NCBI GenBank assembly: GCA_019915015.1
Contig: JAHBBC010000035.1
Span: 124,001 to 188,000 of the forward strand
DNA: 64,000 nt
Direction of reading: 5' to 3'
Source of the DNA: Auriscalpium vulgare
Taxonomy: Eukaryota > Basidiomycota > Agaricomycetes > Russulales > Auriscalpiaceae
This document shows, piece after piece, positions 1 to 64,000 of the stretch; within the stretch, counting starts at the first letter, position 1; the number at the start of each line of letters is the position of its first letter. Below the pieces are notes generated by a model. The model saw nothing but the letters and a program-made list of their open reading frames with translations, searched no databases and was not told the DNA's origin. The position numbers and the translations under genes were made by a program.

Positions 1-1451
1 ATTCTTCTCCTTGAAAGAACTGATTCCCAATGTGGAATCAGAACAGGATATGCTTCAAGAGATGTGTAGGGTGCCTAGGTCGAAAATGTACGAACCTTCA
101 GGAAGTTGTAGACACCCTTCAAGAAAATGTATGGACCCTTCAAAGGTTTGTAGTCCCCCTTCATGATGCACAGGCATGGCAGTTTGCAATCTTTAATTCG
201 TCTGGACCGCAAATGAAAAGTAATCTTTCTTTATTTCGGTGAGCTCAAATTTATTTTATATTGCACCTGCCCAGAAGCCAATAGAGCTGTCAATATTCAA
301 ATGTTGATATATGTCGCACTCAATAGCACTCAGCCTCTGAGCTGACCCAGCAACATTGAGTCTTTTAATATGTATTGTGCTCAGAAAGAATTTAATAATG
401 CTCCGGAAAAACGCGGGTGAGCCTCGGGTGAACCCGTAAAGTGTACTTTACTTCGGACTCCGACGCGCTATTCTTCTCCTTGAAAGAACTGATTCCCAAT
501 GTGGAATCAGAACAGGATATGCTTCAAGAGATGTGTAGGGTGCCTAGGTCGAAAATGTACGAACCTTCAGGAAGTTGTAGACACCCTTCAAGAAAATGTA
601 TGGACCCTTCAAAGGTTTGTAGTCCCCCTTCATGATGCACAGGCATGGCAGTTTGCAATCTTTAATTCGTCTGGACCGCAAATGAAAAGTAATCTTTCTT
701 TATTTCGGTGAGCTCAAATTTATTTTATATTGCACCTGCCCAGAAGCCAATAGAGCTGTCAATATTCAAATGTTGATATATGTCGCACTCAATAGCACTC
801 AGCCTCTGAGCTGACCCAGCAACATTGAGTCTTTTAATATGTATTGTGCTCAGAAAGAATTTAATAATGCTCCGGAAAAACGCGGGTGAGCCTCGGGTGA
901 ACCCGTAAAGTGTACTTTACTTCGGACTCCGACGCGCTATTCTTCTCCTTGAAAGAACTGATTCCCAATGTGGAATCAGAACAGGATATGCTTCAAGAGA
1001 TGTGTAGGGTGCCTAGGTCGAAAATGTACGAACCTTCAGGAAGTTGTAGACACCCTTCAAGAAAATGTATGGACCCTTCAAAGGTTTGTAGTCCCCCTTC
1101 ATGATGCACAGGCATGGCAGTTTGCAATCTTTAATTCGTCTGGACCGCAAATGAAAAGTAATCTTTCTTTATTTCGGTGAGCTCAAATTTATTTTATATT
1201 GCACCTGCCCAGAAGCCAATAGAGCTGTCAATATTCAAATGTTGATATATGTCGCACTCAATAGCACTCAGCCTCTGAGCTGACCCAGCAACATTGAGTC
1301 TTTTAATATGTATTGTGCTCAGAAAGAATTTAATAATGCTCCGGAAAAACGCGGGTGAGCCTCGGGTGAACCCGTAAAGTGTACTTTACTTCGGACTCCG
1401 ACGCGCTATTCTTCTCCTTGAAAGAACTGATTCCCAATGTGGAATCAGAAC
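1..1451. repeat. 469-bp tandem repeat array (3.1 copies)
   Basis: Units start at 1, 470 and 939 with a constant period of 469 bp. A fourth, 44-bp stub runs 1408-1451 and stops abruptly against retrotransposon coding sequence. The three full units look identical by eye. Each unit contains open frames of 64 and 70 codons, but they only repeat because the DNA repeats, so they are not evidence of a gene. The unit holds a short hairpin (CGGGT/ACCCG) near its end. The unit is not seen elsewhere in the window. The array may continue to the left of base 1. It could be a satellite or an assembly artefact caused by very recent duplication. Confidence 0.9.
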
Positions 1452-1918
1452 GAGGACGATGCGGCAAACTGGTTCGGAAATGCGTGTTTGGGATCAAGAT
1501 GAGAGTGCTCAGCCGCTAGTGGCTTTTGAGGCGGGGCGGGACAGATATTCTGCATGAAAGAAGGCGCGGAGTGTTCGGGAAGATGTGAGCGTGCTTCGGA
1601 AGCGGTGACGTATGCGTGGCGAACCGCCGACTCGTCCGAGGAGTTGATTTGGGTATAGGCGATGATCCGGACATTGTCTCCTTCACCTTCGATGATCATG
1701 GCGATGGAGTTGCCTTCGTCGACTTCGTCTTCAAAGTCGGGCTTGAGCAATTTGCTCCTCGCGAAACCGATGGTGTCCCCGAGGATATGTGGGGATGACG
1801 AGGCGGTCGCCTGTGTTCGGGTTGCGGATGGTGACCGTCTGGTCCTCGTTCTGGAAGTTGTGAACGATCGACTCGGTGAGGACGTCGAAGGGGCGACCGA
1901 GGAGAATGTCGTAGGCAA
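1452..1918 (-). pseudogene. Gypsy element I, start of pol (truncated)
   Basis: This minus-strand open frame overlaps the end of the element I gag-protease ORF. It encodes the N-terminal part of a pol protein that resembles, loosely, the first ~90 residues of pol in elements II-IV: an acidic start followed by a region of mixed acidic and hydrophobic residues. It is cut at 1451/1452 by the tandem array, so reverse transcriptase and integrase are missing. By position arithmetic this frame is +1 relative to gag, whereas elements II-IV have pol in the -1 frame. Either the frame relation differs in this lineage or an indel lies nearby. Confidence 0.6.
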
Positions 1919-4499
1919 CGTTCCGCACGATATGAACCTGGAGGTACAATGTCATGCTTCCGAACTTGATAGGAACGTTACGTGCCAGCCCGAGCGACTC
2001 GGAAACCTGCTTGTTCGCCGATTGGAGGCGAATCTTGATCTCGGGGTCGTAGTGAAGCTCGAGGAAGTGACATACCTCCTCGCTCATCGCTATTACCTGA
2101 GATCCAGGGTCGAGAAGGCATTCGATGGCGACTCGGCTGGCAACAATCCCGTCGATGGACTGAAGCGAGTGGGAGTCGTTTGCGACGGTCAACGCGTTGG
2201 GATCGAACATGCTGTCGTGCGTGTGAGAGTTCAGGTAGACCTCGATCGGGTTGCCCATGACGCCTTTGTTCGATGCCGGCCAAACGGAGTCGACGGTCGA
2301 CCTGCGTGGATCGGGGGCGTAGTGGGCAAGGAGTACCGTTTCCGAAGCTCGGATTGCCGCTGCTGGCGAAGTGAGCTCCTCGTCGGGTACCTCCTCGACC
2401 GTGACCTTGTAGCTTGGCTCTACTTCCTGGACGTTCGCTGCTCGACGAGGCGTGATCGCGTCGCGGAACTTCTGGCGAACTTCGGGGGCGAGCGAGAGCA
2501 GTTCTTCCGGCGTGAGCGAAAGCTGAACCTCCTTCATGGCGCGTTCGAAGACGGCTTCGGCCAATTCGGTGCGGTGAACCGGCGGCGCGTTGCGAAATTG
2601 TGGTTCGTGAACGGCTGGTTTGCTCGGATCGGCTGGAACCGTCTTCGGTTTGATGGGGGCGGAGGTCGCGTCGCGGACGTTGCGGAATGGGTGAACTGGA
2701 ATTTGCTTAACTTTGCTCGCCTCGGGTTCGGGTGCCTGTGGCGCTTGCTTCGGAGGCTCTGCTTGCGCAATCTTCGGAGGCGGTGGGCCAACTTTGGCTT
2801 TAGCCGGGCGAGTAATCTCGACCCTATCGAAGACTTGCGCATATGCAGCATGTTGCGACCGAAGTGCAGCCAGTTCGGCTTCGAGTCCTGCGATGCGATC
2901 TACCTTCGTGAGCGAAAACGTCTGAAGCGGAGTGGGGAGCAATTCCATCATGAGGGTCGAAGCTACCACGGGCTTGACCGAAGGGTTGCGACGATACCAC
3001 TCTTGGACTCGGTCGCACAAGAAGTCGCCGGTGATGGCCCGAGGAACGAAGCTGCCGTTGGCAAGCGTGACCTTGCCTTCGCCGTTCCGAACGATAAGGC
3101 CTGCGCGAACGTCTTCTTCGACGAGCTCGCAAGACGATATACGATGTTCGGAGCTTCCACAGTACAAACAACGTCCGGCAAGGCGCAGCATTGCTGCTGC
3201 GCGTGCGTCCGCTGAGGAAGTACTTGCGGTGGAAGACGCGGCTGTGGCTGGTGCTGCTGCTGCTTCGACTGCGTTCGCGGCCGCTTTGATCGGGCCCGCT
3301 AGTGTTGCAAGCGAACCACCTTGCATCAAGCTTCGGACGAGTGTCGCAAGGAGATCTTCTGCCTTGATGGTTGGGGCAGGTGAAGGCGTGGCGGCGACGA
3401 CAACGGGTGCTGGGGGAACGACTGGGGTGGCTACGAGCGCGCCGGTCCGAAACGCGTCGGCGTCGGACTGGAGGACGTACTGCCCGGCGAGGTAGGCGTC
3501 TGAGACGTCGTAAGGGTCGCCTGCGATGACGTCGGGCTTCTTGATCTGGAGCCGAGAGTTAACCTTCGGCCAGAGGGCGTTCGGGATACCTCGGGAGAAC
3601 GCTCGGTTCTGCTCCATCGTCGAAAGACGTCCTTTGAGCACTAGGAAGCCCGAAATGGTCAGATACTCTCGATGATACGTAGCGAAGTCGTCGAGAGTCA
3701 ATGTAGACTTTGCTCGCGTCTGTTTGACGAGCTCGTCTAGGTCGGCCGTTGTATACGCTCGGTCGGCGTCGGCCCCTGGATAGAGCTTACCGACCGCTAC
3801 CTTGAACTCGTCGTATGTGGCGTTGCCAGTGAATTCGATCATTGCGTCGAACAGGTCGGCGGTTGCTGTGGGGACGTAGTTCTTCGTCCAATCCTTCTTC
3901 GCGCGGTCAGTGACAACGCCCGCAGGTCCGAAGAACACTTCAAGGTCAGGCCAAAACCTACGGATCTCGCGGGGTTTGTCCGGCGTGAACACAGGCGCTG
4001 TTCGGGCGAGCCTAGATGGCATCGGGACGAGGGCGGCCATTGCTGGTGGTTGTGTGGAGTATGCGGGTGGTGGGTGGATAGGGCGGAGCGAAGTGAGTTG
4101 CGAAGCCTGTGGGCGTTTCGGAAGCGAAGGCGAAGGCGAAGGCGGAGTGCGCGGGGTCGGAGGTTGCAATGAGTGAAGAGGGGTGAGAGTCGATAGCGGT
4201 GGCAGCGGCGAAAGAGATCGCAGAGGCGTAGAAAATCCTCCGGGAACGTGGAAGTCGAAGTCGAAGTCAGGGTCGGCGTCGTGCTGAGTACCTGAAGGTT
4301 CGGGGAGAACGTCGTTGTTTACCTCGTCTTCGGAAGCCTCGTCGGAATGCGGGTCGTCAGGGGCGGGGTAGACGACGTGGGACCGACGAACTTCGTCGGC
4401 GAGGGTGGCGGAGCGAAGTTGATAGCGAGAGACGAAAGGCGAAGTTGCTTCGGAAGGCTTTGGAGGAATGGTGACAGAAACCCTCGCGGTGGGCTCCAA
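1731..4499 (-). CDS. gag-PR: Gypsy element I Gag-protease polyprotein
   Basis: Open frame of up to 922 codons. The Gag part carries a CCHC zinc knuckle (CLYCGSSEHRISSC, C-x2-C-x4-H-x4-C) near residue 445. The protease part near the C-terminus has the active-site motif L-L-D-P-G-S and a later Y-D-I-L-L-G-R-P-F-D block, as in elements II-IV. The frame runs through the primer-binding site, so the formal start at 4499 is not an ATG. The first in-frame ATG codes for MAALVPMPSR, about 150 codons in. Either initiation is upstream by a non-ATG codon or the N-terminal acidic, proline-rich region is not translated. It is clearly related to the other Gag proteins here but well diverged. Confidence 0.85.
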   Translation of the reverse strand: MEPTARVSVTIPPKPSEATSPFVSRYQLRSATLADEVRRSHVVYPAPDDPHSDEASEDEVNNDVLPEPSGTQHDADPDFDFDFHVPGGFSTPLRSLSPLPPLSTLTPLHSLQPPTPRTPPSPSPSLPKRPQASQLTSLRPIHPPPAYSTQPPAMAALVPMPSRLARTAPVFTPDKPREIRRFWPDLEVFFGPAGVVTDRAKKDWTKNYVPTATADLFDAMIEFTGNATYDEFKVAVGKLYPGADADRAYTTADLDELVKQTRAKSTLTLDDFATYHREYLTISGFLVLKGRLSTMEQNRAFSRGIPNALWPKVNSRLQIKKPDVIAGDPYDVSDAYLAGQYVLQSDADAFRTGALVATPVVPPAPVVVAATPSPAPTIKAEDLLATLVRSLMQGGSLATLAGPIKAAANAVEAAAAPATAASSTASTSSADARAAAMLRLAGRCLYCGSSEHRISSCELVEEDVRAGLIVRNGEGKVTLANGSFVPRAITGDFLCDRVQEWYRRNPSVKPVVASTLMMELLPTPLQTFSLTKVDRIAGLEAELAALRSQHAAYAQVFDRVEITRPAKAKVGPPPPKIAQAEPPKQAPQAPEPEASKVKQIPVHPFRNVRDATSAPIKPKTVPADPSKPAVHEPQFRNAPPVHRTELAEAVFERAMKEVQLSLTPEELLSLAPEVRQKFRDAITPRRAANVQEVEPSYKVTVEEVPDEELTSPAAAIRASETVLLAHYAPDPRRSTVDSVWPASNKGVMGNPIEVYLNSHTHDSMFDPNALTVANDSHSLQSIDGIVASRVAIECLLDPGSQVIAMSEEVCHFLELHYDPEIKIRLQSANKQVSESLGLARNVPIKFGSMTLYLQVHIVRNVAYDILLGRPFDVLTESIVHNFQNEDQTVTIRNPNTGDRLVIPTYPRGHHRFREEQIAQARL
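4481..4498 (-). promoter_or_regulatory. Element I primer-binding site
   Basis: Read on the minus strand this is TGGAGCCCACCGCGAGGG. It lies a few bases inside the LTR edge (CATCA end, TGATG at 4503 on the plus strand). The same 18 bases follow the 5' LTRs of elements II and III. The leading TGG fits pairing to the CCA end of a tRNA; the tRNA was not identified. Confidence 0.7.
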
Positions 4500-4502
4500 A
4501 AG

Positions 4503-4638
4503 TGATGGGCACCAGACGGTAGTAGGGCGGAAATGGGTATTTTCCTATCCCTAGAGCGCTGTCAGTGGTACCGCGTTGTTGTGTGAGCGAGTTGTCACGT
4601 TCCCAAAGGTTCGCGAAGTGACTCCACCGATACGTGGA
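4503..4638 (-). repeat. Element I LTR, proximal fragment
   Basis: This starts with TGATGGG, the complement of an LTR end in CCCATCA, next to the primer-binding site. It is interrupted at 4638 by the foldback transposon and resumes at 6373. The 7-bp ACGTGGA occurs on both sides of the transposon (4632-4638 and 6373-6379), which is the expected target-site duplication and shows that the two LTR pieces were once joined. Confidence 0.6.
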
Positions 4639-6372
4639 GGGCTGTGGGGCTTAGTTTATTCACTATGTCCCTACAGTTGTAACAAGTGGGTGGTGTCATA
4701 GGCAGGCAGGATAGTGAAGTGCAAGTATAGGGCAGTATAGTGCAGTATAGTGCACTATATTGCATATATCAGTACTATGGTGTCCTTGGATGCACTATAG
4801 TAGTAGCATGACTGTAAGGACCATTGTATTTTTGCACCAATATAATAGGCTTTGAAAATGTTATAAATAATGGTGTAGATGCACAGGTGGAACTGCTATA
4901 TAGATGTAATTCAGCAGAATATATCTGGTTAATGGTAGAGAGCTGTAAGGCAATCACTGTCCAATGGATCCCATGGGTTTATGTACTATAGTGAATCAAT
5001 AATATATTACAGAAATGCTGGGATATATGCACCTTCTCTCCTTTCAAATGAGCTCTATAAATTCGAATAATATTACAGCATGCGGCTTAGTATAGTGCAT
5101 ATGTAACCTGAATTTACCAGAATATAGGGGGTCATTTCTGAGGAGTTGTGCAGTGCACACTGTATCAGATATTCATCTACTATAGTGATGTTATACTCTT
5201 TGAAGCTTTCTTAATTTGTTATGGGATGACTGGACATTCATAAATCATGACGAAAAAGGTGGGCATATCTACCACGCATGCCACTGCTGTCTGAATTTAT
5301 CATAATATCTGAAGCCATTGGTGAGCCACTCCAAGGCATATATGTTTGTGCACTATAGTGGTGATCTAATTGGTTGGCCACAAAAGCATATGATATGTCC
5401 AATAGCTCTCCAGTACTTGGTCAATATTATCCACAGTAATTATAGAGCATTCACAGACCATGCCCCACCCAATGCTCAAAATATGGGAATTCTACCTAGA
5501 GTTGGCAGAAAGTGCTGTAGTTCCACTCTCATACAGCCTGTAAAGTCTGAGGTATCCTTGTCCCAGGGTGATCCAGTTTATGATCAGGCATATGGACATA
5601 AATGTCTATTTCTTTTACAGAGGATGAGCTTGTGCTCAAGTAAGCTTCATGGATCATGGCTCATTGAAAAATAAACAATCATTGCAGTTCACACATATGC
5701 TTGGATGTATCTGCAGATGGGACAGGGACATATGGATCATTTAGGCTGTATCAAAGGATCAGAAGTACGGTACTATATAGTCATCCCATAACAAATTAAG
5801 AAAGCTTTAAAGAGTATAACATCACTATAGTAGATGAATATCTGATACAGTGTGCACTGCACAACTCCTCAGAAATGACCCCCTATATTCTGGTAAATTC
5901 AGGTTACATATGCACTATACTAAGCCGCATGCTGTAATATTATTCGAATTTATAGAGCTCATTTGAAAGGAGAGAAGGTGCATATATCCCAGCATTTCTG
6001 TAATATATTATTGATTCACTATAGTACATAAACCCATGGGATCCATTGGACAGTGATTGCCTTACAGCTCTCTACCATTAACCAGATATATTCTGCTGAA
6101 TTACATCTATATAGCAGTTCCACCTGTGCATCTACACCATTATTTATAACATTTTCAAAGCCCATTATATTGGTGCAAAAATACAATGGTCCTTACAGTC
6201 ATGCTACTACTATAGTGCATCCAAGGACACCATAGTACTGATATATGCAATATAGTGCACTATAGTGCACTATACTGCCCTATACTTGCACTTCACTATC
6301 CTGCCTGCCTATGACACCACCCACTTGTTACAACTGTAGGGACATAGTGCACTAAACTACTCCCCAGTGTTG
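4639..6372. mobile_element. Foldback DNA transposon copy 1 (long TIRs)
   Basis: The arms 4639-5230 and 5780-6372 are near-perfect inverted repeats of ~590 bp around a ~550-bp centre. A second copy lies at 46661-50025, and the sequence shared by the two copies defines the ends (GGGCTGTGGGG on the left, CCCCAGTGTTG on the right). It is flanked by ACGTGGA direct repeats. Subterminal DNA is full of TAGTGCACTATA-type motifs, as is common for transposase-binding regions. No transposase is encoded, so it is non-autonomous. Long TIRs suggest a Mutator-like or foldback type, but the 7-bp duplication is atypical and the superfamily is open. It is AT-rich against GC-rich surroundings. Confidence 0.85.
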
Positions 6373-7785
6373 ACGTGGATCGTGGTCGTAACGAGGATTC
6401 GGATCGGAATGAGGGTTTGGCGTGTGCGCCGGACCAGGAAACGAGAAGGAGTGAGCGTACGAGTCACCGAAGTGACGAACAAACGAAGTCGCGACGAGCG
6501 AGCTCCGAAGTTGTACGCGGAGGAACGCGGAATGACGATGGAGGGAGGGAGAGAGAGATTGACGTAACACGAGGTTCGGCTTTATACGTTGATCGGTGCG
6601 ATGGGTAGTTGGGTGACTTCGGACAACTTCGGCTTGAGGTTGAAGTGATGTGTAATGGGGAACACGTTCGTCGTGGGCCTGAACTTGAGGAGGCCTCGAA
6701 GGTGATATCAAAGTGGATGAAGGTCTGTCGATGGCGATGTTCGAGAGGCGAGGTTCGGTCGTCGAGGTTCGAGAGGCGAGGTTCGGAAAGCAAGGTTCGG
6801 AAAGCGAAGTTGGGGTACGTGGTGCGAAAGGCGAAGGTCGAAAGCGAAGTCGAAGGCGAGCGTATTGGGACGTGCGGCGTAGTCGAAAGTGAGGTTACGA
6901 GCGATAAGGAGAACGAGGGAGTACAACGACAGTAAGAGCTGTTGATGCGGGCGGTTTGCAACGTCTCTTTCGAGATGCTGACTATGAGGGGGGAAAGTAA
7001 CTTGTTATTCAGTGTGCTATCGAGTCGTATTTAAGCTACAACGAGTGCGAGACCGTATCGTACGGAAACGAACATAGGTAGGTGCGTACAGAGACGAAAC
7101 ACGAGCGAAGTGGATAAGGATCATGTGTCGCAAGTCGAGGTGGGTCGGAACGAGCATATGTAGCGAGAGAGAGCTCTCATGGGGAACGAGAACGATGGAT
7201 ACCAAACAAACGATCAGCGCTGTCGCTACGATGTGATATACAGAAGGATAAAGTACGAACGATATTGTGGAGACGCGCCTCAGCGGTACAAGGCGCGCCA
7301 AACGTATATCCGTGAGCCGAAGTCGCAGCGAGTGGCGGACGATCTCCCGAAGTGGCTGGGAAGGTAGCCATGGCTTCGGGCTCGGTTCGCCTCGGCTCGG
7401 AAAGCTCGGGACGATAGAGGGGATCAATCGGGAACACTATAAGTGAGGGGGAGAATCGGACAGGGAAGTACCGGGTGACAGCCGGTCATCTCGGAGATAC
7501 GCTCACGGGGCGTTTCACTGCACTGATCTTGGTCCGGCAGCGACTTTGTGGCGTGTCTGCTGCTGATGGGCCGAAAGGTCTCGACCGAACCACGTGCGGG
7601 CGCCTCGGGGTGACTGGAAACGAGGCCGAAGTCACGTGACTTCGGAACTTTCCGAAGTGGCTGTGCCGAAACGGCGGAAACGACGGTCCGGAGACCAAAG
7701 TCACGTGACTTTGGTTCGAAATGAAAAACCGAAAAGTCGCGGTGGAATCCCCGCTCGACGGGGAATCAGGCGTATCAGCGCGCGT
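6373..7785 (-). repeat. Element I LTR, distal fragment
   Basis: This continues the LTR split at 4638. It is homologous in the same orientation to 12146-~13563: both contain GTAACTTGTTATTC (6991 and 12769 areas), a shared CTCTTTCGAGAT, TATCGTACGGA, and an AGGCGTATCAGCGCGC near the right edge. The right boundary is estimated from where that homology ends; TATCA there would give a TGATA start on the minus strand. The several open frames across it are low-complexity and overlap on both strands, so I do not call genes. Confidence 0.55.
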
Positions 7786-7861
7786 ACCGGGCCGCTAACC
7801 CGGGCGCTCAATGACAATTGGATAGCTATCGCATCTCCGTCAATAAGTACATACAACTGTT

Positions 7862-7869
7862 TATATATA
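7862..7869 (+). promoter_or_regulatory. TATA box of the 7983 gene
   Basis: TATATATA sits about 115 bp before the ATG at 7983. It is followed by a pyrimidine-rich leader (CTTTCTCCTC, TTTCATTTCGCGCTCTTCC) ending in CTGCCATGG. This is a normal fungal promoter and leader layout and supports the chosen start. Confidence 0.55.
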
Positions 7870-7982
7870 CCGTTAGCCGCCCCTCGCTCCTTTCTCCTCA
7901 CCGGACGTCCCGAGCGCACGCGTCGTCGCTCAACCGCACTCTCTTTCATTTCGCGCTCTTCCACCTCGCACGTCCCTCTGCC

Positions 7983-8762
7983 ATGGTTCCGTCGCCACCG
8001 CGCTCCTTCGGTGATTGCCCCGTCCGACCGGGCGCCTTCAGCGACGCGCGGGCGACGTTCGATATTCGCGAGTCGTCGGTGTATTGTGAAGCGGGTGCTG
8101 AGTGGTGCGAGTCCCGCCTAGCCGACTACGTCCCAGTCTACCCCAAAGATAGCCCCTTCTCCCCGGAGCCGTACGTGGACGGCCGCTTTGCCCATCACGA
8201 GTTCACTCGCGTCGCCCAGCTCTACGACCCAACACGCCCGTGGCGCGCTTGGGCTTGGACGAATGAGCAGGATGACCCAGCTCGTTCGCCGCTCACCTTA
8301 GACCACTTTCGCACGGCAAACTGGACGACCCGCGTGGGCAGCATCCACCCGCCTTTCATGAAGGCGCTCATGTCGGAGTACACCCGCTGGGAGTCCATCG
8401 CCAAAGCCGCCGCCGCCCGCCTATCCTGGCACCGCCTTCACCTCCACGAGGACGTGTTCATCACGTGGAACGACGGCAACAACTGGCAATATTCCAACCA
8501 TACACTGGAGCACTTGGTCTGCGTTGGCGCGCGCATCCAGAAGAGCATCGTGGAGTTTAGAGGGTACGCTTTGTGGGCCGACTACATACTCGCGCAGCGC
8601 GATCACAGGATCACCAAGGTTGAGCCCGTCATGCCCGTCATCGGCTGCTGGGTTGCCCCGTCGGATGTCGCGACTTGGATCGAGCTCGCCCACGCGGGCG
8701 TCCCCGCCTGGCGTCGCGCTTCCAGTCCCCCGCGTTACCCGCGCGCGCGCCTTGTCACTTGA
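7983..8762 (+). CDS. Lineage-specific hypothetical protein, probably 3'-disrupted
   Basis: The 259-codon frame starts at an ATG in good context behind a TATA box and pyrimidine-rich leader. Real-looking composition includes WAWTNEQDDP, HLHEDVFITWNDGNNW and G-C-W-V-x-P-S-D-x-A-T-W-I-E-L-A-H-A-G-V-P-A-W. The last block resembles a GVPVW-type motif I associate with abundant uncharacterised agaricomycete proteins; that link is from memory. After this motif the plus frame turns into Arg/Pro-rich sequence and stops, and protein-like sequence appears on the opposite strand (8735-9463), so the 3' half seems rearranged. No introns are needed. Function unknown. Confidence 0.6.
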   Translation: MVPSPPRSFGDCPVRPGAFSDARATFDIRESSVYCEAGAEWCESRLADYVPVYPKDSPFSPEPYVDGRFAHHEFTRVAQLYDPTRPWRAWAWTNEQDDPARSPLTLDHFRTANWTTRVGSIHPPFMKALMSEYTRWESIAKAAAARLSWHRLHLHEDVFITWNDGNNWQYSNHTLEHLVCVGARIQKSIVEFRGYALWADYILAQRDHRITKVEPVMPVIGCWVAPSDVATWIELAHAGVPAWRRASSPPRYPRARLVT

Positions 8763-9463
8763 TCCGCGCTCCCGGCGGACCTCTCCACGGAGCTCTGGGA
8801 CGAAGAAGTACACCACGTACAGCCTCGTGCCACCATGGGCAAGCGCCGCCGCCGCGCGCTTGACCAGGCAGACATCGAACGTGAACGCGGCCACGACCTT
8901 CGAGGGCTGGCGCTGCGTGTGCGGGATTGTGATTGGCGACCGCGCTGGCTGGAGGAGATCGAACGTGCGGGGCTCCAGTGGCGCGACAAAGACCGCCGGC
9001 GTACGCGCGCTGGACTCACCCGAGCGGTCAGCCTCGCAGAGGGGCGCCAGTGGCGGGGTGGGGTGGGCGAACGCTCGCGGCGCTGCCAGCGCTCGGCCCT
9101 GCGAGGCGGAGAACACTCCCGCCGCTGCGGGGATGCAGCGCGTGTAGACCTGAAGGCGGGGACCGGTCGTTGCCATGCGACCGCCGTGGCGCGCGATGTA
9201 CTGGCCGCTGGAGGGTTGAGATGATCGAAGTACGGGATGACTGTCGGCGTCGGGACGTTCGACGCCGCGTTGCGATAGCGTTTGGCATCTTCAAGCTCCT
9301 CCCAGTACTGCGTGTCGGATTTGTCCGGCCTGGGAAGGTGGGCTCCGTCTGCGAGGAGAAGAAGGTCATCGCAGCCCCGCCTCCCCGCGGGTCGCAGCCC
9401 GCCGTTCGCATTCGCCCGCTCGGAGAGCCAGCCCGTTCGCGCACCCACCTGGCCACCTCCCAC
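8735..9463 (-). pseudogene. Minus-strand ORF, possible inverted 3' part of the 7983 gene
   Basis: The 242-codon minus frame contains one stretch that reads like a folded protein (DKSDTQYWEELEDAKRYRNA, then VIPYFDHLNPP), followed by Ser/Arg-rich low-complexity sequence. It faces the 7983-8762 ORF tail to tail and overlaps its end by 28 bp. I suspect it is the C-terminal half of the same kind of gene, inverted, because the plus-strand ORF loses protein character where this begins. It could instead be an independent gene remnant or chance in GC-rich DNA. Confidence 0.35.
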
Positions 9464-9540
9464 AAGCCTGCTCGCAAGCGGGTGGGCAGTTTAGGGACTA
9501 GGACCTCGACGCGCCCGGGACGCGGGTGCTATTGCACGCC

Positions 9541-9876
9541 TCATCCTGCAACACGTCCGCGATCCCATTCGAGAATTTTGGGAGAACCGCCCTGTGTTCT
9601 GCACGACATTGTCTGGTTCACCCCGGCCATCTCCGGCAAGTGCAGCAAGTCCATCATTGCCACCATGTCGTCCACCATATCCGCTTTTGCCGATATGTCG
9701 CGCATAGCGCGTATGCATACCTTGTCCACCTTGACCTTCTCCACCAAGTCCACCAAGTCTATCATCGCTGCCATGTCCACCAAGTCCACCTTCGCCAGCA
9801 CGCCGACTGTAACGGAGATGTCGACTATACTCATGAACTCGTACACCATAGCCTTCCCCACATTATATAATCGCAA
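9541..9876 (-). repeat. Degenerate MVD/LVD-coding repeat, copy 1
   Basis: The plus strand is rich in CCACCAAGTCCACC-like units. On the minus strand these read as an open frame full of Met-Val-Asp and Leu-Val-Asp repeats (for example KVDLVDMAAMIDLVDLVEKV). A homologous but diverged copy lies at 10469-10705, with matching order of the blocks around A-M-x-x-x-x-A-K-x-D-M. It is unclear whether either is translated. Confidence 0.5.
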
Positions 9877-10468
9877 ACCAATAACCTTCCGAGGTCGCTA
9901 ACCAGATCGGATTTGTACTCACGCTACGCATTATGTAATACAATCTACTTTGCTCAACAGTTCCCTCACCCAGCGTGCACCCGTCAAGACACTCCGGCTG
10001 CCCGCGGTGCGGCTTTCCGAGTCAGAGTTTAGTAGTGAAGGTTTTCTCGCATGTCTCACACTTCCACCTGCTTCCTTCCCCCCTCCCCATCCTGCCTCCA
10101 GAGCTCACCAGATGGCTCTCAGAAGGCTCGGGGATGTTGCCCCAAGACCCTCCGAGGTCAGAGGGGGTGCCGTTGAGGGCCCGTCCCTTGTCCTCTGTAG
10201 TTTCGTTGATGATCTGCCGAGCCTTTGCGGCAGCGGTCCGTGTCCGCAGCCGGAGTTTCGACGGTGCCTTTTGCTTCGTTTGCTCTACCATGTCCCTCTC
10301 CTTCATCTGCTCCATATTCTGGGTTGTACCCGTCGAGACTTTCCGGCTGCCCGCACGAGGGAACGAGCGACTTACGGTTCCATCCCGCCCTCTCAGCTCC
10401 CGCTCGCGTCCAGCGAGCCTCGTCTCCTCGGACGACCCGAGGAGGCTGCGACTCTCACTCCTGCCACG
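9877..10468. other. Stretch with no confident gene
   Basis: It contains an AT-rich 9880-9960 segment and GC-rich low-complexity DNA. A related ~30-bp block occurs near 9985 and again near 10325 (CACCCGTCAAGACACTCCGG against TACCCGTCGAGACTTTCCGG), followed by GCTGCCCGC. A minus frame at 10022-10315 ends in KCETCEKTF, which looks like the first half of a C2H2 finger, but the histidines are absent. Confidence 0.4.
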
Positions 10469-10705
10469 TCAGCTCTTGCGGACAACCCGCAGAGCCGTTA
10501 CGACACCAGCGTGAGCCGCTTGACGACCTGCTACGTCCAGAATCGCGACCGACGTCACACCAACCATAGCCAGCATGTGCACCTTGACCACCTCCGATAC
10601 GTCCACCAAGTCCGTCGTCGCCACCACGTCCACCATGTCCATCATATCCACCTTGGCCGGCATGTTGCTCATAGCGGGTATGTGCGCCTTGTACACCCAC
10701 GCCAT
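10469..10705 (-). repeat. Degenerate MVD/LVD-coding repeat, copy 2
   Basis: A minus frame of 78 codons includes PAKVDMMDMVDVVATTDLVD, homologous to copy 1 at 9541-9876. Together with the duplicated block near 9985/10325 this suggests a duplicated ~0.5-kb unit. No partner domain is visible. Confidence 0.45.
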
Positions 10706-11382
10706 GCTTCAACACCGTCCATGCCAATTTGCCACCGCGCACGGACCCTGCGGACGACTCTGCATACGCCACACAGATCTCCAAGCGCCGCGACAACGCG
10801 CAGCCGTCTCTGCGCGTTGCCGAGATGCCGCGGTAATCCCCAGCGGCGCTCTCGCTCTTCCCTTCTCGGTGGCACTGCTTGCCGAGCATGCTGCAGCCCC
10901 CGCGCCCACTCCTCCAATCAACAAGGTGCCGCACGTCCAGTCGACTACCGTGTCCCACTGTATACATATTTCGGAAGTGTTATGTCACATATTGGGCCAT
11001 TTCGCGCCAGATCATTAAGCTCCACCGCAAGAAGCATCATGTCAACGTGCTCAACGCCGTTGAGGCCGCCTACGCAAAGGTGTCACCCCCCAAGGAGCGC
11101 ATCGCCCGCCAGGCTGCGCTCAAGCCCAATGGCGGTACAGCGGCTGGGCGACACAGTGAGACGCGTCCCGTCACGCGAAACCCTCACTATCGTGTATTCT
11201 CACGACTTAATGTACCCCCACAGTTGGGTTTCACCCAATGCGGCCGCGGTTGCGACCCGCCGCAATCGATCGTCCAGGATGCGGTTGTGGGAAATGCCGG
11301 AAAAGTAGCTCACTTTTCTTTGACCGCCTTTGAGTCCTTTCATCCCTTATGATCGCTCCTCCGCCACCTAGCCTCCGAGGCC
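10706..11382. other. Stretch with no confident gene
   Basis: Overlapping GC-rich frames on both strands. One short plus stretch near 11000-11150 ([20 protein letters not shown]) could be a gene fragment, but I find no convincing start, splice or partner sequence. Confidence 0.4.
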
Positions 11383-11389
11383 TATATAA
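11383..11389 (+). promoter_or_regulatory. TATA box upstream of the 11646 gene
   Basis: TATATAA within GGCCTATATAAGAAG, about 30 bp before the first possible transcript start region near 11415. It fits a promoter for the spliced frame beginning at 11646, or for an upstream exon. Confidence 0.45.
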
Positions 11390-11645
11390 GAAGACCCGTT
11401 TGAAGGCCTCGACAATGCCATCAACAAATCGAGTCTGGCAATGCTCCTCCTCAGTATCTTCATATTCATCCTCTGCTCCTCGTCCTACTTTCGCAAGGTC
11501 GCGCTTATGACGGTTTGGGCCGCCATCGTCTACATCCAGTTACGCCACCTGCATCCCTCCATCCCCTCCATGGCTGTATGCGACATACCCGACGTCACTC
11601 CCTCCCACCGGCGGCTTGTCCCCCACTCAGAGCTCCTTCGACAGT

Positions 11646-12145
11646 ATGGAAGGATTGGTGCAGGTCGCGGGGACGCCACCCATCCTGAACGACGTTCAGG
11701 AAGCTGCATTGGCAGTTCAAGAATTCCTCGCTCTCATCCGCTCCAGTGCTCTGCGGGAGAAGAGTGAAAGGCGGCTGGAGGAGCAGGCGTTGCACTTCAT
11801 CCAGGAGGTGAAGGTTGTAGGGATGGAACTCCAGCTTTTCTCAGCAAAGGTGTTCAGGGACGCTGACAGGTGCGTTTGCTTCATGTCGATCCTGAGCCTG
11901 CGCTGATGTCTCTTTATCTTCAACAGGCTCGTCGCCGGTGGCACTCTTCTCGACCAGATCATCCGTCAGAAACGGCAGGGACTCCTCCGTGGCATGCTCC
12001 ACCACCTGTATGTCCCGGCCGCCACACGCCAATACGAGCAGGGCGTTCAGCAGGCCTTCTTGGAGTTGACGAGAGCCTGTTCCAACTCCACCAAGAAGCT
12101 GCTCCCGTTGTTGGGCGTCCAACTGGTAGTGAGGCGGATATATAT
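11646..12145 (+). pseudogene. Small spliced gene, 3' end cut by a solo LTR
   Basis: Exon 1 (ATG 11646 to 11869) encodes a helical stretch with the order VQEAALAVQEF then EKSERRLEEQALHFIQEVK. A 57-nt GT-AG intron (11870-11926, GTGCGT to CAACAG) joins it in frame to exon 2, which reads on as LVAGGTLLDQIIRQKRQGLL and HHLYVPAATRQYEQGVQQAF. The frame stays protein-like until 12145, where the TGATG edge of a solo LTR begins; beyond that it runs into LTR sequence. So the gene appears to have lost its 3' end. The start may lie further upstream: a frame from 11441 begins with a signal-like MLLLSIFIFILCSS but is in another phase. Function unknown. Confidence 0.55.
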
Positions 12146-13563
12146 TGATGTCCAATCCTCAGAGCGCAGTAGTGAACGTATTGAGTTGAGGGAGTGCAGT
12201 CAGGGTCCCGAGACTACGCACGGCAAATCCTGCTCGGAGTACGAGTGGGACACAGTGACTAGGACTTGGATCGGTGGGCGCGAGAGGCTGGGGGAGAGGA
12301 CGATAGTGCGAGAGCTAGACACGGCACGGATCACCGAAATGATACAGTGCTGGAGACGCGACGGGCGAGCTCCCAAGAATGTGTCACGGAAGCTAGAAAT
12401 GTCGGAGGAGACGCGAGGACTATTTCGAGAGTCGAAGGGGAATTACGCAGCGGTGGCAATGGTCGAGGGAATATATCGAGGGCGAGCGGGACGAAGTATG
12501 AGGCGGTGACGAAGGAACAGAGGGGCGTATATAGGCCTGATCTCTGCGTTGAAGGTGCGGGGTGTCGAGGGGGAGAGTAGCGAGGCGTAGGGAGATTTCG
12601 AAGGGCAAGAGGGGATTTGTCGAGGGTCGTGGTATTGGTATTCGTATTGATATTGCGGCGTGGTATTGGTGTCGAAGTTTCGTGCGTCTAAGAGCTAGAG
12701 CGACGGGTTGTGGTGAAGTCAGACCACTTCAGAAGCTCTTTCGAGATCCTGAGTACGAGGGGGAATAGTAACTTGTTATTCCGTCCGTCTAGCGACTCAG
12801 AACTATTTGTACGACAAGCGAGTCGGAAATCTGTATCGTACGGACGTGACATGGTGAAGACAAATACGATCCAAAACGCGGGAGACGTGGGTCAGATATC
12901 ACGGGGTGTACGACGTGGACGCGGGGGAGTGAGTATACGAGGGATGTGGCAAGAGAGGATCGTTGAATTACGGACGGTTTAGGTTTAGTTCCAACTTACG
13001 ATCGCCGCTAGGGGGTGAAGTGTGTTTAGCGCGCTAGCGCTTATATCGTAAGGCGCTGGTGATGTATCGTAAAGTCGAGCGGGGTATCCGATGTATTCCG
13101 AGTGTAAATTGAAGGGAGGGACGTACGACGGGTGGTCTTGGCTCGTTGTGTAGCGCTCCTGCCTATCTTGGACGGCTGTAGATTAACGTAGACGGGACCA
13201 TATCGTGGATCAAGATGTGGGGAATATCGAGGAATCGGGGGACGCAGAAGGGAAGTATGATTGACAGCGGCGCATCACGGCGGGGAAGGATTGTGGCGTG
13301 TGGCTCCGAGTCAGATAGCCGCTGGGTGACTGTTGTGCGGAGCCGTAGGATTGTGGTGTGCGGCTCGGGGCGCTTGGTGGGGCGTGTAGGCTATTTCGAG
13401 TGCGTTTGGGGCGCTTTCGATAGACGCTGCGGGGTGGTAGTGAAACCTGATGGTGCGGACCGAGGCCGGCAGGCCGAGGTCACGTGATTTTGAAAGATGC
13501 CGAAAATGCCAAATTTCGGGTGTTTCTCTGCTAGACGGCTGGGCAGGCGTATCAGCGCGCACG
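12146..13563 (-). repeat. Solo LTR of the element I family
   Basis: Starts with TGATGTCC at 12146 and is homologous throughout to the element I LTR (4503-4638 plus 6373-7785), including GTAACTTGTTATTC and AGGCGTATCAGCGCGC near its right edge. No primer-binding site or polypurine tract is seen at either edge, so I treat it as a solo LTR. No target duplication was recognised, and the right boundary is approximate. Confidence 0.6.
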
Positions 13564-14059
13564 GTCGAGCTACCGCGTGTTGTTCGTGCTCTGCTCATCC
13601 AACGCACCCTCTAGCCCTCCCACCGCAGACTCCCTGCCCTCGAGAGTATGCCGTGAGCATGTGGGAGCGATGCGCGCAGTGGGTCTGTCGAGGCACCATC
13701 ATGCTCAAGAATTATATTATAACAAATGAGTCTCGCTGTAAAGTAGAGTAGAAGCCAATGCAACGGGCGGAGCGTACATAGCAGCCCGGGAGAGCTGCAC
13801 TCCCGAAGATGAGCGCTGCCAAACTCGATGATGTCCTGGATGAGCGGGAGAGGACAGCGGCGCGGTGCGCTGGAAGGTGTCGGAGAGCTGGCAGGGGGAG
13901 CGACCGCATCCGGCGAGCATTGGATGTGAGGTGTTCACAACGAGCGTGGCACCAATTGCGTCGAGCGTGGGTGTGGGCGGGGAGGAGGAAGCGGGGAGCG
14001 AGTGCGGAGGTGGAGGCGCGCGAGAGCGCCGTTAGGCGCCGTCGCCAAGCAGCACGCGG
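13564..14059. other. Flank of element II, possible disrupted ORF
   Basis: About 500 bp lying directly left of the element II insertion. Joining it across the insertion (14059 to 28579, counting GCGG once) gives a plus frame ending in AVAKQHADLRREHNARMVAL and a stop, which looks coiled-coil-like. I could not trace a convincing start, so this is only a hint that element II hit a gene. Confidence 0.3.
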
Positions 14060-14911
14060 TGATGGGACCCGCCGCGCTACAGGCACCGAAACGGGCCGAT
14101 CGCACCGCTACAGAACGATACACACCCCCGAGACGCCCATAGGGCGTCGAGGCAACCACACGACCACGATGCGATACTCCGGAGGCAGGGCGACACAGCT
14201 GCGATAACAGACGGCGTAGGGGAAGCGTACCGTGGAGGGGGGCGAGACTTAGCGGGGCGCGAGTGCACGGGCCGTGGGAGAGCTGACGAAGCAGCGGTAT
14301 ATAGATGCGATTCATACTCTTGTATAGACACTTTTTGGACCCTGGGCCTACACCCGAGACTACACCTTTCATTCCTGCTTCACAGAGAGCATCGCACGAC
14401 GCGACACCGCCAGACCAGCCCGACACGATGCCTTAAACCAGGAAGCCGTAGCGACATCCGGGTCGCGCCACCTTTGCGATACCACGGGCTACGCTGCCCC
14501 GACTCAACCACAGACTGGAGTGATACAGTGTGGTAGGTTTTATGACTGACGTTTATATTCCAGGATAGCGACTCGGACGGTACAAGCGCGGGGACACAGG
14601 TCGGACGGTCGGACGGCAAGGGCGACTCCGCAACTAGGACGGACCGGCGGCGACAGACGGGAGGGTCGCACCGAATAGTGTGGGAAGAGACGCAACGTGC
14701 GACGGTCGGACGGGAGCGGAGAGAGAGAGAGAGAGGGAGAGGGCCGCAGGACGAGGGCAGGACCCGCGGGGTCCTGGGTGGTTTGTTCGGGGCACGGTCG
14801 CGATCTTGGGTTTCTTCCTCCGACCCACTACCTCTTGGGCCAGCGGTTGGCTGCTCGCTCCCTCCATTTCTATCGACGTTCCCGGGGCCTCCCCCAGGGT
14901 TCATCTCATCA
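14060..14911 (+). repeat. Element II 5' LTR
   Basis: Starts TGATG and ends CATCA (5-bp terminal inverted repeat). It contains a TATA box (TATATAGATG, 14298). A short segment with GTAGG, a CTGAC branch-like site and TTCCAG lies around 14529-14562 and recurs in element III. Same length and apparently the same sequence as 27727-28578. Open frames inside it on both strands are repeated only because the LTR is. Confidence 0.92.
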
Positions 14912-14915
14912 TTTG

Positions 14916-14934
14916 TGGAGCCCACCGCGAGGGG
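14916..14934 (+). promoter_or_regulatory. Element II primer-binding site
   Basis: TGGAGCCCACCGCGAGGGG, four bases after the LTR end. Identical in its first 18 bases to the site in elements I and III, so all three should use the same tRNA primer. Confidence 0.75.
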
Positions 14935-14960
14935 GCTAGTGTCAACCGCTCAGCAACCCG

Positions 14961-17900
14961 ATGGCACCAAAGGCGAGGGTTATCGTAGAGCCCACTCGAC
15001 GCGCACCGCCCCGATCGGCCCCGTCGGAGTACTCGACCAGTCAGCGGGCGGAGTCCATGCCAGGACACCTCGCATCGTCGGAAGGTGGGGCGTCGGACGA
15101 AGAGCGCGCGACTTCCAGCGCTGAAGGCGCCGAGGGCGACAACGAAAACGACGACGGCGAGGCATCGGGTGTGTCGGACGCAGCACCCGAGAACGACGGG
15201 GATGCTGCGGGCGAGGCTCCCGGCGATCAAAACGCGGAGGCAGGCCCTGTCCAATCGGAAGAGTCGGAGCACGGTTGGGATGGTAGACGGTCCCTCCATC
15301 AGGAGCTCCTGGACGTCAATGAGGCGTCGATCGAGTTGCTGACTGGCGGAGCGATGCGACAATGGTCGTCGCCGGAGCTTACCCCGTCGGAATCGGAGCC
15401 CGAAGTGGCTGCGCTGATTGATGAGGACCGAGACGAGGCACAGGTGCCTTCCGACAGCGACCGCTTGGCTTCCGACCGCGGAAACGTCGGAACGCACGGA
15501 GGTTTATCAGGAGACGGGCGTGGAGCGGCCGCACAGGTTTCCCGACCAGTTTCTCCCACATCGCAATCCAGTACTCCGTTATCGCGTTTACCCCGTCGCA
15601 CGACCATGGCCACTCCGATGCCTACCCGTGGCGACCGCCAAGCCCCTAAGTTCGACAATCTTAAGCCGCGCGAGCTGCAACGCTATTTCGCGGAGTTGAG
15701 GCACTTGTTCACGCGGGCGGGTATTGAGGACGGCCAGGACCAGGAGAAGAAGGAGCACGCCACGCGATACCTGGACGTCCTTACAGCAGACCAGTGGCAA
15801 AGCCGACCCCAGTACGCGGGCAATGCGACGTTCGAAGAGTTCGCGACCGCGATCATAGCGCTATACCCCGGAGCGGACGAGGAGCGCAAATACACGATGG
15901 GCGACCTCGATCAGCTCGTCGCCGAGACAGCCCGCCGAGGCGTCACGACCATTGGCGACGTTGGGGAATACTATCGCGGTTTCTACGCGATCTCCCAGTT
16001 TCTTATAGGGCGGCAGCGTATCTCCGAGCGCGACCGCGACTACACTTTCTTGCGTGGATTTCAGAAGGGACTGCAAGATAGGATAGAGCAGCGGCTGCAG
16101 CTGAAGTATCCCGACCACGATCGCGACGGCCCGTACCCGATGGACCAAATAGTGGAAGCGGCGCGGTACGTGCTACACGGCACGTCGAGCACCCCGCGAT
16201 CGGCAGGGCTCAGCGTCCCCGCGGGTCTGGCCGACTTGTCCCAACCCGTGGCCGTCAAGGCGGAAGAACCTGCGATCAAGGTCGAGCAGTTTGCCGCTCT
16301 GATGGAGAAGGCGGCCGAGCAGATCGCGAAAGCGTATAGCGCGGGGAGAGCCGATGCGATGGGGATGAGTAACGCAGGCCCGCAGCCGTCGGCGTACACG
16401 CGCGGGCCACCGGGCCCGATGATGGCGTCGGCCGCTCGTTTCGATCGTCCTCGCCCGGCCCCGGGACAGGATGGCGCCAGGTGCTCGTTCTGCAACGGTC
16501 CCGAGCACTTCATCCGCGAATGCCTCGTCCTGCAAGACTACATAGCGACGGGGCGGGTGGTACGCAACGAGATGAACCAGGTGGTACTCAAGAGCGGCAG
16601 GCCAGTGCCATTTGGGCTAGGCCCGATTCAAGCGAGGGTAGACGAATATTATCGCACGGACCCGTCCGGGCTGCGCGCCGACGTCGCGGCCAGAGTCGCG
16701 GGCAACGCGACGGAAACAATGATGTTGGCATCGACAGGTCCCATCGCCGTCACCGACTACCCGCTCCGACCTGCGCGCGACCAGCCGGTCGCCGGGCTCA
16801 TCCAGTTAATCCCGCCGTTGACGGACGACGAGCGACTCGAGGAGTTGCGTCAAGAGATGGCGGTGTTAACCCTCATGAAGGAGCAGAGGAACGCCGGCCG
16901 GGCCCGAAGGGAGGCAGCGATTCGCAACGGAGAGTTACCGCCACCAATCGGTCCGCTGCCCGGGGAGAGAGTGCGATCCAAGAGGCTAGTCCCTGAGGTG
17001 GTCATATCTCCGTCGAAATTCACGGCAAAGCGGCCGAAGGTTACGTTCGCGGTGCCCGAAGATCCAGAGGATGCGGAAGCAGCGAGGGAAGAGAGCGAGG
17101 GCGAGCCGACAGTCGAGAAGGACCCCGAGGAGATAGAGCCGGAACCCATCCATCCTTTCGCCTCCGTACCCGACGCAACCTACATACCCGTCGGGGACGC
17201 GTCCCGACCAGACAAAGGGAAGAAACCAGTCGCCGCCTATACCAAGGACACGCCCATCCATAGTGAGGAAGTCGCGAAGGAAGTCTACGGCCGCGCGATG
17301 GAGACTTCCGTCACTCTGACACAGAGCGAGTTACTGTCGCTGGCGCCAGAAGTACGTTCCCAGTTGCGATACGCTATCACCCCGCGACGCATAGCGGCCC
17401 CGGTACTGTCCAGCGGGGACTCCCCAGTAGCGGTCCTACACACGGTCGTAGCGGAAGGGGAAGGGCCTACCAAGGAGTGGTCGGACCTACCCGGCGACTT
17501 GTACGAGGAAGAGCGCGAGCAGGAGAGAGATCGAGCGCAGGGATACACCTCGCACATGCCGTCGTCGTTCTTGCAGGCCATACAGAGCCAGCCAGCGGTG
17601 CCGCCTCGCGGGTCGCTGGTGCTCTCCGACCCGATGCTGACGTTGATGAGTGCCTCGGCCGAGAAACCGGCCCCGCTGGTGGTCGCAAAAGAGTCATCGG
17701 CATTGCGAGCGGTCCTGCCCTTGGTGGATAACCAAGCGCACATTGAGGCTATCCTGGATCCAGGGTCGCAGGTCATCTCCATGTCCAAAGACGTTTGTCA
17801 TTTTCTCGGCCTGGAATATGATCCCGCGATCACACTGGACATGCTTTCCGCCAACGGCTCGATTGACAAATCCCTCGGGCTAGCCCGCAACGTAGCGCTA

Positions 17901-18143
17901 AAGCTAGGCGACATCACGCTCTACGTGCAGATACACGTCATACGTTCTCCGGCCTACGACATCCTGCTAGGGAGGCCCTTCGACGTCCTCACTGGGAGTA
18001 TAGTCCGCAACTTTGTCGATGAGCGACAGACCATCACGATCACCGATCCCAACACTCAAGCGACGGCGACCGTCCCGACAGTAGAGCGAGGCTCGCGTCG
18101 CATCGTTCAGAGCGCCGGCGAGCGCAGGGATTTTCGGCTCTAG
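14961..18143 (+). CDS. gag-PR: Element II Gag-protease polyprotein
   Basis: A 1060-residue intact frame starting at ATG 14961 (MAPKARV). Residues ~20-210 are acidic and Ser-rich, probably disordered. Residues ~215-400 form the capsid-like part, with KFDNLKPRELQRYFAELRHL and LYPGADEERKYTMGDLDQL. A CCHC knuckle (CSFCNGPEHFIREC) lies at 508-521. The aspartic protease has its catalytic D-P-G-S at ~933 and a Y-D-I-L-L-G-R-P-F-D block ~60 residues later. The stop TAG at 18141 is followed by pol in the -1 frame. Strong amino-acid similarity to element III, with many silent changes, shows past selection. This is the best-preserved Gag of the four. Confidence 0.93.
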   Translation: MAPKARVIVEPTRRAPPRSAPSEYSTSQRAESMPGHLASSEGGASDEERATSSAEGAEGDNENDDGEASGVSDAAPENDGDAAGEAPGDQNAEAGPVQSEESEHGWDGRRSLHQELLDVNEASIELLTGGAMRQWSSPELTPSESEPEVAALIDEDRDEAQVPSDSDRLASDRGNVGTHGGLSGDGRGAAAQVSRPVSPTSQSSTPLSRLPRRTTMATPMPTRGDRQAPKFDNLKPRELQRYFAELRHLFTRAGIEDGQDQEKKEHATRYLDVLTADQWQSRPQYAGNATFEEFATAIIALYPGADEERKYTMGDLDQLVAETARRGVTTIGDVGEYYRGFYAISQFLIGRQRISERDRDYTFLRGFQKGLQDRIEQRLQLKYPDHDRDGPYPMDQIVEAARYVLHGTSSTPRSAGLSVPAGLADLSQPVAVKAEEPAIKVEQFAALMEKAAEQIAKAYSAGRADAMGMSNAGPQPSAYTRGPPGPMMASAARFDRPRPAPGQDGARCSFCNGPEHFIRECLVLQDYIATGRVVRNEMNQVVLKSGRPVPFGLGPIQARVDEYYRTDPSGLRADVAARVAGNATETMMLASTGPIAVTDYPLRPARDQPVAGLIQLIPPLTDDERLEELRQEMAVLTLMKEQRNAGRARREAAIRNGELPPPIGPLPGERVRSKRLVPEVVISPSKFTAKRPKVTFAVPEDPEDAEAAREESEGEPTVEKDPEEIEPEPIHPFASVPDATYIPVGDASRPDKGKKPVAAYTKDTPIHSEEVAKEVYGRAMETSVTLTQSELLSLAPEVRSQLRYAITPRRIAAPVLSSGDSPVAVLHTVVAEGEGPTKEWSDLPGDLYEEEREQERDRAQGYTSHMPSSFLQAIQSQPAVPPRGSLVLSDPMLTLMSASAEKPAPLVVAKESSALRAVLPLVDNQAHIEAILDPGSQVISMSKDVCHFLGLEYDPAITLDMLSANGSIDKSLGLARNVALKLGDITLYVQIHVIRSPAYDILLGRPFDVLTGSIVRNFVDERQTITITDPNTQATATVPTVERGSRRIVQSAGERRDFRL

Positions 18144-18151
18144 AGGCGTCG

Positions 18152-21100
18152 TTGGACGACCAGGCGGAGGTGGCGCTCGTCCTCGAGTTCACGGGCGACG
18201 CCGCCGATCCTATTTCCGTGGAAGCCGTGGTCCCCTTCGACTCCTCTAGTTCGCCGGAAGAGTTACGAGCAACCTATTTATCATTTTGCGATCTCCCAGA
18301 ATCTACCCCTCCAATATTTGATCGGCCGACCGACGCGACTTTAGACGTTCCATCGGCGCCCGTTTTCTTTCTCGCCCCAGCCGGGGTGCCCTCGTTCGCA
18401 GGCGAACAGGAATTTCGCGACTGTAAGTCGCTGCCAAGCAGCGCGCGGGCACGCGCAGTTTTCGCAGCGACCAAGAAAAAGTATAAGCCAGCCCACCTAA
18501 AAGTGAAGCCAGTACTAGCCGACTTGCCTGGGCAGTTCAGAATCATACGCGACATACGAGGCGACCCGCTAGCGACACTACCCAAGTTACCGACGAAGCC
18601 CCCCGACTTCCGGCCGACGGGGTGTTACACCGAGGAGCGCCGCGACCAATTCGACGTAGTTCACGAGGGGGACTTCTTGTGGAAGGAGGAACGCAAGCTG
18701 ATGCACCATTTTATGTGCGAGCACAACGGTGCGTTCGCGTGGGACGACAGCGAGCGAGGCCACTTCCGCGAAGATTTCTTTCCGCCGGTCACGATACCCG
18801 TCGTACCGCACACGCCATGGGTACAACGCAACATACCGATCCCGCCGGGAATCTACGACCAAGTTATGGAACAAATCAGTCGGAAGTTGGCCGCGAACGT
18901 CTACGAACCATCCAATTCGTCGTATAGGTCGCGGTGGTTCTGCGTGGTCAAAAAGGATGGAACGAGCCTGCGCATAGTGCACAGCCTGGAGCCGTTAAAC
19001 GCCGTCACGATAGCTCATTCCGGTGTGCCCCCGTTTACCGACCAACTGGCCGAGCAATTCGCGGGTCGGGCTTGCGGCGCGATGCTGGATCTGTACGTCG
19101 GATACGACGAGCGAGCGTTGGACCCAGCGTCGCGCGACCTCACTACGTTCCAGACCCCTTACGGCGCGCTGCGGTTGGTAACACTACCGATGGGCTGGAC
19201 GAATTCAGTGCCTATCTTCCACGACGACGTCACACATATCCTGAGGCCGGAAATTCCCCACGTCACGATACCGTTTATTGATGACGTACCGGTCAAGGGC
19301 CCCGCGAGCGAATACAAGGACGACCAGGGGAAGTACGAGACAATCGCTGACAACAAGGGCATCCGCCGATTTGTCTGGGAACACTTTCAGAATCTCAACC
19401 GCGTCGTACAGCGCATGGGTTATTCGGGCGGGACGTTTTCGGGTTGGAAGACTATTTTGTGCGCGCCCGAAATTGTCGTGGTCGGACACCGCTGCACGAG
19501 GGACGGGCGGATCCCCGACGAACAACGGGTGGCTAAGATTGTGAATTGGGGGCCATGTCAAGACCTGTCCGATGTGCGGGCGTTCCTCGGGACGGTCGGG
19601 GTGCTGAGGATCTTCATCCACCATTTCGCACATCGCGCGCATGCGCTCACGCACCTTACGAGGAAAGATGTGCCATTCGAATTCGGAGCGGAACAATTAG
19701 CAGCTATGGAAGATCTCAAAAGCGCGTTGCTGGAGTCGCCAGCCCTGAAACCGATCGACTATCAGTCGGGCGAACCGGTTATCCTCGCGGTCGATACGTC
19801 TCCTATTGCGGTCGGGTTCTTGCTGTGCCAGGCTGACGCCGACGATCCGAAGAGTCGCAAGAAGCGTCGGTACGCACGGTTTGGGTCCATCGCGTTGAAC
19901 GATCGCGAGGCGCGTTTTTCGCAACCAAAGTTAGAATTATACGGCCTGTTTCGGGCGCTCCGCGCGCTGAAGATATATCTCATCGGAGTGCGGAACATGG
20001 TCGTGGAAGTCGACGCACGCTACATTAAGGGCATGCTCGACAACCCCGATATTGAACCCTCAGCCAGCATGAATCGGTGGATTATTGCCATTTTAATGTT
20101 CCATTTCGTCCTAGTTCACGTGCCCGGCCTGTTTCATGGGCCTGACGGGATGTCGCGACGAAGGCGCCAACCGGGCGACGTGGCAGAGAATGAGCACGAC
20201 GGGTTCGAGGATTGGGTCGACGCAATGTATGGCTTCATTCACCTCGTGAACGCATACGTACCGCGCAGTACAAGGCCACGGTCGGGGGATCCGCGCGACC
20301 AACCAAGGGCCGCGATCGCAACGTTCGTCACCCAGGCAGCTCCGACAGAGTTGTCGTACGACGCCGTTGACCGCGACATCAAGGCGCAGCAGGCCGATGA
20401 GCGACTCGTTCGAGTGCGGGAATGGCACAACACGCTCCAACGACCGGAGGGCCTCGCCGACCAAGAGTATGCGACGTTCCTAAGGTACTGCACTGAGTTC
20501 TTCCTCGATGGCACGAGTCTCTTTCGCAAGGAGCCGCAGGGGCGCCACCAGCTCGTTTTAGCACCGGAACGCCGCATAGGGGCTTTAAAAGCGTGCCACG
20601 ACGACGTCGGCCATCGCGGCGCGTACCCGACCAAGATGTTTCTCCTCGAACGCTTCTGGTGGCCCTACATGGACCGCGACGTCGCGTGGTTTGTCCGATC
20701 GTGCCACATTTGTCAAGTGCGACAGGTGAAGCACGTGCTCATTCCCCCAACGGTCGCGACCCCGGCGCCGCTGTTCGCCAAGATGTACGCTGATACCATG
20801 CACATGCCGGCTTCGCGAGGTTTCAAATACATCGTACAAGGCAGGTGCTCGGTCTCGCATTTCCCAGAGTGGCGCATGCTGCGTCAGGAAAATGCCAAGT
20901 CGCTCGCGCGATGGATATTCGAGGACGTACTCTGTCGCTGGGGAGCGCTCCGGGAAATCGTAACGGATAACGGGACGCCGTACCTAGCAGCGATGAAGCA
21001 CCTCGAGGAAGATTACGGCGTGCAGCACATCCGCATCTCAGGCTATAACTCGCGATCCAACGGAATCGTAGAGCGATCGCATTTCGACGTCCGACAGGCC

Positions 21101-21451
21101 CTGTACAAGGCCGCCGACGGTGACGCGAGCAAGTGGGCCACGGTCGCACACTCGGTATTCTGGGCGGACAGGATCACAACGCGCAGGCGTATGGGCTGCT
21201 CCCCCTACTTCGCGGCGACTGGCACGCAGGCATTGATGCCCCTCGATATCGTAGAGGCGACGTATCTCCTACCACCGCCCGACTCAATACTGTCGACGAC
21301 GGATTTAATCGCGCGACGGGCTGTCGCACTTCAGAAGCGCCGCACCCAGCTCCGTACGCTCCACTCGAAAGTGTTTGACAAGCGGCGGCATGATGCGCTG
21401 ATTTTCGAGCGCGACCACGAAGCGTCGATCAAGAACTACGGCTTCCAATGA
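18152..21451 (+). pseudogene. pol: Element II Pol (RT-RNase H-integrase), broken near the C-terminus
   Basis: Frame -1 to gag, open from before the gag stop, with no nearby ATG; frameshifting or reinitiation is needed. Residues ~263-390 are reverse transcriptase, with catalytic F-I-D-D-V-P at ~375 in place of Y-x-D-D. RNase H starts near 545 (AVDTSPIAVGF). The integrase H2C2 zinc domain is at ~815-855 (HDDVGHRG, CHIC), then D (YADTM, ~880), D (VTDNG, ~937) and E (GIVERSH, ~972). A TGA at 21449-21451 interrupts the frame where elements III and IV read Q-R-G-D-L-V-L. The frame then resumes and is cut again by an inversion at 21568-21724; the expected end is GSVA with a stop near 21810. Catalytic residues are present, but the C-terminal tail is lost. 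Confidence 0.9.
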
Positions 21452-21567
21452 GGCGACCTTGTCCTGGTACGTTTCACGCAGTTCGAGAAATCACTCGACC
21501 GCAAGATGCTGCCTCGCTACGACGGTCCGTTCATCGTAATTGGGCGGCGACGCGGTGGACCGTACGT

Positions 21568-21724
21568 CGGGGTCAAGCTGTCCGAGAAGCTCGTTTAGTC
21601 GTCGGGCGGGTATGTCGATGAACTCCGGTAGCGGAGGAAGCGTGATGTGTGGTCGCGCGAAGTACGGAATGACGCGAAACTCCGCAGTGGGCCTGTCGAA
21701 GACCGCCCCGTGCATATCACACAG
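21568..21724 (-). other. Small inversion inside element II pol
   Basis: The minus strand here encodes the integrase C-terminal segment (AEFRVIPYFARPHITLPPLP, then IDIPARRLNELLG) that elements III and IV carry in the forward direction at the same place. Flanks 21540-21567 and 21728 onward align forward. ACGT at the left edge and ACAT (ACGT with one change) at the right edge would be the breakpoints. Confidence 0.85.
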
Positions 21725-21825
21725 GACATCCAAGCACAGGAATCACGCAGCATAGACAGCGACGCGTCGGACACCGCGAGCAACAGCGCGGAAGACGGCA
21801 GCGTCGCATGACAGGCCCAATAAGA

Positions 21826-21859
21826 CTGCTGGGGTCAGCAGTTTCCGTCGGGGGGAGGA
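21826..21859 (+). promoter_or_regulatory. Stem-loop plus polypurine tract 1 (after pol, element II)
   Basis: CTGCTG-GGGT-CAGCAG (21826-21841) forms a perfect 6-bp hairpin with a 4-base loop. After 8 bases comes GGGGGGAGGA (21850-21859), then TG. The same arrangement recurs at 26013, 27689, 46305 and 55448. The purine tract could prime plus-strand DNA synthesis, but here no LTR follows, so it would be an internal tract. Confidence 0.6.
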
Positions 21860-22149
21860 TGCGACGGTGCTACTAATTACGTTAAGGAGATACATCGCGG
21901 ACATTGCACGGGGCCGGCGAAAAGGCACGATAGTCTTATTCCATTTCTCTTCTCCTTTTGCGATGGGGGAACATTTTATTTTATTTTTCGGTTCCAAGGC
22001 GCGACGAGACACGGACTAAAAAGAAGCAGGAAACACGAAGAGACAGGCAGCAAGGTGTAAGGTGAGCAAAGAAGAGGTAGAGAAGAACACGGGGACTATA
22101 GTACAGTACGAGCGACGAGAAAACAAGAAAAGGCCAAGGAGTGGCCACC
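21860..22149. other. Non-coding spacer between pol and antisense gene A
   Basis: Homologous to 46338-46610 of element III: both share GTTAAGGAGATACA and CTCCTTTT followed by GGGGGAACA. No gene. It would hold the 3' ends of pol (plus) and gene A (minus), so convergent terminators are expected, but none was recognised. Confidence 0.5.
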
Positions 22150-24244
22150 CTACTCAGCAACGTCCATATAAACGGTCTCGACGGCGTCGCCGACGTCGGA
22201 ACCGTCCTCCTCGCTGCTCTCCTCGACTCCGACCACGCCTTCCTCGCTCTCCTCTTCGTCGTCGTCCGTCTCGTCGTCGACACCCGCTGGATCGGCAGGC
22301 GCGGCAAGGGGGATACCGCCGGCCGAGGGAAGGTCCTCCGCGCTCTCCGCGCCATCCGACACGGCGGGCGTACGAGCAGCGCGCCGGCGACCATACGTGC
22401 GCAGCACGGGATGCACGGGAGCCGGGGACGCGCGCGACTCTACGGAGGGGGCGCGAGCAGGCTCCAGCTCATCCTCCTCCTCATCGCTAACGATCGGGGC
22501 GGCGGGAGTAGAGGCGGCGACGGAGCTGGGCGGAATGGTGGCGAGGGTGGGCGAGTCAGAGCGCCGGTGACCACTGGGCCCAGCGACCGGCGAACTACGG
22601 AGGGAGGGAGAGCGGGAGGCCTCGGAAGCCACAGCGTCGGCGGACACGCGCGAGCCGAACTGGTGCTCGAGCTGGGCAAGGCGCACGAGGAGCCGGTCGT
22701 GACGGTAGGGCCACAGGTTGAGCGTCGTCGCGCTAGCAGCCAGCTCCGCCCGGACGAGCGCGATGGAGTCGGCATGGTCGGAGAAGTTGTCGGCAGGAGG
22801 GAGGTCCTCGAAACGCCGCGCGTCCTCGTCCACCGACGCCAGCACGGACGCGAGGAGGTCGCGAGCCCGACGTGGGGAATCTGAAGGGAGGGAAGAACAG
22901 GTGAGTGTTAGGAGAAGGGTAAGAGGGGCGCAGCAACGTACCTGCAGAGTCGGCGGCCGCCAGTAAGTCCGCAAGGAACTTGGCGAAGAAGGGCGCCGCC
23001 ACAGGCGCCGCAGCGCCGCGACGGGAGGCAGAACGCGGCCGGGGGGCACGAGAAGGAGCGCGGGAGCGGACCGACCGACCACGGGAACGGTGGGGGGAAG
23101 GGGCGCGAGGGCGCGAACCGTCCACGAGTACAGCGCCGCCGCAGCCCTTGCGCTGGGCGCAACAGCGGATGCACTTGGTGGGGCGGTGAGGCTTGAACTC
23201 ACAACGCACATGCCCGCGCACGAAACCAGCCTGGCAGCGGCCGCAGCGGGTAGAAGTCTGGAAGGGTGGACGGTCAGCAACAGCAGGGGAGATGGGGAGG
23301 GGGTAGCTCACCTTGATGCGCTCACCAGCGTACCGCTCGGTGTGCGTCGGGCGGCGATCCGACCGGTGGAACAAGGGGTCGCCGTCACTGTCTACCGCCT
23401 CCGACAGCGAGTCGTTGAGACCACTACCCGGCGACGTCGACGAACGGCTGCGACGGCGGCGAGGGGCGGGCCGACCCTTTTTGGCGGTGCGACCGCGCCG
23501 GGGTTGAGGCGACTCGGTCGCGTGGGGAGACGAGAGGGGTGTGGGGGAGTGCGAGGCGCGGCGCTTCCCGGCGGCTTGGGACGGAGGCTGGACGGTCGCA
23601 GTGGCGGTACGCGCGGCGAGGCGCTCCCCGCGGGCAGAAGGCGGCGGCGGGACCGGCCCCGGGAGCGGCAACACCACCTCCGCGCGGTTCGCGAGCACGC
23701 GACGAGCCTGCGTAAAGAGCGGGCAGAAAGCAAGGGGCGAGGTTAGCGGGTGACGACAGGGACCGCCGATACACGCACCTTGGGGCGGAGCCGGGTAACG
23801 GAAGGGTCGGCCACGGCGACGGTGCCCTCACGCGTCCCAGCGCCGACGAGGGGCAACGGCGTGGCAACGGTCGGAGCGGACCGCGGCACGGTCGCCTGGG
23901 GCGCTTCAGGGGCCTCCGCAGCCTCGTCGTCTTCGTTCGCCTCGTCGAGGAACAGGGGCGGGGGTCGCACGGCTTCTTCAAGCGCGTCGTACCGCGCGCG
24001 CGCCTCGGGGGAGAACGTCACCCCACGACCACGGGCGTCGTAGTAGGCACGCTAGGAAATCGCAAGTCAGAGAGGAAGGCGAGATCAGGAAGAGCAGACG
24101 TACCAGGAGCTGGCGCGCTTGCGGGCGCAGCAGCGCGAGTTGGGCCTCGGAGGTGGCGTCACGCGCCATGGGCTCGAGTAAGCCCAGCTGGAGATCCAGC
24201 ATGGCGCGGGTAGCGGTGGCGTCGGCGACGGTGGCAGCGTCCAT
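22150..24244 (-). CDS. Antisense gene A: Cys-cluster protein with acidic tail
   Basis: Five exons read on the minus strand: 24104-24244, 23779-24051, 23312-23707, 22942-23257, 22150-22880. Introns of 52, 71, 54 and 61 nt all have GT-AG ends (GTACGT, GTGCGT, GTGAGC, GTACGT) and join in frame to 618 residues. Exon 1 is helical (QLGLLEPMARDATSEAQLAL). Exon 3 is basic and disordered. Exon 4 has a cysteine cluster, CGRCQAGFVRGHVRC then CIRCCAQRKGC, probably zinc-binding and loosely like fungal Zn2Cys6 spacing. Exon 5 has a helical block (SVDEDARRFEDLPPADNFSD) then a strongly acidic tail. Nucleic-acid binding is plausible; function unknown. Tails of the same kind end at matching positions in elements III and IV. 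Confidence 0.75.
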
Positions 24245-24733
24245 GGGGTGAGGAATCGGGGGAGCGGGAAGGCGAGCAAGCGAGGTGAGGGGAAGAGGGA
24301 AGAAGGGCGACGGCGACTTCGCCGCAGGCGCACGAACAATGGTGCGTGCGTGGGAGCGACCGGCCGCGTGGCCCGGCCAGAGCGCTGGTTTTGCCTCCGA
24401 GCGCCCACGATGCCAGGTCGATCCGCGATCTGATCAGCGATTGTTGATTTGATCCCGCGACGTACACCGGGCCGCGGCGGGACGACGCGCGCGGCCAAGC
24501 CGCGTGGCGACCACGTGCCCCCGTCGCGAGCGAAATCTCTCAAGTCATTGGCGCCCGTCCCTCCCTCGACGCGCGGCCCCTGCACACTGACGTCGCCTAA
24601 CCAGGCAATGGGTCGCAGATCTAATAGTCCTATTGGGAGGCATTCAACGACGTACATGCAGATGCAAAATGACTACACTAACGCGGGCGCTTTCTTTCCC
24701 TCTACTCCTCGACGCCCCGACAACGCGACAAAG
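24245..24733. other. Spacer between antisense genes A and B
   Basis: It should contain the promoter of gene A (minus strand) and the 3' end of gene B. A CCAAT-like element read on the minus strand (CTCCCAATAGG, ~24630-24640) is the only candidate. The purine-rich run at ~24255-24310 lacks the GGGGGGAGGA core and stem-loop of the other modules. The 13-mer CAATGGGTCGCAG occurs near 24606 and again near 25922. Confidence 0.4.
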
Positions 24734-25915
24734 CTATGGTATGGCAGGGTCGTCGCGTGGGATGCGCCCCTGCTGGCTGACACGACCCCGATTCGCGCCT
24801 CCACCTCGGCGACCGCGGTGAACGTTCTGCCACCCCATCGGGACAGCGCGAAACGTCACGATCTCATCCAGAAACATAGTCGGGTTGCTGTGGATGTCGG
24901 CCAACAATTGAGTGGGGAGGTTCGACGCGAGGATCGCGCTTTCTATCGCAGTCCGGGCATGGAGGCTGTCGATCGTGGTAGCCCACTGCAACGAGTCGCG
25001 AAGAAACGCCGCCGCGGCGGCCTCCAGCGACCCATCCGCCGAATCAAAAGCGTCAACGTAGGGACCCCAGCGACCGCGCGCACTCCGATCGTCGGGTCGC
25101 GCGACTCGAGCGATGGTAGCATAGACCGATTCCACGGTCGCCACCGTCTCGGTAGTGTGGGTGATAAGAGTGTCGGAGAGGGGATGCGCGAGGGTGCGCA
25201 GGAGGTCGGGAAGGGATACGCCAGTGGTCGAGTAGGCCAGGCGATGGACCTCGGACAAGAGGGCCTCCTCCCCGCCATTCAGGCGCTGGAGCGCGGACGC
25301 GCAAGCCTCCATCGTGGAAATAAACTCCGCGTGCACGGTCGCGTCAATGCCCGCGCCGCGACCAGTAGGATGAGCGGCCAGGCAGAGCTCGCCGAGGCTG
25401 CGGCGGTACTGGGGGACGGACGTGCGACCCGATTCGAACGCTGCCCACAGAGCACCCTCGCAAAGGCGGGCGAGCTGCCGAGCATGATCGCGATTGTTGG
25501 GAAAGGTGAAGCCAGCAATTGGGCGAACTGCGAACGTCGGATCGAGTGGAGCGGACGTCGGGGGCGCGATGTCGCTGATGAGAATACCACCCCACTCGGC
25601 GAAGGCAATACGCGACTCGGGGGACACGGTGAACAACGTCTCGAAGATCGGGCCCGCAATCGCCTGCACCAGGCGGAGGACGGACGGCTTCGCGGTATTG
25701 AAAACTTCGCCCTGGAACAACCCGACACCAGGATGAGCGGCGGTCGCGATAACAATGCGAGGACGTACGTAGAGGGCGGCTACCTTGCGACCCCACTCTT
25801 CACGATCCGCGACCAGGGTCTCTACGGGGGCGGTCTCCAAGTCAATGGCAGGGGGCGCGAGGAGTAAGCCGACAAGGGCGAGTGCGCGCGATTCAAGGGC
25901 AAAGGTCGACGACAT
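24734..25915 (-). CDS. Antisense gene B, paralogue of gene C
   Basis: Starts MSSTFALES at 25915. Exon 1 (25769-25915) is 49 codons and ends REEWGRKVAALY. A 57-nt GT-AG intron (25712-25768) is in phase 0; it is also in frame, so the unspliced frame stays open. Exon 2 (24734-25711) gives a spliced protein of 374 residues. After the intron comes LRLVQAIAGPIFETLFTVSP and AEWGGILI, matching LAERILMPILENAILLVP and SWAGRFL in gene C. Mostly helical, no clear membrane segment or known motif. Function unknown. The stem-loop and purine tract at 26013-26049 lies 125 bp before the start. Confidence 0.72.
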   Translation of the reverse strand: MSSTFALESRALALVGLLLAPPAIDLETAPVETLVADREEWGRKVAALYVRPRIVIATAAHPGVGLFQGEVFNTAKPSVLRLVQAIAGPIFETLFTVSPESRIAFAEWGGILISDIAPPTSAPLDPTFAVRPIAGFTFPNNRDHARQLARLCEGALWAAFESGRTSVPQYRRSLGELCLAAHPTGRGAGIDATVHAEFISTMEACASALQRLNGGEEALLSEVHRLAYSTTGVSLPDLLRTLAHPLSDTLITHTTETVATVESVYATIARVARPDDRSARGRWGPYVDAFDSADGSLEAAAAAFLRDSLQWATTIDSLHARTAIESAILASNLPTQLLADIHSNPTMFLDEIVTFRAVPMGWQNVHRGRRGGGANRGRVSQQGRIPRDDPAIP

Positions 25916-26012
25916 GTCAGACAATGGGTCGCAGGCACCAACAGCCCGCGTTTTGTACGCCGTCGGGCACTTGTCGCGACCCGATGCACCGCGGTTTGGC
26001 CGGGGAATGCGC

Positions 26013-26049
26013 GTCTGGGGACAGGCACAGATTTCAGTTGGGGGGAGGA
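26013..26049 (+). promoter_or_regulatory. Stem-loop plus polypurine tract 2 (upstream of gene B)
   Basis: GTCTG-GGGA-CAGGC (with one G-T pair) is followed by GGGGGGAGGA at 26040-26049 and then TG. The tract and its TTTCAGTT lead are nearly the same as at 55470-55483 in element IV and 27711-27726 before the 3' LTR. No LTR follows, which suggests a duplicated 3' module. Confidence 0.5.
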
Positions 26050-26335
26050 TGGCCAGTCGCGAGCGACGAGGAGAAAGATAGGGATTTCCTCGGCGACGGG
26101 TGACCAGCCCGCGCAGGGCACACAAGGAACAAGTGGCCAGAAGTGAGCGGGACAAGACAAAGTCGGAACCGACCACGCGCGACCGAACGCGCGACCCATC
26201 AGAATACTGTCGGAGACCTCGCGACGCTACGAGTTGCCTACGCAGCGGAACACGACGATCATTGCTATGAGACATTGGGGCCACAGTCCTGTGCGATTCA
26301 CGGTGGCCGAAGAGACCATTTACAGAAGGGGTACA
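26050..26335. other. Spacer between genes B and C
   Basis: GC-rich. Short frames on both strands are not supported by splice sites or similarity. It includes the 3' end region of gene C. Confidence 0.4.
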
Positions 26336-27564
26336 CTACTCGCGACTGCTCGCGATGTCGCTATCACTATCGCTGCGATAATCCACTATCGCCCCGACAT
26401 CGCCGACCACCACACGTTCCATCACAGCGGCATTACCTCCGACACCCCCGATGTCCACGGGATCGCCCTGCATCTGCTCGTCGGAGTCGAAACCGCCGGC
26501 ATCGTCGTCAACCGAGCCGACACCATCACCGTCGGGCAAGGCGGGGAGACCCGACAATACACGATGGCGCACGAAGGTTACCAAGAGGTTGTTCGTGTAA
26601 AGGTCGGGCTCGGTCGGGGCGGCTGGGAAATGGCGCAGAACGTATGCCGCAGTCACTGCGTACTCCAGGAAGAGTCGGGTTGCGTGCTCGAGGGAGAGGC
26701 AGGGGTCGCGAACGATGGCTAACAGGTAGGGAGCGTCGGCCCAGAGGGCTTGCAGATTGGCGACGTTCTCCGTAGCCCCGGCGAGCTCCTCGACGGTCTC
26801 GCGGTACACGGCCTCGAAACGAGCTAAAAGGCGCGCACCCAGTCCGCCGAGGTTGCGACCGTACTGCGTGGGGGGCGAAATGGGCCAAGCGGTCGACTCG
26901 CGGGCGACGTAGTCGGGAAGGAAAGCGGTCCCACCACGCGAGTGGCGAATGGAGAGCGCGGAACATTCCAAGGCCTCTCGGAGGACGTACGCGACCCACG
27001 TCTGGTTGCCCAGGGGACGGTCATCGGGGATGGCGGCATGGAAAATGGCAAGCACGCGCAAGTACGACGCAACCGAGCACCCGCGTTTGCGAAACACGAC
27101 CCAAAAGTTCTCCTCAACCAGCGTCGCGGTCAGCCGGACCTTGGGGGCGTCAAGTAGGTCGACCCGATCAACAACGGAGGTCCACGGGTGCAGCTCGGTC
27201 GTAGGGAGCGGGGCGGGACGAAGAAAGCGCCCCGCCCACGAGCGGAAGCGATCCTCGACCTCGGGTACGAGGAGGATGGCGTTCTCGAGTATCGGCATGA
27301 GGATGCGCTCGGCGAGGGGGATGATCAGCCTGGGGTCGGAATCGGTGATGGATTCCTACAGCCGATGGGAGCGGACGGTTAGCGCGACAACGGGGCGGGA
27401 AAAGAGGGGAATCGTACGATGACAGCCAACACCTCCTGTCCCCAACGCTCGCGCGACTCGATCGCTTCGGCGGCTGCTGCGAGTGGGAAGTCCGCGCTGG
27501 GGGCCCGACCCAGGTGGTACAGCAAGAGAGTACCGCGACGGTACGTGTGGGGAGACCAGGTCAT
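26336..27564 (-). CDS. Antisense gene C, paralogue of gene B
   Basis: Exon 1 (27418-27564) starts MTWSPHTYRRG and has exactly 49 codons, ending RERWGQEVLAVI. A 62-nt GT-AG intron (27356-27417, GTACGA to CTGTAG, phase 0) leads to exon 2 (26336-27355), giving 388 residues. I chose this ATG over one 25 codons upstream because it makes exon 1 the same length as in gene B, with Trp at residue 41 in both. Exon 2 includes LAERILMPILENAILLVP, FRSWAGRFLRP and a C-terminal acidic region (GVGSVDDDAGGFDSDEQ). Predicted soluble and helical, no motif recognised. The stem-loop and purine tract lies ~150 bp before the start, as in gene B. Confidence 0.72.
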
Positions 27565-27688
27565 GATGGTGTGTGGGGGGGGTTGTGTCGGGAGTTTGGT
27601 TGGGTCGGACGGGCGGTGCGACGCTACCTGACGACTCATCGAGACGGCGCGAGGGAGCCTTTATCAGGAGGAGCCATCCGGGGATTTG

Positions 27689-27726
27689 CCGACTGAGGAC
27701 AGTCGGTAGCTCAGTTGGGGGGAGGA
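27689..27726 (+). promoter_or_regulatory. Stem-loop plus polypurine tract 3 (before the 3' LTR)
   Basis: CCGACTG-AGGA-CAGTCGG is a perfect 7-bp hairpin (27689-27706). Ten bases on, GGGGGGAGGA (27717-27726) touches the first base of the 3' LTR (TGATGGG), the standard position of a plus-strand primer tract. This makes it the functional polypurine tract of element II. Confidence 0.75.
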
Positions 27727-28578
27727 TGATGGGACCCGCCGCGCTACAGGCACCGAAACGGGCCGATCGCACCGCTACAGAACGATACACACCCCCGAGA
27801 CGCCCATAGGGCGTCGAGGCAACCACACGACCACGATGCGATACTCCGGAGGCAGGGCGACACAGCTGCGATAACAGACGGCGTAGGGGAAGCGTACCGT
27901 GGAGGGGGGCGAGACTTAGCGGGGCGCGAGTGCACGGGCCGTGGGAGAGCTGACGAAGCAGCGGTATATAGATGCGATTCATACTCTTGTATAGACACTT
28001 TTTGGACCCTGGGCCTACACCCGAGACTACACCTTTCATTCCTGCTTCACAGAGAGCATCGCACGACGCGACACCGCCAGACCAGCCCGACACGATGCCT
28101 TAAACCAGGAAGCCGTAGCGACATCCGGGTCGCGCCACCTTTGCGATACCACGGGCTACGCTGCCCCGACTCAACCACAGACTGGAGTGATACAGTGTGG
28201 TAGGTTTTATGACTGACGTTTATATTCCAGGATAGCGACTCGGACGGTACAAGCGCGGGGACACAGGTCGGACGGTCGGACGGCAAGGGCGACTCCGCAA
28301 CTAGGACGGACCGGCGGCGACAGACGGGAGGGTCGCACCGAATAGTGTGGGAAGAGACGCAACGTGCGACGGTCGGACGGGAGCGGAGAGAGAGAGAGAG
28401 AGGGAGAGGGCCGCAGGACGAGGGCAGGACCCGCGGGGTCCTGGGTGGTTTGTTCGGGGCACGGTCGCGATCTTGGGTTTCTTCCTCCGACCCACTACCT
28501 CTTGGGCCAGCGGTTGGCTGCTCGCTCCCTCCATTTCTATCGACGTTCCCGGGGCCTCCCCCAGGGTTCATCTCATCA
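27727..28578 (+). repeat. Element II 3' LTR
   Basis: Same 852-bp length as 14060-14911 with a constant offset of 13667 and no gap; sequence appears identical. Begins TGATG, ends CATCA, followed by GCGG, which is also the last 4 bases before the 5' LTR. Confidence 0.92.
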
Positions 28579-29443
28579 GCGGACCTGCGGAGAGAGCACA
28601 ACGCCCGCATGGTGGCCCTTCTTCTCCGCGTGATGTGAGGCGGGGCGTTGGCGGGGGAAGCGCAACAGCGAGGCGCAGGTCGTTGCGGAGCGCGTTCTCC
28701 TGGTCGTCGATGTTCAGGTCCCACTCCATTCTGTAGCGTCGCAATACAGCACTTGGAAATCAACCTCTCTTCTGCAAACACACCTTTGCCAAAGTGCCCC
28801 CTCTCCCCCGGCCCGCCGCTAGCTGCCCTACATCCAACACAACCACTTCTGCGCCTGTCCGACGCGCCAGCGTGCTCATGGGTGGGCGGGCATTCCGGAG
28901 GCTTCGGCGGCGGGCAAACGGCGGTCTTGAACACCGGTGTCGCACGGTGGGTGCTGGGGTCTTCATCACCGGAAGGTCTGTCGTCTTCACCAAGAGGGCC
29001 GTGTCCGGCGCACTACAAGGCTGGAGAAAGAACGAACGGTTCAGCGCACAGAGGCCGTCCACAGCACAGCCACCCAACGTACCTATTTTGAGCTTGTTGT
29101 CGGATGGTAGCACTGCAACTCCAGTGGAAGTGCTCGCACAGACGGTGAGTGGTGCAGGCTAACCAGCATTGAGCATGGTGCAGGCTAACCAGCATTGAGC
29201 ACTGCAGGAGACGATGCACCGGGGAGTGGTAGCTCCGGGCGGCTGCTCCAGGCTACGCGCACCTCTGACATCCGTTTCTCTTGTTCACAGCGGCGGCCAC
29301 CACCCGACAGCAAACACACCGGCGGCGGCGGCGGACGATACAGGGGCCAACCGGCCAGGAGTCGGTGAGGAGTACAAAAGGTGAGCGTATTACTTAGGAG
29401 GAGGCCATCTCACTTACCCCTGCCACACACCCACGCATCAACA
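28579..29443 (+). other. Right flank of element II with a possible spliced fragment
   Basis: A plus frame from ATG 28878 (MGGRAFRRLRRRANGG) reaches GTGAGT at 29145. A 62-nt candidate intron follows, ending in TGCAG at 29206, and contains an exact 26-bp tandem duplication (29151-29176, 29177-29202, GGTGCAGGCTAACCAG...). The next frame reads to GEEYKR then stop. I could not join this in frame to the gene starting at 29444, so it may be a separate or broken gene. Confidence 0.35.
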
Positions 29444-30088
29444 ATGCAGCTCAGCCCAACCCCCATCCATCCTGCGTCTCTCACCCTGCCCCACGTGTCG
29501 CCGACGCCTTCAGGGCCGGAGGGATTTTTTGTGGTGACTGGTGGCCGAGCGCGAGGGATCCTGGCTGCGTGGTACGCCCTGTGTTTTGACTCTGTTGTGG
29601 TGGCCATCGCACTCACGCACTACGCACTACAGGTCGGCCGTTGAGCCGCTCATCATTGACTACCCAGACTTCGTGTTCGCCTGCTTTGCGACCCGGGAGG
29701 CAGCCAATGAAGCGTGGCTGTCAGCCTGTGCTGCACAGGCAGAAACAGCGGCGCCCCCTGCGACCTCTTACTGCTCGACACACGTACGTGTATGATGTTT
29801 CGTACATTCGCAGACCATAAACAGAGCTGTTACAGCCCTCCGCCGCCCCCGCCGCACGCAGAATGAAGAGCAACTTTCCGTACTATGCCATCGCACGCGG
29901 CTGTCGGATCGGTGGGTACACTGACTGGTGAGTCAACCTTGTACCACATCCCTCTGCTCGTTATTGATCATTCACTCAGGAACGATGCCTACCCCCTCAT
30001 CCGATACCACAAGGACGCCGTATTCAAGGGTTTCTATGCCCTTCAAGAGTGCATCGAGTGGCTCAACGCCAAGCTTGAGAGGCTTTGA
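29444..30088 (+). CDS. Protein with two RNase H1/viroplasmin-like hybrid-binding domains
   Basis: Four exons (29444-29571, 29633-29783, 29836-29927, 29980-30088) with introns of 61, 52 and 52 nt, all GT-AG, joining to 159 residues. The first domain reads GFFVVTGGRARGILAAW, then after the splice SAVEPLIIDYPDFVFACFAT. The second reads FPYYAIARGCRIGGYTDW, then NDAYPLIRYHKDAVFKGF and ALQECIEWLN. Both match the pattern of the RNase H1 N-terminal (caulimovirus viroplasmin-type) fold: Y/F-x-V-x-x-G-R-x-x-G-I/Y-x-x-W, a helix with P-x-I, K/F-F-x-x-x-x-E-A. The W of each domain is split by an intron at the same codon position, which fits internal duplication. No RNase H catalytic domain is attached. 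It probably binds RNA-DNA hybrid or dsRNA. Confidence 0.7.
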
Positions 30089-30343
30089 CGAAACACGTAC
30101 CTGTATATGTTCTTGCGATCCCATACGTTGTCGCCGTGGTTCTGCAGCTCCTCTGTACGAGTAGCAACGATATTGTATCAAATATGTATTGTTGCGCATT
30201 GAGATGGAGGCGGGCGCGAGTTCTTGACGACGCGCCTCGTTGGCTTCCTTCTTCACGCCATCCGCCTTCACCCTTCAATTTGCCCAGTGCGCTCACCCCC
30301 GGTACACACTCCTCATTGCATCAAAGCCGGCTCCCCTACAGCC

Positions 30344-30969
30344 ATGGAAGGCTCGTATTACGACCGGTGCGTTGTGTATGCGTTTACGTTGGCCCGGCGG
30401 TTCACCCTGACACATGCGCTCAAGGAGCCACAGCGAGCGTAAGCAGTACCAGAAGCTCTACTACGAGGCCAAGAAGGGGCGGCGCAAGGTCAGCAAGGCT
30501 GCGCGCCAGGCAGCGATGGGTAAACGCAGGCGTGAGCAGTCCAGCCAGCGCAGGTGCGTGGCCATGTTTGTTGAACCTGATGCTTCTAACCCATGCTTGG
30601 ACTCTTCGCAGCACGTACCGCAGCCCCCTGATGCACAGCAACCCTGTGGATGACCCGTGTCGAGACACCGAGGCGGAGTTGACCTTGCAGGACGCAGTCA
30701 TCGAGTTGCGTGACCGGCTCAGCGAGCAGCTCGGCGAGAACAACTGGGTGCCGGTGTTCAAGCAGACCGTCCAGGTGTGGATCGACGGATACATGGATGA
30801 AGTGCAAGAGATCATCACCACAGGGGACCGCACGAGGGCGACGCGCCTCCATCACCTCCGGCGCATCATCGCGGGCCTGGGGCAGGAACAAGACCTTGCT
30901 GAACAGGGACGAGACGCACGCCGCGCCGTCTTGGAAGACCTCGGGCTCGTCCTGTGGGGGAGGCGGTGA
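30344..30969 (+). CDS. Spliced hypothetical protein (169 aa)
   Basis: Three exons (30344-30366, 30425-30553, 30612-30969) with two 58-nt GT-AG introns. The product starts MEGSYYDR, continues with a strongly basic helix (ERKQYQKLYYEAKKGRRK), and ends in a helical domain (LQDAVIELRDRLSEQLGENN, VFKQTVQVWIDGYMDEVQEI, LEDLGLVLWGRR). It lies 255 bp after the hybrid-binding gene on the same strand. The first acceptor is ambiguous among three AGs spaced by 3 or 5 nt. Family not recognised. Confidence 0.6.
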
Positions 30970-31231
30970 GCGTGTTCGCAGTCCCGCAGGCATCTCCGAG
31001 AGCTGACGGGCATACAGATTCAATACAATCGCGTTCGTCAAGCTCTATGGCTGGTAGTAGTTGGCCTCCGTGATTGTGGACAACCTATTATATAGATTTG
31101 TAGCTCTACGTTCATGTCCCCTTCTGTACCCCTTTGCAGGAGCAAAATGTAGTTACGCGTGTGTATTCAAATATTACAAAGGTGAATAAGTAGGATGGTG
31201 AATGAGAAGGAGCCCGCGCTCCCGTAGCCGC
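30970..31231. other. Intergenic spacer between convergent genes
   Basis: AT-richer stretch between the plus gene ending at 30969 and the minus KDZ gene ending at 31232. No gene seen. Confidence 0.5.
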
Positions 31232-33370
31232 TCAATGGTCATGGTTCTCAGGCACAGGGGAGTAAGCAGGATGGAACCCGCGCTTCCGCAGCCGCTCAAC
31301 AATCACCTCGTTCCGGCGCATGATCATCTCATCAAGAAAGAAGTTGTACTTGACCGGCAACATCTCCCGACAGATAGCTTGATATCCACCCAGCCAGACG
31401 TTCGTCTGCTCGGCCGCGGAGGAGTTGAAGAACCACTTGCCATCCGAAGTCATGAGCTCGGGGAAGTTTGCCGGGTTGCAGTATGTCTGGCAGAGGACGT
31501 CGGTGATGGTGTGCTTCGTGTCGTGGTGGAAAACGTCGACCGGCAGGCCCATCTCGAGGAACCACCGTATTATTGGATCCATTTGGTTCGCGAGGATCTC
31601 CTTCTGGGCGACACAGCCGGCATCATAGAGCATGATGTCTGGTTTTTGAGCACCGGGGATCTGGAATAACGCGTGGACCATCAACTGAGACGCGCTTCGT
31701 CAGATACTAGGCAACAGTGGGCAATGTGCTAGAGCTCACCAGGACGTTGGATACAGCCTCGGCCCCGTAGAACGTTGCACGCGCCAATATCACCCCACAC
31801 GGGCGGACGATAATCTCCTCGTTGTGCGTCCGCCGCCGACCAAACTGGCCTTCTTCACGTTTCCGCCTGGGGATTTGGCCGGGCATGGGGCAGGAGTAGG
31901 GTCGGCGACAGGCCGATCGGGCTGCCCTGTTGACGAGCCGGGAGGGTCGGTGTGCGATCGTACGGCGCCGGCGCCCGTCACCTCAAACCATTCCTCAGCG
32001 TCCTCAAGATCGGCATCTGCAGGCGTCGAAGATGTCGCCAAAGCATCGTTAGGGTGGGCAATGGCGGCGCGAAGCAGGCGGTCCTTCAGTTGGAACATCG
32101 CCGTGCCCCGGGCGGTGTGGACGCGCTCCATCTCCTGGTGCACGCTGTCGGAGCATGTCTTTGACCCAGGAATGACAGCCGCATCGCAGTCGTTTACAGC
32201 ACAGACCTCGTGCAGGCCGGCGTGCTCAGGACAGAAGCGATGGCGGTTCCCTGCAACGGAAGACGCCGCAGCAAGGGTGCCCGAGCGTGATCCCATCAAC
32301 AACGATGGGCTGCACGCGGTCTGTATGGTGACTGTTGTGAAGCAGCACACAGGAGATGACGAGACGGCACGCACGCATGGGGGAATCTGGGTCGGGCCCC
32401 TCGTAGAAACGGATGCAGCGATCGCAGTAGTGGCGCAGCTCCGGCTGGCCTTCCTTGATGATACACGTGTTCCTGTGTTCCATTGCCGCCATGAAGCGAT
32501 CACGCTGGTTGCCAGTGTGAGGGATGTGCAGGAGCTCGCCGCGTCGCTCGTGATCGCGGAGCAGGGCAAGGATGACAAAGCCGTCCCAGACCTGCTCGGT
32601 GGTGAGCATGAAGGAAAACTGCCAGTCGTCGGGGCGGGTCTCGCTCTTAGAGAGCGACATCTCATAGGATCGCGCGCAGTTTGTGGCAGACACCCTAGTC
32701 AAAGTGCATACAGCCCGTGAAAATGGAGACTCGGAGATGTGAGGCGGAACGGACGCACCAGCTCACCACCATCAGGTCGGTCCACAAGGCCGCCAGTCCG
32801 GAGTCGACGAATTGATGTTCCCTGACCTGCAGGAAGCCCGGGATGCCGGCGTAGTAGATCCGTTGGCCGGCATGGAGGTAGAAGTTGTGATGGTACGTCG
32901 TGTGGCAGTCTGCGGACAATTAGACACAAAGACGAGCGCAGACCGGAGAGGATACGTACGATGACAGTAAAGGTTGATCGCCCAGGCCTGGCGCGCACCA
33001 TCCGCAAGGGTGAACACGACGACCTGTCGAGCCTGTTGCTTGCGAAGGGCGGGCTGACGACCGCCGCAGAGTGGGTTGATACAGTGGAAGTGCGGTGGGT
33101 AGAAGGCGACCGTCGCTAGGGGAAGGGCTCGATGAGGAAGAGGGGACGGACCGGCATAGAACAATATCACGACGTACCGATGCCCACCTTGAGCCCATGC
33201 TCTTCGAGCGCCCTCCGAACCAACGCGGCGTGCTCGTTCGGGCCAGGATAGAGCCAGACAACGTCGCGGAGAACGTGCCAGGCGTCCTGCACGAGTCCAT
33301 ATTCGATGCCGGTGGCCTCAGACAGGAAGGAGCATACCGCGGGGGGCAGATAGGTGGGCAAAGGGCTGCC
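31232..33370 (-). pseudogene. KDZ (Kyakuja-Dileera-Zisupton) transposase relic
   Basis: Minus-strand spliced frame. In order: LPTYLPPAVCSFLSEATGIE; a cysteine region (FHCINPLCGG, CHTTYHHNFYLHAGQRIYY); CDRCIRFYEG; DGITLGHPCCGVFRC; NRHRFCPEHAGLHEVC; then FGRRRTHNEEIIVRPCGVIL, a 55-nt intron (31685-31739), and VDVFHHDTKHTITDVLCQTY, CNPANFPELM, NSSAAEQTNVWLGGYQAICR, YNFFLDEMIMRRN. This order is typical of KDZ transposases with their CxC cysteine clusters. The frame shifts at ~32240 within C-R-E/N-R-H-R-F. The N-terminus is lost at ~33370, where an oppositely oriented Copia gag begins. It probably no longer encodes active enzyme. Confidence 0.82.
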
Positions 33371-34575
33371 TGGTTCCGCACCAAGGGCTTCTGGCTTCTC
33401 GTCAAGGGCGAGGAGGTTATGCCCTTGTCGGACGCCGCTGAGCAGCTCAAGTGGAAGGAGAAGGCCTCGAAAGCGGCCGGCTCGCTCTTCCTTGCTGTCT
33501 CTCCTGCGCAGCGCACCATCTTTGGAGGAGAGGAGGACAACCCGGTCGTCATGTGGAACCGTCTCGAGGTATTCTACGTCACCAAGTGTCCCATCGGTCG
33601 CTTCAACGCCTACGACAATCTCTTCTCCATTCTCAAGGAGGAGAACGAGACTCTCTGCTCTCACCACTTGCATCGAGGCCGCCGCGCTGCGCTGCAAGAA
33701 CCTGCGTCCGAAGATCTTCACTATCGAGGAGCTCGACGCAGAGCTCGTCTGCATGGCCATGATCCGTGCGCTTCCCTCCGAGTTCCAGTCATTCCGCTCT
33801 GCCCTACTCCTACTCGACTCTCTTGATGTCTCGTCGCTTCGCGAGGCGTTCCAGAACGAGGAGATTGGCAGCAAGCGTCGTGCAGAGGACGAGGCAAAGG
33901 CTGCTGCTGCTGCAGCTGCGCAGGTCGCACTCGCTGCTTGCTGCCCAGGCGACTGCTGCTGCCCAAGTCGCTGCTGCTGCGAAAGCGGCACAGCAGAAGG
34001 CCTCCCGGGATGCGAGGCAGCGTTCTCAGTGCATGTACTGCAAGAAGCAAGGGATTGCCTTTGCTGCTTCTGTGCTCTGTCGGTTCAGCACTGGAAGGCA
34101 GTTCAGCACCTGTTCCGCTATCTGCAGGGGACCAAGGACATGAAGTTGGTGTACGGCCCTTCAGACTCGGACGAGCTCTTTGAGACGTTCTCTGATGCGG
34201 ACCACGCTGGCGAGCTCTGGTTATATGCTGCGCATTGGGACAGGATTGGTGTCCTGGAGCTCTAAGCTTCAATCCCTTGTTGCAAGCTCTACGACCGAGG
34301 CAGAGGCGCTCTGGATGCGCAACCTGCTCTCGGAGTTTGGGTACAAGCTGGATAAGCCTTCTGTGATCCACATGGATAATCAGTCGGCTATCAGTGTGTC
34401 CAAGAACCCGGAGCATCATGGTTGCATGAAGCATATGGACCTGCGCTTCTTCTGGCTTCGGGACAATGTGCAGAAGGGGCTGCTCACTCCAAAGTTCATT
34501 CCAACTGCGGAGATGCCTGCGGATGCGTTGACCAAGGTTGAGGTGACTCGGAGGATGATGGGGTTAGAGCTGTAG
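33371..34575 (+). pseudogene. Internally deleted Copia element (gag joined to RNase H)
   Basis: Reads as Copia-type Gag (WLLVKGEEVMP, SKAAGSLFLAVSPAQR, RFNAYDNLFSILKEENETL, then in another frame LDAELVCMAMIRALPSEFQS and LREAFQNEEIGSKRRAEDE) and the first half of a zinc knuckle (CMYCKK). It then jumps directly to the end of reverse transcriptase (LFRYLQGTKDMKLVYG, FSDADHAG) and RNase H (VSWSSKLQSLVASSTTEAEA, VIHMDNQSAI, KHMDLRFFWLRD, ADALTK). Protease, integrase and most of RT, roughly 3 kb in a full element, are missing. At least two frameshifts. No 5' LTR is found at its left edge. Confidence 0.85.
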
Positions 34576-34597
34576 AGATGTGGAGATGGGCTGGATC

Positions 34598-34606
34598 AGG
34601 GGGGAG
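34598..34606 (+). promoter_or_regulatory. Copia polypurine tract
   Basis: AGGGGGGAG directly before the LTR start TGTTGAAG, just after the polyprotein stop. Confidence 0.7.
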
Positions 34607-34851
34607 TGTTGAAGTGGGTGCTCTGTGCCCACTCCTGCGAGTGCCAGAGGCTAAGTTCCCACGGTCTCGGAAATCTCCGGATATTGCCTTATACTGCAGG
34701 GGGACGACTTTACTGCTCTTCAGTCGTTTACATCCCCCTGCAGGTATGTCTCCTCGTCCTATGTCCACAATACTAGTCGTTTACATCCCCTGCAGCCCCT
34801 AGAGCTGCTTGAGGATTTGTGGGCAGCTGCCAGAAGCAACTGACATTAACA
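34607..34851 (+). repeat. Copia 3' LTR
   Basis: 245 bp from TGTTGAAG to ATTAACA. Homologous to 37408-37650, sharing GTGCCAGAGGCTAAGTTCCC and CATCCCCCTGCAGGTATGTC among others. No target duplication can be paired because the 5' end of the element is gone. Confidence 0.85.
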
Positions 34852-34969
34852 CTTGTTCGACTTCCCCACAGAGCTACAGGCAGCGGTCGTCAGCACGGCC
34901 TCTTCGTATGAGCTGTGCATCCGCATCAGGACGCCTCGCGCCTCTAAGTCCTACAACGTACCCCCCACT

Positions 34970-36806
34970 ATGTCTATAGCTATGGCGAAGAGCTACGCTC
35001 AGTTCGCAGCTCAGTTCACGCTGAAGGTCCTCTCCTGTGACAGAGGGGCCGAGATGACCTGCGACTCCATCTCCGTCCGGAGCAAACAGAATGGTGCGCA
35101 TATTCCTCAACTAACTGCCCCGGCCACTGCTCACACCTACTCGGCCCCAGGCGCTACCGAAAGCCCTCTCCCTGACGATGCACCGGATGCGGCGCTTCAG
35201 GACGCGCTTGACCCTTGCGTGATCATCATTGACGCCACCACCAACGTGTCATGCCTCGATGTGCGAGACGCTTGGCAGCGGCAGGAGTCGGTGATGATGG
35301 ACCTCTTCAAGAACAACCGACTAACTCATGAGATCTCTGGTATGTCTGTCCTGGGCAGCCATCCATGCGTTAGCTTACCTGGAGTCAGAGGCGGCCAAGG
35401 TGCACGTCATCGGGGCGCTGACGAACAGCAACGACATCCTGGAAAAGAGGGGTGAGTCCATTCTGTATTGTGACACCGTATCCAGCTGACGTCTTGCGAT
35501 AGTTAAGGAACTGGAAGGCCAGGCCTGTTACAAGGACGCTCTGCGCGATGCGGTGGCGACAGGACGCGAGGTAGACAAGATCAAGGCGCAGCTGGACTTG
35601 GCGCGGGTCGAAGAGAACTATTCAGCCGTGTTGGTTCAGGTGGCCAAGGTGCGCTTCCACCATCTAATTTTCCATCAATTTCTGAAAACTCCGCAGCTGT
35701 CCGCCGACATCGCCTTGCTCAACATGCTCCGCCAGCAGGATTCGGAAGCCGCAAGCGCTTGCGCCGCCAAACAAGACGCTCGCGCCGCCAAGCAAGACGC
35801 TCGTGCAGCCGAACAGGCCGCTGAACAGCAGTCCCAGATTGAACGCCTCAAGGACGAGGTCAAGGCACTTCAGAGCATCGTCGACAACCCCTTCCTGCGG
35901 GAGTTGCTTAACGCCGCCCTGGATTGCTTTTATGTTCTGCTGCACGTCAGGCGGCCTGCACACCAGAAGATCAACCCGAAGATCGACGCCAAGGTGGCGA
36001 CAGTCTATCCGCAAATCATACAGCTCTGTGTGGCAGCGGGAGAGGAGGCGCCAGAGCTGAGGACGCTGACGGCCGCCATCAAGCTGGCCCAGCCCACGCT
36101 GATACGCCTCGCCCCGCGCTGCGAGGCGATCGTTACGGAATTTTTGCACTTTCGTCAAGTCGACAGATACACCATTCCGGAGATCGCAGCGTCGCGCAGC
36201 AGTGCTCCGACCACTCGATTAGTTCTTCCGACCGCTCGCAAGATCGGAGCCAGAGTTCCGACCGTTGGAGTCTCGCAGAGCTGTCGCGCAATCAGAATCA
36301 TACCTTGGACACCACGCTCGGACCAGCAACTGCGTCGCACACATCACATGCAGTCATCCGACCACTCGCTCATTGTTACGACTGCCGCCATGCGACCTCG
36401 AGCACAGCGTCTCCCACAGTTGTCACAATGCGTCGGAATTCCATCAGACATTTCGATCATCGAGATCATCGTTTCAGCACGTGTGCCACGTTTCTCCGAC
36501 GTCTCTGCGACTTCCGAGTACCCCCACAGTCGCGCCATTGTCCTCCGACCATTGTCTAGCCCAGCTCTCGAGTTTGCGCAACATTCCTTCGATCCCGATC
36601 GTACTGCGGTCGCGTCAGCGCTCCGATTATCCCTCCGCCGCTCCGACCATTGCACACGTACTACCGGAGCATTCTTCCAACTGTTCGACGAGTTGCAAGA
36701 TCGCAACACTCACCTGCGACCCCCTCGCACGTCGGAGTGCATTCTACCATTCGCCACACCTCCGTTGTCTCCTGTTCTGGTTGTATTGTCTTGTTCGACA
36801 TTGTAG
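34970..36806 (+). CDS. Spliced coiled-coil hypothetical gene, 3' end fused to a dispersed repeat
   Basis: From ATG 34970 the frame passes GT-AG introns at 35340-35388 (49 nt; the alternative acceptor at 35373 would give only 34 nt), 35452-35502 (51 nt) and probably 35649-35696 (48 nt, also in frame). Exon sequences read EAAKVHVIGALTNSNDILEK, VKELEGQACYKDALRDAV and KIKAQLDLARVEENYSAVLV. Then follows a coiled coil with AAKQDAR repeats (QQSQIERLKDEVKALQSIVD), FLRELLNAALDCFYVLLHV and VATVYPQIIQLCV. From ~36096 the frame enters a repeat also found at 57886-58490, so the last ~230 codons to the stop at 36806 may not be original. An upstream exon could exist beyond 34852. Function unknown. Confidence 0.55.
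36096..36790. repeat. Dispersed repeat, copy 1
   Basis: Homologous to 57886-58490 in the same orientation: GCTGCGAGGCGATC, CATCAAGTCGACAG/CGTCAAGTCGACAG, GCAGTGCTCCGACCAC, CAGTCATCCGACCAC and GTCGGAATTCCATCAGACAT occur in order in both. The other copy carries more AT changes and indels. No transposon termini were recognised. Confidence 0.65.
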
Positions 36807-37407
36807 GATGTCTCTCCCACACTTCTTGACAGCGCAGATCGTTTTCCATGCGCTTGCACTGCCCTCCTGACAGCGCTGATCACTTGCTCCACATTGTTCT
36901 CCACAGCATCGCAGACCTTCTGATATGTTCTATGGACTCTCCCCCATTGTCTGTACCATGTGCGACTTGCGCACCATCGTTTGCTTTTGTTCCGACTCGT
37001 TTTCCTTTGTTCCGACTCCATTCTCGATCGGACTCGTACTGTAGCGGTCGAAACACATGATCTCATTCGACGCCCATAAGCTCTATCGTATAGTTAGCTC
37101 GAGGCTAGCTCTGTCGCCTTTGCCTTTGCCTTTGTCGTCGTTGTCGTCGTCCCGCACTCAGCTTATCGTTCTCCTCGCTCTCATCTTGTTCCATCGTCGT
37201 CCCATTAGCCATTGCCCTCGCACTTCGTCGCTCCGACCGTCTTGCGACATCGGAGATCGCAGTTGCGTTCCGCTCGTCCCGCAGCGATCGCAACATCGCA
37301 GGTTATGGACCTTGTGCTGTAACCCACAACCTTTAACTCATATCTCACCTTCCCTCGCATTCAATTGACTGTACTATATTATTGTTCAATTGAAGCTTGT
37401 CCCCTTT
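36807..37407. other. No gene seen
   Basis: CT-rich stretch with runs such as TTTGCCTTTGCCTTTGTCG and TTGTCGTCGTCC near 37120-37150. Ends at the Copia LTR at 37408. Confidence 0.45.
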
Positions 37408-37650
37408 TGTTGAAGTGGATGCTCTGTGCCCACTCCTGTGAGTGCCAGAGGCTAAGTTCCCATGGTCTCGGAAATCTCCGGATATTACCTTATACTGCAG
37501 AGAGACGACTTTACTGCTCTGCAGTCATTTACATCCCCCTGCAGGTATGTCTCCTCGTCTTATGTCCTCAATACCAGTTGTCATCCCCCTGCAGCCCCTA
37601 GAGCTGCTTGAGAACTTGTGGGCAGCTGCCAGAAGCAACCGATATCAACA
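37408..37650 (+). repeat. Second Copia LTR (probably solo)
   Basis: 243 bp, TGTTGAAG to TATCAACA, clearly homologous to 34607-34851 with scattered substitutions and small indels. The bases before it (TTGTCCCCTTT) are not a polypurine tract and no primer-binding site follows, so it is not the partner LTR of an intact element. Confidence 0.8.
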
Positions 37651-37677
37651 CCAAGAGATTGTGGGTGATGTGTTCAC

Positions 37678-38087
37678 ATGGGTATGTCGATTATAGCGCG
37701 TGCATCAACTCCTTCTATCAATGAGGGCGCAGCTCCAAAGGAGGACATAGTGGTCAAGGCATTTGATGAAGACATTCAGGAAGCCATTCGGCAGTCACGG
37801 CGTGAGCAAGACGCAGCAAACATGCCAGCAGCCCAGTCAGCAGCTTCGACCTCACAAGTTGTGATCGAGAGAGTGGTGGTGCAGCCCTCAGTCTTCAGAG
37901 ATCCAGGTGAGTCGTATTGCGCATACGCAGCGCGCAGAGGAGGCTGATATTTTGATTAGTCACAGTGGCACACATAACACATCAGCGTTCAGTTCTCAGA
38001 CACATTGTTGTGACGGCTATGCCCCTGGAGCTTCAGCTGATGGTCATGAAATGGGTCTATACGGATATACAGGCCAATACAATTTGA
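37678..38087 (+). CDS. Small spliced protein with a UIM-like motif
   Basis: Two exons: 37678-37906 and 37960-38087, joined across a 53-nt GT-AG intron (GTGAGT to GATTAG), giving 118 residues. Near residues 31-44, DEDIQEAIRQSRRE fits the ubiquitin-interacting motif pattern of acidic start, hydrophobic, x-x-Ala, hydrophobic, x-x-Ser-x-x-Glu. After the splice it reads VTVAHITHQRSVLRHIVVTA and LELQLMVMKW. The gene begins 28 bp after a Copia LTR, so an upstream part may be missing. Possible ubiquitin binding is an inference from one short motif. Confidence 0.5.
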
Positions 38088-38128
38088 TATACCACTCTTC
38101 ATGGGATTTGGTATAGCACTCTTCATTC

Positions 38129-38551
38129 ATGCCTGCTTGTCTGAAAGGCATGGACAGACCTTGCGCATACCGCACGCAATCTACTGCTCACCAAGCTGCA
38201 AAGTTACTTATAGATGCCCAACATGAAATCAGCTCACCACGTTGGGCCGATTGCAACACATTCGCAGCAATTATGGGAGCTTGGCAAGGGTGGAGAACTC
38301 TGTCCACCCTTCAATCCGCTCGAGAACTTGATATTCGGCAAATCAGGGCGCTACAGATGGAGCACCACGCTGGCCTGTACACCTGGCTGGAGTCGCTGTG
38401 CCTACACTATACGCAGGCCATTGACGCAGTACCGGCAGACGGCATGTCACTATTGGTACAGAAGATCTCCACGATCATTACATTGCGATCTCCTGCAACC
38501 CTCATTCCCCGCGATTACCATGAATCCTTCCCTGTAGTGCCGTACCGTTGA
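38129..38551 (+). pseudogene. ORF truncated by the element III LTR
   Basis: 140 codons from ATG 38129 (MPACLKGMDRPC), with ordinary composition (LQMEHHAGLYTWLESLCLHY, ADGMSLLVQKISTII). Its stop codon is the TGA formed by the first three bases of the element III 5' LTR at 38549-38551, so the original 3' end has been lost. It could be the downstream exon of the 37678 gene. No family recognised. Confidence 0.45.
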
Positions 38552-39386
38552 TGGGACCCGCCGCGCTACAGGCACCGAAACGGGCCAATCGCACCGCTAC
38601 AGACGGACACACACCCCCGAGACCCCCGTAGGGCGTCGAGGCACCAACACCGTGACGACCACCATGCGCTACTCCCGAGGCCAGGCGACACAGCTGCGAG
38701 AACGAGGCCGTGTAGGGGAGGCGTACCGTGGAGAGGCGAGACTTAGCAGGGCGCGGGTGCACGGACCGTGGGAGAGCTGACGAAGCAGCGGTATATAGAT
38801 GCGATTCGAGCTCTTGTATAGACACTTTTGGACCTCGGGGCCTACACCCGAGACTACACCTTTCAATTCCACAACGTAGCGATCTCTGCTAGACGCGACC
38901 GAAACCGACTAGGCCGGCAAGATGACTTAGGCAGCGGGACGAGACCGGCCATCGGGTCGCACTCTTGCCGCGACACTACGAGCCACGCTGCCCAGACCCA
39001 ACCGCAGACTGGAGTGATACAGTGTGGTAGGGCATTTGTGACTGACGTTTATGTTATAGGATAGTGGCTACGGACGGTACGGATGAAGACGGTCGGGTCG
39101 GGCGGTCGGTGCTACACGGCGACGCACACGGAAACGACGGCGGCCGCGAACGGACGAAGACCCCTACCGACACGAGAGGGCGCGTCGTACAACGGTCGGG
39201 TAGTGCGGGGCAGATAGGCTAAGAAGAGAGGTCAGGACCCGTGGGGTCCTGGGTGGTTTTGTTCGGGTCACGGTCGCGAAATTAGTTCCTTCCTCCGATC
39301 CACCACCTCTTGGGCCAGCGGTTGGCTGCTCGCTCCCTCCATTTCTATCGACGTTCCCCGGGCCTTCCCCAGGGTTCATCTCATCA
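38549..39386 (+). repeat. Element III 5' LTR
   Basis: 838 bp, TGATGGG to CTCATCA, homologous to the 852-bp LTR of element II with many substitutions and indels. TATA box TATATAGATG at 38792. Followed by TTTG and the same TGGAGCCCACCGCGAGGG primer-binding site at ~39391. Confidence 0.88.
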
Positions 39387-39436
39387 TTTGTGGAGCCCAC
39401 CGCGAGGGGGCTAGTGTCAACCGCTTGAGCAACCCG

Positions 39437-42400
39437 ATGGCACCAAAGGCGAGGGTCGCAGTAGAGCCCACGCGACGCGCACCGCCTCGAGCGGCTCTGT
39501 CGGAATACTCAACCAGTCAGCGCGCGGAGTCCATGCCAGGGCACCTCACATCGTCAGAGGAAGGGGAATCGGAAGAGGAGGGCACGACGCCCAGCAGCGG
39601 AGACGGCGAGGGCGACCACGAAAACGACGACGGCGAGGCATCGGACGAATCGGACGCGGCACCCGACGGCGACGGAGCTGATACGAGCGAGGTTCCCGGG
39701 GATCAAAACGCGGAGGCAAGTCCAGAGCTATCGGAGGAGTCGGATCACGGTTGGGATGGCGAACGGTCTCTCCATCAAGAGCTTCTGAACGTCGGGGAGT
39801 CGTTGAGCCAATTACTGACTGGCGGCGCGACCCGACAGTGGCCGTCCCCGGAGCTTACCCCGTCGGAATCGGAGCCCGAGGTGGCCGCGCTGATTGATGG
39901 GGTTCAAGGCAAGGTACAACCGTCTCCTGGCAGCCAGCGATTGGTTCCCCACCGCAGTAACATCGGAGGCCACGGTTGCTTATTAGGCAACGGCTGCGAC
40001 GCGTCAGCGCAGGTTTCTCGACCAGTATCTCCCACATCGCAATCCAGTCGTCCGTTCTCCAGTTCAACTCGTCACGCAGCAATGACCACTCCGATGCTCA
40101 CCCGCGGCGATCGCCAAGCTCCTAAGTTTGATAACCTGAAGCCATGCGAGTTGCAATGCTACTTCGCAGAGCTGCGACACCTGTTCACCAGGGCGGGTAT
40201 CGAGGAGGGTCAGGATCAGGAGAAGAAGGAGCACGCGACACGTTACCTGGACGTCCTCACGGCCGACCAGTGGCAGAGCCGGCCTCAGTACGCCGGGGAC
40301 GCGACTTTCGAAGAGTTCGTAACCGCGATCATCGAGCTCTACCCGGGTGCGGACGAAGAGCGCAAGTACACTATGGGCGACCTTGAGCAGCTTGTCGCCG
40401 AGACCGCGCGACGCGGTATAACGACCATCGGCGACGTCAGGGAATACTACCGCGGCTTCTACGCGATCTCCCAGTTCCTTATAGGGCGGCAACGGATCTC
40501 TGAGCGCGACCAGGATTACACATTCCTACGGGGCTTTCAGAAGGGCCTACAGGACAGGATCGAGCAGCGACTGCAGTTAAAATATCCCGACCACGATTGC
40601 GACGGGCCGTACCCGATGGACCAGGTAGTGGAGGCGGCGCGATACGTACTGCACGGCACCTCAAGCACCCCGCGATCGGCTGTGCTTAGCGTCCCAGCAG
40701 GTCTAGCCAACTCGGCCGCGCCCGTAGTGATCAAGTCGGAGGAGCCTGCGATCAAGGTCGAGCAGTTTGCGGCCCTGATGGAGAAAGCGGCCGAACAGAT
40801 TGCAAAGGCATACAGCGCGGGGAGGGCGGACGCGATGGGGATGAGCAACGCGGCACCCCAACCGTCGGCGTTCACGCGTGGACCACCGGGCCCGATGATG
40901 GTGTCGGCAGCTCGTTTCGACCGCCCTTGCCCGGCTCCGGGACAAGATGGCGCCAGGTGTTTGTTCTGCAACGGACCCGATCACTTCATTCGCGAATGTC
41001 TCGTGCTACAGGACTACATAGCGACGGGACGGGTGATACGCAACGAAATGAACCAGGTGGTGCTCAAGAACGGACGACCAGTGCCGTTCGGAATGGGCCC
41101 CATCCAAGCGCGAGTAGACGAGTTTTATCGCACGGATCCGTCCGGTTTACGCGCCGACGTCGCGGCCAGAGTCGCAGGCAATGTGACAGAGACGATGATG
41201 TTGGCATCCACAGGCCCCATCGCAGTCACCGACTACCCACTCCGCCCTGCACGCGACCAACCTGTCGCAGGACTCATCCAGTTAATCCCGCCGTTAACAG
41301 ATGATGATCGGCTCGAGGAGTTGCGCCAAGAGATGGCGGTTCTGACGCTCATGAAGGAACAGCGAAACACGGGCCGGGCTCGAAGGGAGGCAGCAATGCG
41401 CAATGGCGAGTTACCACCGTCGATTGGCCCCTTGCCGGGAGAAAGGGTGCGAACCAAGAAACTCATCCCCGAGGTGGTGATACCTCCGTCGAAATTCACG
41501 CCAAAACGGCCAAAGGTTACGTTCGCGGTGCCCAACAAAGAAGAAGTGGCGGGGGCGACAGACGCGGCAAACGAGGATGAGCCGACCGACAAGAAGGGCG
41601 CCGAAGAGGCTGAGCCGGAACCCATCCATCCTTTCGCCTTGGTACCCGACGCAACGTACATACCGGTCGGCGACGAGGCGCGACCAGACAAAGGGAAGAA
41701 ACCACTCGCTGCCTATACGAAAGACACACCCATCCACAGCGAGGAAGTTGCTAAGGAAGTCTATGGGTGCGCGATGGGAGCCTCCGTCACGCTGACGCAG
41801 GGCGAACTACTATCCCTGGCACCGGAGGTACGCTCGCAACTGCGCTACGCCATCACCCCACGTCGGGTAGCGGCGCCGGTGTTGACCGGCGGAGATGCGC
41901 CTGTGGCGGTCTTGCACCTGTGACAGCGCTAGCGGAGAACGAGGAGCCTACCACGGAGTGGTCGGATCTTCCGGGCGACCTGTACGACAAAGAGCGGGAA
42001 CAAGAAAGAGATCGGGTGAGGGGGTACACCTCGCATATGCCGGCGTCGTTCCTGCAGGCCATACAGAGCCAGCCGGCGGTGCCGCCCAGGGGGTCGCTAG
42101 TCTTGTCCGACCCGATGCTGACGTTGATCAGTGCTTCGGTGGAGACACCGGCCCCGCTCGTGGTTGCGAAGGAGTCGTCCGCGTTGCGCGCAGTCCTGCC
42201 GCTGGTGGATAACCAAGCGCATATCGAGGCTATCCTCGATCCCGGGTCGCATGTCATCTCCATGTCCGAAGACGTCTGCCATTTCCTCGGCTTAGCGTAC
42301 GACCCTGCAATCACATTAGACATGCTGTCCGCAAACGGCTCGATCGACAAGTCCCTCAGGCTCGCTCGCAACGTGGCGCTGAAACTCGGCGACATTACGC

Positions 42401-42624
42401 TCTACGTACAGATACACGTTATCCGCTCGCCAGCCTATGACATCCTGCTGGGGAGAACCTTCGATGTCCTAACAGGAAGCATAGTGCGAAACTTTGTCGA
42501 CGAGCGGCAGACTATTACGATCACCGATCCCAACACCAAGGCAACAGCGACGGTCCCGACGGTAGAACAAGGCTCGCGTCGCATCGTTCAGAGTGCCAGC
42601 GAGCGCAGGGATTTTCGGCTCTAG
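39437..42624 (+). pseudogene. gag-PR: Element III Gag-protease (one frameshift)
   Basis: From ATG 39437 (MAPKARV) the frame matches element II Gag including the knuckle CLFCNGPDHFIREC. A frameshift at ~41915 gives a TGA at 41921. The protease continues in another frame to the TAG at 42622, with catalytic D-P-G-S and the Y-D-I-L-L-G-R block. In that second frame the stop is followed by pol in the -1 frame, exactly as in element II. Confidence 0.9.
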
Positions 42625-42632
42625 AGGCGTCG

Positions 42633-45600
42633 TTGGATGACCAGGCAGAGGTGGCGCTTGTCCTCGAGTTCACAGGCGACGCTACCGACCCTATTTCCGT
42701 GGAAGCCATGGTCCCTTTCGACTCCTCTAGTTCTCCGGAAGAATTGCGGGCAACTTATTTATCATTTTGCGAGCTCCCAGAATCTATCCCTCCTATATTT
42801 AATCGGCCGACGGACGCGACGCTAGAGGTCCCATCAGCATCCGCTTTCTTCCTGGCCCCAGCCGGGCTGCCATTGTTCGCAGGCGAACAAGAATTTCGCG
42901 ATTGTAAGTCGCTACCGAGTAGTGCAAGGGCGCGCGCGGTTTTCGCGGCGACCAAGAAAAGGTATAAGCCCGCACATCTGAAAGTTAAGCCAGTGCTCGC
43001 TGATTTGCCGGGCCAGTTTAGGATCATACGCGACATACGAGGTGATCCGCTCGCGACGCTGCCGGAGCTGCCCACAAAGCCACCCGACTTCCAGCCGACC
43101 GGGCGGTACACGGAAGAGCGACGCGACCAATTCAATGTCGTGCATGAGGGAGACTTCTTGTGGAAAGAGGAGCGGAAGCTCATGTACCATTTCATGTGCG
43201 AGCACAACGGTGCGTTCGCGTGGGACGACAGCGAGCGAGGACATTTCCGCGAAGATTTCTTTCCACCAGTGACAATACCCGTCGTGCCGCACACGCCGTG
43301 GGTACAACGCAACATACCAATTCCCCTGGGCATCTACGACCAGGTTATGGAGCAGATCAGTCGGAAGCTAGCCGCGAACGTTTATGAGCCGTCCAATTCG
43401 TCGTACAGGTCGCGGTGGTTCTGCGTCGTCAAGAAGGACGGGACGAGTCTGCGTATCGTTCACAGCCTGGAGCCATTAAACACCGTCACAATCGCGCACT
43501 CCGGCGTGCCACCGTTTACCGACCAGCTTGCCGAACAGTTTGCGGGTCGGGCGTGCGGGGCAATGCTAGATCTCTACGTCGGGTACAACGAGAGAGCGCT
43601 AGTTCCGGCGTCGCGCGACCTCACGACGTTCCAGACCCCTTACGGGGCGCTGCGACTTGTAACATTGCCCATGGGCTGGACAAATTCAGTACCTATCTTT
43701 CACGACGACGTCACGCACATCCTCAGGCCGGAAATTCCCAACGTCACAATACCGTTTATCGACGATGTGCCGGTCAAAGGCCCCGCGAGCGAATACAAGG
43801 ATGACCACGGACAATACGAGACCATCGCCGACAACGGGGGGATCCGCCGATTCGTGTGGGAACACTTTCAGAACCTTAACCGGGTCGTACAGCGCATGGG
43901 TTACTCAGGCGGTACATTTTCGGGCTGGAAGACGATCCTGTGTGCGCCGGAGATTGTGGTGGTTGGCCACCGTTGCACAAGAGAAGGGCGCATCCCTGAC
44001 GAACAGCGGGTCGCCAAAATTGTCAATTGGGGACCATGCCAAGATTTATCCGATGTGCGGGCGTTCCTCGGGACGGTCGGCGTGCTGCGGATTTTCATTC
44101 ACCATTTCGCGCACCGTGCGCACGCGCTCACGCACCTCACGAGGAAAGACGTGCCGTTCGAGTTTGGCGCAGAACAACTGACAGCCATGGAGGATCTCAA
44201 AAGCGCGCTCTTGGAGTCGCCAGCGCTGAAACCGATCGATTATCAATCGAGCGAGCCGGTCATCCTCGCAGTAGATATGTCTCCCATCGCCGTCGGGTTC
44301 TTGCTGTGCCAGGCCGACGCCGACGATCCGAAGAGTCGCAAGAAGTGTCGGTACGCACGGTTTGGGTCTATCGCGTTGAACAACAGAGAGGCGCGTTTCT
44401 CGCAACCAAAGCTAGAACTGTATGGTTTGTTTCGGGCGCTGCGAGCGCTGAAGATATACCTAATCGGAGTGCGAAACATGGTCGTAGAAGTCGACGCGCG
44501 CTACATTAAGGGCATGCTCGACAACCCCGATATTGAACCGTCGGCCAGCATGAACCGGTGGATAATCACCATTCTCATGCTCCACTTCGTCCTCGTCCAC
44601 GTGCCCGGCCTGTTCCACGGGCCTGACCGGATGTCCAGACGGCGGCGCCAACCGGGCGACGTGGCAGAAAACGAGCACGACGGGTTTGAGGACTGGGTCG
44701 ATGCGATGTATGGATTCGTTCACCTGGTCAACGCATACGTGCCGCGTAGCGCGAGAGCACGGTCGGGTGCACAAAGCGAACAGCCCCGAGCGGCGATCAC
44801 GACGTTTGTAACCCAGGCCGCACCGACCGAGCTCACTTACGACGCGGTCAACCGCAACATCAAGGCGCAGCAAGCTGACGACCGAATCGTACGGGTGAGG
44901 GAATGGCATAAAACACTTCAGCAGGGACGGCCTTGCCGACCAGGAGTATGCGACATTCCTGCGGTACTGCACCGAATTCTTTCTGGACGGCACGAGCCTC
45001 TTCCGCAAAGAGCCGCAGGGGCGCCACCAACTCGTTCTACCCTCGGAGCGCCGCATAGGGGCGCTGAAGGCCTGTCATGACGACGTCGGCCATCGGGGCG
45101 CCTACCCGACCAAAATGTTTCTGCTGGAACACTTCTGGTGGCCGTACATGGATCGCGACTTCGCATGGTTCGTGTGATCATGCCATATTTGCCAGGTGCG
45201 ACAAGTCAAGCACGTACTCATTCCCCCCACGGTTGCGACACCGGCGCCCTTGTTCTCCAAGATGTACGTGGACACTATGCACATGCCGGCCTTGCGGGGT
45301 TTTAAATACATCGTGCAGGGAAGATGCTCAGTCTTGCACTTCCCAGAGTGGCGTATGCTACGGCAGGAAAATGCCAAGTCGCTCGCTCGATGGATATTCG
45401 AAGATGTCCTCTGTCGCTGGGGTGCGCTACGCGAGATCGTGATGGATAATGGGACGCCGTACCTGGCGGCGATGAAACACCTCGAGGAAGATTACGGCGT
45501 CCAGCACATTCGCATCTCGGGGTATAACTCGCGCTCCAACGGGATCGTGGAACGATCACATTTCGACGTTCGTCAGGCCTTGTACAAGGCGGCCGACGGT

Positions 45601-46290
45601 GACGCGAGCAAATGGGCGACGGTCGCACACTCGGTGTTCTGGGCGGACAGAATCACGACGCGCAGACGAATGGGCTGCTCTCCCTACTTCGCGGCGACCG
45701 GCACGCAGGCGTTGATGCCACTCGACATCGTGGAAGCGACGTATCTCCTACCGCCACCCGACTCTATTCTATCGACCACAGATTTAATTGCCCGCCGGGC
45801 CGTGGCGCTGCAGAAACATCGGTCGCAGCTTCGCACACTGCACTTGAAAGTGTTTGACAAGCGGCGGAACGACGCGCTCGTATTCGAGAGAGAACATGAG
45901 GCCTCCATCAAGGCTTATAACTTTCAGCGCGGCGACCTCGTACTGGTACGGTTTACACAGTTCAAGAAGTTGCTCGATTGCAAGATGCTGCCTCGCTACA
46001 ATGGCCCGTTTATTGTAATCGGGCGGCGACACGGTGGACCGTATGTTCTCTGCAACATGCATGGGGCAGTCTTCGACAGGCCTACCGCGGAATTTCGCGT
46101 CATCCCGTACTTTGCGCGACCGCGCATCACGCTACCGCCGTTGCCGGAATTCATCGACATACCCGCCCGATGGCTGAATGACCTCCTCGGAGAACCGGCG
46201 TCGGACGCCAGGGCACAGGAATTACGCAGCACCGACAGCGACGCATCGGACACAGCGAGTAACAGCGCAGAAGACGGTAGCGTCGCATAG
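42633..46290 (+). pseudogene. pol: Element III Pol (frameshift and stop)
   Basis: RT (F-I-D-D-V-P), RNase H (AVDMSPIAVGF) and integrase (HDDVGHRG, CHIC, VDTMH, VMDNG, GIVERSH) are recognisable. A frameshift at ~44925 and a TGA at 45175-45177, where element II has CGA in W-F-V-R-S-C, break it. The C-terminal tail is in normal orientation (LPPLPEFIDIPARWLNDLLG, ending DGSVA at 46290) and is the reference for the inversion in element II. Confidence 0.9.
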
Positions 46291-46304
46291 AAGGTCCCAC
46301 GGGA

Positions 46305-46337
46305 CTGCTGGGGTCAGCAGTTACAGTCGGGGGGAAG
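46305..46337 (+). promoter_or_regulatory. Stem-loop plus purine tract, element III
   Basis: CTGCTG-GGGT-CAGCAG (46305-46320), the same 16 bases as in element II after pol, then GGGGGGAAG at 46329-46337. Confidence 0.55.
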
Positions 46338-46611
46338 TCGCGACTAGATTGAATCACAAGGTTAAGGAGATACACCACGGACAGTACACTGAGGCTCTTA
46401 GACTTTTATTTTGAGACTTATTTTATTTCTCCTTTTGTGGTGGGGGAACACTGAACATTTACTGAACATTTATTTTGCAACCATAGGCGGACGGAGAGCC
46501 CGCGAAGACTGGAAAAATTGTACTAGTACACAAGAAGAAGCACACCAATCAGGAGAATAACCTACACATATAGTACACGACGGACGCAAAACGAGATCGG
46601 CACCTAAGCAA

Positions 46612-46660
46612 CTAGTCGGTGTCCATGTCCTCGACAGGGGCGGGAACATCTACCGCGGCC
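46612..46660 (-). pseudogene. C-terminal tail of an antisense gene A homologue, element III
   Basis: Minus frame reading AAVDVPAPVEDMDTD and stop, 322 bp downstream of the pol stop, compared with 340 bp for gene A in element II. It is cut by the foldback element after ~15 codons. Short, so supported mainly by position, orientation and acidic composition. Confidence 0.35.
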
Positions 46661-48425
46661 GGGCTGTGGGGCTTAGTTTATTCACTATGTCCCTACAGTT
46701 GTAACAAGTGGGTGGTGTTATAGGCAGGCAGGATAGTGAAGTGCAAGTATAGGGCAGTATAGTGCACTATAGTGCATATATCAGTACTATAGTGTCCTTG
46801 GATGCACTATAGTAGTAGCATGACTATAAGGACCATTGTATGTTTGCACCAATATAATGGGCTTTGAAAATGTTATAAATAATGGTGTAGATGCACAGGT
46901 GGAACTGCTATATAGAGGTAATTAAGCAGAATATATCTGGTTAATGGTAGAGAGCTGTAGGGCAATCACTGGCCAATGGATCCCATGGGTTTATGTACTA
47001 TAGTGAATCCATAATATATTACAGAAATGCTGGGATATATGCACCTTCTCTCCATTCAAATGAGCTCCATAAATTCGGATAATATTACAGCATGTGGCTT
47101 AGTAGAGTGCATATGTGACCTGAATTTACCAGAATATAGGGGGTCAGTTCTGAGGAGTTGTGCAGTGCCCACTGTATCAGATATTCATCTACTGTAGTGA
47201 TGTTATACTCTTGAAAGCTTTATTAATTTGTTATGGGATGACTGGGCATTCATAAATCATGACAAAAACGGTGAGCATATGTACTACACATGCCACTGCT
47301 GTCTGAATTTATCATAATATCTGAAGCCATTGGTGAGCCACACCAAGGCATATAGATTTGTGCACTACAGTGGTGATCTAATTGGTTGGCCACAAAAGCA
47401 TATGATGTGTCCAATAGCTCTCCAGTACTTGGTCAATATAATCCACAGATATTATAGAGCATTCACAGACCATGCCCCACCCAATGCTCAAAATATGGGA
47501 ATTCTATCTAGAGTTGGCAGAAAGTGCTGTACTTCTACTCTCATACAGCCTGTGATGTCTGAGTTATCCTTGTCCCAGGGTGATCCAGTTTATGATCAGG
47601 CATATGGATATAAATGGCTATTTCTTTTACAGAGGATGAGCTTGACCTCAAGTAAGCTTCATGGATCATGGCTCATTGAAAAATAAATAATCATTTCAGT
47701 TCACACATATGCTTGGATAGATGGGACAGGGACATATGGATCATTTAGGCTGTATCAGAGGATCAGAAGTATGGTACTATATACCAATTGCATGCAAGAA
47801 CACAAAACTTTCAGGGATGGAAGGGGCATGGTGTAATAGTGCTCTGGAATATCTAGGGATTTGTTTCCCCAAGTATTGAGGAGCTATTCAGTGCTGAAAA
47901 AGTTTGAGGATAGAAGCAAGCTAAATGACACTATAGTGTATAAGTATATATGCATTGGTGCGGCTTCCCATTAGTCTTGAATATTATGATAAATTCAGAC
48001 AGCAGTGGCATGCGTGGTACATATGCGCACCTTTTTCTTCATGATTTATGAATGTCCAATCATGCCATAACAAATTAAGAAAGCTTTATAGAGTATAATA
48101 TCACTGTAGTAGATGAATATCTGATACAGTGTGCACTGCACAACTCCTCAGAAATGTCCCCCTGTATTCTGGTAAATTCAGATCACATATGCACTCTACT
48201 AAGCCACATGTTGTAATATTATCCGAATTTATGGAGCTCATTTGAATGGAGAGAAGGTGCATATATCCCAGCATTTCTGTAATATATTATGGATTCACTA
48301 TAGTACATAAACCCATGGGATCCATTGGCCAGTGATTGCCCTACAGCTCTCTACCATTAACCAGATATATTCTGCTAAATTACCTCTATATAGCAGTTCC
48401 GCCTGTGCATCTACACCATTATTTA

Positions 48426-49813
48426 CTTGGGGTCAGTGGCCATTGCAAGCATGGCAGTACAATTACTATAATCATTCTTATTATATCTAGTTTTCTTACA
48501 TATTTTATGTGATAACAACAGATGCTAAGCCATTATATTCTCTACTTACTGTATTAGGCTCAGTTCAATTATAGCTATAACACATGCTGTTAGGTTTCTA
48601 TAAATAGAGCACAGGCTCTAGTATGGCTGTATGTGGAACTAGAATTGTGATGTGTGACATATGCTGGTATATATTTTGTGGGGTACTTCATGTACTCCAC
48701 CTAGTGCTAACAGATCCCACCTATATAGTTTTGACTTAGCATGGTCAGCGAGAGACTAATACCCGTCCATCTGTAATTCTGACAGCTCAAAGACTTTGTA
48801 AGGTCCAGAGAGGTAATCTATGCTGCATGGGAGCTTCATCTACTCTCATAAAGTCTGGGAGACACAGTGAAAGATATATGGCAAAATATTCAATCAAAAG
48901 CCAAAGAGAAGATAAAATGTATGCAGTTCTAACAGAATATTGCTTGAATTTATTACATACTGTTGCCTAAGTGTACCTTTGACCTACCTAAAAATGATAA
49001 AAATCACACAAATAGAGTTGGTACATTGACTTATTATACTGAGGAATTATGATTATTCTACAATGGCAATTGACATATTAACTCTATATATGCTGTATAT
49101 GAAGTGATAAACATCTGAAATGAAGGCTATACAACCCTCATGTAGACTCATGTAATACATGATAAAATAGAGCTGATTTTTAGGAGTCCAGTGATACCAA
49201 GATTGTCCTGATTGAATAAAAATTGGCCAAGATATGGTCTGCTCTGAACCCGTGGGAATAATATACCATCTTTGGTCCTACCTCGGGTGTTTACGGCTAT
49301 CCAGGTGTCGCACTTGTGAAAGTGCGACACCTGGATGGCCGTAAACACCCGGGTGGCCATTCCTATGCCCATATATGGTAACTCAAATGGCAACACATAC
49401 ATATATACCTTTTGAAGCTGCTTCAAAGGATCTTCTACCTTGTCATAGGCTATTCTATGAGGTCCCTTCATATCCTAGTCCCCAGGTCCCAGATAGGGTA
49501 CATTTCGAGTACCGTGGGAAAGTAATACCAAAAATAGTAAGTATGAACACTTGCTTTGTCAACTTAGATCACTCAAAATTATGCTCATATCTGTACTCAT
49601 TGGCCCAGAAATTGCAAAATACTGGCGTAAATGTGACACTTTTGATGGTTCATACATGCAAGAGACCTAGGAATCAAAGCTGACTGAGATATACCATATT
49701 AGGCAGGTGTCACGACGCGACTTGACCGTGGGAGCCAACTTCCTAGAGCGACTCATAAAAATGTGCGACAAAAAACCTGACCTGTGGATTAAATAAACGA
49801 TTATAGTAATCGT
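48426..49813. mobile_element. AT-rich insertion nested in foldback copy 2
   Basis: Interrupts the right arm between ATTATTTA and ATTTTCAAAG, which are adjacent in the other arms apart from TAAC. Its left end (CTTGGGGTCAGTGGCC, then GCAAGCATGGCAGTACAATT) is related to the reverse complement of ~58605-58655. Its right end (read inward CGATTACTATAATCG, then GTCAAGTCGCGTCGT) is related to 56067-56175. No transposase or long ORF. Family unknown. Confidence 0.6.
49284..49351. repeat. 31-bp near-perfect hairpin
   Basis: Arms 49284-49314 and 49321-49351 are reverse complements with one mismatch and a 6-base loop (TGTGAA). The core is CCAGGTGTCGCACT. It lies inside the nested insertion and interrupts its AT-rich sequence with a GC-richer block. 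Confidence 0.85.
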
Positions 49814-50025
49814 ATTTTCAAAGCCCATTATATTGGTGCAAACATACAATGGTCCTTATAGTCATGCTACTACTATAGTGCATCCAAGGACACCATAGTA
49901 CTGATATATGCACTATAGTGCACTATACTGCCCTATACTTGCACTTCACTATCCTACCTGCCTATGACACCACCCACTTGTTACAACTGTAGGGACATAG
50001 TGCACTAAACTACTCCCCAGTGTTG

Positions 50026-51763
50026 AACTTCACGCGAGGACCTGCGGGCCCGATGCAGGCGGCCAATATGGGATACGACCGGCCGCGCCCGGGTCCCGGA
50101 CAAGGTGGCGCGCGGTGTACGTTCTGTGGTGGGCCGGACCATTTCATGCGCGAGTGCATGGTGTTACAGGAGAGTATTGCCGATGGAAAGGTTCGCCGAA
50201 ACAACCGGGGGCAGGTGACACTCGCCAGCGGCCTGGAGATACCGTGGGGAAAGGGGACCTTGCAGCAGATTGTCGATGATTACTATCGAGCAAACCCGGC
50301 AGCGTTGAGGCCTGAAGTCGCAGCGAGACTCGGGAACGCCGTAATCGAGAACATGATGCTCGCCACGTCGGACCTATTGCGGTCACCGACTATCCACTAA
50401 GGCCCGCACGCGACCAGCCAGTGGCGGGGATGATCCAGATGATACCCCAGCTCACGGACGAAGAACGGATCGCGCAGTTGCATCAGGAGGTGCAAGTCTT
50501 GATGAACCTACGGGATAAGCGAGCAGAGGAGAAAGCTAGGAGGGAGCGAGCCTTGGCAAACGGAGAATTGGCTAAGCCCATAGGTCCCTTGCCGGGGGAA
50601 AGGATTAAGACGAGACGCATGGTTCCCGAGGTAGTCATCCCGCCGTCCAAGCATACGGCGAAGCCGAAGAAAGTCGCGTTCGCCGAACCAGAAGACGCAG
50701 GGGAAGTCGTTGAGGAAGGTGCGCCAGGCGGAGAGGAACCGGAGCCCGAGGCCGAACCCATACACCCGTTTGCACTGGTGCCAGACGCCACCTATGTGGC
50801 CACCGAGGAGGAGCGGCGCGCAGAGCGGCACAAGCGAGCGACCGCGGCGTACGTCAAAGACACACCGGTCCATGAAGAAGGCATAGCCTCCGCAGTCTAC
50901 GAACGGGCAATGGGGGCCTCTGTCACATTGACGCAGAGGGAGTTACTGTTGTTAGCACCGGAAGTACGGGCTCAAATCAGACACGCGGTTACCCCCAGGC
51001 GTATCCCCACGGCACCGGCTAAGACCCCCCCAGAACCGGTCGCCGTAATGCAAACGGAGCTGCAGGCAGGACGGGACGAATTTGCTGACGCGTTCGGCAA
51101 ACTGTGCGACCTCAGCGAAGGCGAACAGGTACGGGAGGCTGAGAGGAACCGCGTCCGCGGAATCGCCCCACACATGCTGGCGTCGTTCATGCAGGCGATG
51201 GGGTTTCAGACAGCGACGCCGCCCGCGGGAGCTCTCATTCTGCCCGACCCGGTACTGGCACAGTTCCTCAATGCGGCTGACAGGTCGCCAGAGCCGCTGA
51301 TCGTGGCCAAAGAGTTGTCGGCATTACGGGCCGTACTGCCGCTGGTGGACAATCAGGCTCACATAGAAGCCATTCTGGATCCTGGGTCGCAGGTCATCTC
51401 AATGTCGGAAGACACATGCCACTTCTTGGGTTTGGCCTACGATCCCACCATCACGCTGGATATGCTGTCGGCGAACAGATCAGTTGATAAATTGCTGGGA
51501 TTGGCCCGCAACGTAGCCCTAGACTCGGCGAAATCACGCTCTACGTCCAGATCCATGTCATTCGCTCACCGGCATATGACAGCCTGTTGGGGCGGCCGTT
51601 TGACGTTTTGACGGGCAGTGTTGTACGCAACTTCCCGGATGAACGTCAGACCATCACGATAACCGACCCCAACACCCAAGAAACAGCGACGGTCCCAACT
51701 ATAGAAAGGGGATCGCGGCGGATCGTGGAACAGGAGGGGAAGGCCGCGGGTTTTCAGAACTAG
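50026..51763 (+). pseudogene. gag-PR: Element IV Gag-protease (5' truncated, frameshifted)
   Basis: Starts in mid-Gag (TRGPAGPMQAANMG) with the knuckle CTFCGGPDHFMREC. One-base losses at ~50365 and ~51515 shift the frame; protease D-P-G-S remains between them. The stop TAG at 51761 precedes pol in the -1 frame as in elements II and III. The whole 5' LTR and the first ~480 residues of Gag are gone at the foldback boundary. More diverged from II and III than they are from each other. Confidence 0.88.
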
Positions 51764-51771
51764 AGGGGTCG

Positions 51772-54700
51772 TTGGCAGATCAGGCGGAAGTGGCGTTAGT
51801 GGTCTTGTTCCGACCCGGCGACACTGAAGAACTCAAGATCGAAAGCCTGGTCCCCTTTGACTCCTCGACAGGGGCAAACGAGTTACGTGCAACCTATTTA
51901 TCTTTCTGCGACTTGCCAGGGGACACCCCACAACTATTTAAGACGTCGCCGGTCGATGTTGCCAATATACCCCAGGATCCGTCGTTCTATTTCGCGGCAG
52001 CAGAGCTGCCTTCGCACGCAAAGCCGGGCGAGACCCATGGCGCTGAGCCTCTGGAACAGAGCTCAAAGGCGAAGGCCGTCTTCGCGGCCACCAAAAAGAA
52101 GTACAAGCCGGTACATCTCAAGGTAAAACCCGTACTCGCCGATTTGCCCCAGCAGTTCCGAATTGTGCGCGAGATCGCTGGCAACCCACTGGCGGGCATG
52201 CCGGTACTGCCGACCCAGCCTCCAGACTTTGAGCCAAAAGGACGTTATACGGCAGAAAGGAGGGCCCAATTCGACGTAGTGCACGGGCCGGACTTCCTGT
52301 GGCCAGAGGAGCGCAAGTTGATGCATCATTTCATGGGCGCTCATAACGAGGCCTTTGCTTGGGACGATACAGAACGGGGGTACTTCCGAGAGGATTTCTT
52401 TCCGCCAGTAACCATTCCGGTAGTCCCCCATACGCCGTGGGTGCAGCGCAACATCTCAATCCTGCCCGGTATCTACGACCAAGTATGTGAACAGATTCGC
52501 CGAAAGCTGGCGGCTAATGTTTACGAGCCGTCCAACTCCTCGTACCGGTCTAAATGGTTCTGCGTGGTTAAGAAAGACGGCACAAGTCTGCGCTTAGTAC
52601 ACAGCCTTGAGCCCCTCAACGCGGTGACCATTGCGCACTCAGGCGTACCGCCGTTCACGGATCAACTCGCTGAACAGTTCGCTGGGAGAGCTTGCGGAGG
52701 AATGTTGGATCTATATGTGGGCTACGACGAACGTACCCTAGACGTTGCATCGCGGGACCTTACCACGTTCCAGACACCGTACGGTGCTCTGAGGCTCGTC
52801 ACGTTACCAATGGGGTGGACAAACTCGGTGCCCATCTTCCACGACGACGTCACCTATATCCTGCAGGCGGAAATACCGCACGTCACTGTGCCGTTCATTG
52901 ACGACGTCCCGGTCAAAGGACCGGCGAGTCGATACGAAGACAAGGACGGTAACTACGAGACCATCGCGGACAACGAGGGGATTCGGCGATTTGTGTGGGA
53001 ACACTTCCAGAACCTCAACCGCGTGGTACAACGGATGAAATACTCCGGGGGAACGTTCTCGGGCTGGAAAACCGTGCTCTGCGCACCGGAGATCATGGTC
53101 GTAGGCCATCGCTGCACGGCGGAGGGTCGCATACCCGACGAGGCCCGTGTATCCAAGATCGTGAACTGGGGGCCGTGTCGGGACCTATCGGACGTGCGAG
53201 CGTTCCTAGGGACGGTTGGGGTCCTCAGAGTATTCATCCAGCACTTCGCGCACCGCGCGCATGCATTGACACACCTCACTCGGAAGGACGTCCCGTTTGA
53301 ATTCGGCGCGGAACAATTAGCAGCCATGGAAGACCTCAAGGCCGCGGTACTAGAGTCGCCAGCGCTACAGCCTATCGACTACCACTCGGGCGACGTAGTA
53401 ATTCTCGCCGTGGACACTTCGCCGATCGCCGTAGGGTTCTTGCTTTGCCAGGCAGACTCTGCCGAGCCAAAAAGCCGCAAGAAGCGTCATTACGCGAGGT
53501 TCGGGTTGATAGCTCTTAATGACAGAGAAGCGCAGTTTTCCCAACCAAAGCTCGAGCTCTACGGCCTCTTTCGGGCGCTGCGTGCGCTGAAGCTCTATTT
53601 GATTGGTGTTCGGAACCTAGTAGTGGAGGTCGATGCAAGGTACATAAAAGGTATGCTGGATAACCCAGACATCGAGCCGTCGGCGAGCATCAACAGGTGG
53701 ATCATAGCGATCCTGATGTTCCACTTTGTCTTGGTCCACGTACCAGGCCTGTTCCATGGCCCGGATGGATTATCGCGCCGTCGCTGCCAGCCAGGCGACC
53801 CCGAGGAGCCCAACGACGATTATTTTGAAGACTGGGTGGACGCGCTGTACGGGTTTATGCACCTCATCAACGTCTACGTGCCCGGCGTTCGCCGGGGGAA
53901 CTGGGCGAGGGCCAGCGGACTACAGTGGCCATGTTCTTCTCGCTGAACCAAGCAGTATCCGTGTCGTACGACAAAGTTGACCGCAACGCGCGCAGCCGGG
54001 ACGCGGACGCGCGCATCGATAAAGTGCGCGAGTGGCACCGTACGCTACAGCGACCGGCGAACCTTAACGATCAAGAATACGCCACGTTCCTGCGATACTG
54101 CTCGGAATTTTTCCTGGACGGCACGAGCCTGTTCAAGAGGGAGCCCCAAGGGCGTCATCAGCTGGTGTTGCCGCAGGACAAGAGGGTAGCGGCGCTAGAG
54201 GCGTGCCACAACGACGTCGGGCACCGCGGCGTCTATGCGACGCGCATGCTATTGTTGGAACGAGTGTGGTGGCCGTTCCTGGACCGCGACGTCTCGTGGT
54301 TCGTACGGACGTGTGGTATCTGCCAGACGCGACAGGTTAAGCACGTGCTGATTCCGCCGAAAGTCGCCACGCCCGCTGGGCTCTTCGTCAAAATGTACGC
54401 GGATACCATGCATATGCCGGCGTCAAAGGGCTTCAAGTATTTGGTTCAAGGCCGCTGCTCGGTCTCCCACTTCCCCGAATGGCGGATGCTCCGGCAGGAA
54501 AACGCGGCCTCCATCGCCAAATGGATCTTTGAAGATGTTCTGTGCCGGTGGGGCGCCCTACGCGAAATCGTCACGGACAACAGGTCCCCTTACGTAGCCG
54601 CGCTGAAATCCCTTGAAGACCAGTACGGCGTGCGGCACATTAGGATCTCTGGTTATAACTCGCGCTCCAATGGGCTAGTCGAACGCTCGCACTTCGACGT

Positions 54701-55445
54701 CCGCCAGGCACTCTATAAAGCGGCAGACGGCGACGTGGCCAAGTGGGCGAATGTGGTGCACTCCGTATTCTGGGCAGATCGGGTCACGACTCGCCGGCGC
54801 ATGGGCTGTTCGCCGTACTTCGCGGCCACGGGCACGCAACCGTTGCTGCCACTTGATATTGTCGAAGCGACTTATCTTCTTCCGCCGCCAGACTCGATCC
54901 TGTCCATGACGGATCTCATAGCGCGGCGGGCAGTTGCTCTGCAAAAGCGCCGAGCACAATTACGCACCCTGCATTCCAAGGTGTACGACACTCGCCGAAT
55001 TGCGGCCGAGAAGTTTGAACACGATCATGAAGCGTCCATCAAAGACTACAACTTCCAGCGCGGCGACCTGGTCCTGCTCCGCTATACGCAGTACGAGAAG
55101 TCGCTGGACCGAAAAATGCTCCCACGATACGATGGGCCCTTTATTGTGGTTGCAAGGCGCAAAGGGGGCCCGTACATCCTTTGCGACCTGAACGGTGCGC
55201 TCTTCGACCGTCCGGTCGCCGAATTTCGCGTGATCCCCTACTTCGCCCGTACACACATGGACTTGCCCAGGCTGCCGGATTTCATCGACGTGCCGATCGC
55301 ACGGGTCGTAGCACTCACATCCGGTGAACTGCCTACTGGGACCGCAGAGGCGGTGGGCGAGTCACACTCGCTGGGCGAAGACAGCGAGGACGGGAGCGAT
55401 CGCGCAACCGTAGGGAGCGCGGTGGGCGATCGCATGGAGGAGTAA
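51772..55445 (+). pseudogene. pol: Element IV Pol (one frameshift)
   Basis: Two long frames, 51772-53946 (RT with F-I-D-D-V-P, RNase H AVDTSPIAVGF) and 53925-55445 (H2C2 HNDVGHRG and CGIC; YADTM, VTDNR, GLVERSH; C-terminal tail ending DRMEE). A frameshift at ~53900 separates RNase H and integrase. Otherwise no stops. Integrase has R in place of G after the second catalytic D-N. Confidence 0.9.
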
Positions 55446-55447
55446 GC

Positions 55448-55483
55448 GCTGCGGACAGCACCCCAGGTTTCAGTTGGGGGGAG
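55448..55483 (+). promoter_or_regulatory. Stem-loop plus purine tract, element IV
   Basis: GCTG-CGGA-CAGC (55448-55459), then TTTCAGTT and GGGGGGAG (55476-55483). Same layout as in elements II and III, immediately after the pol stop. Confidence 0.5.
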
Positions 55484-55701
55484 TGGGGCTACGCAAGGCA
55501 GTGGAACAGCGAAGAGGCAACTTGGATTCAACAAAGCGTGAAGCGCGAGGAGGCTATGTACATTTTGGGGAAAGCGGCGGCACGAAAGCAGTATGGATAG
55601 CGACGGGACAGCAGGGCAGGTAAGAGTACAGTAAGAAGGGAAGCAGAATCGACAAGAAGGAGAAGGAAAACAGAAAATGAACAGACAGCAAGAAGGGCCC
55701 A

Positions 55702-55790
55702 CTAAGCAGCGCCGGCCATGTCCCCCTCCGCTACCGCCTCGTCGTCCGACACGTCCATCACCTGGATGGCGAGGCCCATGGAACCACATC
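55702..55790 (-). pseudogene. C-terminal tail of an antisense gene A homologue, element IV
   Basis: Minus frame reading QVMDVSDDEAVAEGDMAGAA and stop, 257 bp beyond the pol stop. Cut on the right by AT-rich repeat DNA near 55800. Acidic and in the same place as the tail of gene A in element II. Confidence 0.35.
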
Positions 55791-55799
55791 TGGGAAACC

Positions 55800-57140
55800 A
55801 TCCCCCCCTAATTTAGGGCTAAGTAGTACTAATTAGTGCTAATTAACCCAATGTCACCTTATTGTTAGGGTTACCTTAGCCCCCCCATAATTGTTGTACC
55901 AATTACTACTAATTAGTACTAACCTACACCTAAGAGTTGCTAAATCACACCAGGCTGTTTAGGTTGCCAGCCAGCTAATTAGGACTAATTATTGGTAACC
56001 ACATGGCATATCATTAGGCATAATCATTAGGCATAATTAGTGAACATAGTGGGCATATGCATGCAATTACGATTACTCTTAATCGTTTCTTTCTTCAACC
56101 AAGTCAGGCCAAAACGTGAACACATTATAAGTCGCTTTAGGAAATAGATCCCACGGTCAAGTCGCGTCGTCCCAACTGCCTTTTTCAGTAATTCTTAGCT
56201 AAGCAGGTCCTGCCGCACCTTGCAGGATCCTCACACTTCAACTATAGCACTAGCATGGTTCTCATTACGAGTACTCTTAATTATGATTCCTCCTAATCAT
56301 TTATTTCCTCCATCAGTCAGGCGAAATGCATGCATTAGAAAGAATGCTCTAGGAGATATGTCCCAAAGCTTGGACTAAAGTCAAGTCGTGTCGTCCCATC
56401 TGCCTAATTCTGTAATTCTTAGCTAAGTAGCTCCTGCCTGCCCTGTGATTTACACACCTTTGCACCGCAAAAGACACTCGTGTCTGCGAGTATTTTGCAT
56501 TTTCCAAGCTAATTAGCATTGATATACACATGATACCAATTGTTCTCAGGTCAGAAGAGAAGGCCTTCTAACTTCCCTTTTTGGTAACATGTTCCCACGG
56601 GGTGACAATAGTGAGGTTGGCAATTGGGAGGGCTCTAGTTGCTAACTACCATGCATTATATATTCCAGAAGTGTTGAGAGGATGTTGATCATGTGAATAG
56701 CCAATGATATAATTCCTCAACAAGCGTGGGAAAATGACGCAGTTGAATCAGGCAGACTGGGATTTTTGCCGGTCAATGAGTCATTGCTTACTAATCCCGG
56801 GGATAAAGTACCCGGTTACCCGGTGATTGAGCAATTTTTAGCTAAGTAGCTCCTGCCCAATGTTTTTCAACACCTTCTCACTTCCAAAGACACTCATGTC
56901 TGCAAGTATTTTGTGTTTTGCAAGCTAACCAGCAACAATATGAACATGTTTTCAATTGTTCTCGAGTCAGCAAAAAATACTGCACGATTTCCATTTTAGG
57001 TAATATTTTCCCACGGGTAGGCCAAACACGCACCATGACGCATCAACCGGCACTTTCAACTGTGTGCAGGTTTAAACGCGTCATGGTGCACAAACCCGGC
57101 TACTACAATACCCGGGCTGAATAATTATATTATTAAAAAG
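55800..57140. repeat. AT-rich dispersed repeats
   Basis: Includes TACTAATTAGTACTAA-type palindromes (55830-55960). ACTCTTAATCGTTT / AGTCAAGTCGYGTCGTCCC blocks occur twice (56071-56190, 56270-56400). CTTAGCTAAG-AG-TCCTGCC blocks occur near 56195, 56418 and 56838. The stretches 56418-56600 and 56838-57015 are diverged direct repeats sharing AAAGACACTC-TGTCTGC-AGTATTTTG. No gene seen. Confidence 0.55.
57031..57092. repeat. Inverted repeat GCACCATGACGC
   Basis: GCACCATGACGC is followed ~35 bases later by its reverse complement GCGTCATGGTGC. Probably a transposon end or structured DNA; no gene. Confidence 0.6.
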
Positions 57141-57220
57141 TCGCACAGAGGGAGAATTGAACCTACAACCTCTTGGTTCTTTATATCAACCAATAGTATT
57201 GACCACTACACTACAAGGCC
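57141..57220 (-). tRNA. tRNA-like sequence (degenerate or SINE-type)
   Basis: On the minus strand it starts GGCCTTGTAGTGTAGTGG, matching a pol III A box, and has GGTTCAATTCT, close to the B box consensus. TTTTT follows directly, as a pol III terminator would. The acceptor and T stems do not pair well and the anticodon arm has an oversized loop, so it is more likely a tRNA-derived repeat or pseudogene than a working tRNA. No anticodon is assigned. Confidence 0.35.
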
Positions 57221-57420
57221 ATTTAGCTTTGTAGGATATGTACAGTACTTGTTGACCTTCTATCTTCTCCTGCCCTACAAGACAGTTTGCTCTTTGCATC
57301 AATTTCTTTCCCCTTCTTTGGTACTTTGGGAAAAGATATATATATATAAAGCTACAATTATTGTGATTTGCAAAATGGATGTGATTTGCAAAATGGATGA
57401 GATTCACTGAAAAAAAGAGT

Positions 57421-57885
57421 TCAGAGGTCTTCGACCCGTGGGCTGTGGCGCCACCAGGTGCCGTGGCTTCGCTCTTGACTCCAACACTTACACATCACCG
57501 CTGCTTCCCACAACATGTGACGTGTTGTCGCTGTCGTGCTGACGTGCCATGAGACATCGACAATATGTATCTCAGCTTCTACTGCACCTGTGGAGGTGGT
57601 TCTGGGCTCAATCGAGATAGTGATGTATACTATCATGACTGATTCACATATACATGCAATTCTATGGTGCTACTGTGGATAGAAATTACATACATGTGAA
57701 AATGAAATACAACTCTTTTGCCGTGAAATACAGCATCAGATAAACTCTTGGGCATCTTAGGAATACATGACATCCAAGCCCTTGATTGAGCCTGGAACCG
57801 CCTCCATAGGCGTAGTGGAAGCCAAGATAGACATTGTCGATGTCGTGTGGCACGTCAGCACAACGGTGACGGCACTGATACACAT
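57421..57885. repeat. Diverged inverted repeat (~100-bp arms)
   Basis: The reverse complement of ~57530-57625 and the forward strand of ~57780-57865 share TTGAGCC, GAACC-CCTCCA, AGTRGAAGC and ATTGTCGATGTC, then TGGCACGTCAGCAC. The right arm leads into the dispersed repeat at 57886. Confidence 0.6.
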
Positions 57886-58490
57886 CGCTCCATGCTGCGA
57901 GGCGATCATTACAGAATTTTCGCACTTTCATCAAGTCGACAGACACACAATTCTGAAGATCGCAGCATCGCACAGCAGTGCTCCGACCACCTGATTAGTT
58001 CTTCCAACCGCTCGCAAGATTGGAGTCTTGCAGAGCAGTCACGCAATTGGAATCATACCTTGAACACCACACTCGCGCCAGCGACGCTGTCGCACGCAGC
58101 ACACACAGTCATCCGACCACTTGCTCGTTGTTCCAACTGCCACCACGTGACCTCGAGCACAGCACCTCCCACAGCTGTCACAATGCGTCGGAATTCCATC
58201 AGACATGTTTACTGTTGAGATTGGCATCAGAATGTATGCACGATGCCACTCCAGTCACTGTGACATCTGTATTCCTCTGCAGTCGCACTATTGTCCTCTG
58301 ACCATTGTTCACCTCAGTTCTTGTACTCACACTGCATCGTTCTGATCCCGATTGTTTTGTATTTTTATCAGCGTCCCGATTATTGCCTCAGGATTCTGAC
58401 CACCATTCCGGAGCATTCTTACCGGAAGAATAATCACAACGTCACAACATTGCAACACTCACCTCCGACCACCTAGTGCATCGGAGCATG
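57886..58490. repeat. Dispersed repeat, copy 2
   Basis: Homologue of 36096-36790, more degraded. Confidence 0.65.
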
Positions 58491-58799
58491 CAGGATGTTG
58501 AGCTACCACCCAGTGATAGAGACAATCCCCAAGCCTAGACTGTCAGCAATTTTGCTTGGGTATATTTAATGGCCAAGCCCCTCTCCCCCCTGCCCCCTAA
58601 ATGATTAAGAGTAATTGTACTGCCATGCTTGCACTGGCCATTTCCCACCAAGTAAATACAGACAGCACGGACATGTATAGTATCATACTACCAATGCCTC
58701 GGAGCTGGCCACATCCGAGAAAGTAGAGTCTGTTAAACTAAAGCCAATAAATCACAATAGACACTTACTACTAGAGGGGCGGGGTGACGACGCCAGAGA
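58491..58799. other. No gene; fragment of the nested-insertion family
   Basis: Reverse complement of ~58605-58655 matches the left end of the insertion at 48426 (TTTACTTGG, GCAAGCATGGCAGTACAATT). Otherwise nothing recognised. Confidence 0.45.
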
Positions 58800-61700
58800 T
58801 CAAGCACGACGACGGAACTTCAGCGATGAGCCCATGGACGCGAAGTCCACCGCTGCGCTCGCGACACCTGCGACCTGGACCGCTGGATCTTCAGCGCCTT
58901 CAGGCAAAAGTAAGCCTCTAGATTCAGCCAGAGGTCAGTGTCATGAATGTCTGCCAGTGATCTCACACTGTGACAAGGCTCGCACACACACCTGACAGCC
59001 AGGTAAATATAGGCCATCGTGTTGTGATAGCCCGTCGGGTTCTCCTCTCGTGCTCTTGCCAAAGTTGCATTGAGATCTTCGTATACTGCGGCGATGCTGT
59101 CACCTGAGACGCTGTCCTTGCTAAACATGCCTAGCTGCCACTGCTTGAGCACGGACCACACCTGGAGAATCAAGTCAAAGATAGATAATACGGGTTGCCA
59201 GCTGACTTACAAGGGCCGCAACGTATGCAATCATGGCGGGAGGGAGCTCCGGGTCACCCTGCTGCGGGTCAGAGTCCGAGTGGTACAAGTCGTCCGCGTC
59301 TTCGACATCAACTCGAAACACGTCGTCAGGGAATGTGTGGAGAGCCTTCGGCCCAAAGAAAATGGAGGAGAGGGCCTCGATGATGATGGGATGACAGAAT
59401 GGTTCGCCCTTTGAGAGTCGTCCAGTCTGCCTGTGGAATCAGCAAATATACTAGTAGAAGGCATGCACACTGAGCACAACGCACCTTCACATCCTTTGGC
59501 AAAATGAACAGGTAATTTGGCTTCGTCGTGATCTTCGCGACAAGCGCTGCGCGTTGATCTGCTGTGTCCGAGGGTAACAGACCATACCTCTCGCTGATAG
59601 GCAGCATCGACACCCGGGCCTTCATGACGCTTCGTATATTGTTTAAGCGTTCCTTCACCTACAAAATCAGAACCATCAGCATGACGCAACAGGACATGCA
59701 AGCCTGAGCGTCTTACGACTTCGCTGAGTGCATCAATGTACGACCTGTCCGCGGACATTCGACGGACCATCTCGCCGTCGTCGAGATCCTGCCCAGCCCT
59801 GATGAGGGCAGACCGCGCGAGTTCATAACAATAGGGCCCTGCTGGAATGGGGTGCTTCCAGAACATTTCTTGAGGTAGGCTCTTTGTGCACGCCTGCGTC
59901 AGGACCTTCTTGACTCGAGGCTGCTGTTTCGAATGACCGGCGAAGGTTTGCTCGTCTTCAAATACCAGGTCGAGCTCACGCGACCACGCGCCCCTCTCGC
60001 CTTGGAGCGGGGGCGCGGGGCCCTGAGAGTTGTCGTCGGGCTGCTGAGGGACGTGGTTGTTATGCAATGTGCGCCAGAGGATAGCATACGCAGCCTACCG
60101 TGTCCAAGGGTATGGCATCAGTGCCGTCTTGCCCCGCACCTATACAACGTAAGTCGCTACCTAGCTCGCTGACGGGAGGCGCGAACCTACCTGGGCCGCG
60201 CCCCGGTGCTCCTGTTACTAGGCTCATTCGAGCGGACTCGCGCTGCACGTCTTCCCTGTCAGCAACAGGCTGCGGTCCCGACGACACGGACCATGCGCTG
60301 GGTGACTGCTCCCGAGAAAGCGCCGGTGTCGCTGGCGGTTCTGGGAGGTAGTACAGTCACTGTCTTTGCAGAAAAACGACGGAGGTGAGACACACCTGTG
60401 GTGGCCGGCGTCGCACGCCCCGACGTCGCCTTCGAACCACTTCTCTGGCTTGACTTTGCGCTCGCGCTTGCCCCCGCTTTGCTCGAGGTCTTCGCCGTGG
60501 CCGTCTTCCTTACATTGGCGTTCTTCGGCACGGGCAGTGCGGGGACGCTGCTCGTCGCTGGCGCGCCAGCAACGTGTTTGGTGGCCATCGCCGCGGGTTG
60601 CGCATGACCGCTTGTTGCTGAGGCGCCAACTGCGTGCTTGCTCGACGTTGATGTGGCCCGCAGCGGCGCTTGCACTTGAACCGTCGCTGACGCACCCTGA
60701 GTGTCCTTTCCTAATGCCGATGTGCTGCGTGCCTGGGCGTTGGCCTGCGCTGGCGCTCCCGCAACTGCCTTGCTCACTGCGGAGGATGACGTGGCCTTCT
60801 TCTTGCTTGCACCCCCGCCATTCCTGGCCGCCTTACCTGGTGCGTTGCATGACCAAGTCAGTCGCTAGTCGGCTAACAATAAGCAAACTCACCAGACGAT
60901 GGCCCAGTCCCTTTCCTGGCCGCCTTAACTGGTACGTCGCATGACCAAGTCAGTCGCTAGACAGGTAACAACAAGCCAACTTACCAGATGATGGCTCGGT
61001 CGCTTTGGTATCACCCTTCCCAGGCGCCGGCTCCCGATGAGGAGTCTTGCCTTTCTTCACATGACGCGCCCTCGTGTCATCCTCGGACGCCGTGTCTGAG
61101 TCGAGCACGACATTGTGCAGGCGGTTGTGGCCGCGCTTCTGTCTGGCAGTGAGGGTGCTCTCGGGCTCGTCATCCGCTTCGTTTGCAGGGTCCTCGCCTA
61201 CTGACATAGAGCGCCTTGATGCAGGCGGTGGGGATGCCTCGACGAACTCAGGGATCTGCACCCAAATACGACGGTAAGCGTTGAGCCCAGGAGAGACAGG
61301 ACCAGACTCACCGCTACTTGAAAACGCGCCGCAGCCGCCTTGCCCATTTTGCGCCCGCGCGTAGCACCTCCCGCTTCTTCGCCATCTGCTCCGCCCTCTT
61401 GCTCCGCTGGATTGCCCTGGAGGTCGAAGTCTTCGTCTCCTTCAATACCCGCCCCTTCGCTGTCCTCTTCGTCCGAGCCAGACGCGTCCTCGTCAGCGCT
61501 GCCCGAGTGCGCACCGGGGGCGATCAAGTCTGCGTCAACCGCGTCAGCAGCGCGGCCACAATGGTAAGAGCTGTGGCAGACTTACCGGGCTCTTGCTCGT
61601 CCTCTGCGCCATCCACCCGCCCATCGGAGTCTGCGTACAGCCTCGCAACGCCGGCGTCGTCGCCTTCAACCTTGAACAGAATCAAGTGAGTACAAGGCCG

Positions 61701-62120
61701 TCATTGGCGCCTTCGAGAAGCACCTGATTGCCTTTTTTCGTCTTCTTAGTCACCTGCTCATGTCGAGCGCTTCCTGTGTTGGCACGCTTGCGCGCTGCCT
61801 TCTTGACCGTTGACTTCATCACGACGTCGTCTTGCTGGAGGTCTAGGGAGCGAGGTGAGTCTACTGAAAATTTTTACTAGGCCCTGGAGACGCTAATGGA
61901 GACTCTCACCGTCCACTTCCACGTCCATCAGCTCCACTTCGCCCGTGCTGGCCCTCTGCGAGCGGCGCATAGTCCTGGCGGCGGCGGTTGGTTTGCTCGT
62001 GCGGGTAGTTGGCTGGTCGCCCGCTGCCTGTCTGGCCACTGCCCCGCGTGTCACGCGGCCTTCTCGGGGTGGCGCGGGCGAAGATTCTGCAGGGTTCTTG
62101 CCCTTTTTGCGTGCGGACAT
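58800..62120 (-). CDS. DUF6532-type protein with long disordered N-terminus
   Basis: Starts MSARKKGKNPAESS at 62120 and has at least 12 exons with introns of ~50-85 nt, all GT-AG. The N-terminal half is low-complexity: basic start, then acidic (SGSADEDASGSDEEDSEG), then Ala/Ser/Thr-rich. The conserved C-terminal domain is spread over exons 59717-60043, 59486-59658, 59211-59430, 58992-59161 and 58800-58917, with VKERLNNIRSVMKARVSMLP, PNYLFILP, FCHPIIIEALSSIFFGP, PPAMIAYVAALVWSVLKQWQ and NPTGYHNTMAYIYLAVR. This is the pattern I know as DUF6532, expanded in agaricomycetes and of unknown function. Small exons near 60100-60200 and 60850-60950 are less certain. No obvious break seen. Confidence 0.72.
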
Positions 62121-62323
62121 GGGGCGTTGACGTTGGGATGCTGCTCAGGCTGCGGCGCAGGTAGGGGTGGAGGGGTGAGCGATGAAGGGAGGTCTTGTTG
62201 GCAAGGCCCATCGAAATTTGTAAGTTCAACTCCGCGCCTGATTTAGGATGGACTCAGAGGCTGACGCCGCGTGCGCAGTCCTAATTCTCCGCGCTATCAC
62301 ATACATAGTCAACACTCTGCGCT

Positions 62324-64000
62324 ATGTCCAAGAATTTTCGATGCGCTGGCTGTCTAGCGTCCTTCTCAAGCTCGGGCCTGGCCAAGCATCAGGCCATGAC
62401 CCCCAACCCAAAGTGCCGCTCGCAGCAGCGGCAGCAGCCCTTCACAGCTCTCCGACTCGACCCCCGCCGCGCCCACCCGACGCCCAGTACCTCCGGCCCG
62501 CGACCTGCATCTCCCCAGGCGCAACTCACATCTTCTCCCATCGACGTTGATAGTGATGAAGACGAGGAGCTACCATCCGCACAGGCGGGGTATGCAGGGC
62601 GCACTCCGTCGCCGATCGCACTGGACAGCGACGACCACGACGCCGCCAACCCGGACCATCCACCAGCAGGCACGGGGCACTACTTCGCAGGCAATTTCTT
62701 CGGCGAAGACTACGATGCGGACGACTTCAACTGGGCTCACGACTCAGACGAAGACTCCAACGATGAAGCGCGCGCGTCTGGGTCACCAGAGCGGAGGCTG
62801 AGCGCCGACCCCGACTCCGATGTGGACGACGACGATGACGATCGTCCAGCGGAGTGGCTAGAGGAAGAACATGTGCCAGAGCTTGCGCACGAGCCTCCCT
62901 CCTCACCCATTGCCCCATCGTCCCCACGCGGTCGCTCTTCATCTCCGAATGCGCCTGACGACAACGGACCGCCCCCACCCGAGCCCCTGGTTGCACCGAC
63001 TCATGCAGGTGCCGACTCTGACTGGGAAGACACCTTCGTTGTTGATTTTGATGGCGCAGCGGGCGCTCGGATGGCGGCGGCAGACCCGGATGGATTCGCA
63101 AAGTACACGGCGAGCATCGCAGCGGCCAATGACCCCAACAACCCATATCACCCATTCCCATCCAAACTCGCTTGGGAGCTGGCAAAATGGGCCAAATCCC
63201 GCGGGCCCACGTCGACGGCGCTAACGGACCTTCTGTCAATAGACGAGGTAAGCGCTGCTCGTTTCAGACAGATAGGAAAACCTGACACTTGCCTCCACGG
63301 CTAGGTCATTGATCGCCTTGCGCTTCCCTTCAAGAACGCGAACGAGCTTAATACAATTATCGACACGCACCTTCCCAAGCGCCCCACGTTCACTCGAGAC
63401 AAGATTGCCGTCGCAGGAGAGGAATACGAGTTCTATTACCGGGATCCCTTGGAGTGTATCAAGGCTCTCTATAGCGACCCCGAATTCGCGCCGCACCTGG
63501 CCTTCAAACCCGAGCGACACTATACAAGTGGGGAGAATGGGGCGCCGCGCGTATACAGCCAGATGCACACAGGCAAATGGTGGTGGAGAGTCCAGGTGCG
63601 TGCCCCGCAATGTTTCGTCTTGTCGCAATTGAGTTAACGGGCCTTGAACGTTTGCTAGGCGGCGCTTGAGAAGATTCAGCCGGGCGCCACAGTAGTCCCA
63701 TTGATCGTGGCGACAGACAAGACTCAAGTGACGCTTTTCCGAAACAAGGCAGCGTACCCAATCTACCTGACCATCGGCAACATCCCCAAAGAAATCCGCC
63801 GCAAACCATCCCGTCGCGCCCAAGTCCTGCTCGGTTATCTCCCCACTGCCCGGCTCATGCACATCAAAAGCCAGCCTACGCGCACACGGGCCCTCGCCAA
63901 CGTATTCCATGCATGCATGAGGAAGATTATGACGCCTATCAAGGAGCCAGGCCTGTACGGCGTCCCCATGGCCAGCGGCGACGGCGTGGTCCGTCGCTGC
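62324..64000 (+). CDS. Plavaka-type transposase, 5' part (runs off the window)
   Basis: Exon 1 (62324-63247) starts MSKNFRCAGCLASFSSSGLA, a C2H2-like finger start with KH and a later C, followed by a long acidic Ser/Pro-rich region and HPFPSKLAWELAKWAKSRGP. Introns of 57 nt (63248-63304) and 63 nt (63596-63658), both GT-AG and phase 0, give VIDRLALPFKNANELNTIID, FYYRDPLECIKALYSDPEFA, MHTGKWWW, then PGATVVPLIVATDKTQVTLF and YPIYLTIGNIPKEIRRKPSR, then MASGDGVVRRC at the window edge. These blocks are characteristic of Plavaka (CACTA-like) transposases of agaricomycetes. The frame is intact as far as visible. It is divergent from the DUF6532 gene, with 203 bp between starts. Confidence 0.85.

What the first reader, a model, noticed from the sequence alone, without database searches (positions are those of the whole stretch)
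22150..27564. Three intron-bearing antisense genes inside one Gypsy retrotransposon
Seen: between pol and the 3' LTR of element II lie three genes on the opposite strand, with in-frame GT-AG introns and products of 618, 374 and 388 residues. Known: some plant Gypsy elements have an antisense ORF, but a set of three spliced antisense genes is not something I know of. Inference: they form a cargo module of this lineage, perhaps for packaging, nuclear import or host control.
Basis: partly seen in the sequence, partly recalled or inferred. Interest (0 to 1): 0.9.

Follow-up and report, generated by a model that had tools for sequence, protein, structure and literature searches.

The report
Fungal retrotransposon with three antisense genes
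A family of mobile genetic elements in a mushroom-forming fungus carries three extra genes on its opposite DNA strand, each with introns and kept intact by natural selection, which suggests that the element makes helper proteins of unknown function from its reverse strand.

Summary
Element II (14060-28578; 852-bp LTRs 100% identical, 4-bp target duplication) has three antisense genes between pol and the 3' LTR.

They are real genes. A has four introns, B and C one each; these recur, GT-AG and in frame, in relatives with proteins 30-60% identical. B exons are under strong purifying selection (dN/dS 0.07) while its in-frame 57-nt intron looks neutral (0.94). Of 42 close B places tallied in the host genome, 32 have A and C in the same order. 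A second lineage (A, B, C 30-33% identical; pol 85%) has all three at 9 of 9 B places. A third has C, a B-like ORF and A's Cys block.

B and C are paralogues sharing an intron position. A has a six-cysteine block, basic stretches and an acidic tail. None has a significant Pfam or PDB match. A covarying hairpin plus polypurine tract stands at the pol end, before B and before C.

Best explanation: an accessory-protein module of the element itself. Single antisense ORFs are known (Boty brtn, plant Retand/Grande). Ten literature searches showed no three-gene, intron-bearing set. Function and expression are untested.

The parts
14060..14911 (+). 5' LTR (852 bp, TG...CA)
   Evidence: Identical over 852 of 852 bases to 27727-28578; flanking GCGG on both outer sides
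14961..18143 (+). gag ORF, 1060 aa, with aspartic protease (DPGS) and a CCHC knuckle
   Evidence: Pfam PF13650 E 5.2e-7, PF13975 E 2.8e-6; DPGS and knuckle read by eye
18152..21451 (+). pol ORF (RT, RNase H, integrase); in this copy it stops early and a segment at its end is inverted
   Evidence: PF17921 E 9.6e-16, PF17917 E 2.7e-11, PF00078 only E 0.013, below its cut-off; lesions not seen in 12 other loci
21825..21861 (+). hairpin + polypurine tract, copy 1 (end of pol)
22150..24244 (-). gene A, 618 aa; exons 24244-24104, 24051-23779, 23707-23312, 23257-22942, 22880-22150 (with stop); six-cysteine block in exon 4, basic stretches, acidic C-terminus
   Evidence: public gene model P0007 with the same junctions as the relative in L051
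24734..25915 (-). gene B, 374 aa after removal of intron 25768-25712
26011..26051 (+). hairpin + polypurine tract, copy 2 (between B start and C end)
26336..27564 (-). gene C, 388 aa, intron 27417-27356; paralogue of B
27689..27726 (+). hairpin + polypurine tract, copy 3 (the ordinary 3' PPT, directly before the 3' LTR)
27727..28578 (+). 3' LTR

Best explanation
Element II belongs to a group of Ty3/Gypsy-type retrotransposons of a basidiomycete (nearest public relatives in Auriscalpium vulgare) that carry an accessory module of three antisense genes. SHOWN: sense gag-pol; antisense A, B and C, each with introns; the module conserved in order across two diverged lineages and in part in a third; purifying selection on the proteins; B and C paralogous, with an intron at the homologous place. 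INFERRED: the genomic RNA is made from the 5' LTR in the sense direction, so the antisense introns cannot be spliced from it and survive each round of reverse transcription; after integration A, B and C are transcribed from promoters of their own (C's next to or inside the 3' LTR) into spliced mRNAs; A enters the nucleus and binds nucleic acid or chromatin through its six-cysteine block and basic stretches, regulating or protecting the element; B and C are paired helical partner proteins. Fast divergence of the module relative to pol suggests self-specific or host-antagonistic interactions. That the genes are real, spliced and selected for the element: about 0.95; that they act as regulatory/accessory proteins as described: about 0.5.
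For: Multicopy and conserved order: of 42 close B places tallied 32 have A and C in the same order and strand; of 9 distant B places (32-33%) 9 have C, and an A exon 4 match lies beside each of the 9. Of 33 B rows covering at least residues 3-391, 32 have no stop; of 33 full-length C exon 2 rows, 32; of 21 full-length A exon 5 rows, 21. Introns: all four A introns at the same places in L051 and L049; B/C intron at the homologous place in B, C, their L049 relatives, B of L017 and the C relative of L050. Selection: B exons dN 0.063, dS 0.908, ratio 0.069; B intron 0.935; A 0.32; C exon 2 0.19; pol 0.037 as yardstick. Public gene models of another assembly use the same junctions. B-C paralogy: blastp 4e-7, hhalign E 3.8e-12. 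Six-cysteine block kept in A, L051, L049 and an ORF of L050. The A exon 4 search gave 49 rows: 39 at 61-100% and 9 at 43-45% identity, and one chance-level row at E 0.9.
Against: No transcript or protein data. No significant Pfam or PDB match: best Pfam E 0.05 for B/C and 0.21 for the block of A, all below cut-off; best PDB E about 1; so 'regulator' rests on composition and cysteine spacing. Structure models are poor (mean pLDDT 38 and 42). 10 of the 42 close B places lack A, C or both. A degraded member of the second lineage at C19 has C but only pieces of B. A copy that kept most of C but lost B and A exists (L053; similar spacings), so B and A are not always needed in cis. The published plant parallels have no tested function either. 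Element II itself has a damaged pol end.
Confidence: 0.6

Rival explanations
1. Cargo: host genes captured by the element, carried along without serving it (transduction).
For: Introns and the lack of relatives in other retroelements; the module diverges more than pol.
Against: Close and distant elements share all three genes in order; no hit stood out as a single-copy host homologue in six-frame searches, which score only the best candidates and whose hits I did not inspect one by one; strong selection and intact frames in dozens of copies.
Confidence: 0.12
2. The antisense RNA, not protein, is what matters: antisense transcripts form dsRNA or interfere with sense RNA, as reported for Ty1.
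For: Antisense RNA control is described for other LTR elements (passages of PMC7264820 and PMC12786077).
Against: Constraint is on codons: position differences 37/18/149, dN/dS 0.069 in the coding frame, intron about neutral. It may exist in addition.
Confidence: 0.08
3. A nested element: another mobile unit or viral fragment inserted in the opposite direction and carried since; the repeated polypurine motifs are its scars.
For: The module is bracketed by hairpin-PPT copies at the pol end and at the LTR in three lineages; no relatives known.
Against: The bracketing motif is the element's own PPT; one search reported no inverted repeat of 100 nt or more around the module; in the loci that I read A, B and C lay beside pol or the LTR motif, but most places were not fetched. 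As an account of the origin it stays open.
Confidence: 0.15
4. Chance open frames in GC-rich DNA.
For: The window has GC 57% and many long mechanical ORFs on both strands; one wrong frame of B, plus frame 1, also shows a lowish dN/dS of 0.18.
Against: That frame holds 11 stop positions; lowest dN/dS is in the coding frame; shared introns at about 30% protein identity; public gene models.
Confidence: 0.01

Closest known systems
Boty-like Gypsy elements of Botrytis with the antisense gene brtn (Zhao et al. 2011; not read, known to me only through passages of PMC7264820, PMC8365987 and PMC4227169)
   Same: Fungal Gypsy element with an additional antisense gene; PMC7264820 places it between pol and 3' LTR
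   Different: The passages describe one antisense gene, not three; its gag-pol has a chromodomain (PMC4227169); sequence homology could not be tested here
Plant Retand lineage with antisense TRP28 ORFs (PMC11963269; passages and part 1 of section 11 read)
   Same: Long pol-to-LTR region (2.9-6.6 kb there; about 6.3 kb here), antisense ORFs in the region, presumed DNA-binding regulatory role
   Different: TRP28 (PF04195) not detected in A, B or C; the word intron does not occur in that paper's main text; plants
Maize Grande gene23 and rice RIRE2 antisense ORFs (via PMC7264820, passages and section 5)
   Same: Antisense gene between pol and 3' LTR; Grande's has its own promoter and a nuclear product
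   Different: One gene described; no similarity tested
Retroviral antisense genes of HTLV (APH-2 named in PMC11963269 passages; the name HBZ is recalled)
   Same: Antisense-strand nuclear regulatory protein; antisense promoter inside the 3' LTR (PMC7264820 passage)
   Different: Infectious retrovirus of people, different protein
Bdelloid rotifer LTR elements with ORF3 (PMC5408684, start of abstract and passages)
   Same: Diverse extra ORFs downstream of pol
   Different: Enzymatic or env-like; antisense orientation is not described in the passages seen

Membership tests
Ty3/Gypsy LTR retrotransposon | Identical LTRs with TG...CA ends, short target duplication, 3' PPT | tested here: met
   (852/852 identical; GCGG/GCGG)
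Ty3/Gypsy LTR retrotransposon | gag; protease-RT-RNase H-integrase order | tested here: met
   the RVT_1 hit itself is below its cut-off (15.7 of 29.6 bits), protease, RNase H and integrase zinc-domain hits reach theirs; no tree was built
Antisense additional ORFs between pol and 3' LTR (aORF-3R) | Position and orientation | tested here: met
   also L049 and L051, L050 with L052
Antisense additional ORFs between pol and 3' LTR (aORF-3R) | Present in most copies with coding conservation | tested here: met
   (32 of 42 close B places with A and C; 9 of 9 distant B places with C); elements of the group without any B were not counted
Retand lineage | TRP28 domain PF04195 | tested here: not met
   Pfam scans of A, B and C at E up to 10 list no PF04195; HMMER's filters drop most weak matches
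Boty/brtn | Homology of the antisense protein to brtn | not testable with these tools
   brtn sequence not at hand; the protein searches returned only Auriscalpium vulgare
Zn2Cys6 DNA-binding proteins (PF00172) | Profile match | tested here: not met
   No Zn_clus hit for the whole protein or the block
Zn2Cys6 DNA-binding proteins (PF00172) | Six cysteines, C-x2-C-x6-C ... C-x2-C-x6-C (spacing recalled) | tested here: inconclusive
   Here C-x2-C-x8-10-C-x9-C-x2-C-x6-C (by eye): second half fits, first loop is longer

The most novel reading that the evidence does not exclude
An ambisense retrotransposon: one group of fungal Gypsy elements encodes three of its genes, with introns, on the strand that its own RNA genome cannot splice, including a DNA-binding regulator and a pair of duplicated partner proteins that co-diversify quickly against the host or against sister elements; and its duplicated hairpin-polypurine motifs act as internal plus-strand start sites that bracket the antisense block, so that the block is made, and recombined between lineages, as a separate segment.
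Probability: 0.2. Interest if true: 0.85.

Novelty: new variant of a known kind. Interest (0 to 1): 0.66.

Why it matters
What antisense genes in LTR retrotransposons do is an open question; the review PMC7264820 says their functions are unknown and asks explicitly for a look at antisense and spliced transcripts (passages). This family offers three genes at once, with introns that make antisense mRNA unmistakable in RNA data, sister elements of graded divergence, an internally deleted relative, and codon-level evidence of protein constraint. The introns also show why the antisense strand suits spliced genes in a retroelement: reverse transcription of a sense RNA cannot remove them.

Tried and rejected
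Chance ORFs: rejected by frame-specific selection. Reading B as intronless: rejected, the 57-nt segment is about neutral, matches the intron place of C, and a public model skips it. First choice of donor for C (386 aa): replaced by GTACGA (388 aa) because P0004 keeps the two residues before that donor. Fold comparison: not run, since both models were of low confidence. Promoter scan uses bacterial patterns and says nothing here. B of the L050 element did not give an open spliced frame with the junction tried; left as it is, so a full B in that lineage is unproven; A of L050 was not spliced through, only its first exon and Cys block were read. C of L029 (one stop) gave an out-of-frame comparison and was not used. 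Pol comparison with element III failed to find the chosen segment and was dropped. L044 gave no pol-end match and was left out. Rows dropped before the tally: of B 51 of 79 rows were entered (left out: second pieces of places, a few short pieces on C5, C8, C19 and C27, and matches to C-type genes); of C 53 of 120 rows; of A the 41 rows; of LTR 41 of 42 rows. Spread beyond Auriscalpium: unresolved; the protein searches score only candidates that share exact words (7996 each for, 7994). The hairpin pattern has 193 hits but only 100 places were listed, so pair counts cover 100 of 193.
Full report
WHAT IS THERE. The window is part of contig C35 of an unnamed 51.6 Mb genome in 96 contigs. Proteins related to A, B and C were found only in Auriscalpium vulgare, a basidiomycete, so the host is probably that species or a relative; this is inference. 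Element II is one insertion, 14060-28578: LTRs of 852 bp, identical, a 4-bp duplication GCGG, gag and pol on the plus strand, then about 6.3 kb between the first pol stop and the 3' LTR.

THE THREE GENES. On the minus strand lie A (five exons, 618 aa), B (two exons, 374 aa) and C (two exons, 388 aa).

ARE THEY GENES? Three lines of evidence. First, introns: in L051 (A 60% identical) and L049 (A 33% over the alignment) all four A introns stand at the same places, all GT-AG, with protein lengths of 592 and 617. The single intron of B and C is at the homologous place in both paralogues and in their L049 relatives (370 and 387 aa), with changing donors GTACGT, GTAAGT (L017), GTATGT; the C relative of L050 has it too (395 aa). 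Second, selection: B of the window against B of L017 differs at codon positions 37/18/149; exon dN/dS is 0.069, the intron read as codons 0.935; the other five frames all hold stops (2-20 positions) and give 2.0-6.0, except plus frame 1 with 0.18 and 11 stop positions. A 0.32, C exon 2 0.19 at low divergence (dS 0.056), pol 0.037. Third, public gene models of Auriscalpium vulgare use the same junctions: P0007 (595 aa) is 94.6% identical to the spliced A of L051 through all four; P0002, P0004 and P0006 skip the B/C intron. P0002, P0004, P0005 and P0006 diverge from or lack part of the genes, P0001 is partial, P0003 starts after the intron, and whether RNA supported any of these models is not known to me.

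IS IT A MODULE? In the same genome I tallied 42 close B places (from 51 of 79 rows); 32 have A and C in the same order and strand, 10 lack one or both. Of 33 B rows covering at least residues 3-391, 32 have no stop; of 33 full-length C exon 2 rows 32; of 21 full-length A exon 5 rows, 21. A second lineage has 9 places with B (32-33%), all with C (about 35%) and all with an A exon 4 match beside them; L049, the one read, has pol 85% identical over 299 residues and the same gene order. A degraded tenth place on C19 has C (34%) and only pieces of B. A third lineage has C at about 26% (L050), a B-like ORF supported only weakly (hhalign E 6.1e-5 against the C group and 0.11 against the B group), and an ORF with the six-cysteine block, with pol 74% identical over 185 residues just beyond. 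Three further loci of this lineage (L053, L055, L056) are more than 95% identical to C of L050 over the aligned parts; L054 belongs with L049. One copy (L053) kept most of C but lost B and A; similar spacings occur elsewhere.

MOSAICS AND RATES. Among the B-86/87% places that have A and C, 11 carry an A exon 5 that is 100% identical to the window's and 14 another one (46-63%): A has been exchanged between lineages, presumably by template switching (inference). Between element II and L049 B and C have dN 0.75-0.77, while pol over 299 codons has dN 0.11 with saturated dS. So the module changes several times faster than pol or was replaced.

HAIRPIN-POLYPURINE MOTIF. A motif, hairpin CTG-NGG(A/T)-CAG followed by TCAGTTGGGGGGA or a close form, stands at the end of pol, before B and before C (the last is the normal 3' PPT) in element II and in L049. 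In L050/L052 it was seen at the LTR and at the pol end only. Over 14 distinct sequences the 7-bp stem pairs in 94.9% of cells, with changes on both sides at four pairs; 0 of 500 shuffles reached the covariation score or the percentage paired, but 20 of 500 reached the number of such pairs and 137 of 500 the number of pair types. The three inner pairs were fixed by my search pattern, the sequences are related, and the arms were chosen by eye, so this is support, not proof. A pattern has 193 places in the genome and 0 for the reversed control; of 100 listed, 19 pairs lie about 5.3 kb apart as pol-end plus LTR copies and 8 about 1.8 kb apart as pre-B plus LTR copies. Internal plus-strand priming or a relic of module gain are both possible.

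WHAT THE PROTEINS MAY BE. A: basic stretches, a conserved block ERYAGER..T..RC..C...C.FKPH...KC..C....K.C.GAVL (gaps shortened), acidic tail. Spacing C-x2-C-x8-10-C-x9-C-x2-C-x6-C recalls a Zn2Cys6 cluster, but no profile agrees. B and C: paralogues, predicted mainly helical in models too weak for comparison. No significant Pfam or PDB match.

HOW IT MOST LIKELY WORKS. Sense RNA from the 5' LTR is genome and gag-pol message. Antisense introns are invisible to splicing of that RNA, so they pass through reverse transcription; this explains why retroelement genes can keep six introns and why such genes sit on this strand. Antisense mRNAs from the integrated copy give A, B and C. I think A is a nuclear, nucleic-acid-binding regulator and B/C its partners, acting for the element; published parallels (Grande gene23 nuclear; TRP28 predicted to bind DNA) point the same way (PMC7264820 passages and section 5; PMC11963269 passages and part of section 11), but no function of theirs is reported there as tested.

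AGAINST KNOWN THINGS. Antisense ORFs between pol and the 3' LTR are a known kind in plants and in Boty. New here, as far as I could see: three genes, six conserved introns, a duplicated gene pair, the bracketing hairpin-PPT copies. In ten literature searches of an open-access library I saw no such set; the survey of LTR elements in fungi PMC3248453 has no occurrence of 'antisense' in its main text. Subscription papers, including the brtn paper itself, were not readable.

Noticed in passing
window 21449-21730: The pol end of element II carries a stop and an inverted segment that 12 other loci do not show (14 loci examined: these 12, element II itself, and one without a match), although its LTRs are identical: damage at or after insertion, or mobilisation in trans.
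   Followed up: partly
window 21825-21861, 26011-26051, 27689-27726; also about 46304-46340 and 55445-55485: Covarying hairpin plus polypurine tract repeated inside the element, with relatives at the pol ends of elements III and IV; possible internal plus-strand start sites.
   Followed up: partly
G000 places listed: Gene A exchanged between element lineages: 11 places with B about 86% have window-type A, 14 have another A.
   Followed up: partly
L053; a few pairs about 1.8-1.9 kb apart: Internally deleted derivative that keeps most of C between LTR and pol-end motif but lacks B and A; similar spacings elsewhere.
   Followed up: no
window 46290-50050: Element III is cut shortly after its pol and joined to the gag of element IV by AT-rich DNA with inverted repeats of about 0.5 kb (also at 4661-6349): nested mobile elements.
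   Followed up: no
window 1-1238: Three head-to-tail units of 469 bp, identical over the 300 bases compared.
   Followed up: no
window 1731-4499: Minus-strand gag ORF of another, apparently related Gypsy element (seen by eye).
   Followed up: no
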